From Astropecten irregularis (lineage: Eukaryota; Echinodermata; Asteroidea; Paxillosida; Astropectinidae): 64,000 nt of DNA. The notes under the pieces are model-generated. The model did no database searches, was not told the DNA's origin, and worked only from the letters and a program-made list of their open reading frames with translations. A program made the translations under genes and the position numbers. This document shows, in pieces, positions 1 to 64,000 of this stretch (within the stretch, counting starts at the first letter, position 1; every line of letters begins with the position of its first letter). The stretch is from positions 1,798,001-1,862,000 of the forward strand of contig OZ020261.1 in assembly GCA_963971285.1 (NCBI GenBank), read 5' to 3'.

Positions 1-361
1 GTTACTATCGATTGTAGGTCTTCATGAATTCGACCCCAGATCACATTAAGGAGACAAATTTGTGTTTCCCTAATATTTTATCTGAAAAACTAGGAAAAAA
101 AATACTGTCGGAATTGGGTTAAATCCTTGTAGCACAAAATCTTTGTCTATAAAGTTGGTTCAGCTGGATCTCCTCACAAGGGGAAAATAGAAGGGCTTTT
201 CTGTGCACAACTCTATGGAACTATTGCCCTAATCCTGAATTCATGTAAATATTATATATTACTATGATAGTCTAAGGCACTATTTCAACTTTTTCACATT
301 TAAGATACATGCAACATTAGCAATGCTAATATCTTTGGAATATCTTTGGAATATAGCAGTG

Positions 362-640
362 TGTGAGTGGTTTCATGGCTTCTGACTGCCAAACGAACAA
401 AGTTAATTGACTATTTGAGACACCACCAACATAGGGCTGGAGAGCTCAATGGGAGACTTTTGGAGGGTCGTTCTTGAGTCAACAGCGCACGCGCGCATGC
501 TCACAATTGCGTAAGCATGGTTTGCGCGTGCACTGTTGACTCAATACCGACTCTCCAAAAGTCTCCCATTGGTAGAGTGCCTGTATGGTGTTCAGGAGGT
601 CACTGGTTCGAATCCTGCTCCAGTCAATTTTTCTTTGTAA
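362..640 (+). mobile_element. tRNA-derived SINE interrupted by a palindromic MITE
   Basis: SINE with leader GGCTTCTGACTGCCAAACGA, tRNA-like region (GGCTGGAGAGCTCA ... TTGGTAGAG ... GGTTCGAATCCTGCTCCAGT) and tail CAATTTTTCTTTG. It is split between A-box and anticodon region by the 121-bp palindrome at 449-569. Lies in the intron left of XRCC1 exon 7 (ends 665). Confidence 0.88.
449..569. mobile_element. 121-bp near-perfect palindromic MITE
   Basis: Terminal inverted repeats ATGGGAGACTTTTGGAG / CTCCAAAAGTCTCCCAT with a second inverted pair inside (GAGTCAACAG / CTGTTGACTC). Its insertion splits a SINE. Confidence 0.88.
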
Positions 641-664
641 GGTACTGTAGTTGATATAGCTCAC

Positions 665-3600
665 CTGGCTGTTAGATGCAGATGTCGTTGATGCTTGTGA
701 GGTTGTGACTGTGCTGGTAATAGACGCTGCAGCTAATGTTGCTGCTGCGCGGACTGCTGCAGCACCTACAAGTACCAGTATCAACAGCAGGCAGAGGGGG
801 ACAATTGATTATTTGTTAACAATGAAACAATAAAACAAAGATTTCAGACCATTATCAACAATAAACCACAAGAACAAACAATTTTGACCATTCTTAATCA
901 TCCATTTTGAATAATAAAAAAAAAACACTTAAAGGTACAGCACAGGATTGGTAACATACCCAAACAGAAGTATTCACAAATTTAGGTATAACACCCCGAT
1001 TTTAATGCCCAAAAACACAAAGTGTGGTGAAATTGTCATGTTTGGCAAAGAATAAACTTTGTGCACAAAACACAATGCTGTTTGCCGTGGGCCACCATGA
1101 TCATTTGTAATTCGCCCTTTTGATGGCCAATCTCCACAGATTCTGCATTTTTTGTTCTTGGGGAACTCATTTCCTCCCCTGCCATCACAACCGAACAATG
1201 CACATGTACCAGGCATTTTCATGCGATTAGTTACGCCGGTTGTGTTTGCGACGAATATTCGTGCACAAAAGCAACGACAACAAAATGGACACACTTTCCC
1301 CTGAGACTGGTAAAGCACACCCTCTTGAGATTAACAATGGTTTGTCAAAAGTCTTCCAATGATGAGATTTCAAATTTGAATAACGAGGATCATACTGACC
1401 AGTTAAGGGTTTTGGTTCAGGTTTCGTTATGCTTCTTTGTTTGAAGAAGCTTCCAGGTGTAATGGACGTTGTCCTCGAGTCCACCTTCAACTTGAACATT
1501 CCAAGCTTTGAATCACCCTAGAAATACAAAATCAAGGATTATTCTTGGTCAATGTTCACACGTGACTAAATTAACAATTCAAATTATAATCCGCTTGGAG
1601 TTAGGAGGGCCTGATGTTTCAATCCTTGCAGGATCTTTCTCAAAGGCTGCTCAGAGTGAGGAGGGCCTGACATTTCGATCCTTGCAGGATCTTTCTCAAA
1701 GGCTGCTTAGAGTTTATAGGAGGGCCTGATGTTTCAATCCTAGCAGGATCTTTCTCAGAGGCTGCTTAGAGTTAGGAGGGCCTGATGTTTCAATCCTAGC
1801 AGAATTTTTCTCAAAGGCTGCTAAAAGTTAGGAGAGCTTGACGTTTTGATCCTAGCAGAATCTTTCTCAAAGGCTGCTTAGAGTTTTATTAGGAGGGCCT
1901 GATGTTTGGATCCTAGCAGGATTTTTCTCAAAGGCTGCTAAAAGTTAGGAGAGCCTTACGTTTTGATCCTAGCAGGATCTTTCTAAAAGGCTGCTCAGAG
2001 TTAGAAGGGTCTGATGTTTCGATCCTAGCAGGATCTTTCTCAAAGGCTGCTTAGAGTTAGCAGTGCCTAAGGTTTTGGTCCTAGTAGGATCTTTCTCCTT
2101 TGCTAGGATCGAATGTTCAGGCCAGTATTTTGGTTGATGAGCTGTTTGCAGTACATTACTTGCAATTAGAAACTAGTTTCTAATTAGTGGTGCTAATTAA
2201 TTACGTTTTCTCCATACCTGGGACTGCTGGTTTGGAGAAGCCTCCTCCTCGGTGGGCGGAGCATGAAGCTTGATGAAGGACAGCCCATATGATATCAACT
2301 GAAACCAAACAAATTGCAATTCAAACTGAATATACATTTGAAGGATGAACAAAGACAAATTGACTGGAGCGGGATTCAAACTGACGACCTCCTGAATACC
2401 GTACAGGCGCTCTACCAACTGAGCTATATGTGCTATATATAGCAGTATGTGGGTCGTTTCATGGCTTCTGACTGCCAAACGAACAAAGATAATTGACTAT
2501 TAGAGACACCACCAATGTAAGGCTGGATAGCTCAGTTGGTAGAGCTCCTCTACGGTATTCAGGTCGCCGGTTGGAATCTCGCTCCAGTCAATTTCTCTTT
2601 GTTCACCTTTCAATGACTTAAAAATTCAGTCAGTTTCCCTTGTGGTTGATGAATATAACAGTTGTCGGATGTTGTGTGGTGGTACGGTACATGGAGTTGT
2701 ATTTTTTGTTTTTACCTTGTTGAATGGTTGTGAGCAGACCACCTTTACACGGTCCCATTTCTTGTCGAGGACAGGCTTGGAGAGTTTGTCAGCGCTGAAC
2801 ATGCGCACGCGGTTGGTGTTGGTGCCATTCTTGCTGTCCATGGGACTCATAAACGATGACGTAACCAGGATCACCTGATTTCATGAGACATGCAAAGAGG
2901 TGATAGATTTGAGGTTAGGCGGTAAGGGCAAAGACTGAGAAAGGACTGATCCTCTGAAATAAATGCAGTTTGAGGCTTTACATTCTCTGTAGCTTGACTG
3001 AATTTGAGAGGCTCACCGGAGCGTATTCTGAACAATCTTGGGAAGCTCATCAAGTGCTCATTAAACTGTATATTTTTAACAAACTTCTGAAGCACATCAG
3101 CAGTTTATGCATGTGTAAGTTTTGGTACAACCTTAAGAGGGTCAATAGCTTGAAGTTAATTGCAGGTATTAAGCTTTTGAGACCCATCAGCAGTTAAAAG
3201 TAGGATTTAATCAAGCTTGTGAGGCTCATAGTAGAACAGGCTTAGGACAGAAATTTGGTATAATCTTGAACAGACTTGAGAACAGGTGGTCTGGCAAAAT
3301 TTAGGAGTCTCACAAGCACTGAGAGGCTCACTAGCAGTGTAAGGCTCACTAGCAATGTGAGGATCACTGGCACTAAGAGGCTAACTACCATTGAGAGCCT
3401 CACCAGTATTGAGAGCCTCATTTACATTAAAACACTTAAACAAATCGAGAGGCTCAAAAGCTTTTCAAGATAGTCTTACCTGGTAGTCATCAGAGTCAGT
3501 TGAGGTTGAATGACCGACCAAAACCTCCACGAATGCTGAGCTCTCATTACCCACATCAATGGAGTGTATCTGCGAGGCTTTCTCCATCTATATCAGATCA

Positions 3601-6468
3601 CCAAGGAAAATACAGCATGAGGTTCAATCATAACAGTTTCACAAGTAAACATATTGTCTAATGGCAAATTTCGTACTGCGAGAGGAAATGATAGGAACCA
3701 GTAAAATGTTATGTAACCACATACATGTAGCACTTTGGTTGGTGACCCAGGTTTTCCAAGCAAATTGTTTCCAAGGTCAACAGTTGCCGGCGCAACAAGA
3801 TAACAAACTCAAAAAAATTTCAAGTGAGTCAGGAAACATTACCCAAATAATGGCGTTACCAGAGATTAGTACACTCAGGGTAGCTGGTACCCAGCTTCTA
3901 CAGTAAACTATGGGCGTTTACAACAGAGGCTCAAGCTCCAGCTCTGACATCCATATGATGAAAATATAGGTTGTGGTTTTTCATTGAAGCTGAAACTCTG
4001 TTTTCCTTTTCAAACCTGAGAATCATACTTCAGGACTGCAGCCAAAAGCCTTCTATTTTGATACCAGTTATCATGGATATTTCAGAATGGATTCACGAAA
4101 AGCCGGAGCCTGACACGGAGCCTGAGCCTCCGTTTCGTAAATGCCCTAACTGAACTAAGTACGACTCTTCATCTAGTTTTGGGTCTGGATACCAGCTAAC
4201 CTGAGGTTGAGTGTACTAAACTGAGGTAACCCCCAAATAATGAAGACAAACTTGGCATGTAACATCAGACTTTTTTAAAATTAAACCTCACTTATGAAAT
4301 CCTGTAAGCAATAAATAAAAATCATAATTTCAATAAATGCCTTCTCTGCTATTAAAAATGAATTGTGTTTAGCAGCTCTGCAAAATCATTCTCTGCTTTT
4401 GCTAGGTGAGTGTGGTCATACCTGTAGAATGACTGATGAGTGTCGCTCAGCATTCTCAGCACATTTCCACTTACGATAGGACTCCGGCTTCAGCAAATTG
4501 TCTGCTTTGTGCAACTATATATTATAAAGAAAAAGCAAATAGGTATTTAAAAACCAAAACACCACAATACACAAATCAATTTGTAAGCTAGATTGTGAAA
4601 GCCGGGAAGAATAAATATTGTTGAATAGGGCTCCGCGTGCGTTAAGTTAATTGGGCAACGTGCGACTTGTTTGTCCAAACATCTGAATGTGACGTCACAA
4701 GGTCGAGAACGGAGCCCTATTATTGACAAGTGAATTTGTTTACATTTTTGTTGACTTTAACTTTATTACTACTACTAAAATAAAATTTTGGTAATGGTGT
4801 ACTGTCCGGTATGATACCTATAAAGGGAATAAAAACAACTTTTTGTAAAGAAACTTACTTAAATATATACGTTCGTGGTGGCCTCTTCAATATTATTAGC
4901 AAGGTTAGATTTGTGGAAAGAGGGCAGGGCTTTGATTTCTTATGGAAATTATGGGGTAAAAACGGTAAAATGAAGACGAGACTTTTCTAGTTGCGATGAT
5001 CGTAACCCTAGGTCTGACATGACATGGGGACTTAGGTCCCAGTCCCCATGTCAGACCTAGGGTTACGATCATCACAACTAAGACTTTTCACGAATGCACG
5101 GAACGGCCGAAGACGAGAATATGGTCTTATGTTGGTGTCTGCTCTCAGTCATTGTGTGGACTTTTGATACGTTTGGTTGTAGGTACCAGACTAAACTAGA
5201 CTAGCTAGACCAGACAAAATGGCAGACGGGTCATTTTCAAGTTCACAAAAAGCGCATAAGAAAATCATATTTTTAATCTGAAATGTTGCACAAAATTCTT
5301 CTACTTTTTCTAGGCCTACGTTAGTAGGCCTATCTGGGACTGGGGTTTTAACTTAACTTTAAGCACTAACTAGCTGAGGAAGGACTCGGCTCGGGTGAAA
5401 GTAAAAAAAACATCATAATTTGGAGCAGCTGTCAGTAGGCCCCTAGCCTGAGTCATGTGCGTAACCCTTACTCAGTAACTAAGTAGGTACGTTACAATCC
5501 ATGCACTGTGAGTAGGCCAGAAATGTCCACTGTGCTTGCGCGGGCTTGTAGCCCTACTGGGGGATTGCCCTACAAAATGTGGCATTTTGATTGGTTGCCG
5601 GGGGGTAATTTTTTCCTACATCATCGATATCTTGCAGTTGGAGACTCATTCTTAATTCCTGTGAAAAAAAAAATGGGATCCGTAGCTCCTTGCGATCGTG
5701 CGATCAACTTGAATTATTGGGTCACATTCAACCCTCTCCTATTCATAGATCAAATGTTCCTACTATTTTGAAAGGTATACATACAGATAAAGTGACATTT
5801 CAACTACCTTGTGGTGAAATTTGGGTGGAATCTGACGATCAGAAATGTGACTTTTTCGACCAGGAATGTCATGATGCTGTGCGTTGTTGTTGCATATTGG
5901 TACCCCTGCCCATATTGAATTTATGTAATTAACCACTAGAATTATAATTTATCTGATTAATCTTGGATAATTAATATCAATTTATGGACATAATTGGACA
6001 AAATTAGCCCTCCTCCAGTCCTCGATCACAACTTTTTTTTCAATGTAATGCAAAACCATAGGGACCAAATATGCAAATTTTGGATCATGAAAATGGCTGT
6101 AACTTCCTTCAAAATAATGGTATGGAAGTGAGTGAGGTATCAAATGAAATGTATTCTCATGCTCTTTCAGATGATATACCTTGCAGGGCATATCTATGAT
6201 ATCTAAAAATTTTGTAACATCCCTAAACTAAGGGCCTAGTTTCTAAGGTTGTTTTTATAGGGAATAAAAACAACCTAATAGCTTAGAAACTACTGTTCCA
6301 AAATGATGGTAGGTATAGTAGTACACCGTTAGGCGTTACCCGATGTTTAAAGTGTAAAAATGTTGTTAATTACATTAATACCGTGACTGGTCAAGGGAAA
6401 TTCAATGGTTTTCTTACCGAATCCTCGCTGCTGCACGACACGACATGTTGTAACTTGATAACCGGCAT
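665..6468 (-). CDS. XRCC1: XRCC1 DNA repair scaffold, N-terminal exons (gene continues past left edge)
   Basis: Scaffold of single-strand break and base-excision repair in the nucleus; its N-terminal domain binds DNA polymerase beta and nicked DNA. Coding exons (minus strand, 5' to 3'): 6418-6468, 4422-4514, 3480-3587, 2716-2874, 2218-2298, 1400-1517, 665-765. All have GT/AG borders and join without a frame break into 237 codons. Family hallmarks are MPVIKLQHVVSCSSEDS at the start, NLLKPESYRKWK, QIHSIDVGNESSAFVEVLVG, NRVRMFSADK, WDRVKVVCSQPF and YGLSFIKLHAPP. Exon 6 ends with the linker region and exon 7 encodes an Ala/Ser/Thr-rich stretch like the human linker. The two BRCT domains must lie left of the window. 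The start is fixed by the conserved MPxI opening. Human Cys20 is replaced by Lys. The introns carry SINEs and minisatellites. Confidence 0.93.
1600..2105. repeat. 56-60-bp minisatellite in XRCC1 intron 5
   Basis: Nine units of GGAGGGCCTGATGTTTCGAT followed by CCTAGCAGGATCTTTCTCAA. Single related fragments occur at about 24290 and 30890-30980, so the unit derives from a dispersed element. Confidence 0.9.
2340..2620. mobile_element. Two head-to-head tRNA-type SINE copies
   Basis: Minus-strand tRNA-like body at about 2355-2435 (reverse of GGATTCAAACTGACGACCTC) directly joined to a plus-strand copy at about 2440-2620 with A-box GGCTGGATAGCTCAGTTGGT and B-box-like GGTTGGAATC. In XRCC1 intron 4. 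Confidence 0.85.
3260..3475. repeat. ~18-bp degenerate minisatellite, XRCC1 intron 3
   Basis: Repeats of the form AGGCTCACTAGCAATGTG, ending within a few bases of the donor of XRCC1 exon 3 (exon boundary 3480). Confidence 0.8.
3853..4234. mobile_element. Palindromic element interrupted by a GAGCC-rich MITE
   Basis: Outer arms TTAGTACACTCAGGGTAGCT and CTAACCTGAGGTTGAGTGTA are inverted. CCCAAATAATG flanks both sides as an 11-bp direct repeat, a candidate target duplication. The core (about 3912-4146) is a copy of the element with CGGAGCCTGAGCCTCCGTTT at one end. XRCC1 intron 2. Confidence 0.75.
4623..4726. mobile_element. Short MITE, TIR AATAGGGCTCCG
   Basis: Inverted ends GAATAGGGCTCCGCGTGCG and GAACGGAGCCCTATTA; about 100 bp; XRCC1 intron 1. 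Confidence 0.7.
4985..5090. mobile_element. Palindromic element, XRCC1 intron 1
   Basis: Arms GATGATCGTAACCCTAGGTC...CATGGGGACT and reverse meet at TAGGTCCC. Inserted in a larger dispersed repeat (4740-5340) related to 40260-40640. Confidence 0.75.
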
Positions 6469-6974
6469 GTCGAAATCACTACTGCCAGAATCTTCAATTT
6501 GCTAAGCAACTGTTAGAAACAACTTTACCACAATAACTCTAATTCTGGACGTGAAACAAGACAATTTTCATCAAACATTTCGCAGAAGAATTAAATTTCG
6601 ATCAGACATGTTGAAACCCGCGGCACAGGTTTGACCTTTGACCCGAAGGTGAGAAAAACTACGGGAGTCCAAAATGGACAAAGTGGACTTTGAAATTAAT
6701 ATTAAAGGGCAATTTTTGTCATTTTTCCCCATAAAACAATTAAACATAAATATGGTAGCCGAATGATTTACCCATGACATAACCGTGATAAAAACCATAG
6801 CAACCGTCATAAAAATCCTGTTTACCATGGTAAATGTTGCAAAACTTTTCAGATATTAAGGGCGCCCCTTTTTAAAGTGTGGTTCTCATTTCCGACCGAC
6901 CCATATTTTGGGCTCCGACCAAAGAAAAAAAAAACTTTTATATAACACATCCGTTTTTGCCCCTATATTAACTT

Positions 6975-7350
6975 GGCTGACCATGATAAAATAGAAATAT
7001 AACCATCATAAAAAGACCTATTAACCACTAGTTTACTGTGGTAAAACTGAGGTAAACCCATAAAACTGTGGTGAAACTGATGTTCAACCCATGTTGTAAA
7101 AGTGATGTTCAACCCATCCCTATGGTAAAACTGCATGATGTTCAACCCGTAAAACTTTGGTAGAACTGATGCCAACCCATAAAACTGTGGTAATTAAAGT
7201 GATGTTTAACCCATAAGACTGTGGTAATACTGCATGTTCAACCCATAAAACCTCGGTAAAACTGAGGTTCAACCCACAAAACATGGTAAAGCTGAGGTTC
7301 AACCAATACAACTGTGGTAAAACTGATGTCAACCCATAAAACCGTGGTAG
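6975..7350. repeat. ~31-bp minisatellite upstream of XRCC1
   Basis: About ten units containing AACCCATAAAACTGTGGTAA and GTTCAACCC spacers, 0.5-0.9 kb upstream of the XRCC1 start codon. Confidence 0.88.
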
Positions 7351-7368
7351 TGCACAATAGAATAGCGC

Positions 7369-7516
7369 TCCGCACTAAATGACGTCACAAAATCCCCGGA
7401 TATCAGACAAACAATTGTCTCACACAGGTATATACACGCACACACATTTGCATGGTTGCAATGTTTGTCTGAGATCCGGTGCTATTTTTAGCGCAAGTGC
7501 AGAGCGCTATTCAACA
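7369..7516. mobile_element. MITE, TIR AATAGCGCTCCGCACT
   Basis: Ends GAATAGCGCTCCGCACTAA and GTGCAGAGCGCTATTC; interior AATGACGTCACAAAATCCCC. A second copy is at 42497-42662. Confidence 0.8.
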
Positions 7517-7959
7517 GTATAGATTGCCCTACTTTTGGTTGATCAAAGAAAGTATAATTACCATAATTGCAAATTATGATAACCAATATAAAGAAAACCA
7601 AAAAGTCTAGGACTCAATAAAAGCACACATCACATGGTCTTTTTCAATTCAATATTTTACTTCTTTTTATTTTATTGTACATTTATATAATAAAAATACA
7701 GAGAACAAAATACACATTCCCAGATACAGTGTGCATTTTAAGACTTTTTCGGACCAATTTTCTGTCTTTTTTCAACCACTTGAGATTTAATTGACTCATC
7801 ACGACTGAATTTGTGAGCGAGTAAAAATAAATAATGGAAATTTGTTCACAATTATCATTAAATCCTTACAATATGTAATGTACAGCAATGATTCAGTCAT
7901 AATTTCTTAACAGAAATAAAATGTAAACTATAGACATTGTGGTTGTGGGAACAACCACT

Positions 7960-8930
7960 AGGTGTTCGGGGTCTCATTTCGTACTGGAACTGTTATGAGA
8001 ATGTCTGTTGGAACGCATGTATGGCATATTGAAATACACTTCAACTGTGTGACTGAGCAAATACTGATCATGCTGAGTGCAGTGTATTGATTCCTATTAT
8101 ATGTACACTGACTGATAGCGTATAGAAAATGGTGTCACCTTTAAATAATGTAAAATTGCCCGGACGATAACTTCCGGTTAGTTAATCACAAACAACTGAA
8201 AATTTGCAAACATCATCGAATGCGTACGATGTAAACAATATGCAATTTGCACTGATGTACATTATGTGATTACCGAATAAACAGTATTTGAATAATTACA
8301 TCATGTTTCCTTTAAAGACACATAACTTCTGGTTGAATAAAGTCATAGATTTCAAACTTCACACACCTGTCAAGGTGCATAAGTGCTTTACACTCACTAA
8401 ATTTGGCGGAAATTCGTTATTCACTTTTGGATTACGTAATCACTGTATATCTTTAATCCACCATAGAGGGCGCTATACAGCATGTATGACGTCATCATCT
8501 ATCTTTTACCCAACGAGGTTTTATGTGCCCAAATCCAAATATTTTGAGTCAAACTTCAACTTCCGGTAACACCGGAAGTGAAGGTCACTTGTACACAACA
8601 CTAAATATATTAATTGTTGAAATTCACGTGTTAAGTAACATATGTCAAAATCAAAATCGTAGGTCATGTGGTTCTCAAGTTACAGAGCACCAAAGTTTTT
8701 CCTTAAAACGCATGTAATTTGATACCCGATGACGTCATCATGACGTCATTCTTCTAGGCACAACTTGCCATCACGACCGCAGTTCCCACCAAGTTTCAAG
8801 TCAATATCTTGTAACTATCATCAAGAAGTCTTGCGGACAAGTTTGGGAAGAAGGAAAAGAAAAAAAAGAAAAAAAAAACTCGAACAATAACAATAGGTGT
8901 TCGGCTTGAACCCGAACACCTAAATAAATA
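7960..8930. mobile_element. Possible TE with AGGTGTTCGG ends
   Basis: AGGTGTTCGGGGTCTCATTT at the left, and AGGTGTTCGGCTTGAACCCG with the palindromic partner CCGAACACCT at the right. The interior contains GACGTCATCATGACGTCATT and ACTTCCGGTAACACCGGAAG. No transposase frame. Intergenic between XRCC1 and HPS6. Confidence 0.45.
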
Positions 8931-9134
8931 AGTACATCTGGCATTACATATACACTGAACAATTATGTAACAATATCAACATAATACAATATCAACATTA
9001 CCTTTAGTCTAGTAAAGCTTTTTGCTTTTATTTCAGTGTTTTAGACTTTTTCTGTAATTGAACTAATTGAGTTTTGTGATATTTGAGTTGTTTATATTTA
9101 TCATGAAAATTGGTATATGTTGATTGGTTTACGG

Positions 9135-9582
9135 AAACACCATGTAAGAAATATTCGTACTTTCGCACTTCTATTTCGTATGCACTTCTCGTAAGGTCTC
9201 AACATTTTGACTAGCCTGCTCTAGTCATCATCAGGAGACCTTATAATTCGCACTTATATTTCATTCACAATTCTCGTAAGGTCTCAACGTTTCGACTAGC
9301 CAGCTCCAATCATCATCAGGAGACCTTATAATTTGCACTTATATTTCATTCACAATTCTCGTAAGGTCTCATTGTTTCGACTAGCCAGCTCCAATCATCA
9401 TCAGGAGAACTTTCGCGCTTCTATTTTGTTGCGTCGCACTTCTCGTAAGGTCTCAACGTTTCGACTAGCCTGCTCTAGTCATCAGGTCTCCTGATGATGA
9501 CTAGAGCAGGCTAGTCGAAACGTTGAGACCTTGTGAACGAAACAGAAGTGCGAAAGTACGAACGATTCTTACATGGTGTAAA
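9135..9582. mobile_element. TIR element with internal inverted AAGGTCTC array
   Basis: Ends ACACCATGTAAGAAATATTC and ACGATTCTTACATGGTGT are inverted. Between them are three direct copies and one inverted copy of AAGGTCTCAACGTTTCGACT / AGTCATCATCAGGAGACCTT. Related single copy at 46550-46672. Lies about 130 bp past the HPS6 stop. Confidence 0.8.
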
Positions 9583-9709
9583 ATGACCAAGAAAACCAAT
9601 AGGAATATTATTATGACTTTGAGATTTACTGTTGTGTCGTGGGGATTAATTACCCAAAAATAATTACTTTTTGTATGAGCAATGGATGTGAGCAGCATTT
9701 CATGAATAT

Positions 9710-12700
9710 TCATATTGATTGACCTTTGACCTTCTCCCGACCAAGCATTTTTGTGAGTTGCTCCCTGACCATGCCGATCTGAAGGTCGTCCTGGGGTTGG
9801 CACATAACCTGCTGGCACAGGTGGATTCTGGGATTGCTGGGCTGGTGGTGGGTGGACAATAGTTTCAGGAATTCCACGGGGCTAGGGAAATGTGAGCAGA
9901 AAGGAAAAATGGGTTTCCATGACAAACAACTAGATATGGAATCCAGATTGGTTCATACAGTCACAACAGTTAAAAGTCATATTAATGCACCCTTATCCTC
10001 AACACAAATATAATAATGATGGTGGATACTTATAAAGCGCACATTCCGTCTTAATTTCGACACTCACGGCACGTATATCCCTGGGCATTGGGCTACATTT
10101 TACATGGGTAGTATACAGCTAGGCTGCTGAAAAGCGAACATTGGCTAATCAAGCACACAGCCATCATCTCTACCCTCACAGGTACCCAAACTCCAGGGTG
10201 AAGAGGAGCAATATGTGACAATTAAAGTGTCTTGCCTAAAGACACAAGCACCACTAGCCCATGACTGGATTCGAACCCACAATCTGTAGATTGACCAAGA
10301 GACATTGAATACGACACGCCAGACCACTAGGCCACAGCACTCCACAAGACAAGAGCTGCTTGCCACACATTACCACATATAACCACAGTCTCCATAGCGG
10401 AACTTGATCATAAACCAAGCGTAACAACAAACACAACTCTGTTACTGTCCCCAAATCAAATACCTCAAGATATTCTTCAAGTTTCTTCCCACACACTGCC
10501 TCACTCTGGAATTCCCTACCCTCATCCTGTTTTCCTACAGGATATAATCTCTCTCAATTCAAACGTATAATGTTAATAGTTTTCTTGCAAACAGATCTTC
10601 CTAATTGCTCTGTTTTTCTCTCTCCTTTCCTTTAGCCCTCACCTTTGAGTGGCCCTCTTGGGCCTGGTGTTGGGCAATATTTAAATTAAAATTTAATAAA
10701 AATAGAGTTTTATTCAGATACAAACCTGATTTTCTTTGGCAGACATTCCCACAGTCCATCATAGTACTCTGGAAGAATATCTCTCCCCTGCAAAAAGCAT
10801 AAGAGATACAATAATAAATAACAGTTTTTGTGAGAAAAAAATAGCCTTACCAAGGGTTATTCAAAATCAACCAGAATTATGATACTCAAGTATCATACTT
10901 TGGTAGGCAACCGAAACAGAAATGTTCACAGATTTACGTATGACTTAAAAAAGATGGGTATAAAGATGGTAATGGTAGAAACATATCACTAAAATGTTTC
11001 CGCCTGAAATGCTGTATCTATCAAGAAATTAGTAAAACAAAATACCAAAAACAGTTTTGGTGTTCGAGATCAAAACCTCACAATAACAACTACATGTACC
11101 TCACAATTTTGCACAATTGCAACAGTTTTTCGCCGTTTTCTACTGTTTCCAATTATCAAGTGAGCTGAAAATGTCACAGGTTTATTTTTATCCTGTGACA
11201 AATAAAATCATGAAAGACAGCAGCTGTTCTATCAATTTTACAAAAGTATGATACTACCTTCAAATTTTTGCTAAATACGTGGTAAAATCCATGTGTGTTG
11301 CACTGTATTGCAATGTCAAAAGCCCACAGATGATGTCTATTTGACCGGTGAGTGATAATGAGGACAGTACAAGCAAAGACAAATAACACACACACAGACT
11401 GAAGAGGTTAATAAGCACAACCTCTACTACCTACTTGTAATAGGGATGTCAGCAAGATATGAAAGAGCTCCGAGTGAGTCTGTGAGTTGTCTGATCTCTT
11501 CCGAACAAGGCTGATAGCATCTGACCATAACTTGTGTCTTAGTAGGGTCTTCAATGCATTCACAGCACCGTGGGACATGGAACTGCAAAAAGAAGGAAAA
11601 CAGCGGAATTTCCTTTAGATTTTTTTAAAATTTCATCAACGTACTATTATGGAGTATTCGTTTCTATAGCCAGGGGTCATTTTTACGAAGCCCTACAATC
11701 GATCGTAACTCAACTTGAGTTAGGAAGGATAAAAAATAATAATACGTAATAAAAATGTAGGCATTTACATAGTGTTCTTAAACAAGAGATATATCGCAAT
11801 GCTTTATACTACATTATAAACCATAGTCATCAGGTCCCATTTACATTCCTGAAACAATCTCAACTCCCTGGAGAGTATACAGCCCAAAGCTGCCTGCAAA
11901 GCGCGCAGGGCTAATCAAACACACAAAGCCATCTCTACCCTCACAGGTACCCATTTACACCTGGGTGAAGAGGAGCAATATGTGACAAAGCATCTTGCCC
12001 AAGGAACATCATATGTAAGGAATGAAAGTTTGATAGGTAAAATGGAATTTGGTTATTACCTGAGCTGCATTAACTCCGCTGTGGCTAGCACTGCAGCATC
12101 CCTATCTTTGGAATGGTCTGGTCCTGGCAAGCAGCCAATAGCTGTATCATAAAGTTGTACCTATGTAAATAATTGGGCGAAACCACTATTAGCCATGTTA
12201 GCAGGGAATGTTTTGGTGAATATTGTATTATCTAATTTGTATAAAAATGTATGATATGGCAGTTTTGGATTACATGGCTTCTGACTGGCACCCTGAGCAA
12301 AGATAGTTGACTATAGGGAGGCCCCATCATAGGGTTGGATAGCTCAAATGGTACAGCACTGGTATGACAGTTTATGGGTTATATGGCTTCTGACTGGCAC
12401 CCTGAGCAAAGATAGTTGACTATAGGGAAGCCCCATCATAGGGCTGGATAGCTCAGATGGTACAGCACTGGTATGGCAGTTAATGGGTTATACTCTGACT
12501 GGCACCCTGAGCAAAGATAGTTGACTATAGGGAGGCCCCATCATAGGGCTGGATAGCTCAGATGGTACAGCACTGGTATGGCAGTTAATGGGTTATATGG
12601 CTTCTGACTGGCACCCTGAGCAAAGAAAGTTGACTTTCGTTTTGCAAGAATTATCTTCCCTTATTTCCTTGTTTCTCTTTTAAACCCTGCATTGCTTAAT

Positions 12701-15700
12701 CTGCAAAGTTTCTGATTTGAATGTAACAGCTCTTACCTCATAAAGGCAAAAGATTCGCACAATATATAGTGCCTAGACAAACATACATGAAATAACAGTA
12801 TGAGGGCCAAATTATTTAGTTGAGGGTCTATTGATCCATTGACATTTAAGAGCTGTTACTGTTTGCTGGTTCTTGGGGAGGAACTTCCACTGAGATGTGA
12901 TCTATTGGCCCTTGTGAGGCGTCACTGTTTGCTGGTTCTTGGGGAGGAACTTCCACTGAGATGTGATCTATTGGCCCTTGTGAGGTGTCACTGTTTGCTG
13001 GTTCTTGGGGAGGGAACTTCCACTGAGAAGTGATCTTTTTGCCCTTGTGAGGCGTCACTGTTTGCTGGTTCTTGGGGAGGAACTTCCACTGAGATGTGAT
13101 CTATTGGCCCTTGTGAGGTGTCACTGTTTGCTGGTTCTTGGGGAGGAACTTCCACTGAGATGTGATCTATTGGCCCTTGTGAGGCGTCACTGTTTGCTGG
13201 TTCTTGGGGAGGAACTTCCACTGAGATGTGATCTATTGGCTCTTGTGAGGCGTCACTGTTTGCTGGTTCTTGGGGAGGGAACTTCCACTGAGATGTGATC
13301 TTTTGGCCCTTGTGAGGCGTCACTGTTTGCTGGTTCTTGGGGAGGGACTTCCACTGAGATTTGATCTTTTGGCCCTTGTGAGGCGTCACTGTTTGCTGGT
13401 TCTTGGGGAGGAACTTCCACTGAGATGTGATCTATTGGCCCTTGTGATGCGTCACTGTTTGCTGGTTCTTGGGGAGGAACTTCCGCTGAGATGTGATCTA
13501 TTGGCCCTTGTGAGGCGTCACTGTTTGCTGGTTCTTGGGGAGGAACTTCCACTGAGATGTGATCTATTGGCCCTTGTGAGGCGTCACTGTTTGCTGGTTC
13601 TTGGGGAGGAACTTCCACTGAGATTTGATCTATTGGCCCTTGTGAGGCGTCACTGTTTTCTGGTTCTTGGGGAGGAACTTCCACTGTGATGTGATATATT
13701 GGCCCTTGTGAGGCGTCACTGTTTGCTGGTTCTTGGGGAGGAACTTCCACTGAGATGTGATCTATTGGCCCTTGTGAGGCGTCACTGTTTGCTGCTTTCC
13801 TGGCAATATTTCGCAGTGTGATTTGTTCATTTGGCTGTTGTTGTGTCAGATTGTATCCATGGCAACATCTTGCACAGTTCAGAAAAGCAAAAGCCTTTAC
13901 AAAGGCTGCTCTGTAATCTGAATTTGTCCCACTGAATATCAGGGGATTAATGGAGCTATTAATTAATAGGAGGATTTCATTTGTGAGTAATAGGTCGATC
14001 AGTGCCTCAAACTGTTTGATCCAGTCAACAGTAGAGAGGTTTGATGCTTCAGCTTCTAGTGTCGATGTTTTAATGCCAAAAGCAAGAGAAACTGCATTAC
14101 AGGCAAAAAACACAACTGTGTTAATAAGAAGCATGGTAACTACTTTCCCAAATTGGCTCTGTCGTGTTGAATGCAGTGGTTGTGGCTGTCGTACTTTCAA
14201 TATTATGTAAATGTACAACGCAAGGTTGGTCAATATAAAGAATGCATATATGAGTGTATACAAAATAAGAAACCTGAGACCACCACTCCATTTTACGGAG
14301 CTGATTAAAGTTATCCCAATGACGATTGCTATCAGCCATACAGCAGCTGATATCTTAGCAGCTCGACATTTACTGGCTGTAGCTCTGAATGTTATCGGTT
14401 GTCGTATGGCAAAGAATCGCTCAAAGGCCAAAGCTGTTACAAAACCATATGATGAAAGTTTACTGATAACAGCAATGTGATTAGAGATGACTTCATTTTC
14501 TTGAATGTTCCAAGTTATTAAGTTTCTGGCTAGGAAGATACCATCAGCCACAGCTAAGTTGCCCAAGTAGACATTGACAATGGAGTGCATGGATTTAACA
14601 CGTGCAATGACATACAGGAAGATGACATTCATAAGCAGACCAAATGGTACCACATAATTCACCACGTTCAGCCATATCTGAGCATTTTTGTTGTAATGTC
14701 GTTCATATTCTTGAGAAGCTCTGAAGATATCAAATTCTTCATCTGTCCAATTTGCCATTTTGTTTGATTTTCTGATCAAACTGTCCAGATTAGATGCAGC
14801 TACCTGTGTTCCTGCATTAATGACCTGCATCCTTACATCAACTCCAGTTCCATGTTCCACTGCACCCTCAACATCCACTACAGTTCCACACTCCACTGCA
14901 CCCTCAGCATCCACTACAGTTCCACACTCCACTGCACCCTCAGAATCCACTACAGTTCCACACTCCACTGCACCCTCAGCATTCACTACAGTTCCACGCT
15001 CCACTGCACACACAGAATCCACTACAGTTCCACACTCCACTGCACCCTCAATATCCACATATAAACCAGCCTGTTGTCCGAGGCCTACATGTAAATGTTA
15101 CATTGACTGATAATGTGGTTAAACACTGATGCAACCTTTAGGAAGAATGACTGTTTAATATACATGCATCACAATTTGTACTCACAGTGAAGTCCGGAGT
15201 TTCACACAATGGAAACTAAAACATGAACGATTTCTTAGATCAAATTATCTCCAACTTTCAATTTTACTTTTTAGTTGTAACTGAATATTTACAACCACTT
15301 ATAGAAATATTAGCCGCATGGAGCTCTTGTATTACTTGAGACAGGGAAACAAAACCACATTGATCTTTAACTGTACATCAGACAATGGGAATTACTTTTA
15401 ACCTAATAAATCATTTCTTCGATTCAATTATCTTTCACTTTCAGTATTGCATCTTTCAGTACACACAGAGATGATGTACTACAATACTGTATGTGGAATT
15501 ATGACCAGCATGTGACATCCATAACAAACATTAGAAGACACAGGGCAGAATAAACGAAGAGATGTCTGATGAATTCCCGTTGTATTTGGGGGGTGCCTCA
15601 TCAAAGATCAGTCATGGGTCTACTAGACTTCATCTTGTACACAAGTCCTCTAAGTGAAGTCATCTCTGCTCATGCAGGTGTACGTCACGTGTTGTATGCT

Positions 15701-18700
15701 GATGACACTCAATTGTATGTCATTACACAACGTGATGACTTACATGAAGACATTTCATCTATGGAGAACTGTGTACAGGATGTTTAGGTCTTGGGCCAAT
15801 GACAACAATCTCATGCTTAATAGAGACAACACTGAAATGATTCATATCAAATCAAAGTACCGAAAGCACAACGAGCGTGCAACTCTCAATATAGATGGAG
15901 TATCTATTAAGTTAACCCTAACCCTCCTCAATCCTCCAAAATCCTTCTGGTAGGTTTGGAGGATTTCGGAGGATTCAGGATATAATTGTCATTTTCAAGT
16001 GAGGACCACTTGAGGAGTTGCAAGGATTCAGGATAAACGCATTTTTTGAGGTATGGCCACCGAAGGATTCTGAAGAATTCAGGTACCTCTCATTTTGAGT
16101 ATAAGTGAGATAACTGGAGGATTATGGAGGATTCAGGATGAACGCAGTTTTTAAAGTGTGACCATTGGAGGATTGTGGAGGATTCAGGATGGCACACAGT
16201 ATAATGCCACTAGGGGGTTAGGGTTAACTCTTCAACATCTGCCAAGGATCTAGGTGTTATTGTAGATGACTCTCTTGACTTAAGGGATCACATTCGTAAA
16301 GTCTGCCGGGCAGCCACATTTGGCATTTATAGGATAGGAAAAGTTCGGAAATATCTTGACCAAAGTTCAACCCAACGTCTTGTTAATGATTCCGTTAAAC
16401 CACACCTCGATTACTGTAATAGTTTGTTAATTAACTTACCTGCCGCTCATCTTGCTCCATTACAACATAAACAAATTACCTCTACCCGTCTTATCACACG
16501 CACCAGAAAGCACGAACACATAACCCCTGTCATTCGCAATTTGCACTGGTTAAAAATCCCACAAAGAATTCAGTTCAAAATCTTACTAATTGCATACAAC
16601 ATAATCCATAACAACGCACCATCATATCTGATTGACCTCGTCTCAGACAAAACTCCTACATCTATGACCCTCAGATCAACTTCCAAATCCCAACTTGCCC
16701 CTGGCCCTCGTTCTCGTACTCGTTAAGGTGATCGTGCTTTCGCGGTGTGCGCCCCTCTCCTATGGAATACCCTCCCCTCCCACATACAGAATTCTCCCAC
16801 AGTTGATACATTTAAAAAGAAGCTTAAAACTCATCTATTTAACCAACACTAAATAGTTTTATTATCACTGTCATGTTTATATAATCATGAGTCTCTTGTA
16901 CAAATAGCTGGGGGCCAGGCCACTTGCTTCGAGCGACAAGTTGTCCAGTCAAAACTTAAATTGGCCTCCAGCCATTTCCTGCAATTCTTTCATTTAATTT
17001 TGCTAAACTGTTTTGTTAATGTTAATTTATATTTTGGTTATTTTTGTTAAGCGCTTAGGAACGTTGTATTAAGCGCTATATAAATATGCATTATTATTAT
17101 TATTATTAGAATGAGTGGAAAGTCACCACATGCCATCAGCCTGTCCAGGTATTCAAAGGCAACATTCTGTTGACTTATCCCATTCAAATCTCCTGAATTG
17201 TCTCAGGTTTCAACAGACAGAGGGAGATAGCACCCCAAGTGTTGCATACCGTTGGAAAGCTCTTTCAGCGATTATCATACTTCTATTATTGGTTGGGTAC
17301 ATATCCATTGTTAACGCTCTGCTACTTAACTGATGATGTAATCATCACACCCTGTTCCATTATCACAAATTTCAAAAAATTTACAATTGTAAGATCTTAT
17401 GATTTTTTTTCCCTGGGCCTGAGCCTACACGTTTAACTTAATATCTCCCCAAACCTTTGAGAAACTTTTGACAACAAATTCATCAAAATTACAGGTAAAG
17501 TTTTCTCACAGTGAAAACTAATATAACATACATTTGATTCAAGTGAAATTTGTCAAATCGGAAGTTCAAAAACAATATTAAAGCTTCTGTGTCAAAATGT
17601 TCCCTTTTACAAAGTATTGCCAAAGTTCTTCTTCGTTCATATTTCTGCTAAAGTTCTTCCAAAGATCCTTGATCACTGCACAAACTCTATTTGTTGCAAA
17701 CAGCATGTATTTACACAACTTTATGTACATTGTATGCAAATGAAGATGCAGTGAAACCGTGACATTTTCAAACAAATGCACACTTGAGAACACTATATAC
17801 CAGCTTGAGCATCGGATGACAGGAACTACATATCATATTCAGTTTCATGGATTCTACTTTGATTTTGCAAGAATTATCTTCCCTTATTTCCTTGTTTCTC
17901 TTTTAAACCCAGTGCATTGTTTAATCTGCAAAGTTTCTGATTTGAATAACAGCTCTTATCTCTTAAAGGCTAAAGATTCGCACAATATAGTGCCTATACA
18001 AACATACATGTAATACCAGTATAGGGAGGCCCCATCATAGGGCTTGATAGCTCAGATGGTAGAGCACTGGTATGGCAATTAATGGGTTATATGGTTTCTG
18101 ACTGACACCCTGAGCAAAGATGGTTGACTATAGGGAGGCCCCATCATAGGGCTTGATAGCTAAGATGGTAGAGCACTGGTATGGCAATTAATGGGTTATA
18201 TGGTTTCTGACTGGCACCCCAGGCTGAGCAAAGATAGTTGACTATAGGGAGGCCCCATCATAGGGCTGGATAGCTAAGAAGGTAGAGCACTGGTATGGCA
18301 ATTAATAGGTTATATGGCTTCTGACTGGCACCCTGAGCAAAGATAGTTGACTATAGGGAGGCCCCATCATAGGGCTGGATAGCTCAGATGGTAGAGCACT
18401 GGTATGGCAGTTAATGGGTTATATGGCTTCTGACTGGCACCCTGAGCAGAGATAGTTGACTATAGGGAAGCCCCATCATAGGGCTGGATAGCTCAGATGG
18501 TAGAGCACTGGTATGGCAGTTAATGGGTTATATGGCTTCTGACTGGCACCCTGAGCAAAGATAGTTGACTATAGGGAAGCCCCATCATAGGGCTGGATAT
18601 CTCAGATGGTAGAGCACTGGTATGGCAATTAATGGGTTATATGGCTTCTGACTGGCACCCTGAGCAAAGATAGTTGACTATAGGGAAGCCCCATCATAGG

Positions 18701-21700
18701 GCTAGATAGCTAAGAAGGTAGAGCACTGGTATGGCAGTTAATAGGTTATATGGCTTCTGACTGGCACCCTGAGCAAAGATAGTTGACTATAGGGAAGCCC
18801 CATCATAGGGCTAGATAGCTCAGATGGTAGAGCACTGGTATGGCAGTTAATGGGTTATATGGCTTCTGACTGGCACCCTGAGCATATAGGACTACAAAGA
18901 TGAATATTAATTTTCAGAAATAAAATTGTTACATGTATTACCGTTGTCTTCTTTCTTGAGAAGGCTGAAACGTCCATCACTTTGTGTCTGACCTGCTGAC
19001 ATAGGTTCACGAACTCCACCTGAAACAGAATAATACACATCTTGTTTAGCATGGGCAGCAGCGTATCTAAGTGAAAACAGCATCTGAGGAAAGTGCTAAA
19101 ATTGCGCCCCTACTTCCAATTTCTGATGCCAATGAAAAAACTCAGGAGAAAATTTGAAATTGGAAGCTTTCTTTCTTTGTTCATTAGATTAGATTTCCAA
19201 TAACTTCAACAGCACTGCTACTTTTTTTTTTAATTTATAATTTCAACACCATGGAACTTAAACTCAACTTTCAAATTTAAAAACCTGTCATAAAATATGG
19301 CTTACCAGTTGGCTTGGGAATTCCTGGAATATAAGTCTGCATAGGATCTCAAACAGAGGCAATCCTGATTCAGATTCAGGGGCCATAACAGCCAATGAGA
19401 TGATAGGAAGTGCTGGGTCCAACTCAGCATCCTCCAATGGGATTGCTTGGAATGTTATGTGACCTGTGATGCATGAATGAAAAGACATTATTCAGATTCA
19501 GGGGCCACAAAAGTACAACAGCCAATGAGACGATGGGAAGTGCAGGGTCCAACTCAGCATCCTCCAATGGGATTGCTTGGAAAGTTATGTGACCTATGAT
19601 GCATGAATGAAAAGACATTATTCAGATTCAGGGGCCACAAAAGTACAACAGCCAATGAGACGATAGGAAGTGCAAGGTCTAACTCAGCATCCTCCAATGG
19701 GATTGCTTGGAATGTTATGTGACCAGTGCCTGATTTCACGAAACTTTACGCAGTTGCGTAAGTCCACTTACGCCACGAAATTTGTGGCGTAAGTAGACTT
19801 ACGCAACTGCGTAAAGTTTTGTGAAATCGACTGCTGTAATGCATGAATGAAAAGATATTATTCAGATTCAGGGGCCACAAAAGTACAACAGCCAATGAGA
19901 CGATGGGAAGTGCAGGGTCCAACTCAGCATCCTCCAATGGGATTGCTTGGAATGTTATGTGACCTGTGATGCATGAATGAAAAGACATTATTCAGATTCA
20001 GGGGCCATAACAGCCAATGAGACGATAGGAAGTGCTGGGTCTAACTCAGCATCCTCCAATGGGATTGCTTGGAATGTTATGTGACCTGTGATGCATGAAT
20101 GAAAAGACATTATTCAGATTCAGGGGCCACAAAAGTACAACAGCCAATGAGACGATGGGAAGTGCTGGGTCCAGCTCAGCATCCTCCAATGGGATTGCAT
20201 GGAATGTTATGTGACACAAATTATTCAGATTTCAGGGCCACAAATCAAAAACCTTGAAATTCAATGAGATGGCTTCATCAGAACATTGTACAGCTTACAA
20301 CATTGTATACATGGTAGTATTTACAATTTTTTCTAAATACATTAGTTATTATTACTAAGAACAAAATCTCAACATATCTAAATATCAAAATAGGATTGAC
20401 CGAAAAAATGACCAAAGTTTACCATTTTCATCATAGTGACCAATATTAAGGGCGTCTAGGAGTGCAAAAAGCGTTGCCATAGGAACATGAAGACAAAGAT
20501 GAGTCATCCATGTCTGCCGAACTTTCGGTGAAACTGCAGCGGAGACGTCCAATATTTGAGAGACAACATCTTTAACTGTAAGCGGTTTGGCCAAATTAAC
20601 CTGGAGATGTAAGAGAAAGAAATTAGGGCAATGATCAGGGGCACCAAGGTAATGATCAGGGGCACCAAGGCAATGACCAGGGACACCAAGGCAATGACCA
20701 GGGGCATCAAGGCAATGACCAGGGGCATCAAGGCAATGACCAGGGGTACTAAGGCAATGACCAGGGGCAGCAAAGCAATGACCAGGGGCACCAAGGCAAT
20801 GACCAGGGGCAGCAAGGCAATGACCAGGGGCATCAAGGCAAAGACCAGGGGCATCAAGGCAATGACCAGGGGTACCGAGGCAATGACCAGGGACACCAAG
20901 GCAAAGACCAGGGGCATCAAGGCAATGACCAGGGGCATCAAGGCAGTGACAGGGGCATCAAGGCAATGACCAGTGACACCAAGGCAATGACCAGGGACAC
21001 CAAGGCAATGACCAGTGACACCAAGGCAATGACCAGGGACACCAAGACAATGACAGGGGCATCAGGGCAATGACCAGGGGCACCAAGGCAATGACCAGAG
21101 GCACCAAGGCAATGACCAGAGGCACCAAGGCAATGACCAGGGGCACTTCATGAACCCATCTCACCTTTGACTGGTCGTCCATAACAGCAAGCTTCTTCTG
21201 GTATAACTGCCAGTACTGCTGGAGTAGTGGCCTCATGTTATCGTTCAACTGCGTCCCAGGGTCATTGTCCTGATCTTTGGTTTCGTACAAAGTCTTCAAC
21301 GCTCGGGATGCCTGTGGCTTGTGGTTTGCATCCGCCTCCTGTAGATTACAATGAGCATCTAGCCATTATGGGCATTTACAAAACAAAGACTTAGGCTTAG
21401 GCTCAGGCTCAGGTTCAGACTCAGGCTCTGTTTTGTGAATCCATTCTAAAATAACGGGTATCAAAATAGAGGCTTTTGGCAGCGGTGTGGAGGTAGATTC
21501 TCTGGTTTGAACATGAAAACAGAGATTTAGTCTTAAATGAAAAACTACAAACTATATTATCAGCATATGGATGACAGAGCCGGAGCCTGAGCCTGAGCCT
21601 AAGCCTCAATTTTGTAAACCCCCTATGACTTCAGTGTGACGGTTTCCAACATTGAGTAGCCTACAACATGTGTACTTGGATTATTCAGATTCTGGTGCCA

Positions 21701-24700
21701 ATAATTGGAATACTAATGTATACTTAGGTTATTCAGATTCAGGGGCCATTGTACAGCCAAAGATATAAGAATACAAAACGTGTACTTAGGTTATTCAGAT
21801 TCAGGGGCCACTGTACAGCCAAAGATATAAGAATACAAAACGTGTACTTAGGTTATTTAGATTCAGGGGCCACTGTACAGCCAAAGATATAAGAAAACAA
21901 AATGTGTACAAGGTTATTCAGATTCAGGGGCCACTGTACAGCCAAAGATATAAGAATACAAAATGTGTACAAGGTTATTCAGATTCAGGGGCCACTGTAC
22001 AGCCAAAGATATAAGAATACAAAATGTGTACTTAGGTTATTCAGATTCAGGGGCCATTGTACAGCCAAAGATATAAGAATACAAAACGTGTACTTAGGTT
22101 ATTCAGATTCAGGGGCCACTGTACAGCCAAAGATATAAGAATACAAAACGTGTACTTAGGTTATTTAGATTCAGGGGCCACTGTACAGCCAAAGATATAA
22201 GAAAACAAAACGTGTACAAGGTTATTCAGATTCAGGGGCCACTGTACAGCCAAAGATATAAGAATACAAAATGTGTACAAGGTTATTCAGATTCAGGGGC
22301 TACTGTACAGCCAAAGATATAAGAATACAAAATGTGTACTTAGGTTATTCAGATTCAGGGGCCATTGTACAGCCAAAGATATAAGAATACAAAACGTGTA
22401 CTTAGGTTATTCAGATTCAGGGGCCACTGTACAGCCAAAGATATAAGAATACAAAACGTGTACAAGGTTATTCTGGCAGATTCAGGGGCCATTGTATATA
22501 CAACCAATGATATGGAATAAATATATCCAAATCATGATCAGCCACATAATTATTACTCATTATCCAATGAGATAGCTTAGAACATTGTGTAGTCTACTTA
22601 TCATCCAATAGAATGAATAAGAATGTTATCAATGATACGTGAACATTATTCACATTCAGGCGCCACATGCACCAATAAAACATGTGGAATGATTCAGGGG
22701 CCATGATGCAACCAATAGGAGATGTGGAATTATTACATCATATAATATCATCCAATAGGATGAAAAGTTCAATAAATGATTTTGTCAACTATACATGAAA
22801 ACTATTCAGATTCAGGGGCCACAATGCACCAATGAAACATGAGGAATGGATGTATCCACATCTTATTAGCCAATCAGGTGATGAGTTGATGACTGGTAAC
22901 CACCCACCTGCAACAATGACACAGCCAAGCAGGGACTCTGAAACCCCTGCAGGGGACCAGTCAATCCCTTAGCCTGGACATTCTCTTTGCTCCGGCCGGA
23001 ATACGCCTCGTAGGCGCCATGAAGGGCAGTCCGGGCAGCAAGTCGCTTCTCGCCAAAGTCGCCGAGAGTCAGAGCAGCTTCTGACTTGCTCATGGTCGAC
23101 GGCAGCGACTCAACATTATCCATCTGTTGAATTATTTTATAAAACAACAGAGTTATGCAATGAAATGTGTCCCAATAGACCCTTCCAGACTAAAGTCTGG
23201 ATAGAACTTCTCACAAACTGCGCAATAATGGTTTACGACTCTACTGTCATTCACAGAAAAACTTTTGGACTTTGCCATTTTGTTTTATGCTAATTGTTTG
23301 CGTGCCCCATGAAAACTGCACTTTTTCCATACCTGCATAACCCAGATTCCCTTCGAAGTCCAGACTCCGATCCTGGGAATGGAACCCACAATGCACCACA
23401 GCTTAGCATCCGTTCCCATGGAGATGGTCGACATGTTCAGCTCTTGGAGTGGTTCCCCCGTTTTATTACTGAAAATTCTGAGAAAGAACACAGAACTTGA
23501 ATAGTAGACAAACTGGACAACACCTTGTGGAAACTAGGGCAATTTAAAAATTACTTAGCACAAAATATCTTGCTCAGTAAAACAAACCACCATCAAAAAT
23601 TCCATTTGATATTTATTTCTCTTTATTGCGTGAAGAGTGAATCAGGGGCCTTTTCCAAACCTTGGCTCAGGCTCCGGCTCTGTCATCCATATGCTGAAAA
23701 TATTGGTTGTGGTATTTCACTGAAGCTAAAGCTCTGTTTTCCTTGTCAAACCAGAGAATCTACTTCCGAACTGCAGCAAAAAGCCTCTGTTTTGATACCA
23801 GTTATTTTAGAATGGATTCACGAAAGTTAATGGGCCAAGGCCGGAGCCGGAGCCGGAGCCGGAGTTGGGGTTTGGAAGGCCCAGGGCTAATTTACAAAAG
23901 CCAACTGGAGTTTTTAGAGGGGAAATCTCCTCATGGATCGTAAAGCGTTAGTGAAATGGGCCCCAGGGCTTATTTACTGAAGCCAACAAGGAACTTGGTG
24001 AAAATTTATTAGGAATAATCTTAACTTACCTGATTACATGATCCTCACATACAGCTCCCAGGGCAAACCTATAAGCAAACCACTTAGCACATTTACCAAT
24101 ATCAAGCTTAGCAGGAAGTTGAAGTACATTCAATGTCTCTGCAAAGAATATCAAAATAGTACCTCATCATTATGCAGTGCCTTCTCCAATTCAAAGCTGT
24201 AAAAATGCCGTAAACTGCTCATCAACCAAAGTATTCATCCGAAATATATATAAAATTTATACAAAAAAGTTTAACTTGCAGTTAGGATCGCGATCGGAGG
24301 GCCTGACATTTTGATCATAGGGCCCAATTTTATGGAATCAATTATGGTAAGCAAAATTTCTTCGCTCATTATAGATAGCAGAATTGTTTTGCTTACAGTA
24401 AGTGTATTTCACAGGAAAGTTTTCTTTCTCATTACAATAATCAACGAATTTCTACAGAATGCACATGACAGAGCATTAGCAGAAAAAAAAAATCAAGGTT
24501 AGCCTAGAAATGTTTCGCTTACCGATTAAGTGCCGAAAATCTTGGTTGTGGATTTCATAAAATAGATTTAACGCATAGCAGTGTCCGTAAGCACAAAAAT
24601 AGGCAGTAACGGATTCCATGAAATTGGGCCCAGGTTCCCTCTGTAATTAACGCCTTAGGTCGCTAGATACTAAAACACCATCTAACATACCTTCGGCTCC

Positions 24701-27700
24701 ATTGAGCGTGTGCACACAGCCATTACTGGAGATAAGAAACAACACACTAGTAGACACATGGCAGGCCCTAGCAACCAATTGTAGGTCGGGCTGGCTCGCA
24801 TTCTGTGTCAAATGAAAAGAAATTAATTTACCGTAAAATATAGGCTCTTCCTATCAAAATGGGGCAAAGTTTTATTTAATAAGTATTTTGAGCACACACA
24901 AAAATGTATGAAAAATCTGGCTTAAAGGTACAATATAGGATTGGTAATACCAGTAATTACAGTCGTACCCAACAGAAATATTCACAGATTTACCTTTTAC
25001 CTATAACATTCAGGGTATGAAGATTCGGATGCTGGTAGAAACATACCGTTATAATATTTCCTCCTGAAATGGTGTATTACCCAGAAATTAGTCAAACAAC
25101 GACCGTAAACAGTTTTGATCTCGGGGTAAGATCAAAACCATTCTTCATGCTTTATGCGAAAAATTGGGTCAGGTTTTTACTATTTTCTTGTGACTCAGAT
25201 GTCCGATTGAGCTCAAATTCTCACAGGCTTATTATTTCATGTACATGCTTGATCAGACAAAGTGTGAGTTATGTTCTGTGACCTTTACCAATCATGTAAT
25301 ATACCTTTAAAGGCCTGCGTATAATTACCTGTACCCATATATGTCGCAGTGCAGTAGCTGCCACTTTGAAGTCGACGACGACAGACGCTCGATCCTCGGA
25401 GAGGCGGGGCCCGCCGCCCAGGATGTGGGCGTCCAATTGGTTCTTGAGTCGGTAGGCGTCCGAGTGCCATGTGAAATACAGCCCTACTGGACAAGGGTCA
25501 CTAAACAACGTACATGGGGGACAAAAAATAATCATCACTTTGAATTCAATGTTGTAGTCGACTACCAAAACTCGAGTACCAAAACTCTGGGCCAAGTACG
25601 AGTACAAAGAAATCGAAAACAGTGGAACGCCGCTATAACAAACATGGCGGGATGCACAGATATTGTTAAAGGAATTTTTAAGGGACGAGTCCGAGTATGA
25701 AATTACAAGAACGTGGCGAGTTATTGAACTTGAGTTTAACTCAAGTTCCAGTTTGAATATGAGTACTCCAACCTTTGAAAAAAAATACATGTAATGCTTG
25801 ATATTGCGACACGTAAAACTCTTTATTTAGCGCATGTTAGACCCATTTTGGAATACGGGTCCGAGATCTGGAATCCTAGTGCTAAAGGTCTTAATAATGC
25901 CATTGAAAAAGTCCAGAGGCGTGCCACTAAATTTATTCTTAGGAGTTCTGCCCCGTATGAGGAGCGGCTAAAAGATTTAGACCTCCTCAACCTAGAAAAT
26001 CGTCGTAAACTCAAAGATAATGTCCTTTTTTTCAAGGGCCTCCAGAATTTGACATCTATTATAATTGATGACAAGGTTAGTTTCCGCAACACTGATTCTC
26101 ACAATTTGAGATCTTCCGATTCAATTACTCTTATTCCCAACAAATGTAAAACTGGTATTTTTAGGCAAACCTTTTTTAACCGCATATACAATTCCTGGAA
26201 CGAAATCCCATCTAACATAAGAAATTCCCAAGAGTTTTCTTTTTTTAAACAAGGTCTATTCAAGCACTACCACACAAGCCATTGATACACAATCCAGCTA
26301 CTGACGGGTGAAATTTGGGGTTCTCTTTACCTGTTTATTATTTATTTTTTTATCATATCTCCTATATCTTGCCGGAGTTTTAATAAGTAGTATCTCCCAT
26401 CTTTTAACATTTTTTTTTTACTAGGAATATTATTTTATCTTTGTACTCGGTTGTTTGCCTGTTAATTGTGCCTGTCCTTTGTCAGTCTGTCTCTTGGTTT
26501 TTGATGTTGTAAAGGGTCCCCATTTTGTGGGCCTGTGTGCCTGTTCGGGGCTTCCCTCTTGCACTACGTGTCTTTTAATGTTTCTGTGCAATAAAGGTAA
26601 TAAAATAAAAAATAAAATAAAAATTAGGCCACTGTGCTCAATAGCAGCCGGCATACATGTACATGTAGAATACAAGAAATTTAACAAAATGAAAGTGGTA
26701 TGTGCATGGTTTCATGGCTTCTGAATGCTAAATGAACAAAGATAATACACCGATCCAGTAGGCCACGCCCCTTAACAATTTGGCCAATCACAATGCGTTA
26801 TTTAAGGTCCGACAAATTGCCACCATTTTGTCCGACATAACGGCATGAATTTTGTATTCTTTAGTGCACACTTTTCGTTGAGTTTACTTTTGTTTTGTAT
26901 GTACAAGGCGATTCTTTTACAAACCAGAGTTTTATTCTTCACCATGGTCAGCGGTGTTAAATATTTCCATTATATTCCTGGCTCTCGATGCCCTGGCTGA
27001 AAGTAAAGGTACATTTTTGGCCTTTTGCAAAACCAAAGTCCAACTCAGAGAGAAGTGTTTATGTGATTGAGTGTATGTGATTCGTCGCGTGTGGGCGATC
27101 GTGACACATGATGTGCGTGCGCGTGTGCGTTGTTGCTAGGACGTTGCTATGGTGGGCGTGGCCTACTGGATCGGTGTATTGACTGTCATCAAATAACCAC
27201 AAGGGAAACTGACTGAATTTGAAGTCATTGAAAGCGAACAAAGAAAAATTTACTGGAGCGGGATTCGAACCGGCGACCTCCTAAATACCATACAGTGCTC
27301 TACCAACTGAGCCATCCAGCCCTACGTTGGTGGTAACCCTAATAGTCAATTATCTTTATTCGTTTGACAGTCAGAAGCCATGAAACCACGCACACACCGC
27401 CATACCCTAAGGATTATTTCACCAATACACGCAGCAATGCTTCGTTCACTTTTCACAGATAATTGACTACATGTATTAGGGTTACCACCAACGTACGGCT
27501 GGATGGCTCAGTTGGTAGAGAACCTGTACGGTGTCCTGAAGGTCGCCGGTTCGAATCCCGCTCCAGTAAATTTTTCATTGTTCATTAAATATAATAGAAA
27601 GCAAACGAATATTACCTGGGCCAAATCGTGATGGCAAGAGGTGAACAGTAGAGGGCGCACTTTGGGCAGTTCTGGAGCAGCGTTGTAGGTGGACCGATGC

Positions 27701-29654
27701 TATGCTTAACATCTGTTGTCTCTGAAAACAAAGAACGATCGAAACAAAAATGTGTTTTTGTCCAAAAAGATACCGCACAATAAAGGATGTTTAGAGATCG
27801 AGTTACATGTACACAATGTATATAAACCTACCCTTTAGTTTAATGGAAGATTTTGAATAAAATGTTACTTTACAAAGGTACTATCTTTGGTAAAGTTGAT
27901 AGAACTACTGCGGTCTGTTCATAATTTGATTTGTCATGGAATAAAAACAAACTTGTGAAATTTTCAGCTCAACTGATCATTGGAAACAGTAGAAAACAGC
28001 CAAAAACCGTTGCAATTGTTCAGTTGTTACGCAAAATTGTGAGCCTGGGTAATTGTAATTGTGAGGTTTTAAATGATCTCAGTGATCAAAACTGTTTTGG
28101 GTATTTTGTTTTAGTAATTTCTGGAAAAATACAGCATTTTAGGGGGAAATATTTCAGGAAAAGTTTGCTAGCTCTTACCAAAGGTTATGGTCCTTGTGCA
28201 AACACTGAACTGGCAGCCATCTTGACCCTCCAGTGTATGACCTTCGACCCAGATGACCCGACCTCTGCTCTCGTCAATGGCAACAGCCTGCAGCTCAGCA
28301 TCCTGGGAAACGCAGAGGTTGATGTTGCCAAGGTGGACCCAGCCGCCATTGTCCGAGTACGACCACGATTTTAGAGTGCCGTTTCCGTGAGCCTGTCCGG
28401 AAATAAAAGTCCAAAGGTCAATTAGGTCATCAAACTCATCGTAAGTATCAATCGTAGGACTTATGATGCCTAACCAATTTTTGGAATTTTTAATTATGGT
28501 TTATTTTATTGGGCAATTGACATTTTTGTGCTAAGCAATTTTTTGTGCTGATATGAGCAGCTCAATTAAATTGGCCTCAGAATACATGGCAAAGCTTATC
28601 GTACAAGTAGTTGGTGTTATGCTGGTACCAGCTACTTTGCGGAAAATTCAGTGATCCATGCAGTTATGCAAGTTGCAAGCCAGGAAGTGAATATTTGGTT
28701 TTCGCTTCCGTTTGTTTATGCTGGTAATGTGGTATACATGTGTACATGATGGTATATATGCATAAGCTGTGTGCATTACATAGAGAGGTATGTACTGCAC
28801 ATGTATGGAGTTGTGCCTTGTACTGATGTCTTCAAGAATAAACGAAGACTAGCCGTCAAAAGATGGTGTCTTAATCCACCAAGATGTCTTTAATTCCACC
28901 GTCATGACATCTTTGGGTGCATTCGTTTAGCTATTAACACAGGTCAGCCCTTAATGGGAATGGTCGTGCTATACTGCACAAAACAATCGAGAGAATGGTG
29001 ATGAGGTTGAATGGTGAAGAGGTTGATTTGTGTTGACCCGGGGGAGCTAAACGAATGCAACCTTTAATCCACCAAGATGGCATCTTTAATCAATCCACCA
29101 AGATGGCATCTTTAACCCACCAAGATGGCATCTTTAATCCACCAAGATGGCGCATCTTTAATCCACCAAGATGGCATCTTTAAATCCACCAAGATGGCAT
29201 CTTAAATCCATCAAGATGGCATCTTTAATCAACAAGCATGGCATCTTTCATCCATAAACATGGCATCCGCAATGTAGCGCCCTCATGAGGCCAACCTTAC
29301 TATGTAAAACAGAGCAGGTCGTTTCTTCAGGACGCAGATGTCAATTATCGGTGATGTCACCTGTCGGACAGTCAGCGTTCTCTTCCCTTCAGGTATCTGC
29401 AGAAAACACAAAAACTAACATTAAAACCATATATAAATCATGACCATGGGTAGTTTCCAAACATAGGCTCCGGCTCCGGCTCTGTCATCCAAATGCTACA
29501 AATACATAGGTTGTAGTCTTTCATTGAAGCTGAAGCTCAATTCCAGCTCTGTTCAAACAGAGTATCCACTGCCAAGCCGTAGCCAAGCATACAAGTAGGG
29601 ATACTTTGATTTACTTCATGCATGCACGAGATGAAGCCAGAGCCAGAACCAAAA

Positions 29655-29685
<31 letters not shown>

Positions 29686-32600
29686 CGAGGTCTGAAAAAG
29701 GCCCAGGTACATGGTATCTCAGAGATTTGACCTTTAACATGTTAGGGTCACAAATCAATATAAAGTTTGCGTGAATTGTATTTTGTGGTAGGTGCAGAGG
29801 ATTAGGGTTAATATCAAAATACCATGGTAACCATACACAAGTACCTTTTGATTGATGGGACCTGAATCAAAGGTCCTCATTGCTTGCCCCTCCTTGAGTG
29901 ATACAAAGAGATGACGTGTACACCCCCACACGGAATGGATCTGTCCGGCTTCGAGGTCATCACGGAATAGGTCATCCAAATCCTAAAAGCAGATTATCAA
30001 ATACCATCACCATCATTATACCCTGTGAGTCGTACATGTAGGTAAATCTGTGCTCAGATTTTGATATGCTACCAAAGCATTATGCAAATTAGGCTTGCCC
30101 TTCATGTGGATGAGCAATGTATACTCAGCGTTTGTTGAGTGCACATGAAAAAAACGTGTGCTGGCTCAGGTAGGATTCAAACCCACAACCTCCTGCTTAC
30201 TTTGCCACTGACCCTAGCTAGCTCGATGACCTAGCAGTATGGCATCTGCACTAGTAAGCAGGAGGTCGTGGGTTCAAATCCCACCTGAGCCAGCGTGTAA
30301 TTTTTTCATCGTGTGTGCATTAACCCTAGCAGGCATTGAGACCACAATTCACCACTCATGGTTTACACAGTGGCACACACACACGGTCATACACTGTGTG
30401 TGTTGGTTGTGGTCCGTTGTGGTGTACAGTAAAGCTCCTCTGTGGCACATGTCAAACGTTAGGGTTAAAACAAGCACTGACTATGCATTGCTCATGCACG
30501 TCAGTGAAGGGCATGCCTAATTTGCATATTATTTATCTCACGACCAAATTGAATACCAAAGTATGAAATGACCTTTTAATAAGAAAGATGTAATATCTCA
30601 CGTCAAAATAACTCTACAATTGTACACGAACAACTATGCACATTCTACTTTTATTTCAATTTCTCCCATTGATTCAAAGCAGTTGTATAGTATAATTTTC
30701 CTACAATCTTTAAAATCGAAATGGTCACCAACATTAAAGTTTAGTAGAAGTACATGAAACCTACATGTATACATGTTAACATGTAAAAACCAAATCACAA
30801 GTAATTTATAAACTGCTTCTGCTGCAAACTGCTCATCAACTAAAACAATGACCATAAAATGCTTGGATTCAAAATTGGGGGGGGGGGGCGACTACGTTTC
30901 GACCCTAGCAGGATCTTTCTCAAAGGCTAGCTAGCCGAAGTTGAGAAAGATCCTTCTAGAATTGAAACATAAGGCCATCATAACTGTAGGTAAATAACAA
31001 AAAAAATAAGAAATTTAACTAGGTATTTTCAAGACATCATTCCAATCATGTACATATGAACATACTTTTCAAAATGATACAGATTTACCATGAACGAATT
31101 TTGTCTAAATCAAATTTCAAATATTTAAAAGACAAAACGAACGTATACTTTACATGTAGGCCTAAGTAGGTCTCTTTACAAAAAGATGCTTTCCTTTCTT
31201 TTATAGTTTTAGGCCCCAACCAGCCAACAGTCCATAAACATCAAATTTTTCACCATTTATTTTCATGCAATCATATGCATTAAGAAGATGCCCAATGGTG
31301 ACTGAGTAGATTATATAATAGACCTACATGTACAGTCCTGAAGCTACAAAACCATGAAGTCTGTAAATACCAACGAAAAATGATGGTACCATTCCTTTAT
31401 CCAAGCTTCTAAGTTTTATCTATGTTTTTGCTTACATATTTTTCTAAGGCCAAATAACCTACTCAGGAAAGTGATTTTGGTTCAAATGGGAACGATTCAT
31501 CTGTTTGACTCACTCAAGTAAATGATAAATGAAAAAAATATAATCAACCAATTTTCTGGGGGCATAAAAATAATTTGATGTCTCTGAGATGAAAAGTAGG
31601 CCTAATTAATTTAGTCAATTCTCACAAAAACTGTAACATTTAAGGCAGCAACAGGCCTACAGTGTATCTTTACAGGAACATTCTATGAACATCTTCTTTA
31701 TAGTTTATACCACTCGGTGACACCTATCTGCGAACATTGCTTCTTTCTTGTTTTTGTTTTCATCCCAAATCAATAATGAGTTATCACCTCACCAATAATA
31801 AAATGTATTACAGTAGAGACAGTTGGTTCAACTGTAGGGCAAGAGATCACAGAGTTTGGATCAAGTTTCTTTGAGACAATGGAGGCAATTGCCTTGGTGC
31901 CCTTCGGGCCCTTCATGCCCTTGGTCGTTTCTCTGCAGCAAACAAATGTTGCAAGCCCTTAAAACATTTTACAATCCTGTCAAGAATCTGTCTGGCACAA
32001 CAAATCCCATTTCCTTAGCCTGAGCCAGATCTGAATGCAGTGACACTCCAGGTCCACCAACACTTGTCTCCCAGAGGTCGTATCCCACTCCTGCCACCAT
32101 TTCTCTCACACGTTCTACTGTGTTGGGTGTGGTGTCCGGCCGTAGGAGTGTCAGGGAACATCCACCACCCCCAGCGCCTGTCAGCTTGGAGTGGAGGCCA
32201 TGTTTGGCGGTAAGGGAGCAGAGCTGCTCCAGGGCTGGATGGGAGACGCCAAGAATCTCAAGGAACTTTTGATTCATGTCAATCAGCTCCTCGAGATGCT
32301 CGTACTGATGCACTGACTGGCTGCCTTCTCCAACTGGATGGCTTCCACTTCCAGCAATCTGATTAGCTTCCTCCTTCAAGGAATCTGATTGGATTGTTGT
32401 ACTCACTAACCCACGCCCTTCTTCCTTTGATTGACCAATCACAAGCTCCTCAAAGAGTGACTGGCAGGTCTGGGAAATAGCTTCAACAGACTCCAACACA
32501 GGGGTGATGATGGAAGGGTACTTCTCATACTTCTTCCGAACACCCGCAACGAGGGCTTTAGTGCTGCGTGGGATCTTTGTGTTTATCAGGAGAATGCGTA

Positions 32601-34384
32601 ACAGAGGAACATTATCTAGAGGTGCAATCTTTGCTCCTTGATAACGAAGAGCGCCTCCGTATGTGCTTACAGCGTTATCAATTCCCGAGGGATTGCCGTG
32701 GATGATCCGTTCAGCTTCGAAGGCCCATCGATTGATCAGATCTAAGTCATCCTGTTTCCAAGACGGCTGGCCTGATCCATTCTCTCCCACTGGGATGACC
32801 AATCCCGCCTTGGTCAGAAAAGCAGCAGCGATGCAAACTGAGAAGGCAGCCGATGACCCCAATCCTGCTCCGGTTGGGAGACAAGAGGTCAAATGTACCT
32901 GAACTGGTGGATAACCCGTGGTTTCATCAGACCCTAGGATGGACAAGTACAGGTACAAGACTGCCAGGACCGCAAGATCTTTGGTGGTTCCGTCCTCGGA
33001 AATACCTGCAAACTCCTTCATCTTATCCAGCAGAATCGGGGATGGTGGTGCAACATCCTTACTGGCTTCCCGTCCAAGACAATCTGAGAAGGTCCTGGTC
33101 AGTTCTTTGACCTGCCACGCCAAGTCCAGACCAATGTCCGGCAAGGCGAATGAGGCCGATGACCCATCAGTAGGGAAGCCCAGCTTCAGGAATGTCCGTA
33201 GGGTCAGGCTTCCAGCCAGGGCAGTCTTTCCGTAGACGACTGCATGCTCCCCGTGCAGAATTACCTTCCCAGGAGCGGACACATAGAGGGCGCTCTCCAT
33301 CACCGTGGACTTACTCATTGCCATACCAGACAGTTGCTTTGGGTTTTTTTTCTCAGTGATGCTAGTGATTGGGAAATGACAAAACAAAGCACGAAATCGG
33401 CATCATCAATTGATCATTCTGACGTGTGACTGTTGACTCAATAAGCCTCCACAAACTTGAACTGCCATCCTATGACCAGCCACTGCACGCTGGTTGCAGT
33501 CAGGAAAGTGTCAAAGTCAAGGTACTTTATCAGCTAAATGATGTGTCCACCTCTACCACTATTATTTTATACTTTTTATGGTGTTTCAACCATATTCTAA
33601 ACGGTAAACCTACAACAGAACACAATTGACATAGGCCTAATGGTGCCTTAATTCCGAAGGTATAGGTTGTTTTAAGTTACTCAAGTCAAGGTAAGAGTTG
33701 GTGAAGGTACGAGTTGGCCAAGCTACGAGTTGGCAAAGGTACGAGTTGGTGAAGGTACGAGTTGGACAAGCTACGAGTTGGCAAAGGTACGAGTTGGTGA
33801 AGGTACGAGTTGGACAAGCTACGAGTTGGCAAAGGTACGAGTTGGTGAAGGTACGAGTTGGCCAAGCTACGAGTTGGCAAAGGTACGAGTTGGTGAAGGT
33901 ACGAGTTGGACAAGCTACGAGTTGGCAAAGGTACGAGTTGGCAAAAGTACGAATTGACTCGAAAGCACTGAAACTAATTATAATGTTGAGCACAATCTAA
34001 GTTTAAGAAGTTAAGTTACCGTTTGTCCGAAGTGGGGGCGAAGTGGCTTATTTTTTAAAAGAAAACCAACGTTTTTAACCAAGGCCTATCTGAAGTGAAG
34101 GTTAAGGAAGGTTAAAAAAAATGCCAAATAATGAATGTTAAATTCAAAATAGCACACGGCTCAATTTAAAACTTGCACAGGCGTCAAAATTGCACTCAAC
34201 ACAAGACAACAGTAACAACATCAACATTGAACATGTTGAATATGCAACAAATTTTACAAAATACAAATCATAAAAATGTTCAAATTCGTCCTGCCACGCT
34301 AATTAATGATTATTGCAAAATTCTCAAACTTACCTTCTCTTTCTCAAAGGGAAGGGCACTTTGAACCGCTGTAAATGAGAACAT
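9710..34384 (-). CDS. HPS6: HPS6, BLOC-2 complex subunit (18 exons, 809 aa)
   Basis: Subunit of BLOC-2 (with HPS3 and HPS5), which delivers cargo from endosomes to lysosome-related organelles such as pigment granules. Coding exons: 34334-34384, 29845-29982, 29301-29396, 28179-28392, 27616-27721, 25329-25500, 24691-24802, 24030-24138, 23333-23477, 22908-23123, 21165-21338, 20423-20600, 19306-19463, 18942-19019, 12060-12160, 11435-11582, 10726-10787, 9710-9881. All junctions are GT/AG and phase-compatible, summing to 2430 nt; human HPS6 is 775 aa. Matches recalled from human HPS6 include LQAVAIDESRGRVIWVEG with FSVCTRTI (beta-propeller-like N-terminus), TTLLQNCPKCALY, GLPLFEILCRLIF, and ELFHILLTSLLQ near the C-terminus. 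Vertebrate HPS6 coding sequence is in one exon, so 18 exons is a striking difference. MVK and a GPCR are nested in introns 1 and 14. Exon 1 is the least certain: its ATG overlaps a possible acceptor. Confidence 0.88.
10030..10350 (-). mobile_element. Second tRNA-derived SINE family, full copy
   Basis: Minus-strand tRNA-like head (GGCCTAGTGGTCTGGCGTGT, then TGGGTTCGAATCCAGTCATG) followed by a body with GGCAAGACACTTTAATTGTC and ATTGCTCCTCTTCACCCTGG. Lies in HPS6 intron 17. Confidence 0.85.
10877..11270. mobile_element. MITE, TIR GTATCATACTTTGGTA
   Basis: Ends AAGTATCATACTTTGGTAGG and AAAGTATGATACTACCTT are inverted; HPS6 intron 16. Other copies: 24925-25312 (beside exon 6), 27870-28172 (abutting the exon 4 donor), 35635-35985, and a partial at 46735-46950. 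Confidence 0.8.
11825..12012 (-). mobile_element. Second SINE family, head-less copy
   Basis: Shares AAGCACAAAGCC/CTACCCTCACAGGTACCCAT and AGAGGAGCAATATGTGACAA with the copy at 10.0-10.35 kb but lacks the tRNA-like head. It is close to the HPS6 exon 15 donor (12060). Confidence 0.8.
12240..12635 (+). repeat. SINE-derived 109-bp satellite array A
   Basis: About four copies of a 109-bp unit containing GGCTTCTGACTGGCACCCTG, ATAGTTGACTATAGGGAGGC and a tRNA-like A-box half (GGCTGGATAGCTCAGATGGT). The unit matches the 5' half of the dispersed tRNA-type SINE in this window but lacks its B-box. Located in HPS6 intron 14. Confidence 0.9.
12641..12802. repeat. Direct repeat U, left copy
   Basis: About 160 bp of non-satellite sequence beginning TTTGCAAGAATTATCTTCCC, repeated in the same orientation at 17873-18022 (about 90% similar by eye, a few indels). 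The copies lie between array A and the nested GPCR, and between the LINE fragment and array B. Confidence 0.88.
12845..13795. repeat. 66-bp coding minisatellite, GPCR tail (about 14 units)
   Basis: Head-to-tail 66-bp units (for example TTGCTGGTTCTTGGGGAGGA followed by ACTTCCACTGAGATGTGATC). Since 66 is divisible by 3 the array stays open in several frames on both strands. The minus frame continues the GPCR. Units at about 13262 and 13010 carry an extra G (GGGAGGGAAC), so each 67-bp unit shifts frame; the first ends the protein at 13253. Confidence 0.95.
13253..14830 (-). CDS. Atypical rhodopsin-family GPCR with 22-aa C-terminal repeats, nested in HPS6 intron 14
   Basis: Seven-helix receptor; ligand unknown. 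The core starts near Met 14758 (MANWTDEEFD, an N-glycosylation site) with TM1 around NYVVPFGLLMNVIFLYVI, TM2 with conserved LAVAD, TM3 ending ALAFERFFAIRQP, TM4 with the conserved Trp (AAVWLIAIVIG), TM5-6, and TM7 with NSSINPLIFSG in place of NPxxY. DRY is changed to ERF, the TM6 CWxP motif is missing, and no TM3 cysteine is visible, so it is a divergent class A receptor. The tail consists of 22-residue repeats (NSDASQGPIDHISVEVPPQE plus two) read through eight copies, then a 1-nt insertion shifts frame and stops it. The first in-frame ATG is 14830. The frame stays open upstream to 15097 through six 12-residue repeats with no ATG, so either translation starts at 14830 or 14758, or an upstream exon splices in at about 15084 (TGTAG acceptor). 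Confidence 0.85.
   Translation of the reverse strand: MQVINAGTQVAASNLDSLIRKSNKMANWTDEEFDIFRASQEYERHYNKNAQIWLNVVNYVVPFGLLMNVIFLYVIARVKSMHSIVNVYLGNLAVADGIFLARNLITWNIQENEVISNHIAVISKLSSYGFVTALAFERFFAIRQPITFRATASKCRAAKISAAVWLIAIVIGITLISSVKWSGGLRFLILYTLIYAFFILTNLALYIYIILKVRQPQPLHSTRQSQFGKVVTMLLINTVVFFACNAVSLAFGIKTSTLEAEASNLSTVDWIKQFEALIDLLLTNEILLLINSSINPLIFSGTNSDYRAAFVKAFAFLNCARCCHGYNLTQQQPNEQITLRNIARKAANSDASQGPIDHISVEVPPQEPANSDASQGPIYHITVEVPPQEPENSDASQGPIDQISVEVPPQEPANSDASQGPIDHISVEVPPQEPANSDASQGPIDHISAEVPPQEPANSDASQGPIDHISVEVPPQEPANSDASQGPKDQISVEVPPQEPANSDASQGPKDHISVEVPSPRTSKQ
14840..15058. repeat. 36-bp minisatellite at the GPCR 5' end (6 units)
   Basis: Six 36-bp units; in the GPCR frame they read as 12-residue repeats of the form EGAVECGTVVDS. 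There is no ATG in this frame upstream of 14830, so coding status depends on an unseen upstream exon. Confidence 0.9.
15540..17110 (+). mobile_element. LINE fragment (RT and 3' end), interrupted by a small element
   Basis: Plus-strand decayed non-LTR retrotransposon. Reverse transcriptase motif LYADDTQLYVITQRDD is at about 15700. After an insertion at 15911-16228 the frame resumes with SSTSAKDLGVIVDDSLDLRD, then the C-terminal region (HLDYCNSLL, ITPVIRNLHWLKIPQRIQFK, AVCAPLLWNTLP). The 3' end is GCGCTATATAAATATGCATT followed by (ATT)n, typical of CR1/L2/Jockey-like elements. Broken by stops and 5'-truncated. Lies in HPS6 intron 14. Confidence 0.9.
15911..16228. mobile_element. MITE with telomere-like TIRs inside the LINE
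   Basis: A 318-bp insert with perfect 14-bp terminal inverted repeats GTTAACCCTAACCC / GGGTTAGGGTTAAC. The interior repeats GGAGGATT...CAGGAT motifs. It interrupts the LINE reverse-transcriptase frame, so it is younger than the LINE copy. Confidence 0.85.
17873..18022. repeat. Direct repeat U, right copy
   Basis: Second copy of the sequence at 12641-12802, directly abutting satellite array B. The two copies bracket a 5.1-kb segment that holds the GPCR and a LINE fragment. Confidence 0.88.
18020..18885 (+). repeat. SINE-derived 109-bp satellite array B
   Basis: About eight units of the same 109-bp repeat as the array at 12.2 kb, ending 57 bp before HPS6 exon 14. Units differ by a few substitutions (ATCTCAG, TAAGAAGG variants) and one 5-base insertion (CCCAGGCTGAG). 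Confidence 0.92.
19360..20245. repeat. ~130-bp tandem array containing partial copies of HPS6 exon 13
   Basis: Six to seven units, each with a minus-strand AG acceptor, the start of exon 13 (reading GHITFQAIPLEDAELDPALP) and the core ATTCAGATTCAGGGGCCA. Only the last copy (19306-19463) continues into the conserved 3' half and the true donor at 19305. The others replace that half with the next unit, so they are partial exon duplicates lying in intron 12. Confidence 0.9.
19725..19836. mobile_element. Palindromic MITE inside the exon 13-derived array
   Basis: Arms GAAACTTTACGCAGTTGCGT and ACGCAACTGCGTAAAGTTTT are inverted around CGAAATTTGTGG; it splits one ~130-bp unit. Confidence 0.85.
20625..21155. 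repeat. 21-bp minisatellite filling HPS6 intron 11
   Basis: About 25 units of a 21-bp repeat (AAGGCAATGACCAGGGGCAC and variants) take up almost the whole 563-bp intron between exon 11 (ends 21165) and exon 12 (starts 20600). The period is a multiple of 3, so long frames run through it on both strands. Confidence 0.93.
21369..21632. mobile_element. GAGCC/GGCTC-ended MITE copy, intron 10
   Basis: Ends with GGCTTAGGCTCAGGCTCAGG and GAGCCTGAGCCTAAGCCTCA next to GGGCATTTACAAAAC/TTTTGTAAACCCCC. Other copies of this family are at about 3912-4146, 23645-23890, 29450-29705, 42660-42785, 42783-43012 and 51416-52245 (the last split by an insertion). Confidence 0.8.
21690..22495. repeat. ~61-bp satellite with five-unit higher-order structure, HPS6 intron 10
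   Basis: Thirteen units built on TTATTCAGATTCAGGGGCCA followed by CTGTACAGCCAAAGATATAA. Diagnostic variants (TTAGG versus AAGG leader, CATTG versus CACTG, TTTAG, GAAAAC) recur in the same order every five units. It shares its core with the exon 13-derived array at 19.4-20.2 kb. Confidence 0.9.
22500..22860. repeat. Degenerate copies of the ATTCAGGGGCCA repeat
   Basis: Loose repeats of CATTCAGGCGCCACATGCAC, ATTCAGGGGCCATGATGCAA and similar sequence with CCAATAGGA spacers, between the 61-bp array and HPS6 exon 10. No coding potential seen. Confidence 0.7.
25794..26627 (+). mobile_element. LINE 3' fragment (RT C-terminus)
   Basis: A 163-codon plus-strand frame typical of the end of LINE ORF2: LAHVRPILEYGSEIWNPSAK, IEKVQRRATKFI, RRKLKDNVLFFKGL, FFNRIYNSWNEIPSNI. 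It is followed by an AT-rich 3' UTR and an AATAAA-type simple tail (about 26590-26627). 5'-truncated; lies in HPS6 intron 5. It is a different family from the LINE at 15.5 kb, judging by the tail. Confidence 0.88.
26747..27178. mobile_element. 432-bp TIR element with AT target duplication
   Basis: Terminal inverted repeats ACACCGATCCAGTAGGCCAC / GTGGCCTACTGGATCGGTGT. The flanks (GATAAT / ATTGAC) rejoin to the SINE consensus GATAATTGAC if AT is the duplicated target, so the element inserted into a SINE. Confidence 0.8.
27180..27600. mobile_element. Opposed pair of tRNA-type SINEs
   Basis: Minus-strand copy (27180-27400) and plus-strand copy (about 27430-27595). The latter has a foldable tRNA-like body from GGCTGGATGGCTCAGTTGGT to GGTTCGAATCCCGCTCCAGT. 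It ends just left of HPS6 exon 5 (starts 27616). Confidence 0.88.
29070..29262. repeat. ~22-bp minisatellite near HPS6 exon 3
   Basis: About nine copies of CCACCAAGATGGCATCTTTA in HPS6 intron 3, about 40 bp from the exon 3 donor (29301). Isolated relatives occur at 28860-28915. Confidence 0.9.
29450..29705. mobile_element. GAGCC-ended MITE copy
   Basis: Termini TAGGCTCCGGCTCCGGCTCT and the expanded run AGAGCCAGAGCCAGAGCCAG; internal TTTCATTGAAGCTGAAGCTC is shared with the other copies. HPS6 intron 2. Confidence 0.8.
30138..30300. mobile_element. Inverted tRNA-like pair
   Basis: Left arm TGGCTCAGGTAGGATTCAAA is the near reverse complement of right arm GGTTCAAATCCCACCTGAGC; both carry GTAAGCAGGAGGTCGTGGG-type sequence. 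A palindrome made of a tRNA-like SINE head. HPS6 intron 1. Confidence 0.8.
31969..33387 (-). CDS. MVK: Mevalonate kinase, intronless, nested in HPS6 intron 1
   Basis: GHMP-family kinase that phosphorylates mevalonate with ATP in the mevalonate pathway to isoprenoids and sterols; cytosolic or peroxisomal in animals. The 472-codon frame holds all three GHMP motifs: APGKVILHGEHAVVYG near the N-terminus, the glycine/serine loop PTGAGLGSSAAFS, and KLTGAGGGGCSLTLL near the C-terminus; NPSGIDNAVSTYGG carries the family's conserved Asp region. The first ATG (33387) adds a poorly conserved leader. By family comparison the start is more likely 33300 (MESALYVSAPGKV) or 33324, giving about 443-451 aa against 396 in human. 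The excess is a Ser/Gly/Glu-rich insertion before the QYEHLEELIDMNQK helix. There is no intron, whereas human MVK has many. It sits on the same strand as its host HPS6. A possible AATAAA lies at 31256-31261 (minus strand). Confidence 0.95.
   Translation of the reverse strand: MFCHFPITSITEKKNPKQLSGMAMSKSTVMESALYVSAPGKVILHGEHAVVYGKTALAGSLTLRTFLKLGFPTDGSSASFALPDIGLDLAWQVKELTRTFSDCLGREASKDVAPPSPILLDKMKEFAGISEDGTTKDLAVLAVLYLYLSILGSDETTGYPPVQVHLTSCLPTGAGLGSSAAFSVCIAAAFLTKAGLVIPVGENGSGQPSWKQDDLDLINRWAFEAERIIHGNPSGIDNAVSTYGGALRYQGAKIAPLDNVPLLRILLINTKIPRSTKALVAGVRKKYEKYPSIITPVLESVEAISQTCQSLFEELVIGQSKEEGRGLVSTTIQSDSLKEEANQIAGSGSHPVGEGSQSVHQYEHLEELIDMNQKFLEILGVSHPALEQLCSLTAKHGLHSKLTGAGGGGCSLTLLRPDTTPNTVERVREMVAGVGYDLWETSVGGPGVSLHSDLAQAKEMGFVVPDRFLTGL
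33690..33955. repeat. 16-bp minisatellite in 48-bp higher-order units
   Basis: Repeats of AAGGTACGAGTTGGTG, AAGGTACGAGTTGGAC and AAGCTACGAGTTGGCA in fixed order, making 48-bp units (about five). Lies in HPS6 intron 1 about 300-650 bp upstream of the mevalonate kinase start, so it may sit in that gene's promoter region. All resulting frames are repeat artefacts. Confidence 0.92.
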
Positions 34385-35079
34385 CGCTTGATCAATGTGC
34401 ACAAAATACCAGCGTTTTTAACAAAAATTCAGCTGGCACTGAAGTGAAATTTATATTTATACACAACCACACGCCTACTTACATTTTAGATAGGTACCCA
34501 GATATTTATGCTAATCAACACGTGCAAGCAGTCAGGGTTCCGCGCGGTCCAGGTCGCTGCTCAACCTCGTTCACAGGACTCATTTGCATGTTCGTTCTTG
34601 CGTGAACGCACACTGTAACTACGGAGGCTTAAAGTGGCCATCCAAGTTTTTCCATTCAAACATGTGCACTTCTTTAACCTGTTCGACTTTTGAAAAAAAA
34701 TCATGCTCGATACATGATTGGGAACATGTACATGTACATGTCTGCAAAAACATGTTGGAAACATATTCGGTTTTGAAAAATCATCAGTTTCGCAAAAACA
34801 TCCAAAACATGAAGATATTCGGTCAATAAATTTGATTACCGGTAGGTTTTTGGAAATGCATCAGAGTTGAACAAAATTGTTCGACTTTCCAAAACCGTTC
34901 TTCTAAAAATAATAAATGGGGTCTCTTTTCATGTGATGTGTTCCATCTTTTTGACTTGATTTTTGCTTTGTAAAATTTCCCGACATGGCAAATGCTCCAT
35001 TATTCAAAAACGACATCTCTATGTACCGTTTCTCAGGTTGCAGCATTGCTATTGCTGCGTGTAACTTCAATGATCCTTG

Positions 35080-35312
35080 GGATATAGCGGTGTGTGCGTG
35101 GTTTCATGGCTTGTGACTGTCAAATTAACAAAGATAATTGACTATTAGGGACACCACCAAAGGGTTGGATAGCTCAGTTGGTAGAGCGCCGGTAAACTAT
35201 TCCAGGGGTCGCTGGTTCAAATCCTGCTCCAGTCAAATTCCCTTAGTTGTTCACTTTTCAATGACTTCAAATTAATGCAGTCAGTTTCCCTTGTGGTTAT
35301 TTGATGATTAAA
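35080..35312 (+). mobile_element. tRNA-type SINE, near full length
   Basis: Leader (GGTTTCATGGCTTGTGACTG), tRNA-like body (GGTTGGATAGCTCAGTTGGT to GGTTCAAATCCTGCTCCAGT) and tail (TTTCCCTTGTGGTTATTTGA). Intergenic between HPS6 and PGAP4. Confidence 0.87.
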
Positions 35313-35634
35313 ATGAATGTTTTGATAAATTAGGAGAATATTCTTAAAAATCTCAATTAAAATAAAGACTCAAATTCAGAAGAATATCAATTGACTGACA
35401 TAATTATAATATGATGATCTTTATCCTTTCCAAAAAAAATATACATATAATTATATAAATTAACATATTGGAAAAGTTTTTAACCAAATTAATAGAGCTG
35501 AATATGGGTCAATTCATATTTTCGTGTCCTCTTTAAATCTGAGTTTTTTCCGAGTTTTTTTGAAGTTGGAAAGTACAATTAGTTATACCTTGAGTTAGGG
35601 TAAGAGTTGTTATGTTTTTGGCTTTAATGACTTA

Positions 35635-35985
35635 AAGATAGTATCATACTTTGGTAGGAAACCAAAACAGACATGTTCACAGATTTAAGTATAATTTACA
35701 GGGCATAAAGATTGACCTGGTACTAACATACTGTTAAAATTTGTTCTGCCTGAAATGCTGTATTTCGCCAGAAAGTAAAAATAATATACCGAAGACAGTT
35801 TTGTCCGCTGAGATCAAAACCTCACAATTACAATTACCTAAAAATTCCACGTAACAATTAGAACAGTTTTTCGCTGTTTCCAATGACCAATTGAGCTGAA
35901 AATTTGTTTTTTATTTCATGACAAATCAAATTATGAACAGGCCGCAGCTGTTCTATAAATTTTACCAAAGTATGATAGTACCTTT
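35635..35985. mobile_element. MITE copy, TIR AGTATCATACTTTGGTA
   Basis: Ends GATAGTATCATACTTTGGTA and CCAAAGTATGATAGTACCTT are inverted; about 350 bp; intergenic. Confidence 0.82.
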
Positions 35986-36429
35986 ATACCAACATTACAG
36001 GGCAAGTTGTCAAAATAGTGCGTAGTTTTTAACATTTTGGGTAAATAAATGTAATAATTATTATGTATAATTACCACTCACTACATGATTTGTAATCCAC
36101 TTAAATAAAAATAATAATAATTCTCTTGAATTAAATTGTTGCTTATGGAACATGAACAATTTTCTCATGATAATAATTATAGACAAACTGCTTTTTTAAA
36201 TTATAAATATAAAAATTATAAAATAAGTTGGGTAATTAAATAATCAAAGAAATGTATTTGGGTCTTACAGTGGACTTTTTCTGATCACAGAGGCCCTACT
36301 GTAAATTTAATTTGACTAAGTCTACTCTGTTTTCTATAACTGGTTTTAATACATTATGATATTGAGCACTACAGATGTATTTAGATGAACATCACAACTC
36401 AAATAATCAAGCCACAGTTTGTGACAGTA

Positions 36430-36706
36430 TCTAGACTTGGAGCCAACTCGTTCGAATTCGAAGTCATGGTGATCGTCTCTTCTTTCACGCAACTCACGCG
36501 AAACCGCTCTACTTTCTCGCAAATTCATGGCTACAGCGAGATATTGACGCGCAGGATCACTCGAAAAGAGCGAGTGGCCCCAAGCCGAGAGCCGAACTAT
36601 TGCCGTAGCCATGAGTCTCGAGAGAAAGAAGAGCGGTTTCGCGGGAGTTGCGTGAAAGAAGAGACGATCACCACAACTTCGAACGACTTAGCTCCAAGTC
36701 TAGACA
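36430..36706. mobile_element. 277-bp foldback element
   Basis: Arms of about 105 bp: CTAGACTTGGAGCCAACTCG ... GATCGTCTCTTCTTTCACGC, inverted as GCGTGAAAGAAGAGACGATC ... CCAAGTCTAG. Frames through it are artefacts. Confidence 0.87.
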
Positions 36707-37517
36707 TCATCAAAAACATCACAGAGAATTCATCGCATCTGCCCAATTTACTGTGATTCTGTCGAGTATTACACCTTTAGACTTGACTTTTTGTAATAGT
36801 CAGGGTGGTTCACCCATTTTCATGTTTCAGTTGCATGTACAACTGAAGCACATTGCAATGACATAAATGTACAAAATGTGACACGAGGCAATTTACAGGC
36901 AACCAGTTCCAGGCAAACTCCAAGAAGAAATAACATTCATCTTTAAATCTTGATGTAATGTTATAGGGATACTGAGGAACTGCCAGAAAAGTCACATTTG
37001 TGCTACAAAACTTTACTTTTGCATGTGGTGTACTTGGTTGCCTCCAAGTTGCCTGTACAAATTGCAAAAATTTCTGACTTAAAAACAGGATTAACAAACA
37101 AATTTCCATGTGCTGTAATGTATATCACATGTGATTGTTCTTTGGCTGTCATACTCTGACCATGAATATAAAATGGAATTTTTAATGGTGGTTTGTTTTA
37201 TTGAGTAAGACATTTTGTGCTAAGCAAATTTGTTGGGCTTAACAGCTCCATGAAATTGGCTCCTGGTCTTACGTGTACACGTACTTCCTTCGACTGCAAT
37301 GCGTAGAGAATTTTGATGACACAAAAGTGCCATTTTTAATTGTGATGCATAAGAATACACTCGCTTTGAAAGTTGCCAGTAAGTATGAAGTGCAGCTTAT
37401 GATTAATTTACATTGCACACAAATGGAATACTTCAATGCGTAATTTTGAAACTGGACCATAATTCAACGACCATATATACCTGAAGAACGCCCTCACGAG
37501 GCAAGAAATCTTGCCGA

Positions 37518-38726
37518 TTAACTCCAAAATAGATGGGGACTGTTGATATCAGTATGCAGCGAAGAGAACATGCCGATATGATTGAATAGGTTAGGCATGA
37601 TAAGGTACTGCTTCTCGCCATTAGTTTGGAGATAACGGCTGATGGCAATGTCTACAGGGTTTAGTTGGCTACACGTTATCCCTTCAAGATAACCACGAAT
37701 ATGCGCGAGCGACTTGGTTTTGTACAAGACGGCCGGTATACAGCATTCTGGCGCTCCACGAACAGAATAAAAGTCTACGGAGAGAAGCCTCAGTGTCATT
37801 AGATAAGGACGGCCGATTATAAAAATTGACAAGCCAAAGAAAACGCAAAGGAAAGCAAAGATGAGGAAAGACTGAGCCCAGGTTAAGGACGAGTTGCAGA
37901 GGAGTCGACAAAATCCGTATAGGATTCCCCCGCCAAATAAAGCACCGGATATCAATTCGACAATCAGGAAGGTTTCATAGCCATAGCCTTGCCATTTTTC
38001 GGGGAAGTAAAACTTAACGGCGGCCCAGTTGTCGGGGTTTGGATCTAGGAGGCCGTGGCGAAGCCTGCCCTCAACGTGGATGTCTAGGAGTCTGTCTAAG
38101 GAAGTGATGAATTGTGGGAAGGGTAAGGCGTCATCTTGAACCACGATTGAGTATTCTGCGTTGTACGACTCGATCTGATGTAAGCAGAAGACGTAATCGC
38201 GCTTTTCTTGTTCTCGAGGGTTGAACTTGACATAATTTCTGTCGGTTCGCTTCTTGCTGACCAAAGGAACAAACTTCCGCAAGTTCCAAGCTTCCTGGTG
38301 CTCATTCGGAACATTTTGCGCGTTGCAAACAAAGAAGATGATATCCTTTCGATCGTACAGTTTCAGAAGCCTGTCAAACTCAGCTACGACACGCGTCAGA
38401 TATCTTGGATGGTAATTATCATGCTTGGAAGTGCTTCGTTTCACTGTGATGATTCCAATAGCAAACTTGGGTTTAGCCTGCTCGACAGCACCCTTATAGA
38501 ATGCTAAGGACGACTCAGAGTTAAGCTGATTGAAGTACTCATCTGCCCGCCGGCCTTCCATGACATCGGCCGCTACAGCACTCTCTATGGTACGGCTGCT
38601 TGTCAGGTAGAAGTAGGAGAAAGGGCGGTTCCAGCAGAAAAGTGGGAGTAAGATACCGAACGTCACTACGCACATCACCGCGATGATCCGGAGGATAGTC
38701 CTGAAGCGAAACCTGTATCCCTCCAT
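37518..38726 (-). CDS. PGAP4: PGAP4 (TMEM246), GPI-anchor GalNAc transferase
   Basis: Golgi glycosyltransferase that adds GalNAc to the GPI-anchor glycan. The 402-residue single-exon frame matches human length (about 403). Visible features: a membrane anchor at residues about 10-32 (ILRIIAVMCVVTFGILLPLF), the acidic catalytic-type motif YSIVVQDDALPF, the family hallmark PDNWAAVKFYFPEKWQGYGY, a transmembrane hairpin inserted in the catalytic domain (FLIVELISGALFGGGILYGF, then AQSFLIFAFLCVFFGLSIFI), and the C-terminal LFNHIGMFSSLH. The start codon is the first ATG and gives the expected short cytosolic tail. Upstream, a TTTGCAG acceptor-like site at about 39060 suggests a non-coding 5' exon. 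It stands alone between HPS6 and the EF-hand gene, flanked by repeat-rich DNA. Confidence 0.93.
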   Translation of the reverse strand: MEGYRFRFRTILRIIAVMCVVTFGILLPLFCWNRPFSYFYLTSSRTIESAVAADVMEGRRADEYFNQLNSESSLAFYKGAVEQAKPKFAIGIITVKRSTSKHDNYHPRYLTRVVAEFDRLLKLYDRKDIIFFVCNAQNVPNEHQEAWNLRKFVPLVSKKRTDRNYVKFNPREQEKRDYVFCLHQIESYNAEYSIVVQDDALPFPQFITSLDRLLDIHVEGRLRHGLLDPNPDNWAAVKFYFPEKWQGYGYETFLIVELISGALFGGGILYGFCRLLCNSSLTWAQSFLIFAFLCVFFGLSIFIIGRPYLMTLRLLSVDFYSVRGAPECCIPAVLYKTKSLAHIRGYLEGITCSQLNPVDIAISRYLQTNGEKQYLIMPNLFNHIGMFSSLHTDINSPHLFWS

Positions 38727-39519
38727 AGTGGCAAGCCAGCATCGTTAAATCTGCTAACTGCATCCAGCTTCATAGATCACAAAGAGTCACACTTTTCGCT
38801 AAGCAAACAGTTTCCAACCAGAATTCCATTTTGTACGTTCAAGTGACCAATGGCCAATTCTGCCCCAAATTTGTGGTTTTGGTCACTTGTCCATGTCAAA
38901 AACAAACCATGAAGACTACCGAGAAATTAATTGTGATCATCCATTGTACACAATGTCACTCAGTGCACGCAGCTAGCTATACAGTGCAATTATATGCTAC
39001 ATATCAGGTCTGCATATGATGTTTTGTAGTCTTGTTGTTCCTTGCTCCATGGAAGGAAAAACCTGCAAAGAATCAAATAAGATAAAGAAAAACGTCATCA
39101 TTCCAGTGTACGTCGCCATATTGAAAAAGATATATCGGGGCAACGCTTCGTGGGTCAGAAGTATAGGCACCTGACAGGCAATCACTTCATTGGTTTCCTG
39201 CTCATCTTATGCAACAACAGTCTGAATGGGGACCAGTTTTGTATGTCCCAAATTAACATGTGCCTGTCGCGTCGGGTGCCCTGAAATGTACAGGGTAAGT
39301 GCCAATTTTTTCCCTAAAAATTGGCACAGAGACAGTGTACAATTTGAAAAACCAAGATGGCTGACCCAACTGACACTGTGCTCATGAATACATGTAGGTG
39401 GTCTCTGTCATAGATATATATAAAAACTAGATGACGCACCTGTGTACAAACCAATGGGAGCTATATCTGCGCATGCAGGACGCGGCCATTGAAGGAAGGT
39501 AAAAAATGAACCTAAACAT

Positions 39520-39800
39520 CCAAGCGCTTATTACAACCATCGCGTACCCGCGCGGTACGCAGTGCCGGCCGTTACGCGTTACGCGGTACGCGATGCACCA
39601 GAAACATGATGGAACGCCGTAGCTATAATCGGTGGCTTAGATTGTTTGTCGGTAAATTTCATCATTAAATTCGCAAATTTCATCATTTTAATTGCCGTTT
39701 TGTCATTCCGGTCGCCAATTCCATCATTCAGTTTGTCATTCTGTCATTCTGTTCGCAAATTCCATCATACAATTTGGCAAATTTAATGATGGAAATACCG
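39520..39800. repeat. CG-rich inverted motifs and TTCCATCATT repeats
   Basis: GCGTACCCGCGCGGTACGCA and GTTACGCGGTACGCG form a short CpG-rich palindromic cluster, followed by five spaced copies of AATT(T/C)CATCATT in both orientations. Function unknown; intergenic upstream of PGAP4. Confidence 0.6.
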
Positions 39801-39982
39801 AAGCAAACAATCTTCAGAAGATAGCTACGGCGTTCCATAAAAACGAATTTGAAAAATACCATGTAAAAATGGCGCCTAAAGACGCGTCCACGAGCAGGCA
39901 ATGCGACATTTTTTTTATTACCGGTATATCTATGGTCTCTGTGCCCATTTTTATGGAAAAAAATTATCTTTTCTTCAAAAAA

Positions 39983-41458
39983 TGTGAGTAAACCTTGTCA
40001 TTATTGGAATCTCCAATTCTCCCTTGCCTTGGTCCATAGCTGGGTGCATGAGACATTTTAGGATAGTTTTGGAGGTGAAATCACAGGATTTTGACTCAGG
40101 GTAGAGGCAAAATGGAGCTCTTGCCACTGCAAACAAGGTACTTGGACCCTACTATCGCCAGATCAAAATGTTAAAAAAGGCGATAGGGTCCAAGTTTCTC
40201 GGACTAGGGCTACGATCGTCGAAACTGGACAATCAACGTGGGGATTGTGGGTTGACGGGTCCTAAAACTATAAAGGAAAGGAAACTACTTTTTGAAAAGT
40301 AACTTACCTACATATACTTTGTTGGTCTCCTCCTCTATATTAACAAGGTTAAATTTTTGGAAAGAGTGCAGGGCTTTGATTTTTGAGGGAAATTATGGGG
40401 TTAAAACTGTAACCAAGATTGTAACATTTCACCGCCGCACGGACAGCCGCAGACGAAAATAGTCTGGTTTCCACTCTGACATTTTGAGGACTCTTGATCT
40501 GTTTGGTCTGGGCACTAGACTAACCAGACAAGACAAAATGGCCTCACATGATCAGACGGTCTGTTTTAAAGTTTACAAGAAGCGCGTAAGAAAATTGATT
40601 TTTAACCCTGAAATGTTTAACAAATTTCGTCAATCTAGGCTTTTAAGGACCTAGGAACATTTGCTGAAAGTTAAAAATATCATTTTGATGAGTAACTGTT
40701 AGAAGTTAGTTCAGAGCCAAAAAAATCAATGTGTTTTGGGATCCCGTCACCCCACAATCGCCATAAACGTTACAGTTGAGTTGGGCCTACACTAGTCCGA
40801 GTAACTTGGACCCTAAAAATCGCCTTTTTTAACATTTGGACATGGTCTGGCGATAGTAGGGTCCAAGTACCTTGTTTGCATTTTGGTTGCAAGAGCTCCA
40901 TTTTGCAATGTTTTGCCTCTACCCCGAGTCAAAATCCTGTGATTTCACCTCCAAAACGATCCCAAAATGTCTCATGCGGCCAGCTATGGACCAAGGGAGA
41001 ATTGGAGATTCCAATAATGACAAGGTTTACTCACATTTTTTGAAGAAAAGATCATTTTCCCCTAAAAATGGGCACAGAGACCTCCTATAAAATGAGCACA
41101 GAGTCCGTTGGTCGGCCATCTTGGTTTTTCAAATTGTACACTTGTACCCGGAAAAAAATTAGGGAAAATATGATCTTTTCTTTAAAAAATTTGAGTAAAC
41201 CTTGTCATTATTGGAATCTCCAATTCTCCCTTGGTCCATAGCTAGCTAGCTCTGAGCTGGCCGCATGAGATATTTTGGGATCGTTTTGGAGGTGAAATCA
41301 CAGGATTTTGACTCAGGGTAGAGGCAAAACATTGCAAAATGGAGCTCTTGCAACCAAAATGCAAACAAGGTACTTGGACCCTACTGTCGCCAGACCATGT
41401 CCAAATGTTAAAAAAGGCGATTTTTAGGGTCCAAGTTACTCGGACTAGGCCTACACTA
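39983..41458. mobile_element. Large compound inverted-repeat element
   Basis: An arm at about 39983-40206 (CCTTGTCATTATTGGAATCT ... GGTACTTGGACCCTACTATC) recurs inverted at about 40793-41058 and again direct at about 41165-41458. The first pair encloses a segment (40260-40640) related to 4740-5340. No transposase frame found. Confidence 0.8.
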
Positions 41459-42045
41459 CAAAGATCAGAATTGCAGAAGCCCTGCCCTCGATTCTTTCCA
41501 CAAATTTAACCTTGCTAATATTGACAACATATTTAGGTGAGTTAGTTAACTATCGAGGCCATGTCTCAAAATACAAATCTTTGTGAACTAGTTTTAATGC
41601 ACAAATGCTGCAACTTTAGTGTAGGCCGCGCCTACTTACCTGCTTACGTCCGTCCGAGTCACCCATGTGTTGACAAAAGTCGGTCATCAATGAATGACAT
41701 CATAGGAAACTGTAGAAAGTGCGTTCACCCCGGAAGTGGCCAGTTTCTAAACACTGGCTTTGCTACGGAGCTCTGAAAGTGCCATTCAACTTCATGAAAT
41801 GAAATTAATTTGTTGGAACCAAATTATTGTAGGTCTCCAGTTTTAATTTTTACTTCACGAGATTTTAACACTCCTTTTAAATTTTTATCTTTGAATTATT
41901 TCTTTTCAATGCATAGAAACATTCATAGGGCCGATATAAATGGAAAGAACAAATTTAATATGACGTTATTGGTTCAACCGAATGAGAACCGAGGGTAGTG
42001 ATTGGTTAACGGTCAGTCCAAAATGGCGGAAAGGTAAGCTACCCA

Positions 42046-42155
42046 CAGGTCTGAGTCTAGTCTGGTTCCCAGACAAAAGAATCTCCCGACTAATGTCTGT
42101 CAATTCAAGGATTTTCTAGGTTCCGTTTTGGGCAGGGAACCAGACTAGTCTGACT
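42046..42155. mobile_element. MITE, TIR AGTCTGGTTCCC
   Basis: Ends AGTCTAGTCTGGTTCCCAGA and GGGAACCAGACTAGTCTGAC are inverted; a related copy is at 53275-53373. Confidence 0.78.
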
Positions 42156-42496
42156 CTTCTGCAATGTCCGCCGCCATTTTGGTTTACATTTTGCAAAAAC
42201 ATTTTACGAAAATGAGTTACACTATTCCCTAAAACCTCAGCTTAATTGGCCTTCAGCTTTCGGCTCCATTTCTTACATCCATTTTAACCCTATAACCCTA
42301 CCTCCTGCATACAACAGTTTACCACATGGTTTTTCCTACAGAAAGTATGGTATCCTGAATACCACAATACACCATAGTGTGGTTTGTGTGGTAATGCATG
42401 GTTTATGATCCAGTTCCCCTGTGGAGACTGTACGTGGTAATGTGTGGTAAATTCAGAGGGTTGGGGTTAATCACAAAAGAAGATTTTGGGAACGGT

Positions 42497-42662
42497 TTCA
42501 ATAGCGTTACGCACTAATGACGTCACAAAATCCCCGGATGTCAGACAAACATTGACTCACACACGTAGTGTTCATGGACGCGCACATCCACACACGTTTG
42601 CATGGTTGCAATGTTTGTCTGAGATCCGGTACTATGTTTAGCGCAATTGCGGAGAGCTATTA
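42497..42662. mobile_element. Second copy of the AATAGCG MITE
   Basis: Shares AATGACGTCACAAAATCCCC, TTTGCATGGTTGCAATGTTT and GTCTGAGATCCGGT with the copy at 7369-7516. Directly abuts a GAGCC-ended MITE. Confidence 0.8.
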
Positions 42663-43011
42663 AAGTAGATACTCTGTTTTGAACAAGAAAACAGAGCTCC
42701 AACCTCAGGGAAAAACCAAGACCAGTATTTTCAGCTTTTAGATGATAGAACCCAAGCCCAAGCCGTGGTTTCGTAAAGGGCCTATGGGCGGTTTGAAACG
42801 GAGGCTCAGGCTCCAGCTCTGACATCCATGTGCTGAAAATGTAAGTTGTAGTTTTTCATTGAAGCTGAAACTGTTTTCCTTTTCAAACCAGAGAATCTAC
42901 TTCAGAACCGCAGCCAAAAGCCTCTTTTTTTGATACCTGTTATTTAAAAATTGATTCATGAAATGGAGCCGAAGTCTGAGACTGAGCCTCTATTTCGTAA
43001 ACGCTCTATGT

Positions 43012-44014
43012 TTCTGTTAATTAAGAGTGCCGTTACTGGTCACATGAGGGCGCTATGATATCAACTTTCAAGAAAATGAAAATTAAACTATGAATAATTA
43101 TATGCAGCAATATATCACCAATTTATTTCATTATCCGTCACTTCCAATTTTTACACATTACAAAAATGACAAAAATACATAATAAGTCAGTATATTAAAT
43201 AAAACCGGTAAAAATATATATATACCCCTTAAATTTCAAGTAAAAAGTCATTTAATTTAGCATTAATAAATGATTTGCTCAACTGGTCATGATTATATAA
43301 AAACATGACACATTATGCATATAAAGAGAATTTAAAGCCGAAATAATACAAAAATAAATGGATACATGTAAGTAGAGGGTAGGAATGCATAAAAGTCGTT
43401 GGTCGTTGTTTTGTTTTTAGTGATTTTTGGCCCGATTTTTCAACAACTGAATAGTTACATATCTTCATCAAGAACCAAATGAAATGCTAGGCTCACACAT
43501 ATAAGGCCTAAAAAATGGGTTTTTATTCTGAAATGTTTGAAAGTCGGCAAAAAAATATTTAAAAAAATAAAAAATAATCGACCGACCGACCCAAAATTTT
43601 GATTTTTCCTCGTGAGGGCAACACAACAATTTTTTTTTTTAGGCCTAATCAGCAAAAAGGAAAATACAATATACTGTACACTGTAATTACAGTGCACGAG
43701 TGCAAACCAGCACATGAACATAATACTGTAAGTGTCAAAGTGCACAAACTTGAAAGTTGTTAAAATAGACATTCACATATGACGTATGATGAAACGCACT
43801 AGACTATGGAATATGACTTTCAGACAACTAAATAGGGCACTAGCTGGCCCAATGTTTCGGACATAATACTCTGATCATCTTCAAGGGATTGCGATTCCAT
43901 AAAGGTAGGTGGGTTGATGATAGTTTTTGGTGGGATGGGAATTTCAAGTGTGGCATGTCTTTTAATTCTACAGTGTGTTAACGCTGGTTATCTATATACT
44001 CATCAAAAGTCATC
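43012..44014. other. Intergenic DNA, no gene seen
   Basis: AT-rich sequence with one half copy of the GTTGTGTTGCCCT element. Frames are short and show no recognisable protein. Confidence 0.5.
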
Positions 44015-44415
44015 ACAACCGACTTGCAATGACTTGTGATGACTTATAGGTTGTGACTATGTACTTGTTATGACTTGTGATTGCTTAAGATGGCTTACGA
44101 TGGCTTGTGATGACTTGTAATGTCTTAAGATAACTTGTGATGACTTGTGATGACTTGTAATGGCTTAAGATAACTTGTGATGACTTGTGATTGCTTAAGA
44201 TGACTTGTGATGGCTTGTGATGACTTGTAATGGCTTAAGATGACTTGTGATGACTTGTGATGGCTTGTGATGACTTGTAATGGCTTAAGATAACTTGTGA
44301 TGACTTGTGATGACTTGTGATTGCTTAAGATGACTTGTGATGGCTTGTGATGACTTGTGATGACTTGTGATGACTTGTAATGGCTTAAGATAATTTGTGA
44401 TGACTTGTGATGACT
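44015..44415. repeat. 10-bp simple satellite (TGACTTGTGA)n
   Basis: About 40 ten-base units TGATGACTTG / TGGCTTAAGA with a visible longer rhythm of TTAAGAT-bearing units. Intergenic between PGAP4 and the EF-hand gene. Confidence 0.92.
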
Positions 44416-44419
44416 ATTT

Positions 44420-46015
44420 GAAATATTCCCCAGGACATTTTTCCATTTGACAGAGGCAGTACCCTTACAACATAAAAGTTGTCTTTCAAAAAACAACTTC
44501 CAGTCCTTATCACTTCTAAACCACTACCAACTTAGGACCAATATCAGAAACCTGCTTAATCTAAAAAATGTTTAAGCATAAAAACCTTTCACAATAAAAT
44601 CTATGTGTCAGCTTAAAACAGAAACCCGCCTGATTAATATGCTTATAAATACAGAATACAAGTCCAAACTAAAAGGCAATAAACATAGCACAGCGCTTTG
44701 AGGTTGAAAATCCTGTTTTTATCAAGCAAGAATTTTCATGCTAAGCAGATTTTGATAATGGTCCCTGATTTGAAGTTCCAATGAATGCTAGTGTTGAGAA
44801 AATTTGATTTAACATTAAAACAATAAGCAATTTGTGAATTAAATCTGAATAGTATCTGGTACACAGGCTTGTTTCTATGCATATAAACACACCAATTTGA
44901 ATTTCCCGGACTTAAGACTCTGTTGCTATATCACATGATTTGGGGCAAGCTTTTGCTTGGTTACATAGCAGACGTTGTGCACCAATGCACTGTTCATAAT
45001 GGATAAGAACGGCACAAAGGAACCAGTCCATTCCAGAGATGGGTATCGCTACGCAGTTCAGCTATGTAAATGTATACTAAAATCTACTACCCGTTTAGAA
45101 ATATCCTACAAAAACAACCATTTAACAAATTTTTTTAAAAGAGTTACATATACAAATTCTAAAAGAAATTTTACTATAAAATTTAAGATAATAACAGGGC
45201 CATGATAAGTTTGCAAACAAGATTTCTGAAAGAACAGGCCACAGGACAAGTTTTCTGTATTGAATGAATTTGCATTATTTCCACAATGACTCCAATATAA
45301 AGTTTTGTTTCTCTGACCAAAATATTTCTTTGTTTTGGTTTGACAAATGTTATAAAACTACATTTTTGGCAAAGTTAGAGGAGCAGAAATTGACAATGAC
45401 ATGAGGTAAATGCTGCGTTCTGGTGGCGAGAACTTTTTACTGCTACACAACAGGAATTTAGCAACTTTTGTGAAGTATCCATAGTCATAACTTGTGGAGA
45501 GAAACTTAAATACTTGTTAGGCCCAGCTACTGGAAAGCCTAGTCAGGTCTGGGCTTTGTGAGCTTTTGCCTGGGGTCTGGGGCTTCTATAATCCCTAGCC
45601 TTGAACTATCAACTTCAAGCTCTGGGTGTCCTGGATCATAGTTGGTATAAACCTAATTGACAAGTTGAGTACACATTGATCAAGGACAGTATCCAGAAGC
45701 CAGGTTTCATTGATTTGAAGCAGCTCTATACATGTAGGCCTTATTCATGGCGCATCCATTTTGTCACCTTCCTTGTATCACCTTCGGAAAAGATAACACC
45801 AACTCTAAAAATAAAACGGGTACCAGACTATTTTTGAATCCAAGCCTCGGTTTGATTGCACTGCTTTGCAGGATGGATGCACTGTGAATAAGGCTGATTG
45901 TCGTGAAGTTCAGGGTTTAGTATACAAGAGAAGGATTTCCGACCTGAGCTAGGCCAGTGTTTTTCAGTGGCTGGGCCTGAACAGTATCAAAGTCCCTCTC
46001 CCTTAGTGGACTGAC
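44420..46015. other. 3' flank of the EF-hand gene, no separate gene seen
   Basis: Contains no convincing frame or repeat. The part nearest 46034 is probably the EF-hand 3' UTR; no clear poly-A signal was picked out. Confidence 0.45.
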
Positions 46016-46033
46016 GTGATTATGACAGCGTGT

Positions 46034-46504
46034 TTACTTAGGAAGCCAGTTGAGATAATCCAGAAATTCAGAGAAGGAGACCGTGCCATCCCCGCTCTTG
46101 TCGATGGTCTTCAAGTGAGAGTCAAGATGCTCTCGTTTGGCGCCGACAGAGAGAAGGAAGGCATCAACCTCAGACTTCTCCAAGACCCCGCTGCAATCTT
46201 TGTCAAGCTTCTTGAACATCTCCACAGCCTTACGGACGAGGAAAAAGCGGGATTTGTCATCGATCAAGGAGAAGTGGTCTCCGCTACGGATCCACTGGTA
46301 GAACTCCTGAAAGGTAACCTTCTGGTTGCCATCCTTGTCCGTGAGCATCGCAAAGGCTTCTGCCTGGACCTTGGTCATGCCCAAATCCTCCTGGGAGAAA
46401 CTCTTGAATTCCTCAGGGTTCAGGGCTCCACTCCCATCCTTGTCGTACTTGTTGAAGAGGCTCTGCAAAACCACCTTTGGCACGTCTTGATTGAAATAAC
46501 TCAT
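46034..46504 (-). CDS. Four-EF-hand calcium-binding protein
   Basis: A 156-residue protein with four canonical EF-hand loops: residues 21-32 (DKDGSGALNPEE), 56-67 (DKDGNQKVTFQE), 101-112 (DKDCSGVLEKSE) and 135-146 (DKSGDGTVSFSE). Each has Asp at position 1 and Glu at position 12, so all four should bind calcium. There is no signal peptide or membrane segment, so it is probably a cytosolic calcium buffer or sensor of the calmodulin/calbindin-like superfamily; I cannot assign an orthologue. Nine bases upstream of the ATG is a clear acceptor (TTTATTTCTCAG at about 46514), so the 5' UTR is spliced. A strong donor (GGGTAAGTT) at 47578 may close the non-coding first exon. Confidence 0.9.
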   Translation of the reverse strand: MSYFNQDVPKVVLQSLFNKYDKDGSGALNPEEFKSFSQEDLGMTKVQAEAFAMLTDKDGNQKVTFQEFYQWIRSGDHFSLIDDKSRFFLVRKAVEMFKKLDKDCSGVLEKSEVDAFLLSVGAKREHLDSHLKTIDKSGDGTVSFSEFLDYLNWLPK

Positions 46505-46549
46505 GACTGGTGCCTGAGAAATAAAACAAACATTACAAAATTGTAAGCA

Positions 46550-46672
46550 AGCTTGGGTCTCCTGATGAGGACTAGAGCGGGCTAGTCAAAACATTGAGAC
46601 CTTACGAGAAGTGCAAACGAAATAGAAGTGTGAAAGACCCGAAAGTATGAACGAATATTACATGGTGTTTCC
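46550..46672. mobile_element. Short relative of the AAGGTCTC element
   Basis: GGTCTCCTGATGAGGACTAG, CATTGAGACCTTACGAGAAG and ACGAATATTACATGGTGTTT match the right half of the element at 9.1-9.6 kb. Just upstream of the EF-hand gene's coding exon. Confidence 0.75.
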
Positions 46673-47411
46673 GCAAAACTCGATCCACAAAAATTCCACA
46701 TACCAATTGTCACCATGCAAAGCCTCAAATCTTTCTTTTGGTAGCATACCGAAACAGAAATCTTCACAGATTACCAATAATTTAGGGTATAAAATCACAT
46801 CCTATTCAAATTTTTCTGCCAGAAATGCTGTATCTATCCAGAAAAGAGTACAACCAATAGACTAAAACAATTTTGAATCTTTAGATTTCAAAATACCATC
46901 AATGGACATTTTTCACTGTTTTCTCAAAAAGTGGGCACCGTATGGGACTGGTAATATACGACAGAACATTACATTATTTTTGTTCTTTTTTACTGAAATA
47001 TTGGAGACATTTCTTCAATCTAGGATTTTAATTTAGGGAGCGGGACTCAGGAACATTTGCTGAAAGTAAACTAAAATATATCGTTTGGGATCACTAGAAA
47101 TAAGCTATACCAAGGGCCTGTTTGTATATGGCGAATCCTGCATGTAGTGCATATCCGGATCCCGTTTTAGTGTACCCTGCATAGGACGTGGATCCCAAAA
47201 TCAGGGATCCTTTGCATTAATCAAACAGGCCCCATTAAGTTGCTTTCCTTTCCCAACCATGATAACTGTCTAGGCCTAGTTTTATTTTTAGAAACCACTT
47301 GTTGTCCTTTCCTTTTGGGAACCACTTGTCCATAATTACCGAAAATGTATAATCTTTCCCAGAACAGAATTAGAAGGAAAAACTAAACGCTCAGTCAGTG
47401 TTGGAAAAGGG

Positions 47412-47524
47412 GGTTCCTGAAGTTTAGTACACTCAGGTTAGCTGGTACCCAGCTTCTACTCACCTAAATTCTAGGTGAGTAGAAGCTGGGTACCAGCTAA
47501 CTTGAGTGTAATTCAGGAACCCCG
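47412..47524. mobile_element. Uninterrupted copy of the palindromic element
   Basis: Arms GGGGTTCCTGAAGTTTAGTA and reverse meet at CTAAATTCTAGGTGAG. It matches the outer arms of the interrupted copy at 3.85-4.23 kb. Confidence 0.8.
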
Positions 47525-47578
47525 AAATTGATTATTTCCTTCCTCCACGAGGATGCAGTTGCAGCAAGTTGAACTTAC

Positions 47579-47720
47579 CCCGAAACAGAACTGTTACAAA
47601 ACAAAATGAACAGTTTCTGACGCAGTTACAAGCCGGAAGAAATCCTAGTTTCCCGTTGTCCTGATTTTGAACTTAGTGCAACCTCCAGAAAGTACTCTAA
47701 ACTACGAGAAAAAGAACTAC
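47579..47720 (-). other. Possible non-coding first exon of the EF-hand gene
   Basis: On the minus strand, sequence in this interval ends at a consensus donor (G|GTAAGTT at 47578) and contains no long frame. It lies about 1.1 kb upstream of the EF-hand acceptor at 46514, in unique-looking DNA between repeats. Inference from splice-site quality and position only; the 5' end is arbitrary. Confidence 0.35.
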
Positions 47721-48231
47721 AAGAAACCAGGAAGTGAGGCCCAGTTCAGGAAATAAAATGGCCGAGTGACCGAATTAAATGGCTACGTCTTGGAGTTGTA
47801 CACTGGTCTACCTGGCCTACGAGAAGAGGCTGCAGCCGTTGCCAAAGCCGTAGCCAGTTGATAGAGCGGCCTCAATAGTTCAACCGCTTCCAGCCGCCGC
47901 AAATAATTATTCATAGGGCCTTTACGAAACCAGGAACCAATTTCATAGAGCTGCTTAGCTTAGCACGAAAATTTTCTAAGCATGACATTTCTGTCTTAAT
48001 AAAAACAGGGTTAACAACCAAATTTCCATGTGTTGTGTATCACTTGTGATTGTTCTTTGGCTACGTTGTTCGCTTAAATGAAATGTTTAACGGTAGTTTG
48101 TTTTATTGGGCAAGACATTTTTGTGCTAAGCAAAATTTGTGTGCTTATCAGCTCGATGACACTGACCCCTACTGCACTGGTCCACACGTTCCCAATTATT
48201 AGTATGTAAAGTCTGCAATATATTGTTAATG

Positions 48232-48490
48232 ACTACGTTAGGGGGAAACGGTTTGCATTAATAGTCGACGTTAGGGGGAAATCGGCTGTTAGGGGTAAAT
48301 TTCCACTTCCCCCTAACGTTTTCATTACCTTTTAAAGAAACATTTTTATTGTCCGTTTTTTGATATAAGATGGAGAATGCTCCTATTAGGAACATATATC
48401 AATTTCAAGTCGATCGGTTTGGGGATTATTTAGAAATAGATAAATAAAGTTTGTGCATGACCCTATGGGAATTTCCCCCTATCGTTGTTG
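48232..48490. mobile_element. TIR element, GGGGGAAA type
   Basis: Left GACTACGTTAGGGGGAAACG, right ATTTCCCCCTATCGTTG, plus internal inverted copies at about 48269 and 48314. The interior aligns with the element at 58151-58408. Confidence 0.8.
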
Positions 48491-49199
48491 TTAGAGTTAT
48501 TATTATAATTATAATTATTATAAGACAAATGAGGAGAAAGACTCACCCTGTATAATTTGTATTGCAATCAGTAAAGAAATTTTCCTCATTAGGTATTCAA
48601 ACATGGGCGTACGTAGATCACGGAATTTCATTTCGTATTATAGTATAATTATCTGTATTTGTGCACAAACGTATAATTATATAAGACCCAGCTACAGGAT
48701 CACCCCCTAGTTCTGAGGACTTGTCTACACTGTATGTACTGCATTCAAAGCTCGAATTAAGAATATCACCCTGGCTTTCATAAAGCTGACGAATAGCTGG
48801 CGAGTATTGTGAAGCCCTGGCTGGCAGAGTCTAAAAGAATTGGGCAAGAAGCCTTCGAGATCCAAAACCATGTCTTTGTTAATAATATTGTCACTAGTAC
48901 CTTCAGGGTTGGCAACTTCCTCGAATAAGCATCAGAGTGGTAATGCCGCTTTCAGAGCCAAGTCTGTCATCTTGAGCAACCATGGAAGGATTTACCTGCG
49001 TGAAGAATTCCTTGGAACTAAAGGACGACAACTCCTTGTAATCATCTGATGAAAATGTAATTATGAGACGAGTTCTCATCAGATCCTACCACCATTCAGT
49101 TTATCCATCAGAAATCGGATCACCTTTCTCATTTCTGTAAATAGAGGAATAATGGAGAATCTCAGTTCTTGAAGCAAGAGGAGTCGATACTCCTCCAGC

Positions 49200-49960
49200 G
49201 CAAGTATGTCCAACTTCTGGCCCCGTCACGCGTCGCGACGACGCGTCGTCCCGTCACTAATTTAACGAACGATACAGTGGCGCCTTGGTGCGAGGGCGCA
49301 CCACTGATGGTAGTGGATGAATAATGTGCTTGTTCATCGTCAGGATGGAGGGTGTAGTAGTCCTCTGGTGGTGGGCAACACCTAACGATTCTGGAGAGGC
49401 TGGTGTCGATGGGAACCACTGGGATGGAAATCCCAGGGGTTGGAAACATCTCCCGAGTTTGTAACCGTGGGGAACTGGGACCTGCCCCAGGGACGTGGCT
49501 GGGCTACAAAATGTCTGGGAGCCGGGATTCCTGCACCAAGCGGGCCGACCCAGCGAGCCGACCCAGGGCACTGCTGGGCGTTTCCTTTGCCGATGAGTGG
49601 TGCCGCTGGCAGTCCGATCTGGCTTGGATAAAATCTGCTGCTCGCTGAGGACCTTGAGTCGCCCGATGGAGAAGCATAGCTGGATGAAGTCCACGGCCTC
49701 GGACCTGGAAGGGAGTCTGCGTTGGGTTTTGAGCATGACGTCCCTCCACCCGAACTGACTCACCCCATAACGGTGCGGACGCATGGCGGTCCGTCAAGGG
49801 CTTTAGGCGACCCTTCGCCAGCCTGACGTACAGGCCCTTCTCCCTTGCCAATCTCTCTCGTGACCAAAGCTATCCATAGATGATGGAGGTTCGTGGATTT
49901 GGAAAAGGCGAGAGGTAGACGTTTCTCTCAAAGTACGGTAAACTCGACTGAGTCGACTCC
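49200..49960 (-). other. GC-rich open region, possibly a decayed transposon gene
   Basis: Minus-strand frames of 175 codons (49257-49784) and 115 codons (49504-49851) overlap in a block whose base composition is richer in GC than its surroundings. The sequence HRYGVSQFGWRDVMLKTQRR loosely recalls LINE ORF1 or gag-like proteins, but no motif is certain. I do not recognise a cellular gene. Confidence 0.25.
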
Positions 49961-49996
49961 AACTTGTGGCACTACATTGTATCCAGGTCGTGTATT

Positions 49997-50446
49997 AAAG
50001 GGGTCTGGGCTTGAAACTAGTTCGCGACTCCAGATTTTGCTGGTTGCAGAGACGCCTCAGAGACGTCTCCTGAATAACGGAGTCCCCAAGCAGTCTAGTC
50101 GCAAAAGGTTTAAACAATCATGTAATTCGACAAGATCTTTAGGAGACTTTTTCCAGTCTCCGCGACGTTCCCGAGACGTCTCCATCAATTGCGGCGGCGT
50201 CGCGGAGAATAATTGTATCCGCGACGTCTCTGATACATCTGAGACCTTTTAAGGCCGTATCTCACAAAAATGAGGCGTCACTGCGACGTCTCTAACTTAT
50301 CAGTCGCGGAGACGTCTCCAAAAAATCAAACATGTTTAAACTTCTTGGGACTGCTCGGAGACTCCATTATTTTCAGGAGACGTCTCTGCAACTAGCAAAA
50401 TTTGGAGTCTCGAACTAGTTTGAAGCCCAGTGAGATACCCCCTTTG
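49997..50446. mobile_element. 450-bp foldback element rich in GAGACGTCTC
   Basis: Arms CTTGAAACTAGTTCGCGACT ... AGACGTCTCCTGAATAACGG and the inverted counterpart to CGAACTAGTTTGAAGCCCAG. Multiple AGACGTCT palindromes (each an overlapping CpG) lie in the centre. Confidence 0.85.
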
Positions 50447-51415
50447 CGAACAACGTGATCAAATTGCAACACAACAGTAAAAGACGACCCAGCATCGATC
50501 CGAGCATGCAGGGGTCACACGTAGAAAGATTATCTTCAGCTCAAATTAAGACGCTAGTCTTTGAGCTGTGGATACAATCAGCTTCGAAGGGTGGTCAGAT
50601 TGCAATACTTAACGAATTCAGGAACAAGACAGGATAAGTTTGTCTGGAATTGGCGAAATAATTAGGTTTGCGAAGCCATAATCAATTTTATGTAGTGCAC
50701 CAAGTAGCTTCGGTCCGCTAATAGATAATATATACCAATAAAGGCGGTTTTAACTTACGGTCGAGGTTGAAACACTCTTTCCAAGTTCGTAAGGTGACTC
50801 TTCTTTTCCCTGTCAAAACGCAGTGTCCATACTGAGCAGAGGCCTCATTAAAGAGGCCAAGCCGCGATTTTGAAAAAGGGTGATTAGGGTATAAACCAGT
50901 ACATATTTTCCCACAGGCAGCCATGCAAATTTAAAAAAATACCATTAAAAACCAATTTTGGAGAAGATTACAGCTTTAATTTATTTTGCCAAAATGGCAA
51001 ATAAATCTCACATCTTAATTAGCATCTTCGTTTCTTTTCAAAGGATAACCATTGACTTTTAAGTGAAAATTTCATGCCCAAAATATCCCCAATAAAACTG
51101 CCAAGTGGTACGCTTCTGCAAAATGGCAAAAGTAGAGCGACTTTAGGGCCCGATACGAATTCATCTAAACAGCTCAAAGGTGAAAGTCCAAACGCTGGAA
51201 AGACAGTTCTATCGTTTTTTCCCCCACAAGACTTCACAATCACGTTTCAACAAAGGCTTTAAAATGTTTTGAGAATGAAATAAATAATAAAATTGACCTC
51301 GCGAAATGATTTTGGCCTATTTTAATACTCATCCGTACCATTAAATCCAGCGATCAGACACGAAATAGCGCCCTCTTTCGGTAGCAGCTCGTAAAATGAC
51401 ATCTTACGTTTTCCA

Positions 51416-52245
51416 AGGCCCTTTTACGAAACGATGGATTAGGCTTGGGCTTAGGCTCCGTCATCTACAAGTTGAAAATACAGGTGAGGAATTTTCCCTG
51501 AGGTTGAAGTTCTGTTTTCTTGTTGGAAACAGAGTATGTACTTCAAAACCGTACTAGACCATATGATGAAAGTATGAATAGGGTCATTTTTTGAAATTTG
51601 TGATACCCACCTTGGCACCACACAAAATTTGGTCCGTAGGGGGTTTCAAATGTGCTGATTCCAAATATGATTGTTGCTATTTCAAAAAATTGCACATTTC
51701 AATAATATATGCATATTAATTATGTGTCACTAATTAACTAACGAAAACGAATACAATTAGTCTCATTTGCTGGTTTACATTAAAACAAATCGTCAAAAAT
51801 CATTCTTTTTCATGTAAATATGGTTGAAATGTAGTTTTTTTTTTAATTGAGATTTAGGGGGCGGAGTCACCATCCCCCAATTTAATTATTTTTCTAATAT
51901 GTGAAAGAGGACGAACATCCAATGTTTTCATTGGTGTAAACGGGTGAAACCGATGACGTCATGCCAATATAGCGTGTGTTTCAGGATCGCAAAAACATCG
52001 TCAAATTTTATTTGTTTATGAGGAAATGTCAAATGTGCAGGTATTTTCAATAGCAACATCGTGTTTTAATGATAATATATTATTGTCCCTAATATAATGT
52101 CAAGATTATTTGGTGCTGAGGTGGATATCACGTTTGTGAACGTTTTCAGCGATTATCCTATGGTCTATACCTGTTACTTTAAAATGGATGTAAGAAATGG
52201 AGCCGGAGCCGGAGCCTAAGCCTCCGTTTCGTAAAGGCCCCTAGT
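51416..52245. mobile_element. GAGCC-ended MITE carrying a ~630-bp nested element
   Basis: Outer ends CCCTTTTACGAAACGATGGA and CCTCCGTTTCGTAAAGGCCC. The interior at about 51548-52176 starts TAGACCATATGATGAAAG and ends ATTATCCTATGGTCTA (short inverted ends), flanked by TAC on both sides. Confidence 0.7.
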
Positions 52246-52342
52246 TTGACCACGGAGGAAGAAAATGACTTCCTCCAGTCCATGGTTTGACCAAGGCTTT
52301 CGAGGTCACGTGATTAAAATGCGTCTTCCAATATTGGTCAAT

Positions 52343-52544
52343 ACACGGGTTTACACCTTGGCGGCCATCTTAGATTTTGATCGCAACTTCGAAACGAGGC
52401 ACTTCCACGCATGCGCACTTTTCGAAGTGTAAACCCGTCCATTGTCGAAGACAATACACGGGTTTACACTTCGGCAGTTTTGATCGCGACTTCGAAACGA
52501 GGCACTATCACGCATGCGCATTTTAAGAAGTGTAAACCCGTGTA
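52343..52544. mobile_element. Two tandem ~90-bp MITEs, TIR ACACGGGTTTACAC
   Basis: Copy 1 at 52343-52438 and copy 2 at 52456-52544; each starts ACACGGGTTTACAC and ends AAGTGTAAACCCGT. Both contain GACTTCGAAACGAGGCAC-type interior and ACGCATGCGCA. Confidence 0.87.
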
Positions 52545-52989
52545 TGCGCACAGTTTGACTGACAGGCCGGAAGGGTACATTCAACAACAATGAATAACAA
52601 TCTGCAAACAAATCCCAGCACTCATTTTAAACCACAAAAATATTTATTCTTCATTAGTCGAGAAAACGTGTATTCACATAATATAATACGTTTTACGCTT
52701 TTCAGACGAAACAATTTCAGTTAATAATCTCACAATTTTCCCATCACATAATAATTATGCAATTTCATATTTCATTTCTAAACCTGTGCTACCACAGTGA
52801 TACTACATTCGCTAACATAAATCATGAAAAGGTTGTTTCAGGTGCAACAATATAAATTACAACAAAATAATGACAAATGAAATAAACAATGAGTTGGCAT
52901 TACATAAACTATGATGCAAGAACTTCTAAAGAATCCATAAAAACAAATGAATAAGAGTAACCATAATACACTATGAATACACAACGATA

Positions 52990-53230
52990 GCTGGGCAAAC
53001 CTGCTTAGCACAAAAAAATGCTTACCATGAAATGTCTTTCTAATTAATAAAACAGGATTAACAATAACATTTCCATGTGTTTTGTATCACTTGTGATTGT
53101 TCTTTGGCTGTTGTTCGCTGACCATGAATATAAATGAAATTTGTAATGGTGGTTCGTTTTCAAGTTGACCAAGACATTTTGTGCTAAGCAATTTTTTGTG
53201 CTTAATGCCTCCATAAAATTGGCCCCATAA
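52990..53230. mobile_element. MITE, TIR with GCTTAGCACAAAA / GGCCCCA
   Basis: CCTGCTTAGCACAAAAAAAT and TTGTGCTAAGCAATTTTTTG are inverted, and the interior has ATCACTTGTGATTGTTCTTT. Other copies: 24318-24632, 28470-28590 (partial), 37085-37265, 47930-48176, 55345-55450. Confidence 0.8.
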
Positions 53231-53379
53231 AAGTAATTCCGACCAATAGCCTGTGAATAAAACATCATGTCACTGACTGGTAGTCTGGTTCCCTGCCCAA
53301 AGATTCCCTGACGACTCTGATTAAAAATATTAGAATTGACAAACAAAAGTCGTACATTCTTGGTCTGGGAACCAGACCT

Positions 53380-54620
53380 CTACTACATTATGTAGCCTAA
53401 TGAGGGCGCTCTAATAAAAAGCCATGTTTGTGGATCACGTAACAACAAGTTAAGCCTCAAATGTCAAAATGTCCAAATATCAAAATAGTATAATAAATCA
53501 TTGCATTCTATCTGAAGGTTTGAACATTAATTTAACTAAAATAATTATGCACATTAACTTTATGAAGTGTTTTTATGGATACAGTACCTCAAAAATGGCG
53601 CGCAATACAACGCCCTCAATAGACCAATAATCAGGCTCGAAAGTTTGCACAATGTTCGAACCAAACAAATTAAAAAACAAGACGTAAGTAGCCATGGAAA
53701 TCATATGAAAATACTACTAACAAAAATAATGACGAACTACTAAATCAAATCCCTCACTCGGTCTAGTTCTAAATCGTACTAACGTTTGTACTTTGCAGCG
53801 ACACAATGAAGAACGCATATTAAGAATGACACAGCCAAATTCTACAGAAAAAAATGTCAAGAGGGAACACAATGGTTCGATTGATAGCCTTTAATTAAGT
53901 CTTTTTCAAGGCAACTTCCTCAGATTGTATACACTACCTTTGTATACATGTAATCCTTTCAGCACGGCCGTGTTAAAGCTTATAATGTATAAGTGTAATA
54001 ACCGATAATGTATCACAAATTGACCAATAGTGTATCATCAACCGACTTTGAGGCTAATTTTGTCATATTCGTAAGTTTTGAAATACATAGAAGTGACATA
54101 TTCGTGTTCAGCAAACCCTTCCTTAGTCATGCACATGACAAAAAATGAACAATTACGTAAACAAAACTTATATTCGGTACGCGTTTAACACTTACGCGTA
54201 TCGAGCAAGATATCCGTGCCTTGAAGACGTATACCGAAAAAGAAGAAGAAACAAAAAACTGTGACGTCATAAGTACGCACATACTGGTGACGTATATCCG
54301 GCGCGATAACCGCATCCGTTCGTTTGCGAAACCTCTCTAGCAAAGAACTTAAAACACTATCAGTCAATTTGTGATACATCGTCCGTTGTAACTAACTACT
54401 GTCAGTTGTAATAGGCGTCTGTGCAAATGTATTTGTACAACATAATGCACTGGCCGTGAGCCAACGCAATTCTCAGGTTGAGATTTATTCACAAACAAAA
54501 GACACATTACAATCTAATAAAATATGTCTACTATTTAATACACTGTTGACCGATTACCATTATTTCAGTGTCAGCACCATGGACGTCGGTGCATACTTTT
54601 TTAGCCTCAACATCACAATG
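53380..54620. other. Intergenic DNA, no gene seen
   Basis: AT-rich, with only short frames and no repeat unit that I can define. Confidence 0.5.
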
Positions 54621-54649
54621 TGGTTAATACAGATTACAATGGGCATTGT

Positions 54650-54975
54650 TTAAAAGTGGCACATGGATTACAAAACGGCGGGCACAGAAGAGCAGACTGT
54701 GCGCACGAATGATTACACTTCGGGCACGGAATAAAAAACCGCGGACACGGGTTAACAATCCGCGCACACGAAAACTGCAAGTTCGTGCTGAATATCTATA
54801 GGACATAGTTTACCGTTCCGTAAACCGCCAATAGAACAAATGGGTATTGATTATGAACGGATCCCATGGCAGCTGCACACACGGATTACTAAACAACATG
54901 CACGGAATATAAAACCGTGGGCACGGAATACAAAACCGCGCACACGAAAGACTAGACCACGGTCCACGAATTGTA
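54650..54975. repeat. Degenerate GC-rich ~30-bp repeats
   Basis: Two blocks (54650-54780 and 54880-54970) of GGGCACGGAATACAAAACCG and CGCACACGAA variants separated by unrelated DNA. No gene seen. Confidence 0.7.
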
Positions 54976-55819
54976 CACTATTTCTATACGTTCATGATTG
55001 GATAATTAAAACAGCACGAATCACTACCAGGTTGCATTTACGTGCACCATTTTAATACCATTAATAATTTTAATACTATTAAGTATTATCAATTGTTTCT
55101 GAAAGACAGTGAGACGTTTAATGAATAGCAACATCGAGTACGATTTTGCAGTTTCAGTTTCACTTGATTATACGGGATAACTATACAACGTACAATGCAA
55201 TATTGTTTTCTCATTACAACTGGAACACAAACATGATAAAATCACGAATACCGGTAAGTTATGGATGTATGATTTTACATGGATAAATAAACTTGCACGT
55301 AGATTGCAAAACCGTGACGTGAGCACGAAACTGCCAGTAGAGGGACCGATTTCATTGAGCTGCTTAAGCACAAAAGTTTGCTTAAGCATGAACATTCTTC
55401 CTTGATCAAACAGGATTACCAACCAAATTCATGTGATGTTTACTGCTTTTGACTTGTATTCAGCCATGGCTTGCTGAGCATAACATTCACAAGGAGTTTT
55501 GGCTGGCACACTGATTGTATTTACCAAGGTTTTTGGTCAGGGGCTTTTGAGCGCCGAATCACTGATATGATCTTGTTCCTGATACAGGAACATAAGTTGA
55601 CAAATTTCGTGAATGATATACATGAAGGATAGCTCATGGAGCTAGGGCACTGACAGTATTGCATTTTCTGAAATTAATGAAGACATGATAGAGTGCATGC
55701 TGGTGCTTGCATTATTATAAAGTATTTGGCAAATAGCGACCGTTAGGGATTGTGGGATGCACAAGGGTCAAAATGGCGCCACCACATGTTCACTTTTGGA
55801 CAGTCTGAGTATTAAATTC

Positions 55820-55915
55820 TTTTTCTCAGTTGGTAGAGCGCCAGCCTGTGCGGTATTCGGGAGGTCGCCGCTCCAGTAAATTGTTCGTTGTTCACCTTTC
55901 AATTGACTTAATAAA
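55820..55915 (+). mobile_element. Truncated tRNA-type SINE
   Basis: Only CTCAGTTGGTAGAGCGCCAG through TCGCCGCTCCAGTAAATTG and part of the tail remain; the B-box is deleted. Confidence 0.8.
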
Positions 55916-56399
55916 TAAAATCCTTTTTTTTTTAAATACTGACTGAGTCACGTGAACTTGCTGTTCGACCCACATGTATCCCACAATGGCGACAATGCTT
56001 TGCAGAAGCGCCCTCTGTTGGTGAAAATGCTATTTGCGAGCATGGGGTCTATGTTAGTGTAGTGCTGAATGATAACTGGCACACTCAGTCTGAAGCACTA
56101 CCGAAACATATTAACAACTACTAAATTAGTAAAATACAACTCTAATTACCAGTCATACAAAAATCCATTGTGAAACTGCATTGTTATAATCATTATAGGT
56201 TCAGGCTTTTGGCATTAAATAGGCCAACGCTGCATTTTATGCATTATAACTTGACCCACTAGCCTTAGAATGACCTACACGTACGTGAGTCAGTGTTGTA
56301 GAATGACAGGACTCAATATGAGTTAATTAATACCTTAAAAAAAATGAATGACTAGTTCTGAGTCCGAGTTGCAAAAACTCAAACAAATTCACTACCTTT

Positions 56400-57245
56400 T
56401 CATTTGACTCAACCTGAGTCACTGCCCTAGAATGACCGGACTCAACCTGAGTCACTGTCTTAAAAATGGCTGGACTCGACTTGAGTAACTATCCTAGAAT
56501 GACTGGACTCAACCTGAGTCACTGCCCTAGAATGACTGAACTCAACTTGAGTCACTGCCCTAGAATGACTGGACTCAACCTGAGTCACTGCCCTAGAATG
56601 ACTGGACTCAACCTGAGTCACTGCCCTAGAATGACTGAACTCAACTTGAGTGACTGCCCTAGAATGACTGAAATCGACTTGAGTCACTGCCATAGAATGA
56701 CTGAACTCGACTTGAGTCACTGCCCTAAAATGACTGGACTCAACTTGAGTCACTGCCTTAGAATGACTGTACTCGACTTGAGTCACTGCCATAGAATGAC
56801 TGGACTCGACTTGAGTCACTGCCATAGAATGACTGGACTCGACTTGAGTCACTGCCATAGAATGACTGTACTTGACTTGAGTCACTGCCATAGAATGACT
56901 GTACTCGACTTGAGTCACTGCCATAGAATGACTGTACTCGACTTGAGTCACTGCCCTCGACTTGAGTAACTGCCCTAGAATGACTGGACTCGACTTGAGT
57001 CACTACCATAGAATGACTGTACTTGACTTGAGTCACTGCCATAGAATGACTGTACTCGACTTGAGTCACTGCCATAGAATGACTGTACTCGACTTGAGTC
57101 ACTGCCCTCGACTTGAGTAACTGCCCTAGAATGACTGGACTCGACTTGAGTCACTGCCCTAGAACGACTGAACTCGACTTGAGTCACTGCCCTAGAATGA
57201 CTGGACTCGACTTGAGTCACTGCCCTAGAATGACTCAAATTAAAG
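56400..57245. repeat. 33-bp minisatellite (about 25 units)
   Basis: Units of ACTCGACTTGAGTCACTGCC followed by CTAGAATGACTGG. Because 33 is a multiple of 3, both strands stay open for up to 167 codons. A block with TGCCATAG...TGTACT variants recurs twice, separated by CCCTCGACTTGAGTAACTGC, showing multi-unit duplication. Intergenic. Confidence 0.93.
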
Positions 57246-58150
57246 CCTTAGAATGAATAAAATTCAGGCCATATAAAAAAGGACAATGCCTCACTATTAC
57301 AAATAAATTGTAAAAAAAAACAGTGGTCAAATTGAAACGTTTTCTGCTGGATTTTGTTAGGACACATCGAACAAAAGTTAACAAATACAGTTCATAAAGT
57401 ATTTCTTATTATTCAGTTATAAGTATGTATATTTTACATCTATGCATAAAAATCTATATACTGAGTTGTTTCAAGCTTAAAAACAATTTAAAAACCTTAA
57501 ATACTGTAGATCATAATTCATCAAAAAACATGAGTGTATTAACTTTACAATACAAGTAATAAACTGCTGCAAACTTATATCGTTGATCGGAAAAATAATG
57601 ATGTAAATTTACTTGAGCCTTTCATAGTTCAGGTTGTAATTTGTCTCGATCCTGTAAAAGTCTAAAGATGAATTTATCAAACTTAGGTAATTTCAACTAT
57701 AGCAAAGACAAAACAATAGCAAGGTAGTTAGTAATGCAGCAGTTGAAAATCAAATATCCTAAAGAAATTGTAAAAATAGAAAACCTAAAATGCAATACAA
57801 GAATGCAGCAAATTTGTGACCTCTTAAAAATTTGACATTTCAGGATAGCTCCAAGCTCCAATTTTCATGAACAAGAAATATTTACAAATTCCAAAATTGA
57901 GCAATGTTCTGAGGCATGACATGCGATGTCATGGAGGAAGTAACACTTTGAGGGACTACTTAATTTCTCCATGTGATATGAAAAATGTACAAGCCCTTAC
58001 CAACTTAGAGTAGAAAATACCATAAACAACAACATGAAAACTGACAAAATAACACATAAATATGAAGGATATAATATTTCATCATGTTTCACAGTGGTGA
58101 GTTAAACACTATTGGACTATTTTTTTTCTATTAGCAGTATTCACCTGGAT
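57246..58150. other. Intergenic DNA, no gene seen
   Basis: AT-rich stretch right of the 33-bp minisatellite; no frame above background and no clear repeat. Confidence 0.5.
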
Positions 58151-58408
58151 CGGACCTTAGGGAGACAAGGTTTGCTATAAATTCGACCTTAGGGAGACAC
58201 CGAACATTAAGGAGACATTTTGATGTCTCCCTAATGTTTTAAGTACCTTTTATAGACACATTTTTAACGTCCAAATTTTTATAGAAAATAGAGAATGCTC
58301 TCAACAAAGACATATGTCAATTTCAAGTTCATTGGTTAGGAGGATGTTTAGAAATAGGTAAGTAAAGTTCAGTGCACAACCCTATGGGAATGTCTCCCTA
58401 AGGTCCCA
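58151..58408. mobile_element. TIR element, GGGAGACA type
   Basis: Left CGGACCTTAGGGAGACAAGG, right TGTCTCCCTAAGGTCCC. Same layout and interior (GAGAATGCTC, TCAATTTCAAGTTCATTGGT) as the element at 48.2 kb but with a different terminal core. A further partial relative opens the window (1-110). Confidence 0.8.
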
Positions 58409-58962
58409 TTTAGGATAAATAATATACTTACACACATATATATATAATATATATCTGATTGTAATAGGTAAATTCATTGTGCCATACCTACATGTACATT
58501 TTTTCATTAAAAACCAGCTGGCTAAATGTATGAGTGTGAACGACTTAATACCTTTTTTATTTCAGTTCGATAAATTTTGGGTTTTTCTTTTGTCCATTTT
58601 TCTTCCAGAAGACCCTTGTTCTAACGGTCAACAATCAAAATATAATATTTCTCACTTGGTATTTATTAACACTGCACTAAATATACACGTAACTTCATAC
58701 ATTTCTGTACATTCATATTCACCCGATAATTAACAAATAAAACCTACACCTTCTATGCACAAGCCTACAATGTCTAAAGTAATTCTGCACGTCTATTTAC
58801 CAAAATTCAAATTACTTGAAAAAAATACTTCAAGTTACTGAATACAACACAATGGAATAAAACTTAAGCAACTGATAAACATTTGAGGATGTAAGTCTGG
58901 TTTCAGGCTCACCTAAGCCAGTGAGTGGCATAAGATAAGGTATTCTATGCATGCTACTGATA

Positions 58963-59302
58963 AGGCCTAAACAAAAACAATTGTTGTGTTGCCCTCAGCG
59001 ACCGACCGTAAAATGCCAAAACTTTGGGTCGGAATTCTTTTTTTTCTTTTCTTTTTTTTCTCCGAGTAAAGTATAAAAACTCACAATTTTTGACAGAAAA
59101 TGTAAGATTAAGCAGTAAAAAAGCATGTCTCCTCAAAACGACCCAAGACCGTTGATTTATAAGCCCTGGTGACCATACATCCTGTATTTATTCTTAAATG
59201 TTTGAAAGTTGGGCCAAAAAAAAAAAAAAATTGACCGACCGACCCAAAATTTTAATTTTTCCTCTTGAGGGCAACACAACAAAAATTTTGTTTTCGGCCT
59301 AA
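58963..59302. mobile_element. Foldback element, GTTGTGTTGCCCT ends
   Basis: Left AGGCCTAAACAAAAACAATT...GTTGTGTTGCCCTC and right GAGGGCAACACAACAAAAAT...GGCCTAAT are inverted; CGACCGACCG occurs in both arms. A half copy lies at 43500-43650. Confidence 0.8.
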
Positions 59303-59349
59303 TGGTTCACAGAGTGTGCACAGACCAGACTCCTGCATTTAGACTATAG

Positions 59350-59705
59350 TCCTGATTATTGCGGGCCGTTTGGAGATATGGCTTTATCTTATTTCAAGGC
59401 TTGAATTTAACGGCGGCCATGGAGGCCATGGCCTTCGTTGCCCTGTTTCTTGCCCTTTGTGCCCCCTTCAAATATTTCCATAGACATTATGATTTTCCAA
59501 TGGAAGTGCCCCTTGCAATGGAAAATTGGCTTTCAGAACCAAATTCAAGGCCTGTTATTTGCAATCAACTGTCAACACTGTGTCCAAATGGCCCTCTTTC
59601 TGGGGACAACTCACGGCTGACGTGGTTTCAGCTGTGTGTTACAACCGTACAAACAGCATTACAACATGTTGTAGATTGCATTGTAGAATGGAACCCTGAG
59701 CAAAG
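59350..59705 (+). other. Unassigned 116-codon open frame
   Basis: Plus-strand frame with a hydrophobic stretch (EAMAFVALFLALCAPFKYF) running into SINE-derived array C. It contains a short palindrome GGCCATGGAGGCCATGGCC. No recognisable domain; likely repeat-derived. Confidence 0.2.
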
Positions 59706-60260
59706 ATAGTTGACTATGTGGAGGCCCTATCATAGAGATGGATAGCTCAGATGGTAGAGCACTGGTATGACAGTTAATGGGTTATATGGCTTCTGACTGG
59801 CACCCTGAGCAAAGATAGTTGACTATAGGGAGGCCCATCATAGGGCTGGATAGCTCAGATGGTAGAGCACTGGTATGGCAGTTAATGGGTTATATGGCTT
59901 CTGACTGGTACCCTGAGCAAAGATAGTTGACTATAGGGAGGCCCATCATAGGGCTGGATAGCTCAAATGGTAGAGCACTGGTATGGCAGTTAATGGGTTA
60001 TATGGCTTCTGACTGGCACCCTGAACAAAGATACTTTGACTATGTGGAGGCCCCATCATAGGGCTGGATAGCTCAGATGGTAAAGCACTGGTATGGCAGT
60101 TAATGCGTTATATGGCTTCTGACTGACACCCTGAGCAAAGAGAGTTGACTATAGAGAGGCCCCATCATAGAGCTGGATAGCTCAGATGGTAAAGCACTAG
60201 TACGGCAGTTAACAGGTTATGAGTTGTATGTCTTGTGACTGGCACCCTGAGCAAAAAATA
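59705..60260 (+). repeat. SINE-derived 109-bp satellite array C
   Basis: Five to six diverged units of the same 109-bp family, immediately downstream of the nuclear-receptor stop codon (60413) and so possibly within its 3' UTR or 3' flank. Confidence 0.9.
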
Positions 60261-60412
60261 GCTGACATGAGAAAGGCCCTCATTATAAGAAATTTTGAGT
60301 TCAGTATAAAGTGAGCCACTGGTATGGCATTCAACAATGCACTCAGCAATTTGACTGTTGACTCAATTATCTTACTCACTTCACTGTATTTAAGGTTCCC
60401 GAGGGTGGCCGC

Positions 60413-63400
60413 TTACAAACTGAACATCTCACTCAGCAGGGGCAGCATGCTGTTACCCTTCAGTTGCAAGTTCATGATGTCGTCCATATACTTCTCTGTG
60501 ACGTCTCGGACATCGGTGAGCATCATTAGAGCCTGTGCAGAGGTACATGGACAAGTATTAGGGTCAATTAAAGGGGTCAGTGCAAAATGGACAGTTTTGG
60601 GCCCAAACGTGCAAAAAGATCAACGATACAGCTTGCCCATGGCCAACTGACTCAGGCCTCTGTGAGCCCAAGCCTTATCATAAACCCCAGCTTGGTCTAG
60701 AGCAGTGCTGTTAAGACTCGAGTCCAGTCTTGGTCTCGAGACCGGACTCGAGACTGATTTTGCCGGACTTGGTCTCGGAGGTTCATGACTGAGACTTGGT
60801 CTTGGGCTTTGTGACTCGATGACAGGGGCCGAGTCTGGTTTGAGACCGGCAAATGTCACCAGTTTTGAGTGCATGCCAATTTTATTTCTTACTGCAAAGT
60901 CCTCAGTAGCTTTTTGCAATGTCAAAAAGAGATTTCTTAAAGCAAATCTGTACCGAGGCTGGTTTTTCAACTTGGTGTCTTTGTAATTTTGAAGACAAAA
61001 CAAAAGCAAATTGATACAGGTCTGTGTGATTTTGATTGATTATGTACATTTTGCGGACTCTGACTTGGTCTCGGTCTCGTGTGTGGAGTCGGACTCAGTC
61101 TTGGATGTGTTGACTCGATGTCGAACTCAGTCTTGGACTCGGACTGACCGGACTCGGACACAGCACTGGTCTACAGTCATTACTGGCACTAAACCTGATA
61201 CACAGATCGATTCCAATATGATCATGGACAGTACCAATTTGGTGCTGAACAAAACCCGCATCCAAACCGCTTGTAAGTACTTACCTTTGGAAATAAATTT
61301 TGGCCTGGATGGTTCTGGCGTATGCACGTCTGAAGAGCTTCTACTAACATCTGCTGCTGAGCTGTGACACGTTTGATCTCTTTCAGGTCTCGGCGATCTA
61401 AACGGCAAAGTGACACTGAAGGTGAGTCACAGGAACATTCGATGCCTTTCACAAGTTGACTGACGTCTTTTGAAATATGATAATATACCTGGTCATCGGG
61501 CTACATTAAAGGGATTGCATACGTTTGGTAATTTGAGCCTATTGTTTGTTTCAAACCATTATAATTGAATATATATACCATAAAACTAACCTGTGAAAGT
61601 TTCAATTCAAAAGGTGGTAGCGTTTGTGAGATTTTGGCGACAAACTAGAGTGGTTATTTCACGCCAGAGAACAGTTAGTCAATAGCTGAGAAGCGTTACG
61701 GCCATAACGCTTCTCAGATTCATAATTTTGGAGATAAAAAGTGACATATTTTTCCATAACCGCGGTACTTCGAATTGAACGTTTCTCAATATGCATTATA
61801 CTATTCAAAGCAGCTGTACTTCTCACCAAGTAAGTTTTTATTGCCATAAATTTTCAGAGTCATTACCAAACGTATGCAATGCCTTTAAGATTCCTGAAAC
61901 CATCTGAACTCCCAGGGGAGTAAAAAGCCCAGGCTTCTATAAGCACACAAAGGCTCATCAAGCACAAAGCCACATCTACCCTCACAGGTATCCACACCTG
62001 GATGAAGAGGAGCAATATGTGACAAAGCATCTTGCCCAAGGATGCAAGCACAACTAACCTATGGTTGGCCTCGAACCCACAATATGTAGATTGACCACAA
62101 GATCTTGAGTATGACACACCAGACAACTAGGCCATGGCACCCCATAAAGTAAAGCACTTTGCTCAAGGACACAATAACCCTAGGCGGGGCTCTTACCGGG
62201 TGTCATGATGCAGATGGCAAAGAGCATCACCTCTTCCTCTTCCAGGAGCTTCAACTTTGTCATCTTGTCGGCAAACTGAAAGATACTCTCCGTGAGCTTG
62301 GCCAAGCCTCCCAGTTTGCCGACATCCTGGTTGTACTGCTGGCCTGGGATGATGGCGCTGATGAAGCACTTGGTGTCTGGATTGTACAGAGCTGCCGAGG
62401 TCAGAATCATAAACTCCAAGTAGGCGCCTGCATATAAAAGAACAACAACATGTGAGGCATGAACATACAAGAGGCCCCTATCTAACCGTAGGGTGAGGCG
62501 TACGACATCCACTGTAGTGACCTGTCCACAGTCCGTTGAACACGGCATTGTGAATACAGACGCCCATCAACAGGATATAACGGACACCGCAGTATCCAGT
62601 TCTTCGTTTGCCTGATGAAGGCTAGGGACTGGAACCATCAACCTCCGGAATACTGTAACGGCCCCCTATGTTGGTGGTGCCCCGAATACATGTAGTAAAT
62701 CATCTTTGTTTGTTTGGCAGTCAGAAGCCATGAATCGACTCACACTGATGACCATTTTAAGATTTGCGCAGCAAAAGCAATGCTGAAACATGAGAAACAG
62801 TACATGGGGGATCACTCAAAGAGGATGCGTCTATCAAATCAATATTTAAACCGATCCGATCGCAAACCGATCCACATAAAACAATATAATCATCAAATAA
62901 AAGTAAAAACAATTGACGTACCACCCATAAACCTATCTTGAACTTCAGGTTAAGCTCCAATTGAGCCTGAAACAATGAAAAACAACGGCGGCAAAACCTT
63001 GGACTATAAAATTGGACATGCTTACCTTTCACAAGTGCAGCCTGGTCCTCCCAGGTCAGAGTCTTGAACTCAGGCAGCGCTTTGGCAAACATCGTCATGT
63101 TCTTGAGCACCATCACCATGATCTGCATGATGTGCTTGAAGATGTCACTGTCAAACTCAAGGGATCCTTCTGCCAGGTCCTTGTCTGCGCTCTTGTCCAA
63201 GGCTGCCTCCTTATTGCCTTCCTGCCATTTGATGTCCTCCTCTTCTTCCGATTTGATATCCAAAAGGTCGGCTGAAATTTCCTCTGTCAGCCCCGAGAAA
63301 GGAGAAAATGTCCACAAATTGGAGAGTTCCGTTTCATCTGGAATGCTGCAATCAAAGTTGTCTTGAAAATAGTTCCCTCCCGGAGAGGGGTAGGGCTTTC

Positions 63401-64000
63401 CCCGATTAAAGTTGGGAAGGGTGTGGTCCGGCTGACTACTCCTGGGGTCAATGACCAAGGACCCACGCAACTTGCAAGTAGGCGACTGACAACCGCTAGT
63501 CTGACATGGACATTGATGCTCCTGAGTTCCAGGCATGTCCTTTCCTGGTCGTAAATGCTGGATTGGTCTGCCTTTTTCGCATGATCCTAGAGTCTCCCCT
63601 TTCAAAGCAAAATGGCGGAAATCTGTAGACGATGCCTTTGTAGGTGAACCGGAGCTATCATGTGACCTCTGAGTTGTGTATACTCCTCGTGATGTGTCAT
63701 CATCTGGCGGTGAGCGGCTTGATGCTTTCTCTCTGTAGGGCTGGGCTTGGGCTTCGTCAGGTTGGAGCGCCTTGTCCAACGATGCACGACCTTGTCGACG
63801 GGCATCATCATACGACCACAGGTCTTTACCCTTCTCCTGGATTTTCTCCTCGCTGAAAAGCTGCTTGCCAGAAGCTAATGGCACCTTGTTTGGGCTAGAC
63901 TTCTTCTTAGACTCCAGGCACTCATCACTCTCCTTCTTTTTTCCTCTGTTCTGTTTGGTTGTCAAAGTAGTAGACCAGTCATCCATTGGCTGTGCATCCT
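60413..64000 (-). CDS. Nuclear receptor, hinge and ligand-binding domain (NR1-like; gene continues past right edge)
   Basis: Ligand-regulated transcription factor. Exons: 63026-64000 (open at the right edge), 62197-62427, 61285-61397, 60413-60532; junctions are GT/AG and phase-matched, ending at TAA 60413-60415. The first exon encodes a long Ser/Pro/Lys/Asp-rich hinge, then helices 1-3 with the LBD signature FAKALPEFKTLTWEDQAALV. The next exon gives helices 4-7 (GAYLEFMILTSAALYNPDT, FADKMTKLKLLEEEEVMLFA). Then comes DRRDLKEIKRVTAQQQMLVE with IRQNHPGQNLFPK (helices 8-10), and finally MLTDVRDVTEKYMDDIMNLQ and the AF-2 helix MLPLLSEMFSL, which has the coactivator-binding Glu. The pattern recalls NR1H/NR1I receptors (VDR/PXR/FXR/LXR group), but the subfamily is not certain. 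The zinc-finger domain is outside the window. A Met at 63986 exists, but the frame stays open upstream, so it is not the start. Confidence 0.88.
60715..61172. mobile_element. GACTCGAGTC-rich element in nuclear-receptor intron
   Basis: AAGACTCGAGTCCAGTCTTG, CTTGGTCTCGAGACCGGACT and, at the right, GACTCGGACTGACCGGACTC form many local inverted pairs around a less repetitive centre. No coding content. Confidence 0.65.
61885..62150 (-). mobile_element. Second SINE family, full copy next to nuclear-receptor exon
   Basis: Minus-strand head (GGGGTGCCATGGCCTAGTTG, TGGGTTCGAGGCCAACCATA) and body (GGGCAAGATGCTTTGTCACA). It ends about 50 bp from the donor at 62196. Confidence 0.83.
62655..62755 (-). mobile_element. 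SINE leader fragment in nuclear-receptor intron
   Basis: Reverse-strand SINE leader (plus-strand TTGGCAGTCAGAAGCCATGA) with TTGGTGGTGCC next to it; the tRNA-like body is lost. In the intron between 62428 and 63025. Confidence 0.75.

Follow-up and report, generated by a model that had tools for sequence, protein, structure and literature searches.

A tandem array of intron-exon boundary copies in the HPS6 gene of the starfish Astropecten irregularis

The HPS6 gene of the starfish Astropecten irregularis contains, at one of its coding exons, six head-to-tail copies of 122–130 bp (20215-19306, minus strand), each combining the 3' end of the preceding intron with the first 96 nt of the exon. We regard this array as very probably a 'mirage', a minisatellite of the intron-exon boundary whose extra acceptors would be decoys. 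All positions are given in the window, the stretch of 64,000 nucleotides that was analyzed (C25:1798001-1862000 of a 475.7-Mb assembly), unless they carry a contig name; C25:1749000-1798000 was examined in addition.

HPS6 lies on the minus strand from 29982 to 9710 and was modelled as 17 exons in one open frame of 792 residues; the phases match, every exon has an AG before it, and every exon but the last has a GT behind it. Both Pfam domains pass the cut-off of 27 bits, the HPS6 N-terminal domain with 34.8 bits (E = 1e-8) and the C-terminal domain, HPS6_C, with 78.7 bits (E = 5.6e-22); together with the open frame they bear out the gene's identification in an earlier sequence-only reading. That reading called the exon at the array exon 13. 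It is the 12th of the 17 modelled exons, the exon with the start codon lies outside the model, and the number may therefore be right. Solved structures searched with HPS6 gave no match up to E = 10.

The features of the array and its surroundings are listed in Table 1. On the minus strand the units start at 20215, 20085, 19963, 19723, 19593 and 19463, and TRF reports rows at 19387-19728 and 19834-20215 with periods of 130 and 122. Unit alignment and TRF thus agree with the initial description of tandem partial exon copies with their acceptor at 19306-20215. Any two of the six units differ at between one and six positions within the first 75 nt, the part compared. Five partial copies sit within the preceding intron, upstream of the 158-nt exon, and the 3' half of the exon and its donor (ctg|GTAAGC) are present in the last unit only, as had been proposed. 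A partial unit opens with the first 96 nt of the exon, which end in TGGCCCCTGAATCTGAAT and may contain an 8-bp insertion; the intron tail with the acceptor follows, as AATGTCTTTTCATTCATGCATCACAG or a closely similar sequence. The exonic part is 96 nt in the short form and 104 nt with the insertion, or about 31 codons and not the 27 or so first estimated; the insertion, found in four of the five partial units of the window, shifts the frame. A unit length of about 130 bp was likewise proposed, and this holds for most units, although one partial unit has 122 bp.

Table 1. Positions of the array units and related features in the window
Feature	Position	Strand	Remarks
Next downstream HPS6 exon	18942..19019	-	
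Last and sole complete unit, an HPS6 coding exon	19306..19463	-	acceptor catcacag, donor gtaagcca; open frame, Pfam HPS6_C
Partial unit 5, 130 bp, long form	19464..19593	-	AG kept (catcatag)
Partial unit 4, 130 bp, long form	19594..19723	-	border AG absent
Hairpin insertion, 110 bp, MITE-like	19724..19833	.	predicted fold, genome matches
Partial unit 3, 130 bp, long form	19834..19963	-	AG kept; the AG displaced from unit 4 lies at its 3' end
Partial unit 2, 122 bp, short form as in the coding exon	19964..20085	-	AG kept
Partial unit 1, 130 bp, long form	20086..20215	-	TTTGT before it, border AG absent
Degenerate core-motif copy GTGGCCCTGAAATCTGAATAAT, intronic flank	20216..20245	-	
Upstream HPS6 exon	20423..20600	-	donor must join one of the array acceptors
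62-bp satellite, two introns upstream in HPS6	21708-22496	-	units with TGGCCCCTGAATCTGAATAA or close variants
Two single motif copies, same intron as the 62-bp satellite	22648..22821	-	2 and 0 mismatches to the 18-mer

Not every unit has retained its acceptor. An AG stands at the border of four of the six units (those starting at 20085, 19963, 19593 and 19463), and the count of 'six or seven near-identical acceptors' given earlier was too high. TTTGT takes the place of the AG before the unit at 20215. The unit at 19723 lacks a border AG because a 110-bp hairpin element has inserted beside it (19724-19833), and an AG scoring 7.5 persists beyond the hairpin. This element is near-perfect in its pairing and MITE-like, with a predicted fold energy of -79.1 kcal/mol, and has dozens of matches in the genome, at 92–98% in the better orientation among the 40 of 455 candidates that were scored.

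A DNA search with the array recovered two more arrays on the same contig, outside the window, and array homologues were found at these three HPS6 loci only, with 40 of 455 candidates scored. Comparison of the HPS6 protein with C25:1749000-1798000 shows that exons 7-17 recur in two tandem segments, B (C25:1775956-1797321) and A (C25:1750911-1767420), while exons 1-6 have no significant match in either. The frame is open across the joined exons 7-17 of segment B; in segment A it is open over exons 8-17, exon 7 having 2 bp more. Nei-Gojobori estimates, made with our own script, are dN 0.004 and dS 0.038 between the window segment (W) and B, and, for exons 8-17, dN 0.014 and dS 0.088 between W and A and dN 0.013 and dS 0.064 between A and B. 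By these estimates of dN against dS the copied exons look constrained. We note that exons 7-17 are thus present twice more (C25:1750911-1797321) downstream of the complete gene, largely open, and the extra sets are possibly alternative 3' halves of one transcript.

The three arrays have 6 (W), 3 (B) and 13 (A) units, of which 5, 2 and 12 are partial; these numbers come from one assembly and are compared between paralogous segments. The units span the exon-intron boundary and the real exon forms one edge of the cluster at all three loci, where no unit but the last is a complete exon. Of the 22 units 18 have a border AG (4/6 in W, 2/3 in B and 12/13 in A), and the first unit of every array (3/3) has TTTGT instead. 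The loci share a nearly identical upstream flank and this acceptor-less first unit, and differ in unit number. Tandem arrays are frequently misassembled, and the authors of the report on the amphioxus globin BflGb6 judge its draft assembly aberrant (PMC3087553). Nevertheless, an assembly or haplotype artefact seems exceedingly improbable here, given units that differ from one another, an insertion present in one alone, and distinct arrays in three segments whose HPS6 exons are separated by dS of 0.038-0.088.

Twelve sites vary in the first 75 nt over the 22 units, and seven are informative. All four allele combinations occur in 10 of the 21 pairs of informative sites, and in 7 of the 21 when the three coding copies are left out; recurrent mutation could lie behind some of these pairs. 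Variants at sites 44, 50, 59 and 63 are common to coding and partial copies. Unit variants are reshuffled, coding copies included, and the array shows both unit-number instability (13/3/6) and exchange between units across the three paralogous segments. The frameshifting long form is found in 16 of 19 partial units and in none of the three coding copies. Sites 17 and 49 each have a variant, amino-acid-changing by codon reading, that occurs in 8 of 19 partial units and again in no coding copy. With three coding copies, their freedom from disruptive variants is suggestive only. An amino-acid change at site 24 is private to the coding copy of segment B.

Splice sites were scored with a weight matrix trained on HPS6's own sites, and the scores of those sites are flattered for this reason. 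The acceptors at 20085 and 19963 score 9.7, equal to the 9.7 of the real one, and that at 19593 scores 7.6. As donors, the GTs within the partial units reach 3.0 at most, against 5.8–12.6 for the 16 donors of the gene; a GT at 20252, directly upstream of the array, scores 5.4. An exon begun at any of the five upstream units would be 288–910 nt long and would contain a premature stop in all five cases. We rejected exon-repetition isoforms, which had been raised as a possibility, because the partial copies have no good donor and exon repetition is accordingly unlikely.

The scores and frames suggest that the extra acceptors would act as decoys without a good donor, and that only the last acceptor would give a short, 158-nt exon and keep the frame. 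Messages from the other unit starts would be lost because a stop arises, and exon definition and message decay together would leave the last acceptor alone in use. If the extra acceptors are decoys, then the array is a tolerated by-product and not a device. It might instead be argued that the tandem acceptors are used, with alternative choice or nonsense-coupled splicing regulating the level of HPS6: three upstream acceptors in the window equal the real one or come within 2.1 bits of it (9.7, 9.7 and 7.6 against 9.7), and at least one intact upstream acceptor is present in the arrays at all three loci. We consider this quite unlikely, since the number of units varies (13/3/6), an insertion cuts off one decoy, the first unit is without an AG at 3/3 loci, and published mirages are reported as splicing regularly (PMC3087553). 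Three paralogous loci at which 2, 5 or 12 partial units precede one and the same exon would form a remarkably favorable natural system for examining directly how the last of many near-identical acceptors is selected.

Two orders of events had been offered for the array, either that the start of the exon seeded it or that the exon took its 5' half from a captured satellite unit. The first is supported, and the second disfavored, by comparison with human HPS6 and by Pfam. The human sequence that served as a yardstick matches both Pfam models over almost their entire length, with 517.6 and 461.0 bits, and masking three pieces that face the studied region costs 16.7, 22.8 and 11.7 bits; we trust the sequence in this region because of these scores and losses. 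BLASTP and MAFFT both align it across the duplicated half (DENGHITFQAIPL / DGNGKLRSQAPP), leaving one 6-residue and one 1-residue gap, and the BLASTP piece over the 5' half has E = 5e-4 in a comparison with this one sequence. The two have NG..(L/I)..QA.P in common and the human counterpart is nearly equal in length. Since human HPS6 aligns through it, the 5' half is probably ancestral and older than the array.

Tests of the same region against HPS6_C are broadly in line. Masking HITFQAIPL lowers the score from 81.5 to 75.2, a loss of 6.3 bits, and four of four shuffles of this stretch also lower it (74.4–78.7). Masking EDAELDPAL or PIISLAVM does not (82.0 and 82.6), and masking APESES or GLPLFEILC costs 2.2 and 22.3 bits. 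The whole of the sequence before GLPLF contributes no more than about 8 bits (81.5 against 73.2); taken alone, it gives no HPS6_C match in Pfam. The Pfam test of the 5' half is consequently a modest one, and the alignment to human HPS6 appears to be the stronger.

If a unit was captured, the conserved half (CAG|GA TTG CCT, with the phase correct) would have been the start of the old exon. An AG scoring 6.0 does stand at 19364, directly before GLPLFEIL and with the frame kept, and it is because of this in-phase AG that we leave capture a small share of the probability. The middle residues are also without Pfam signal, and of three versions shortened by 14, 23 and 32 residues (75.1, 72.5 and 76.6 bits) the one with all 32 deleted scores best. 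Set against this, the intact protein scores higher than any of them at 81.5, HITFQAIPL holds its 6.3 bits, the 5' half is in frame in all three coding copies, and human HPS6 has a counterpart of nearly equal length that aligns over it. Overall, capture is improbable, and seeding of the array by the exon start is preferred.

The 18-bp motif TGGCCCCTGAATCTGAAT, at which the units are joined, is part of the exon and in each repeat also opens the intron tail. In the 476-Mb genome TTATTCAGATTCAGGGGCCA occurs at 72 places with at most one mismatch (67 forward, 5 reverse), compared with none for the reversed-pattern control, and 65 of the 72, including all 48 exact ones, are in the three HPS6 segments. 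The seven others have unrelated flanks; C9 has two of them, and a 58-bp satellite on C11 the remaining five. The C11 satellite (C11:3046300-3047800) is otherwise different and has the core TGGCCCCTGAATCTGCATAA in common with the HPS6 arrays. The looser TGGCCCCTGAATCTGNATAA with at most two mismatches gives 190 places against none in the control; HPS6 accounts for 48 of the 54 exact ones, and the matches listed include a TGGCCCCTGAATATGGATAA group on C1. Because of the places on C11, C9 and C1 the core motif is largely, but not wholly, confined to HPS6. The residues coded around it have little family signal (none for PIISLAVM, 2.2 bits for APESES). It is conceivable, if doubtful, that an exonic, recombination-prone core of 18 bp seeded two satellites in two introns and that the 5' half of the exon is continually rewritten by intronic copies, with selection for the frame.

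The array probably began with two copies of the motif, one directly ahead of the acceptor in the intron and one some 80–96 nt into the exon. Unequal exchange or slippage between the intronic and exonic copies would then have duplicated the sequence between them, and later unequal exchange would have altered the number of units. The absent acceptor of the first unit needs an additional step in this account.

There are evident parallels with the amphioxus mirages in the globins BflGb6 and BflGb9 and in Adh3, to which TnC and PGBD5 have been likened (PMC3087553, PMC3902484). The second of these papers mentions both Adh and TnC and reports, for PGBD5, imperfect repeats that extend over splice sites (PMC3902484). 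BflGb6 has units of 150–160 bp that combine the 3' intron end with the 5' part of the exon upstream of the real exon, six and three in two haplotypes, and RT-PCR suggests regular splicing (PMC3087553). The starfish array resembles the mirages in its tandem duplication of an intron-exon boundary, its variable unit number, its within-cluster homogenization, and a splice signal kept in many but not all units (PMC3087553). It differs in belonging to an echinoderm and not a cephalochordate, and to another gene; in varying between three tandem segments and not between haplotypes; and in that the motif at its joint makes up a second, separate satellite in a different intron as well. The units of Adh3 (10–72 bp) and PGBD5 (60 and 108 bp) are shorter than those of the HPS6 array (PMC3087553, PMC3902484).

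The HPS6 unit also carries AG|GT (CACAG|GTCACA), recalling the Rogers model of intron gain by AGGT duplication, but the partial copies here are inside an existing intron. The site scores give no sign of a new intron formed through a duplicated AGGT, GTCACA reaching only 3.0 as a donor against 5.8–12.6 for those of the gene. In potato and Drosophila, introns are reported to have been gained by tandem duplication in related cases. Arrays of the HPS6 kind outside lancelets were not found in a literature search by titles and abstract openings of the papers listed, mainly open-access ones. New here are the echinoderm case, the copy-number series at three loci, and an 18-bp exonic motif that builds a second satellite. 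If boundary duplications arise in both echinoderms and lancelets, they would represent a more general route by which splice sites are multiplied and the gene retained.

Several other features were seen in the window and in the genome. A rhodopsin-type receptor gene (Pfam 7tm_1; 13256-15097, minus strand) is nested in the HPS6 intron between 18942 and 12160, and each of the three segments has it with its frame open. Its protein is 72–75% identical to the other two, the surrounding DNA being mostly 90–97% identical, and between A and B its dN (0.112) exceeds its dS (0.090). The tandem segments may amplify the receptor, with the HPS6 exons as passengers. A 66-bp tandem repeat at 12858-13794 (TRF, 14.2 copies, 96% matches) lies largely in frame within the C-terminal tail of the receptor (EPANSDASQGPIDHISVEVPPQ). 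A satellite of 108–109 bp is found at 12255-12635, 18020-18884 and 59689-60255 and contains a tRNA-like stretch, TAGCTCAGATGGTAGAGCACTGG, which we take to resemble a tRNA A box.

Pfam at E 0.001 gave nothing in 62760-63998 or 16214-16723. Among viral contigs, a search for sequences related to the exon peptide yielded 77 pattern matches, none of them confirmed, and no genome match to lancelet-type GFP was found in a search that had no positive control. The genome has one bindin match (115.9 bits), and none of 14 control genomes has one; bindin is a marker of echinoderms, and the match favors an echinoderm over an amphioxus host. On the minus strand, a GHMP-kinase stretch, presumably mevalonate kinase, lies at 31972-33000, and a protein with several EF hands is encoded at 46037-46585.
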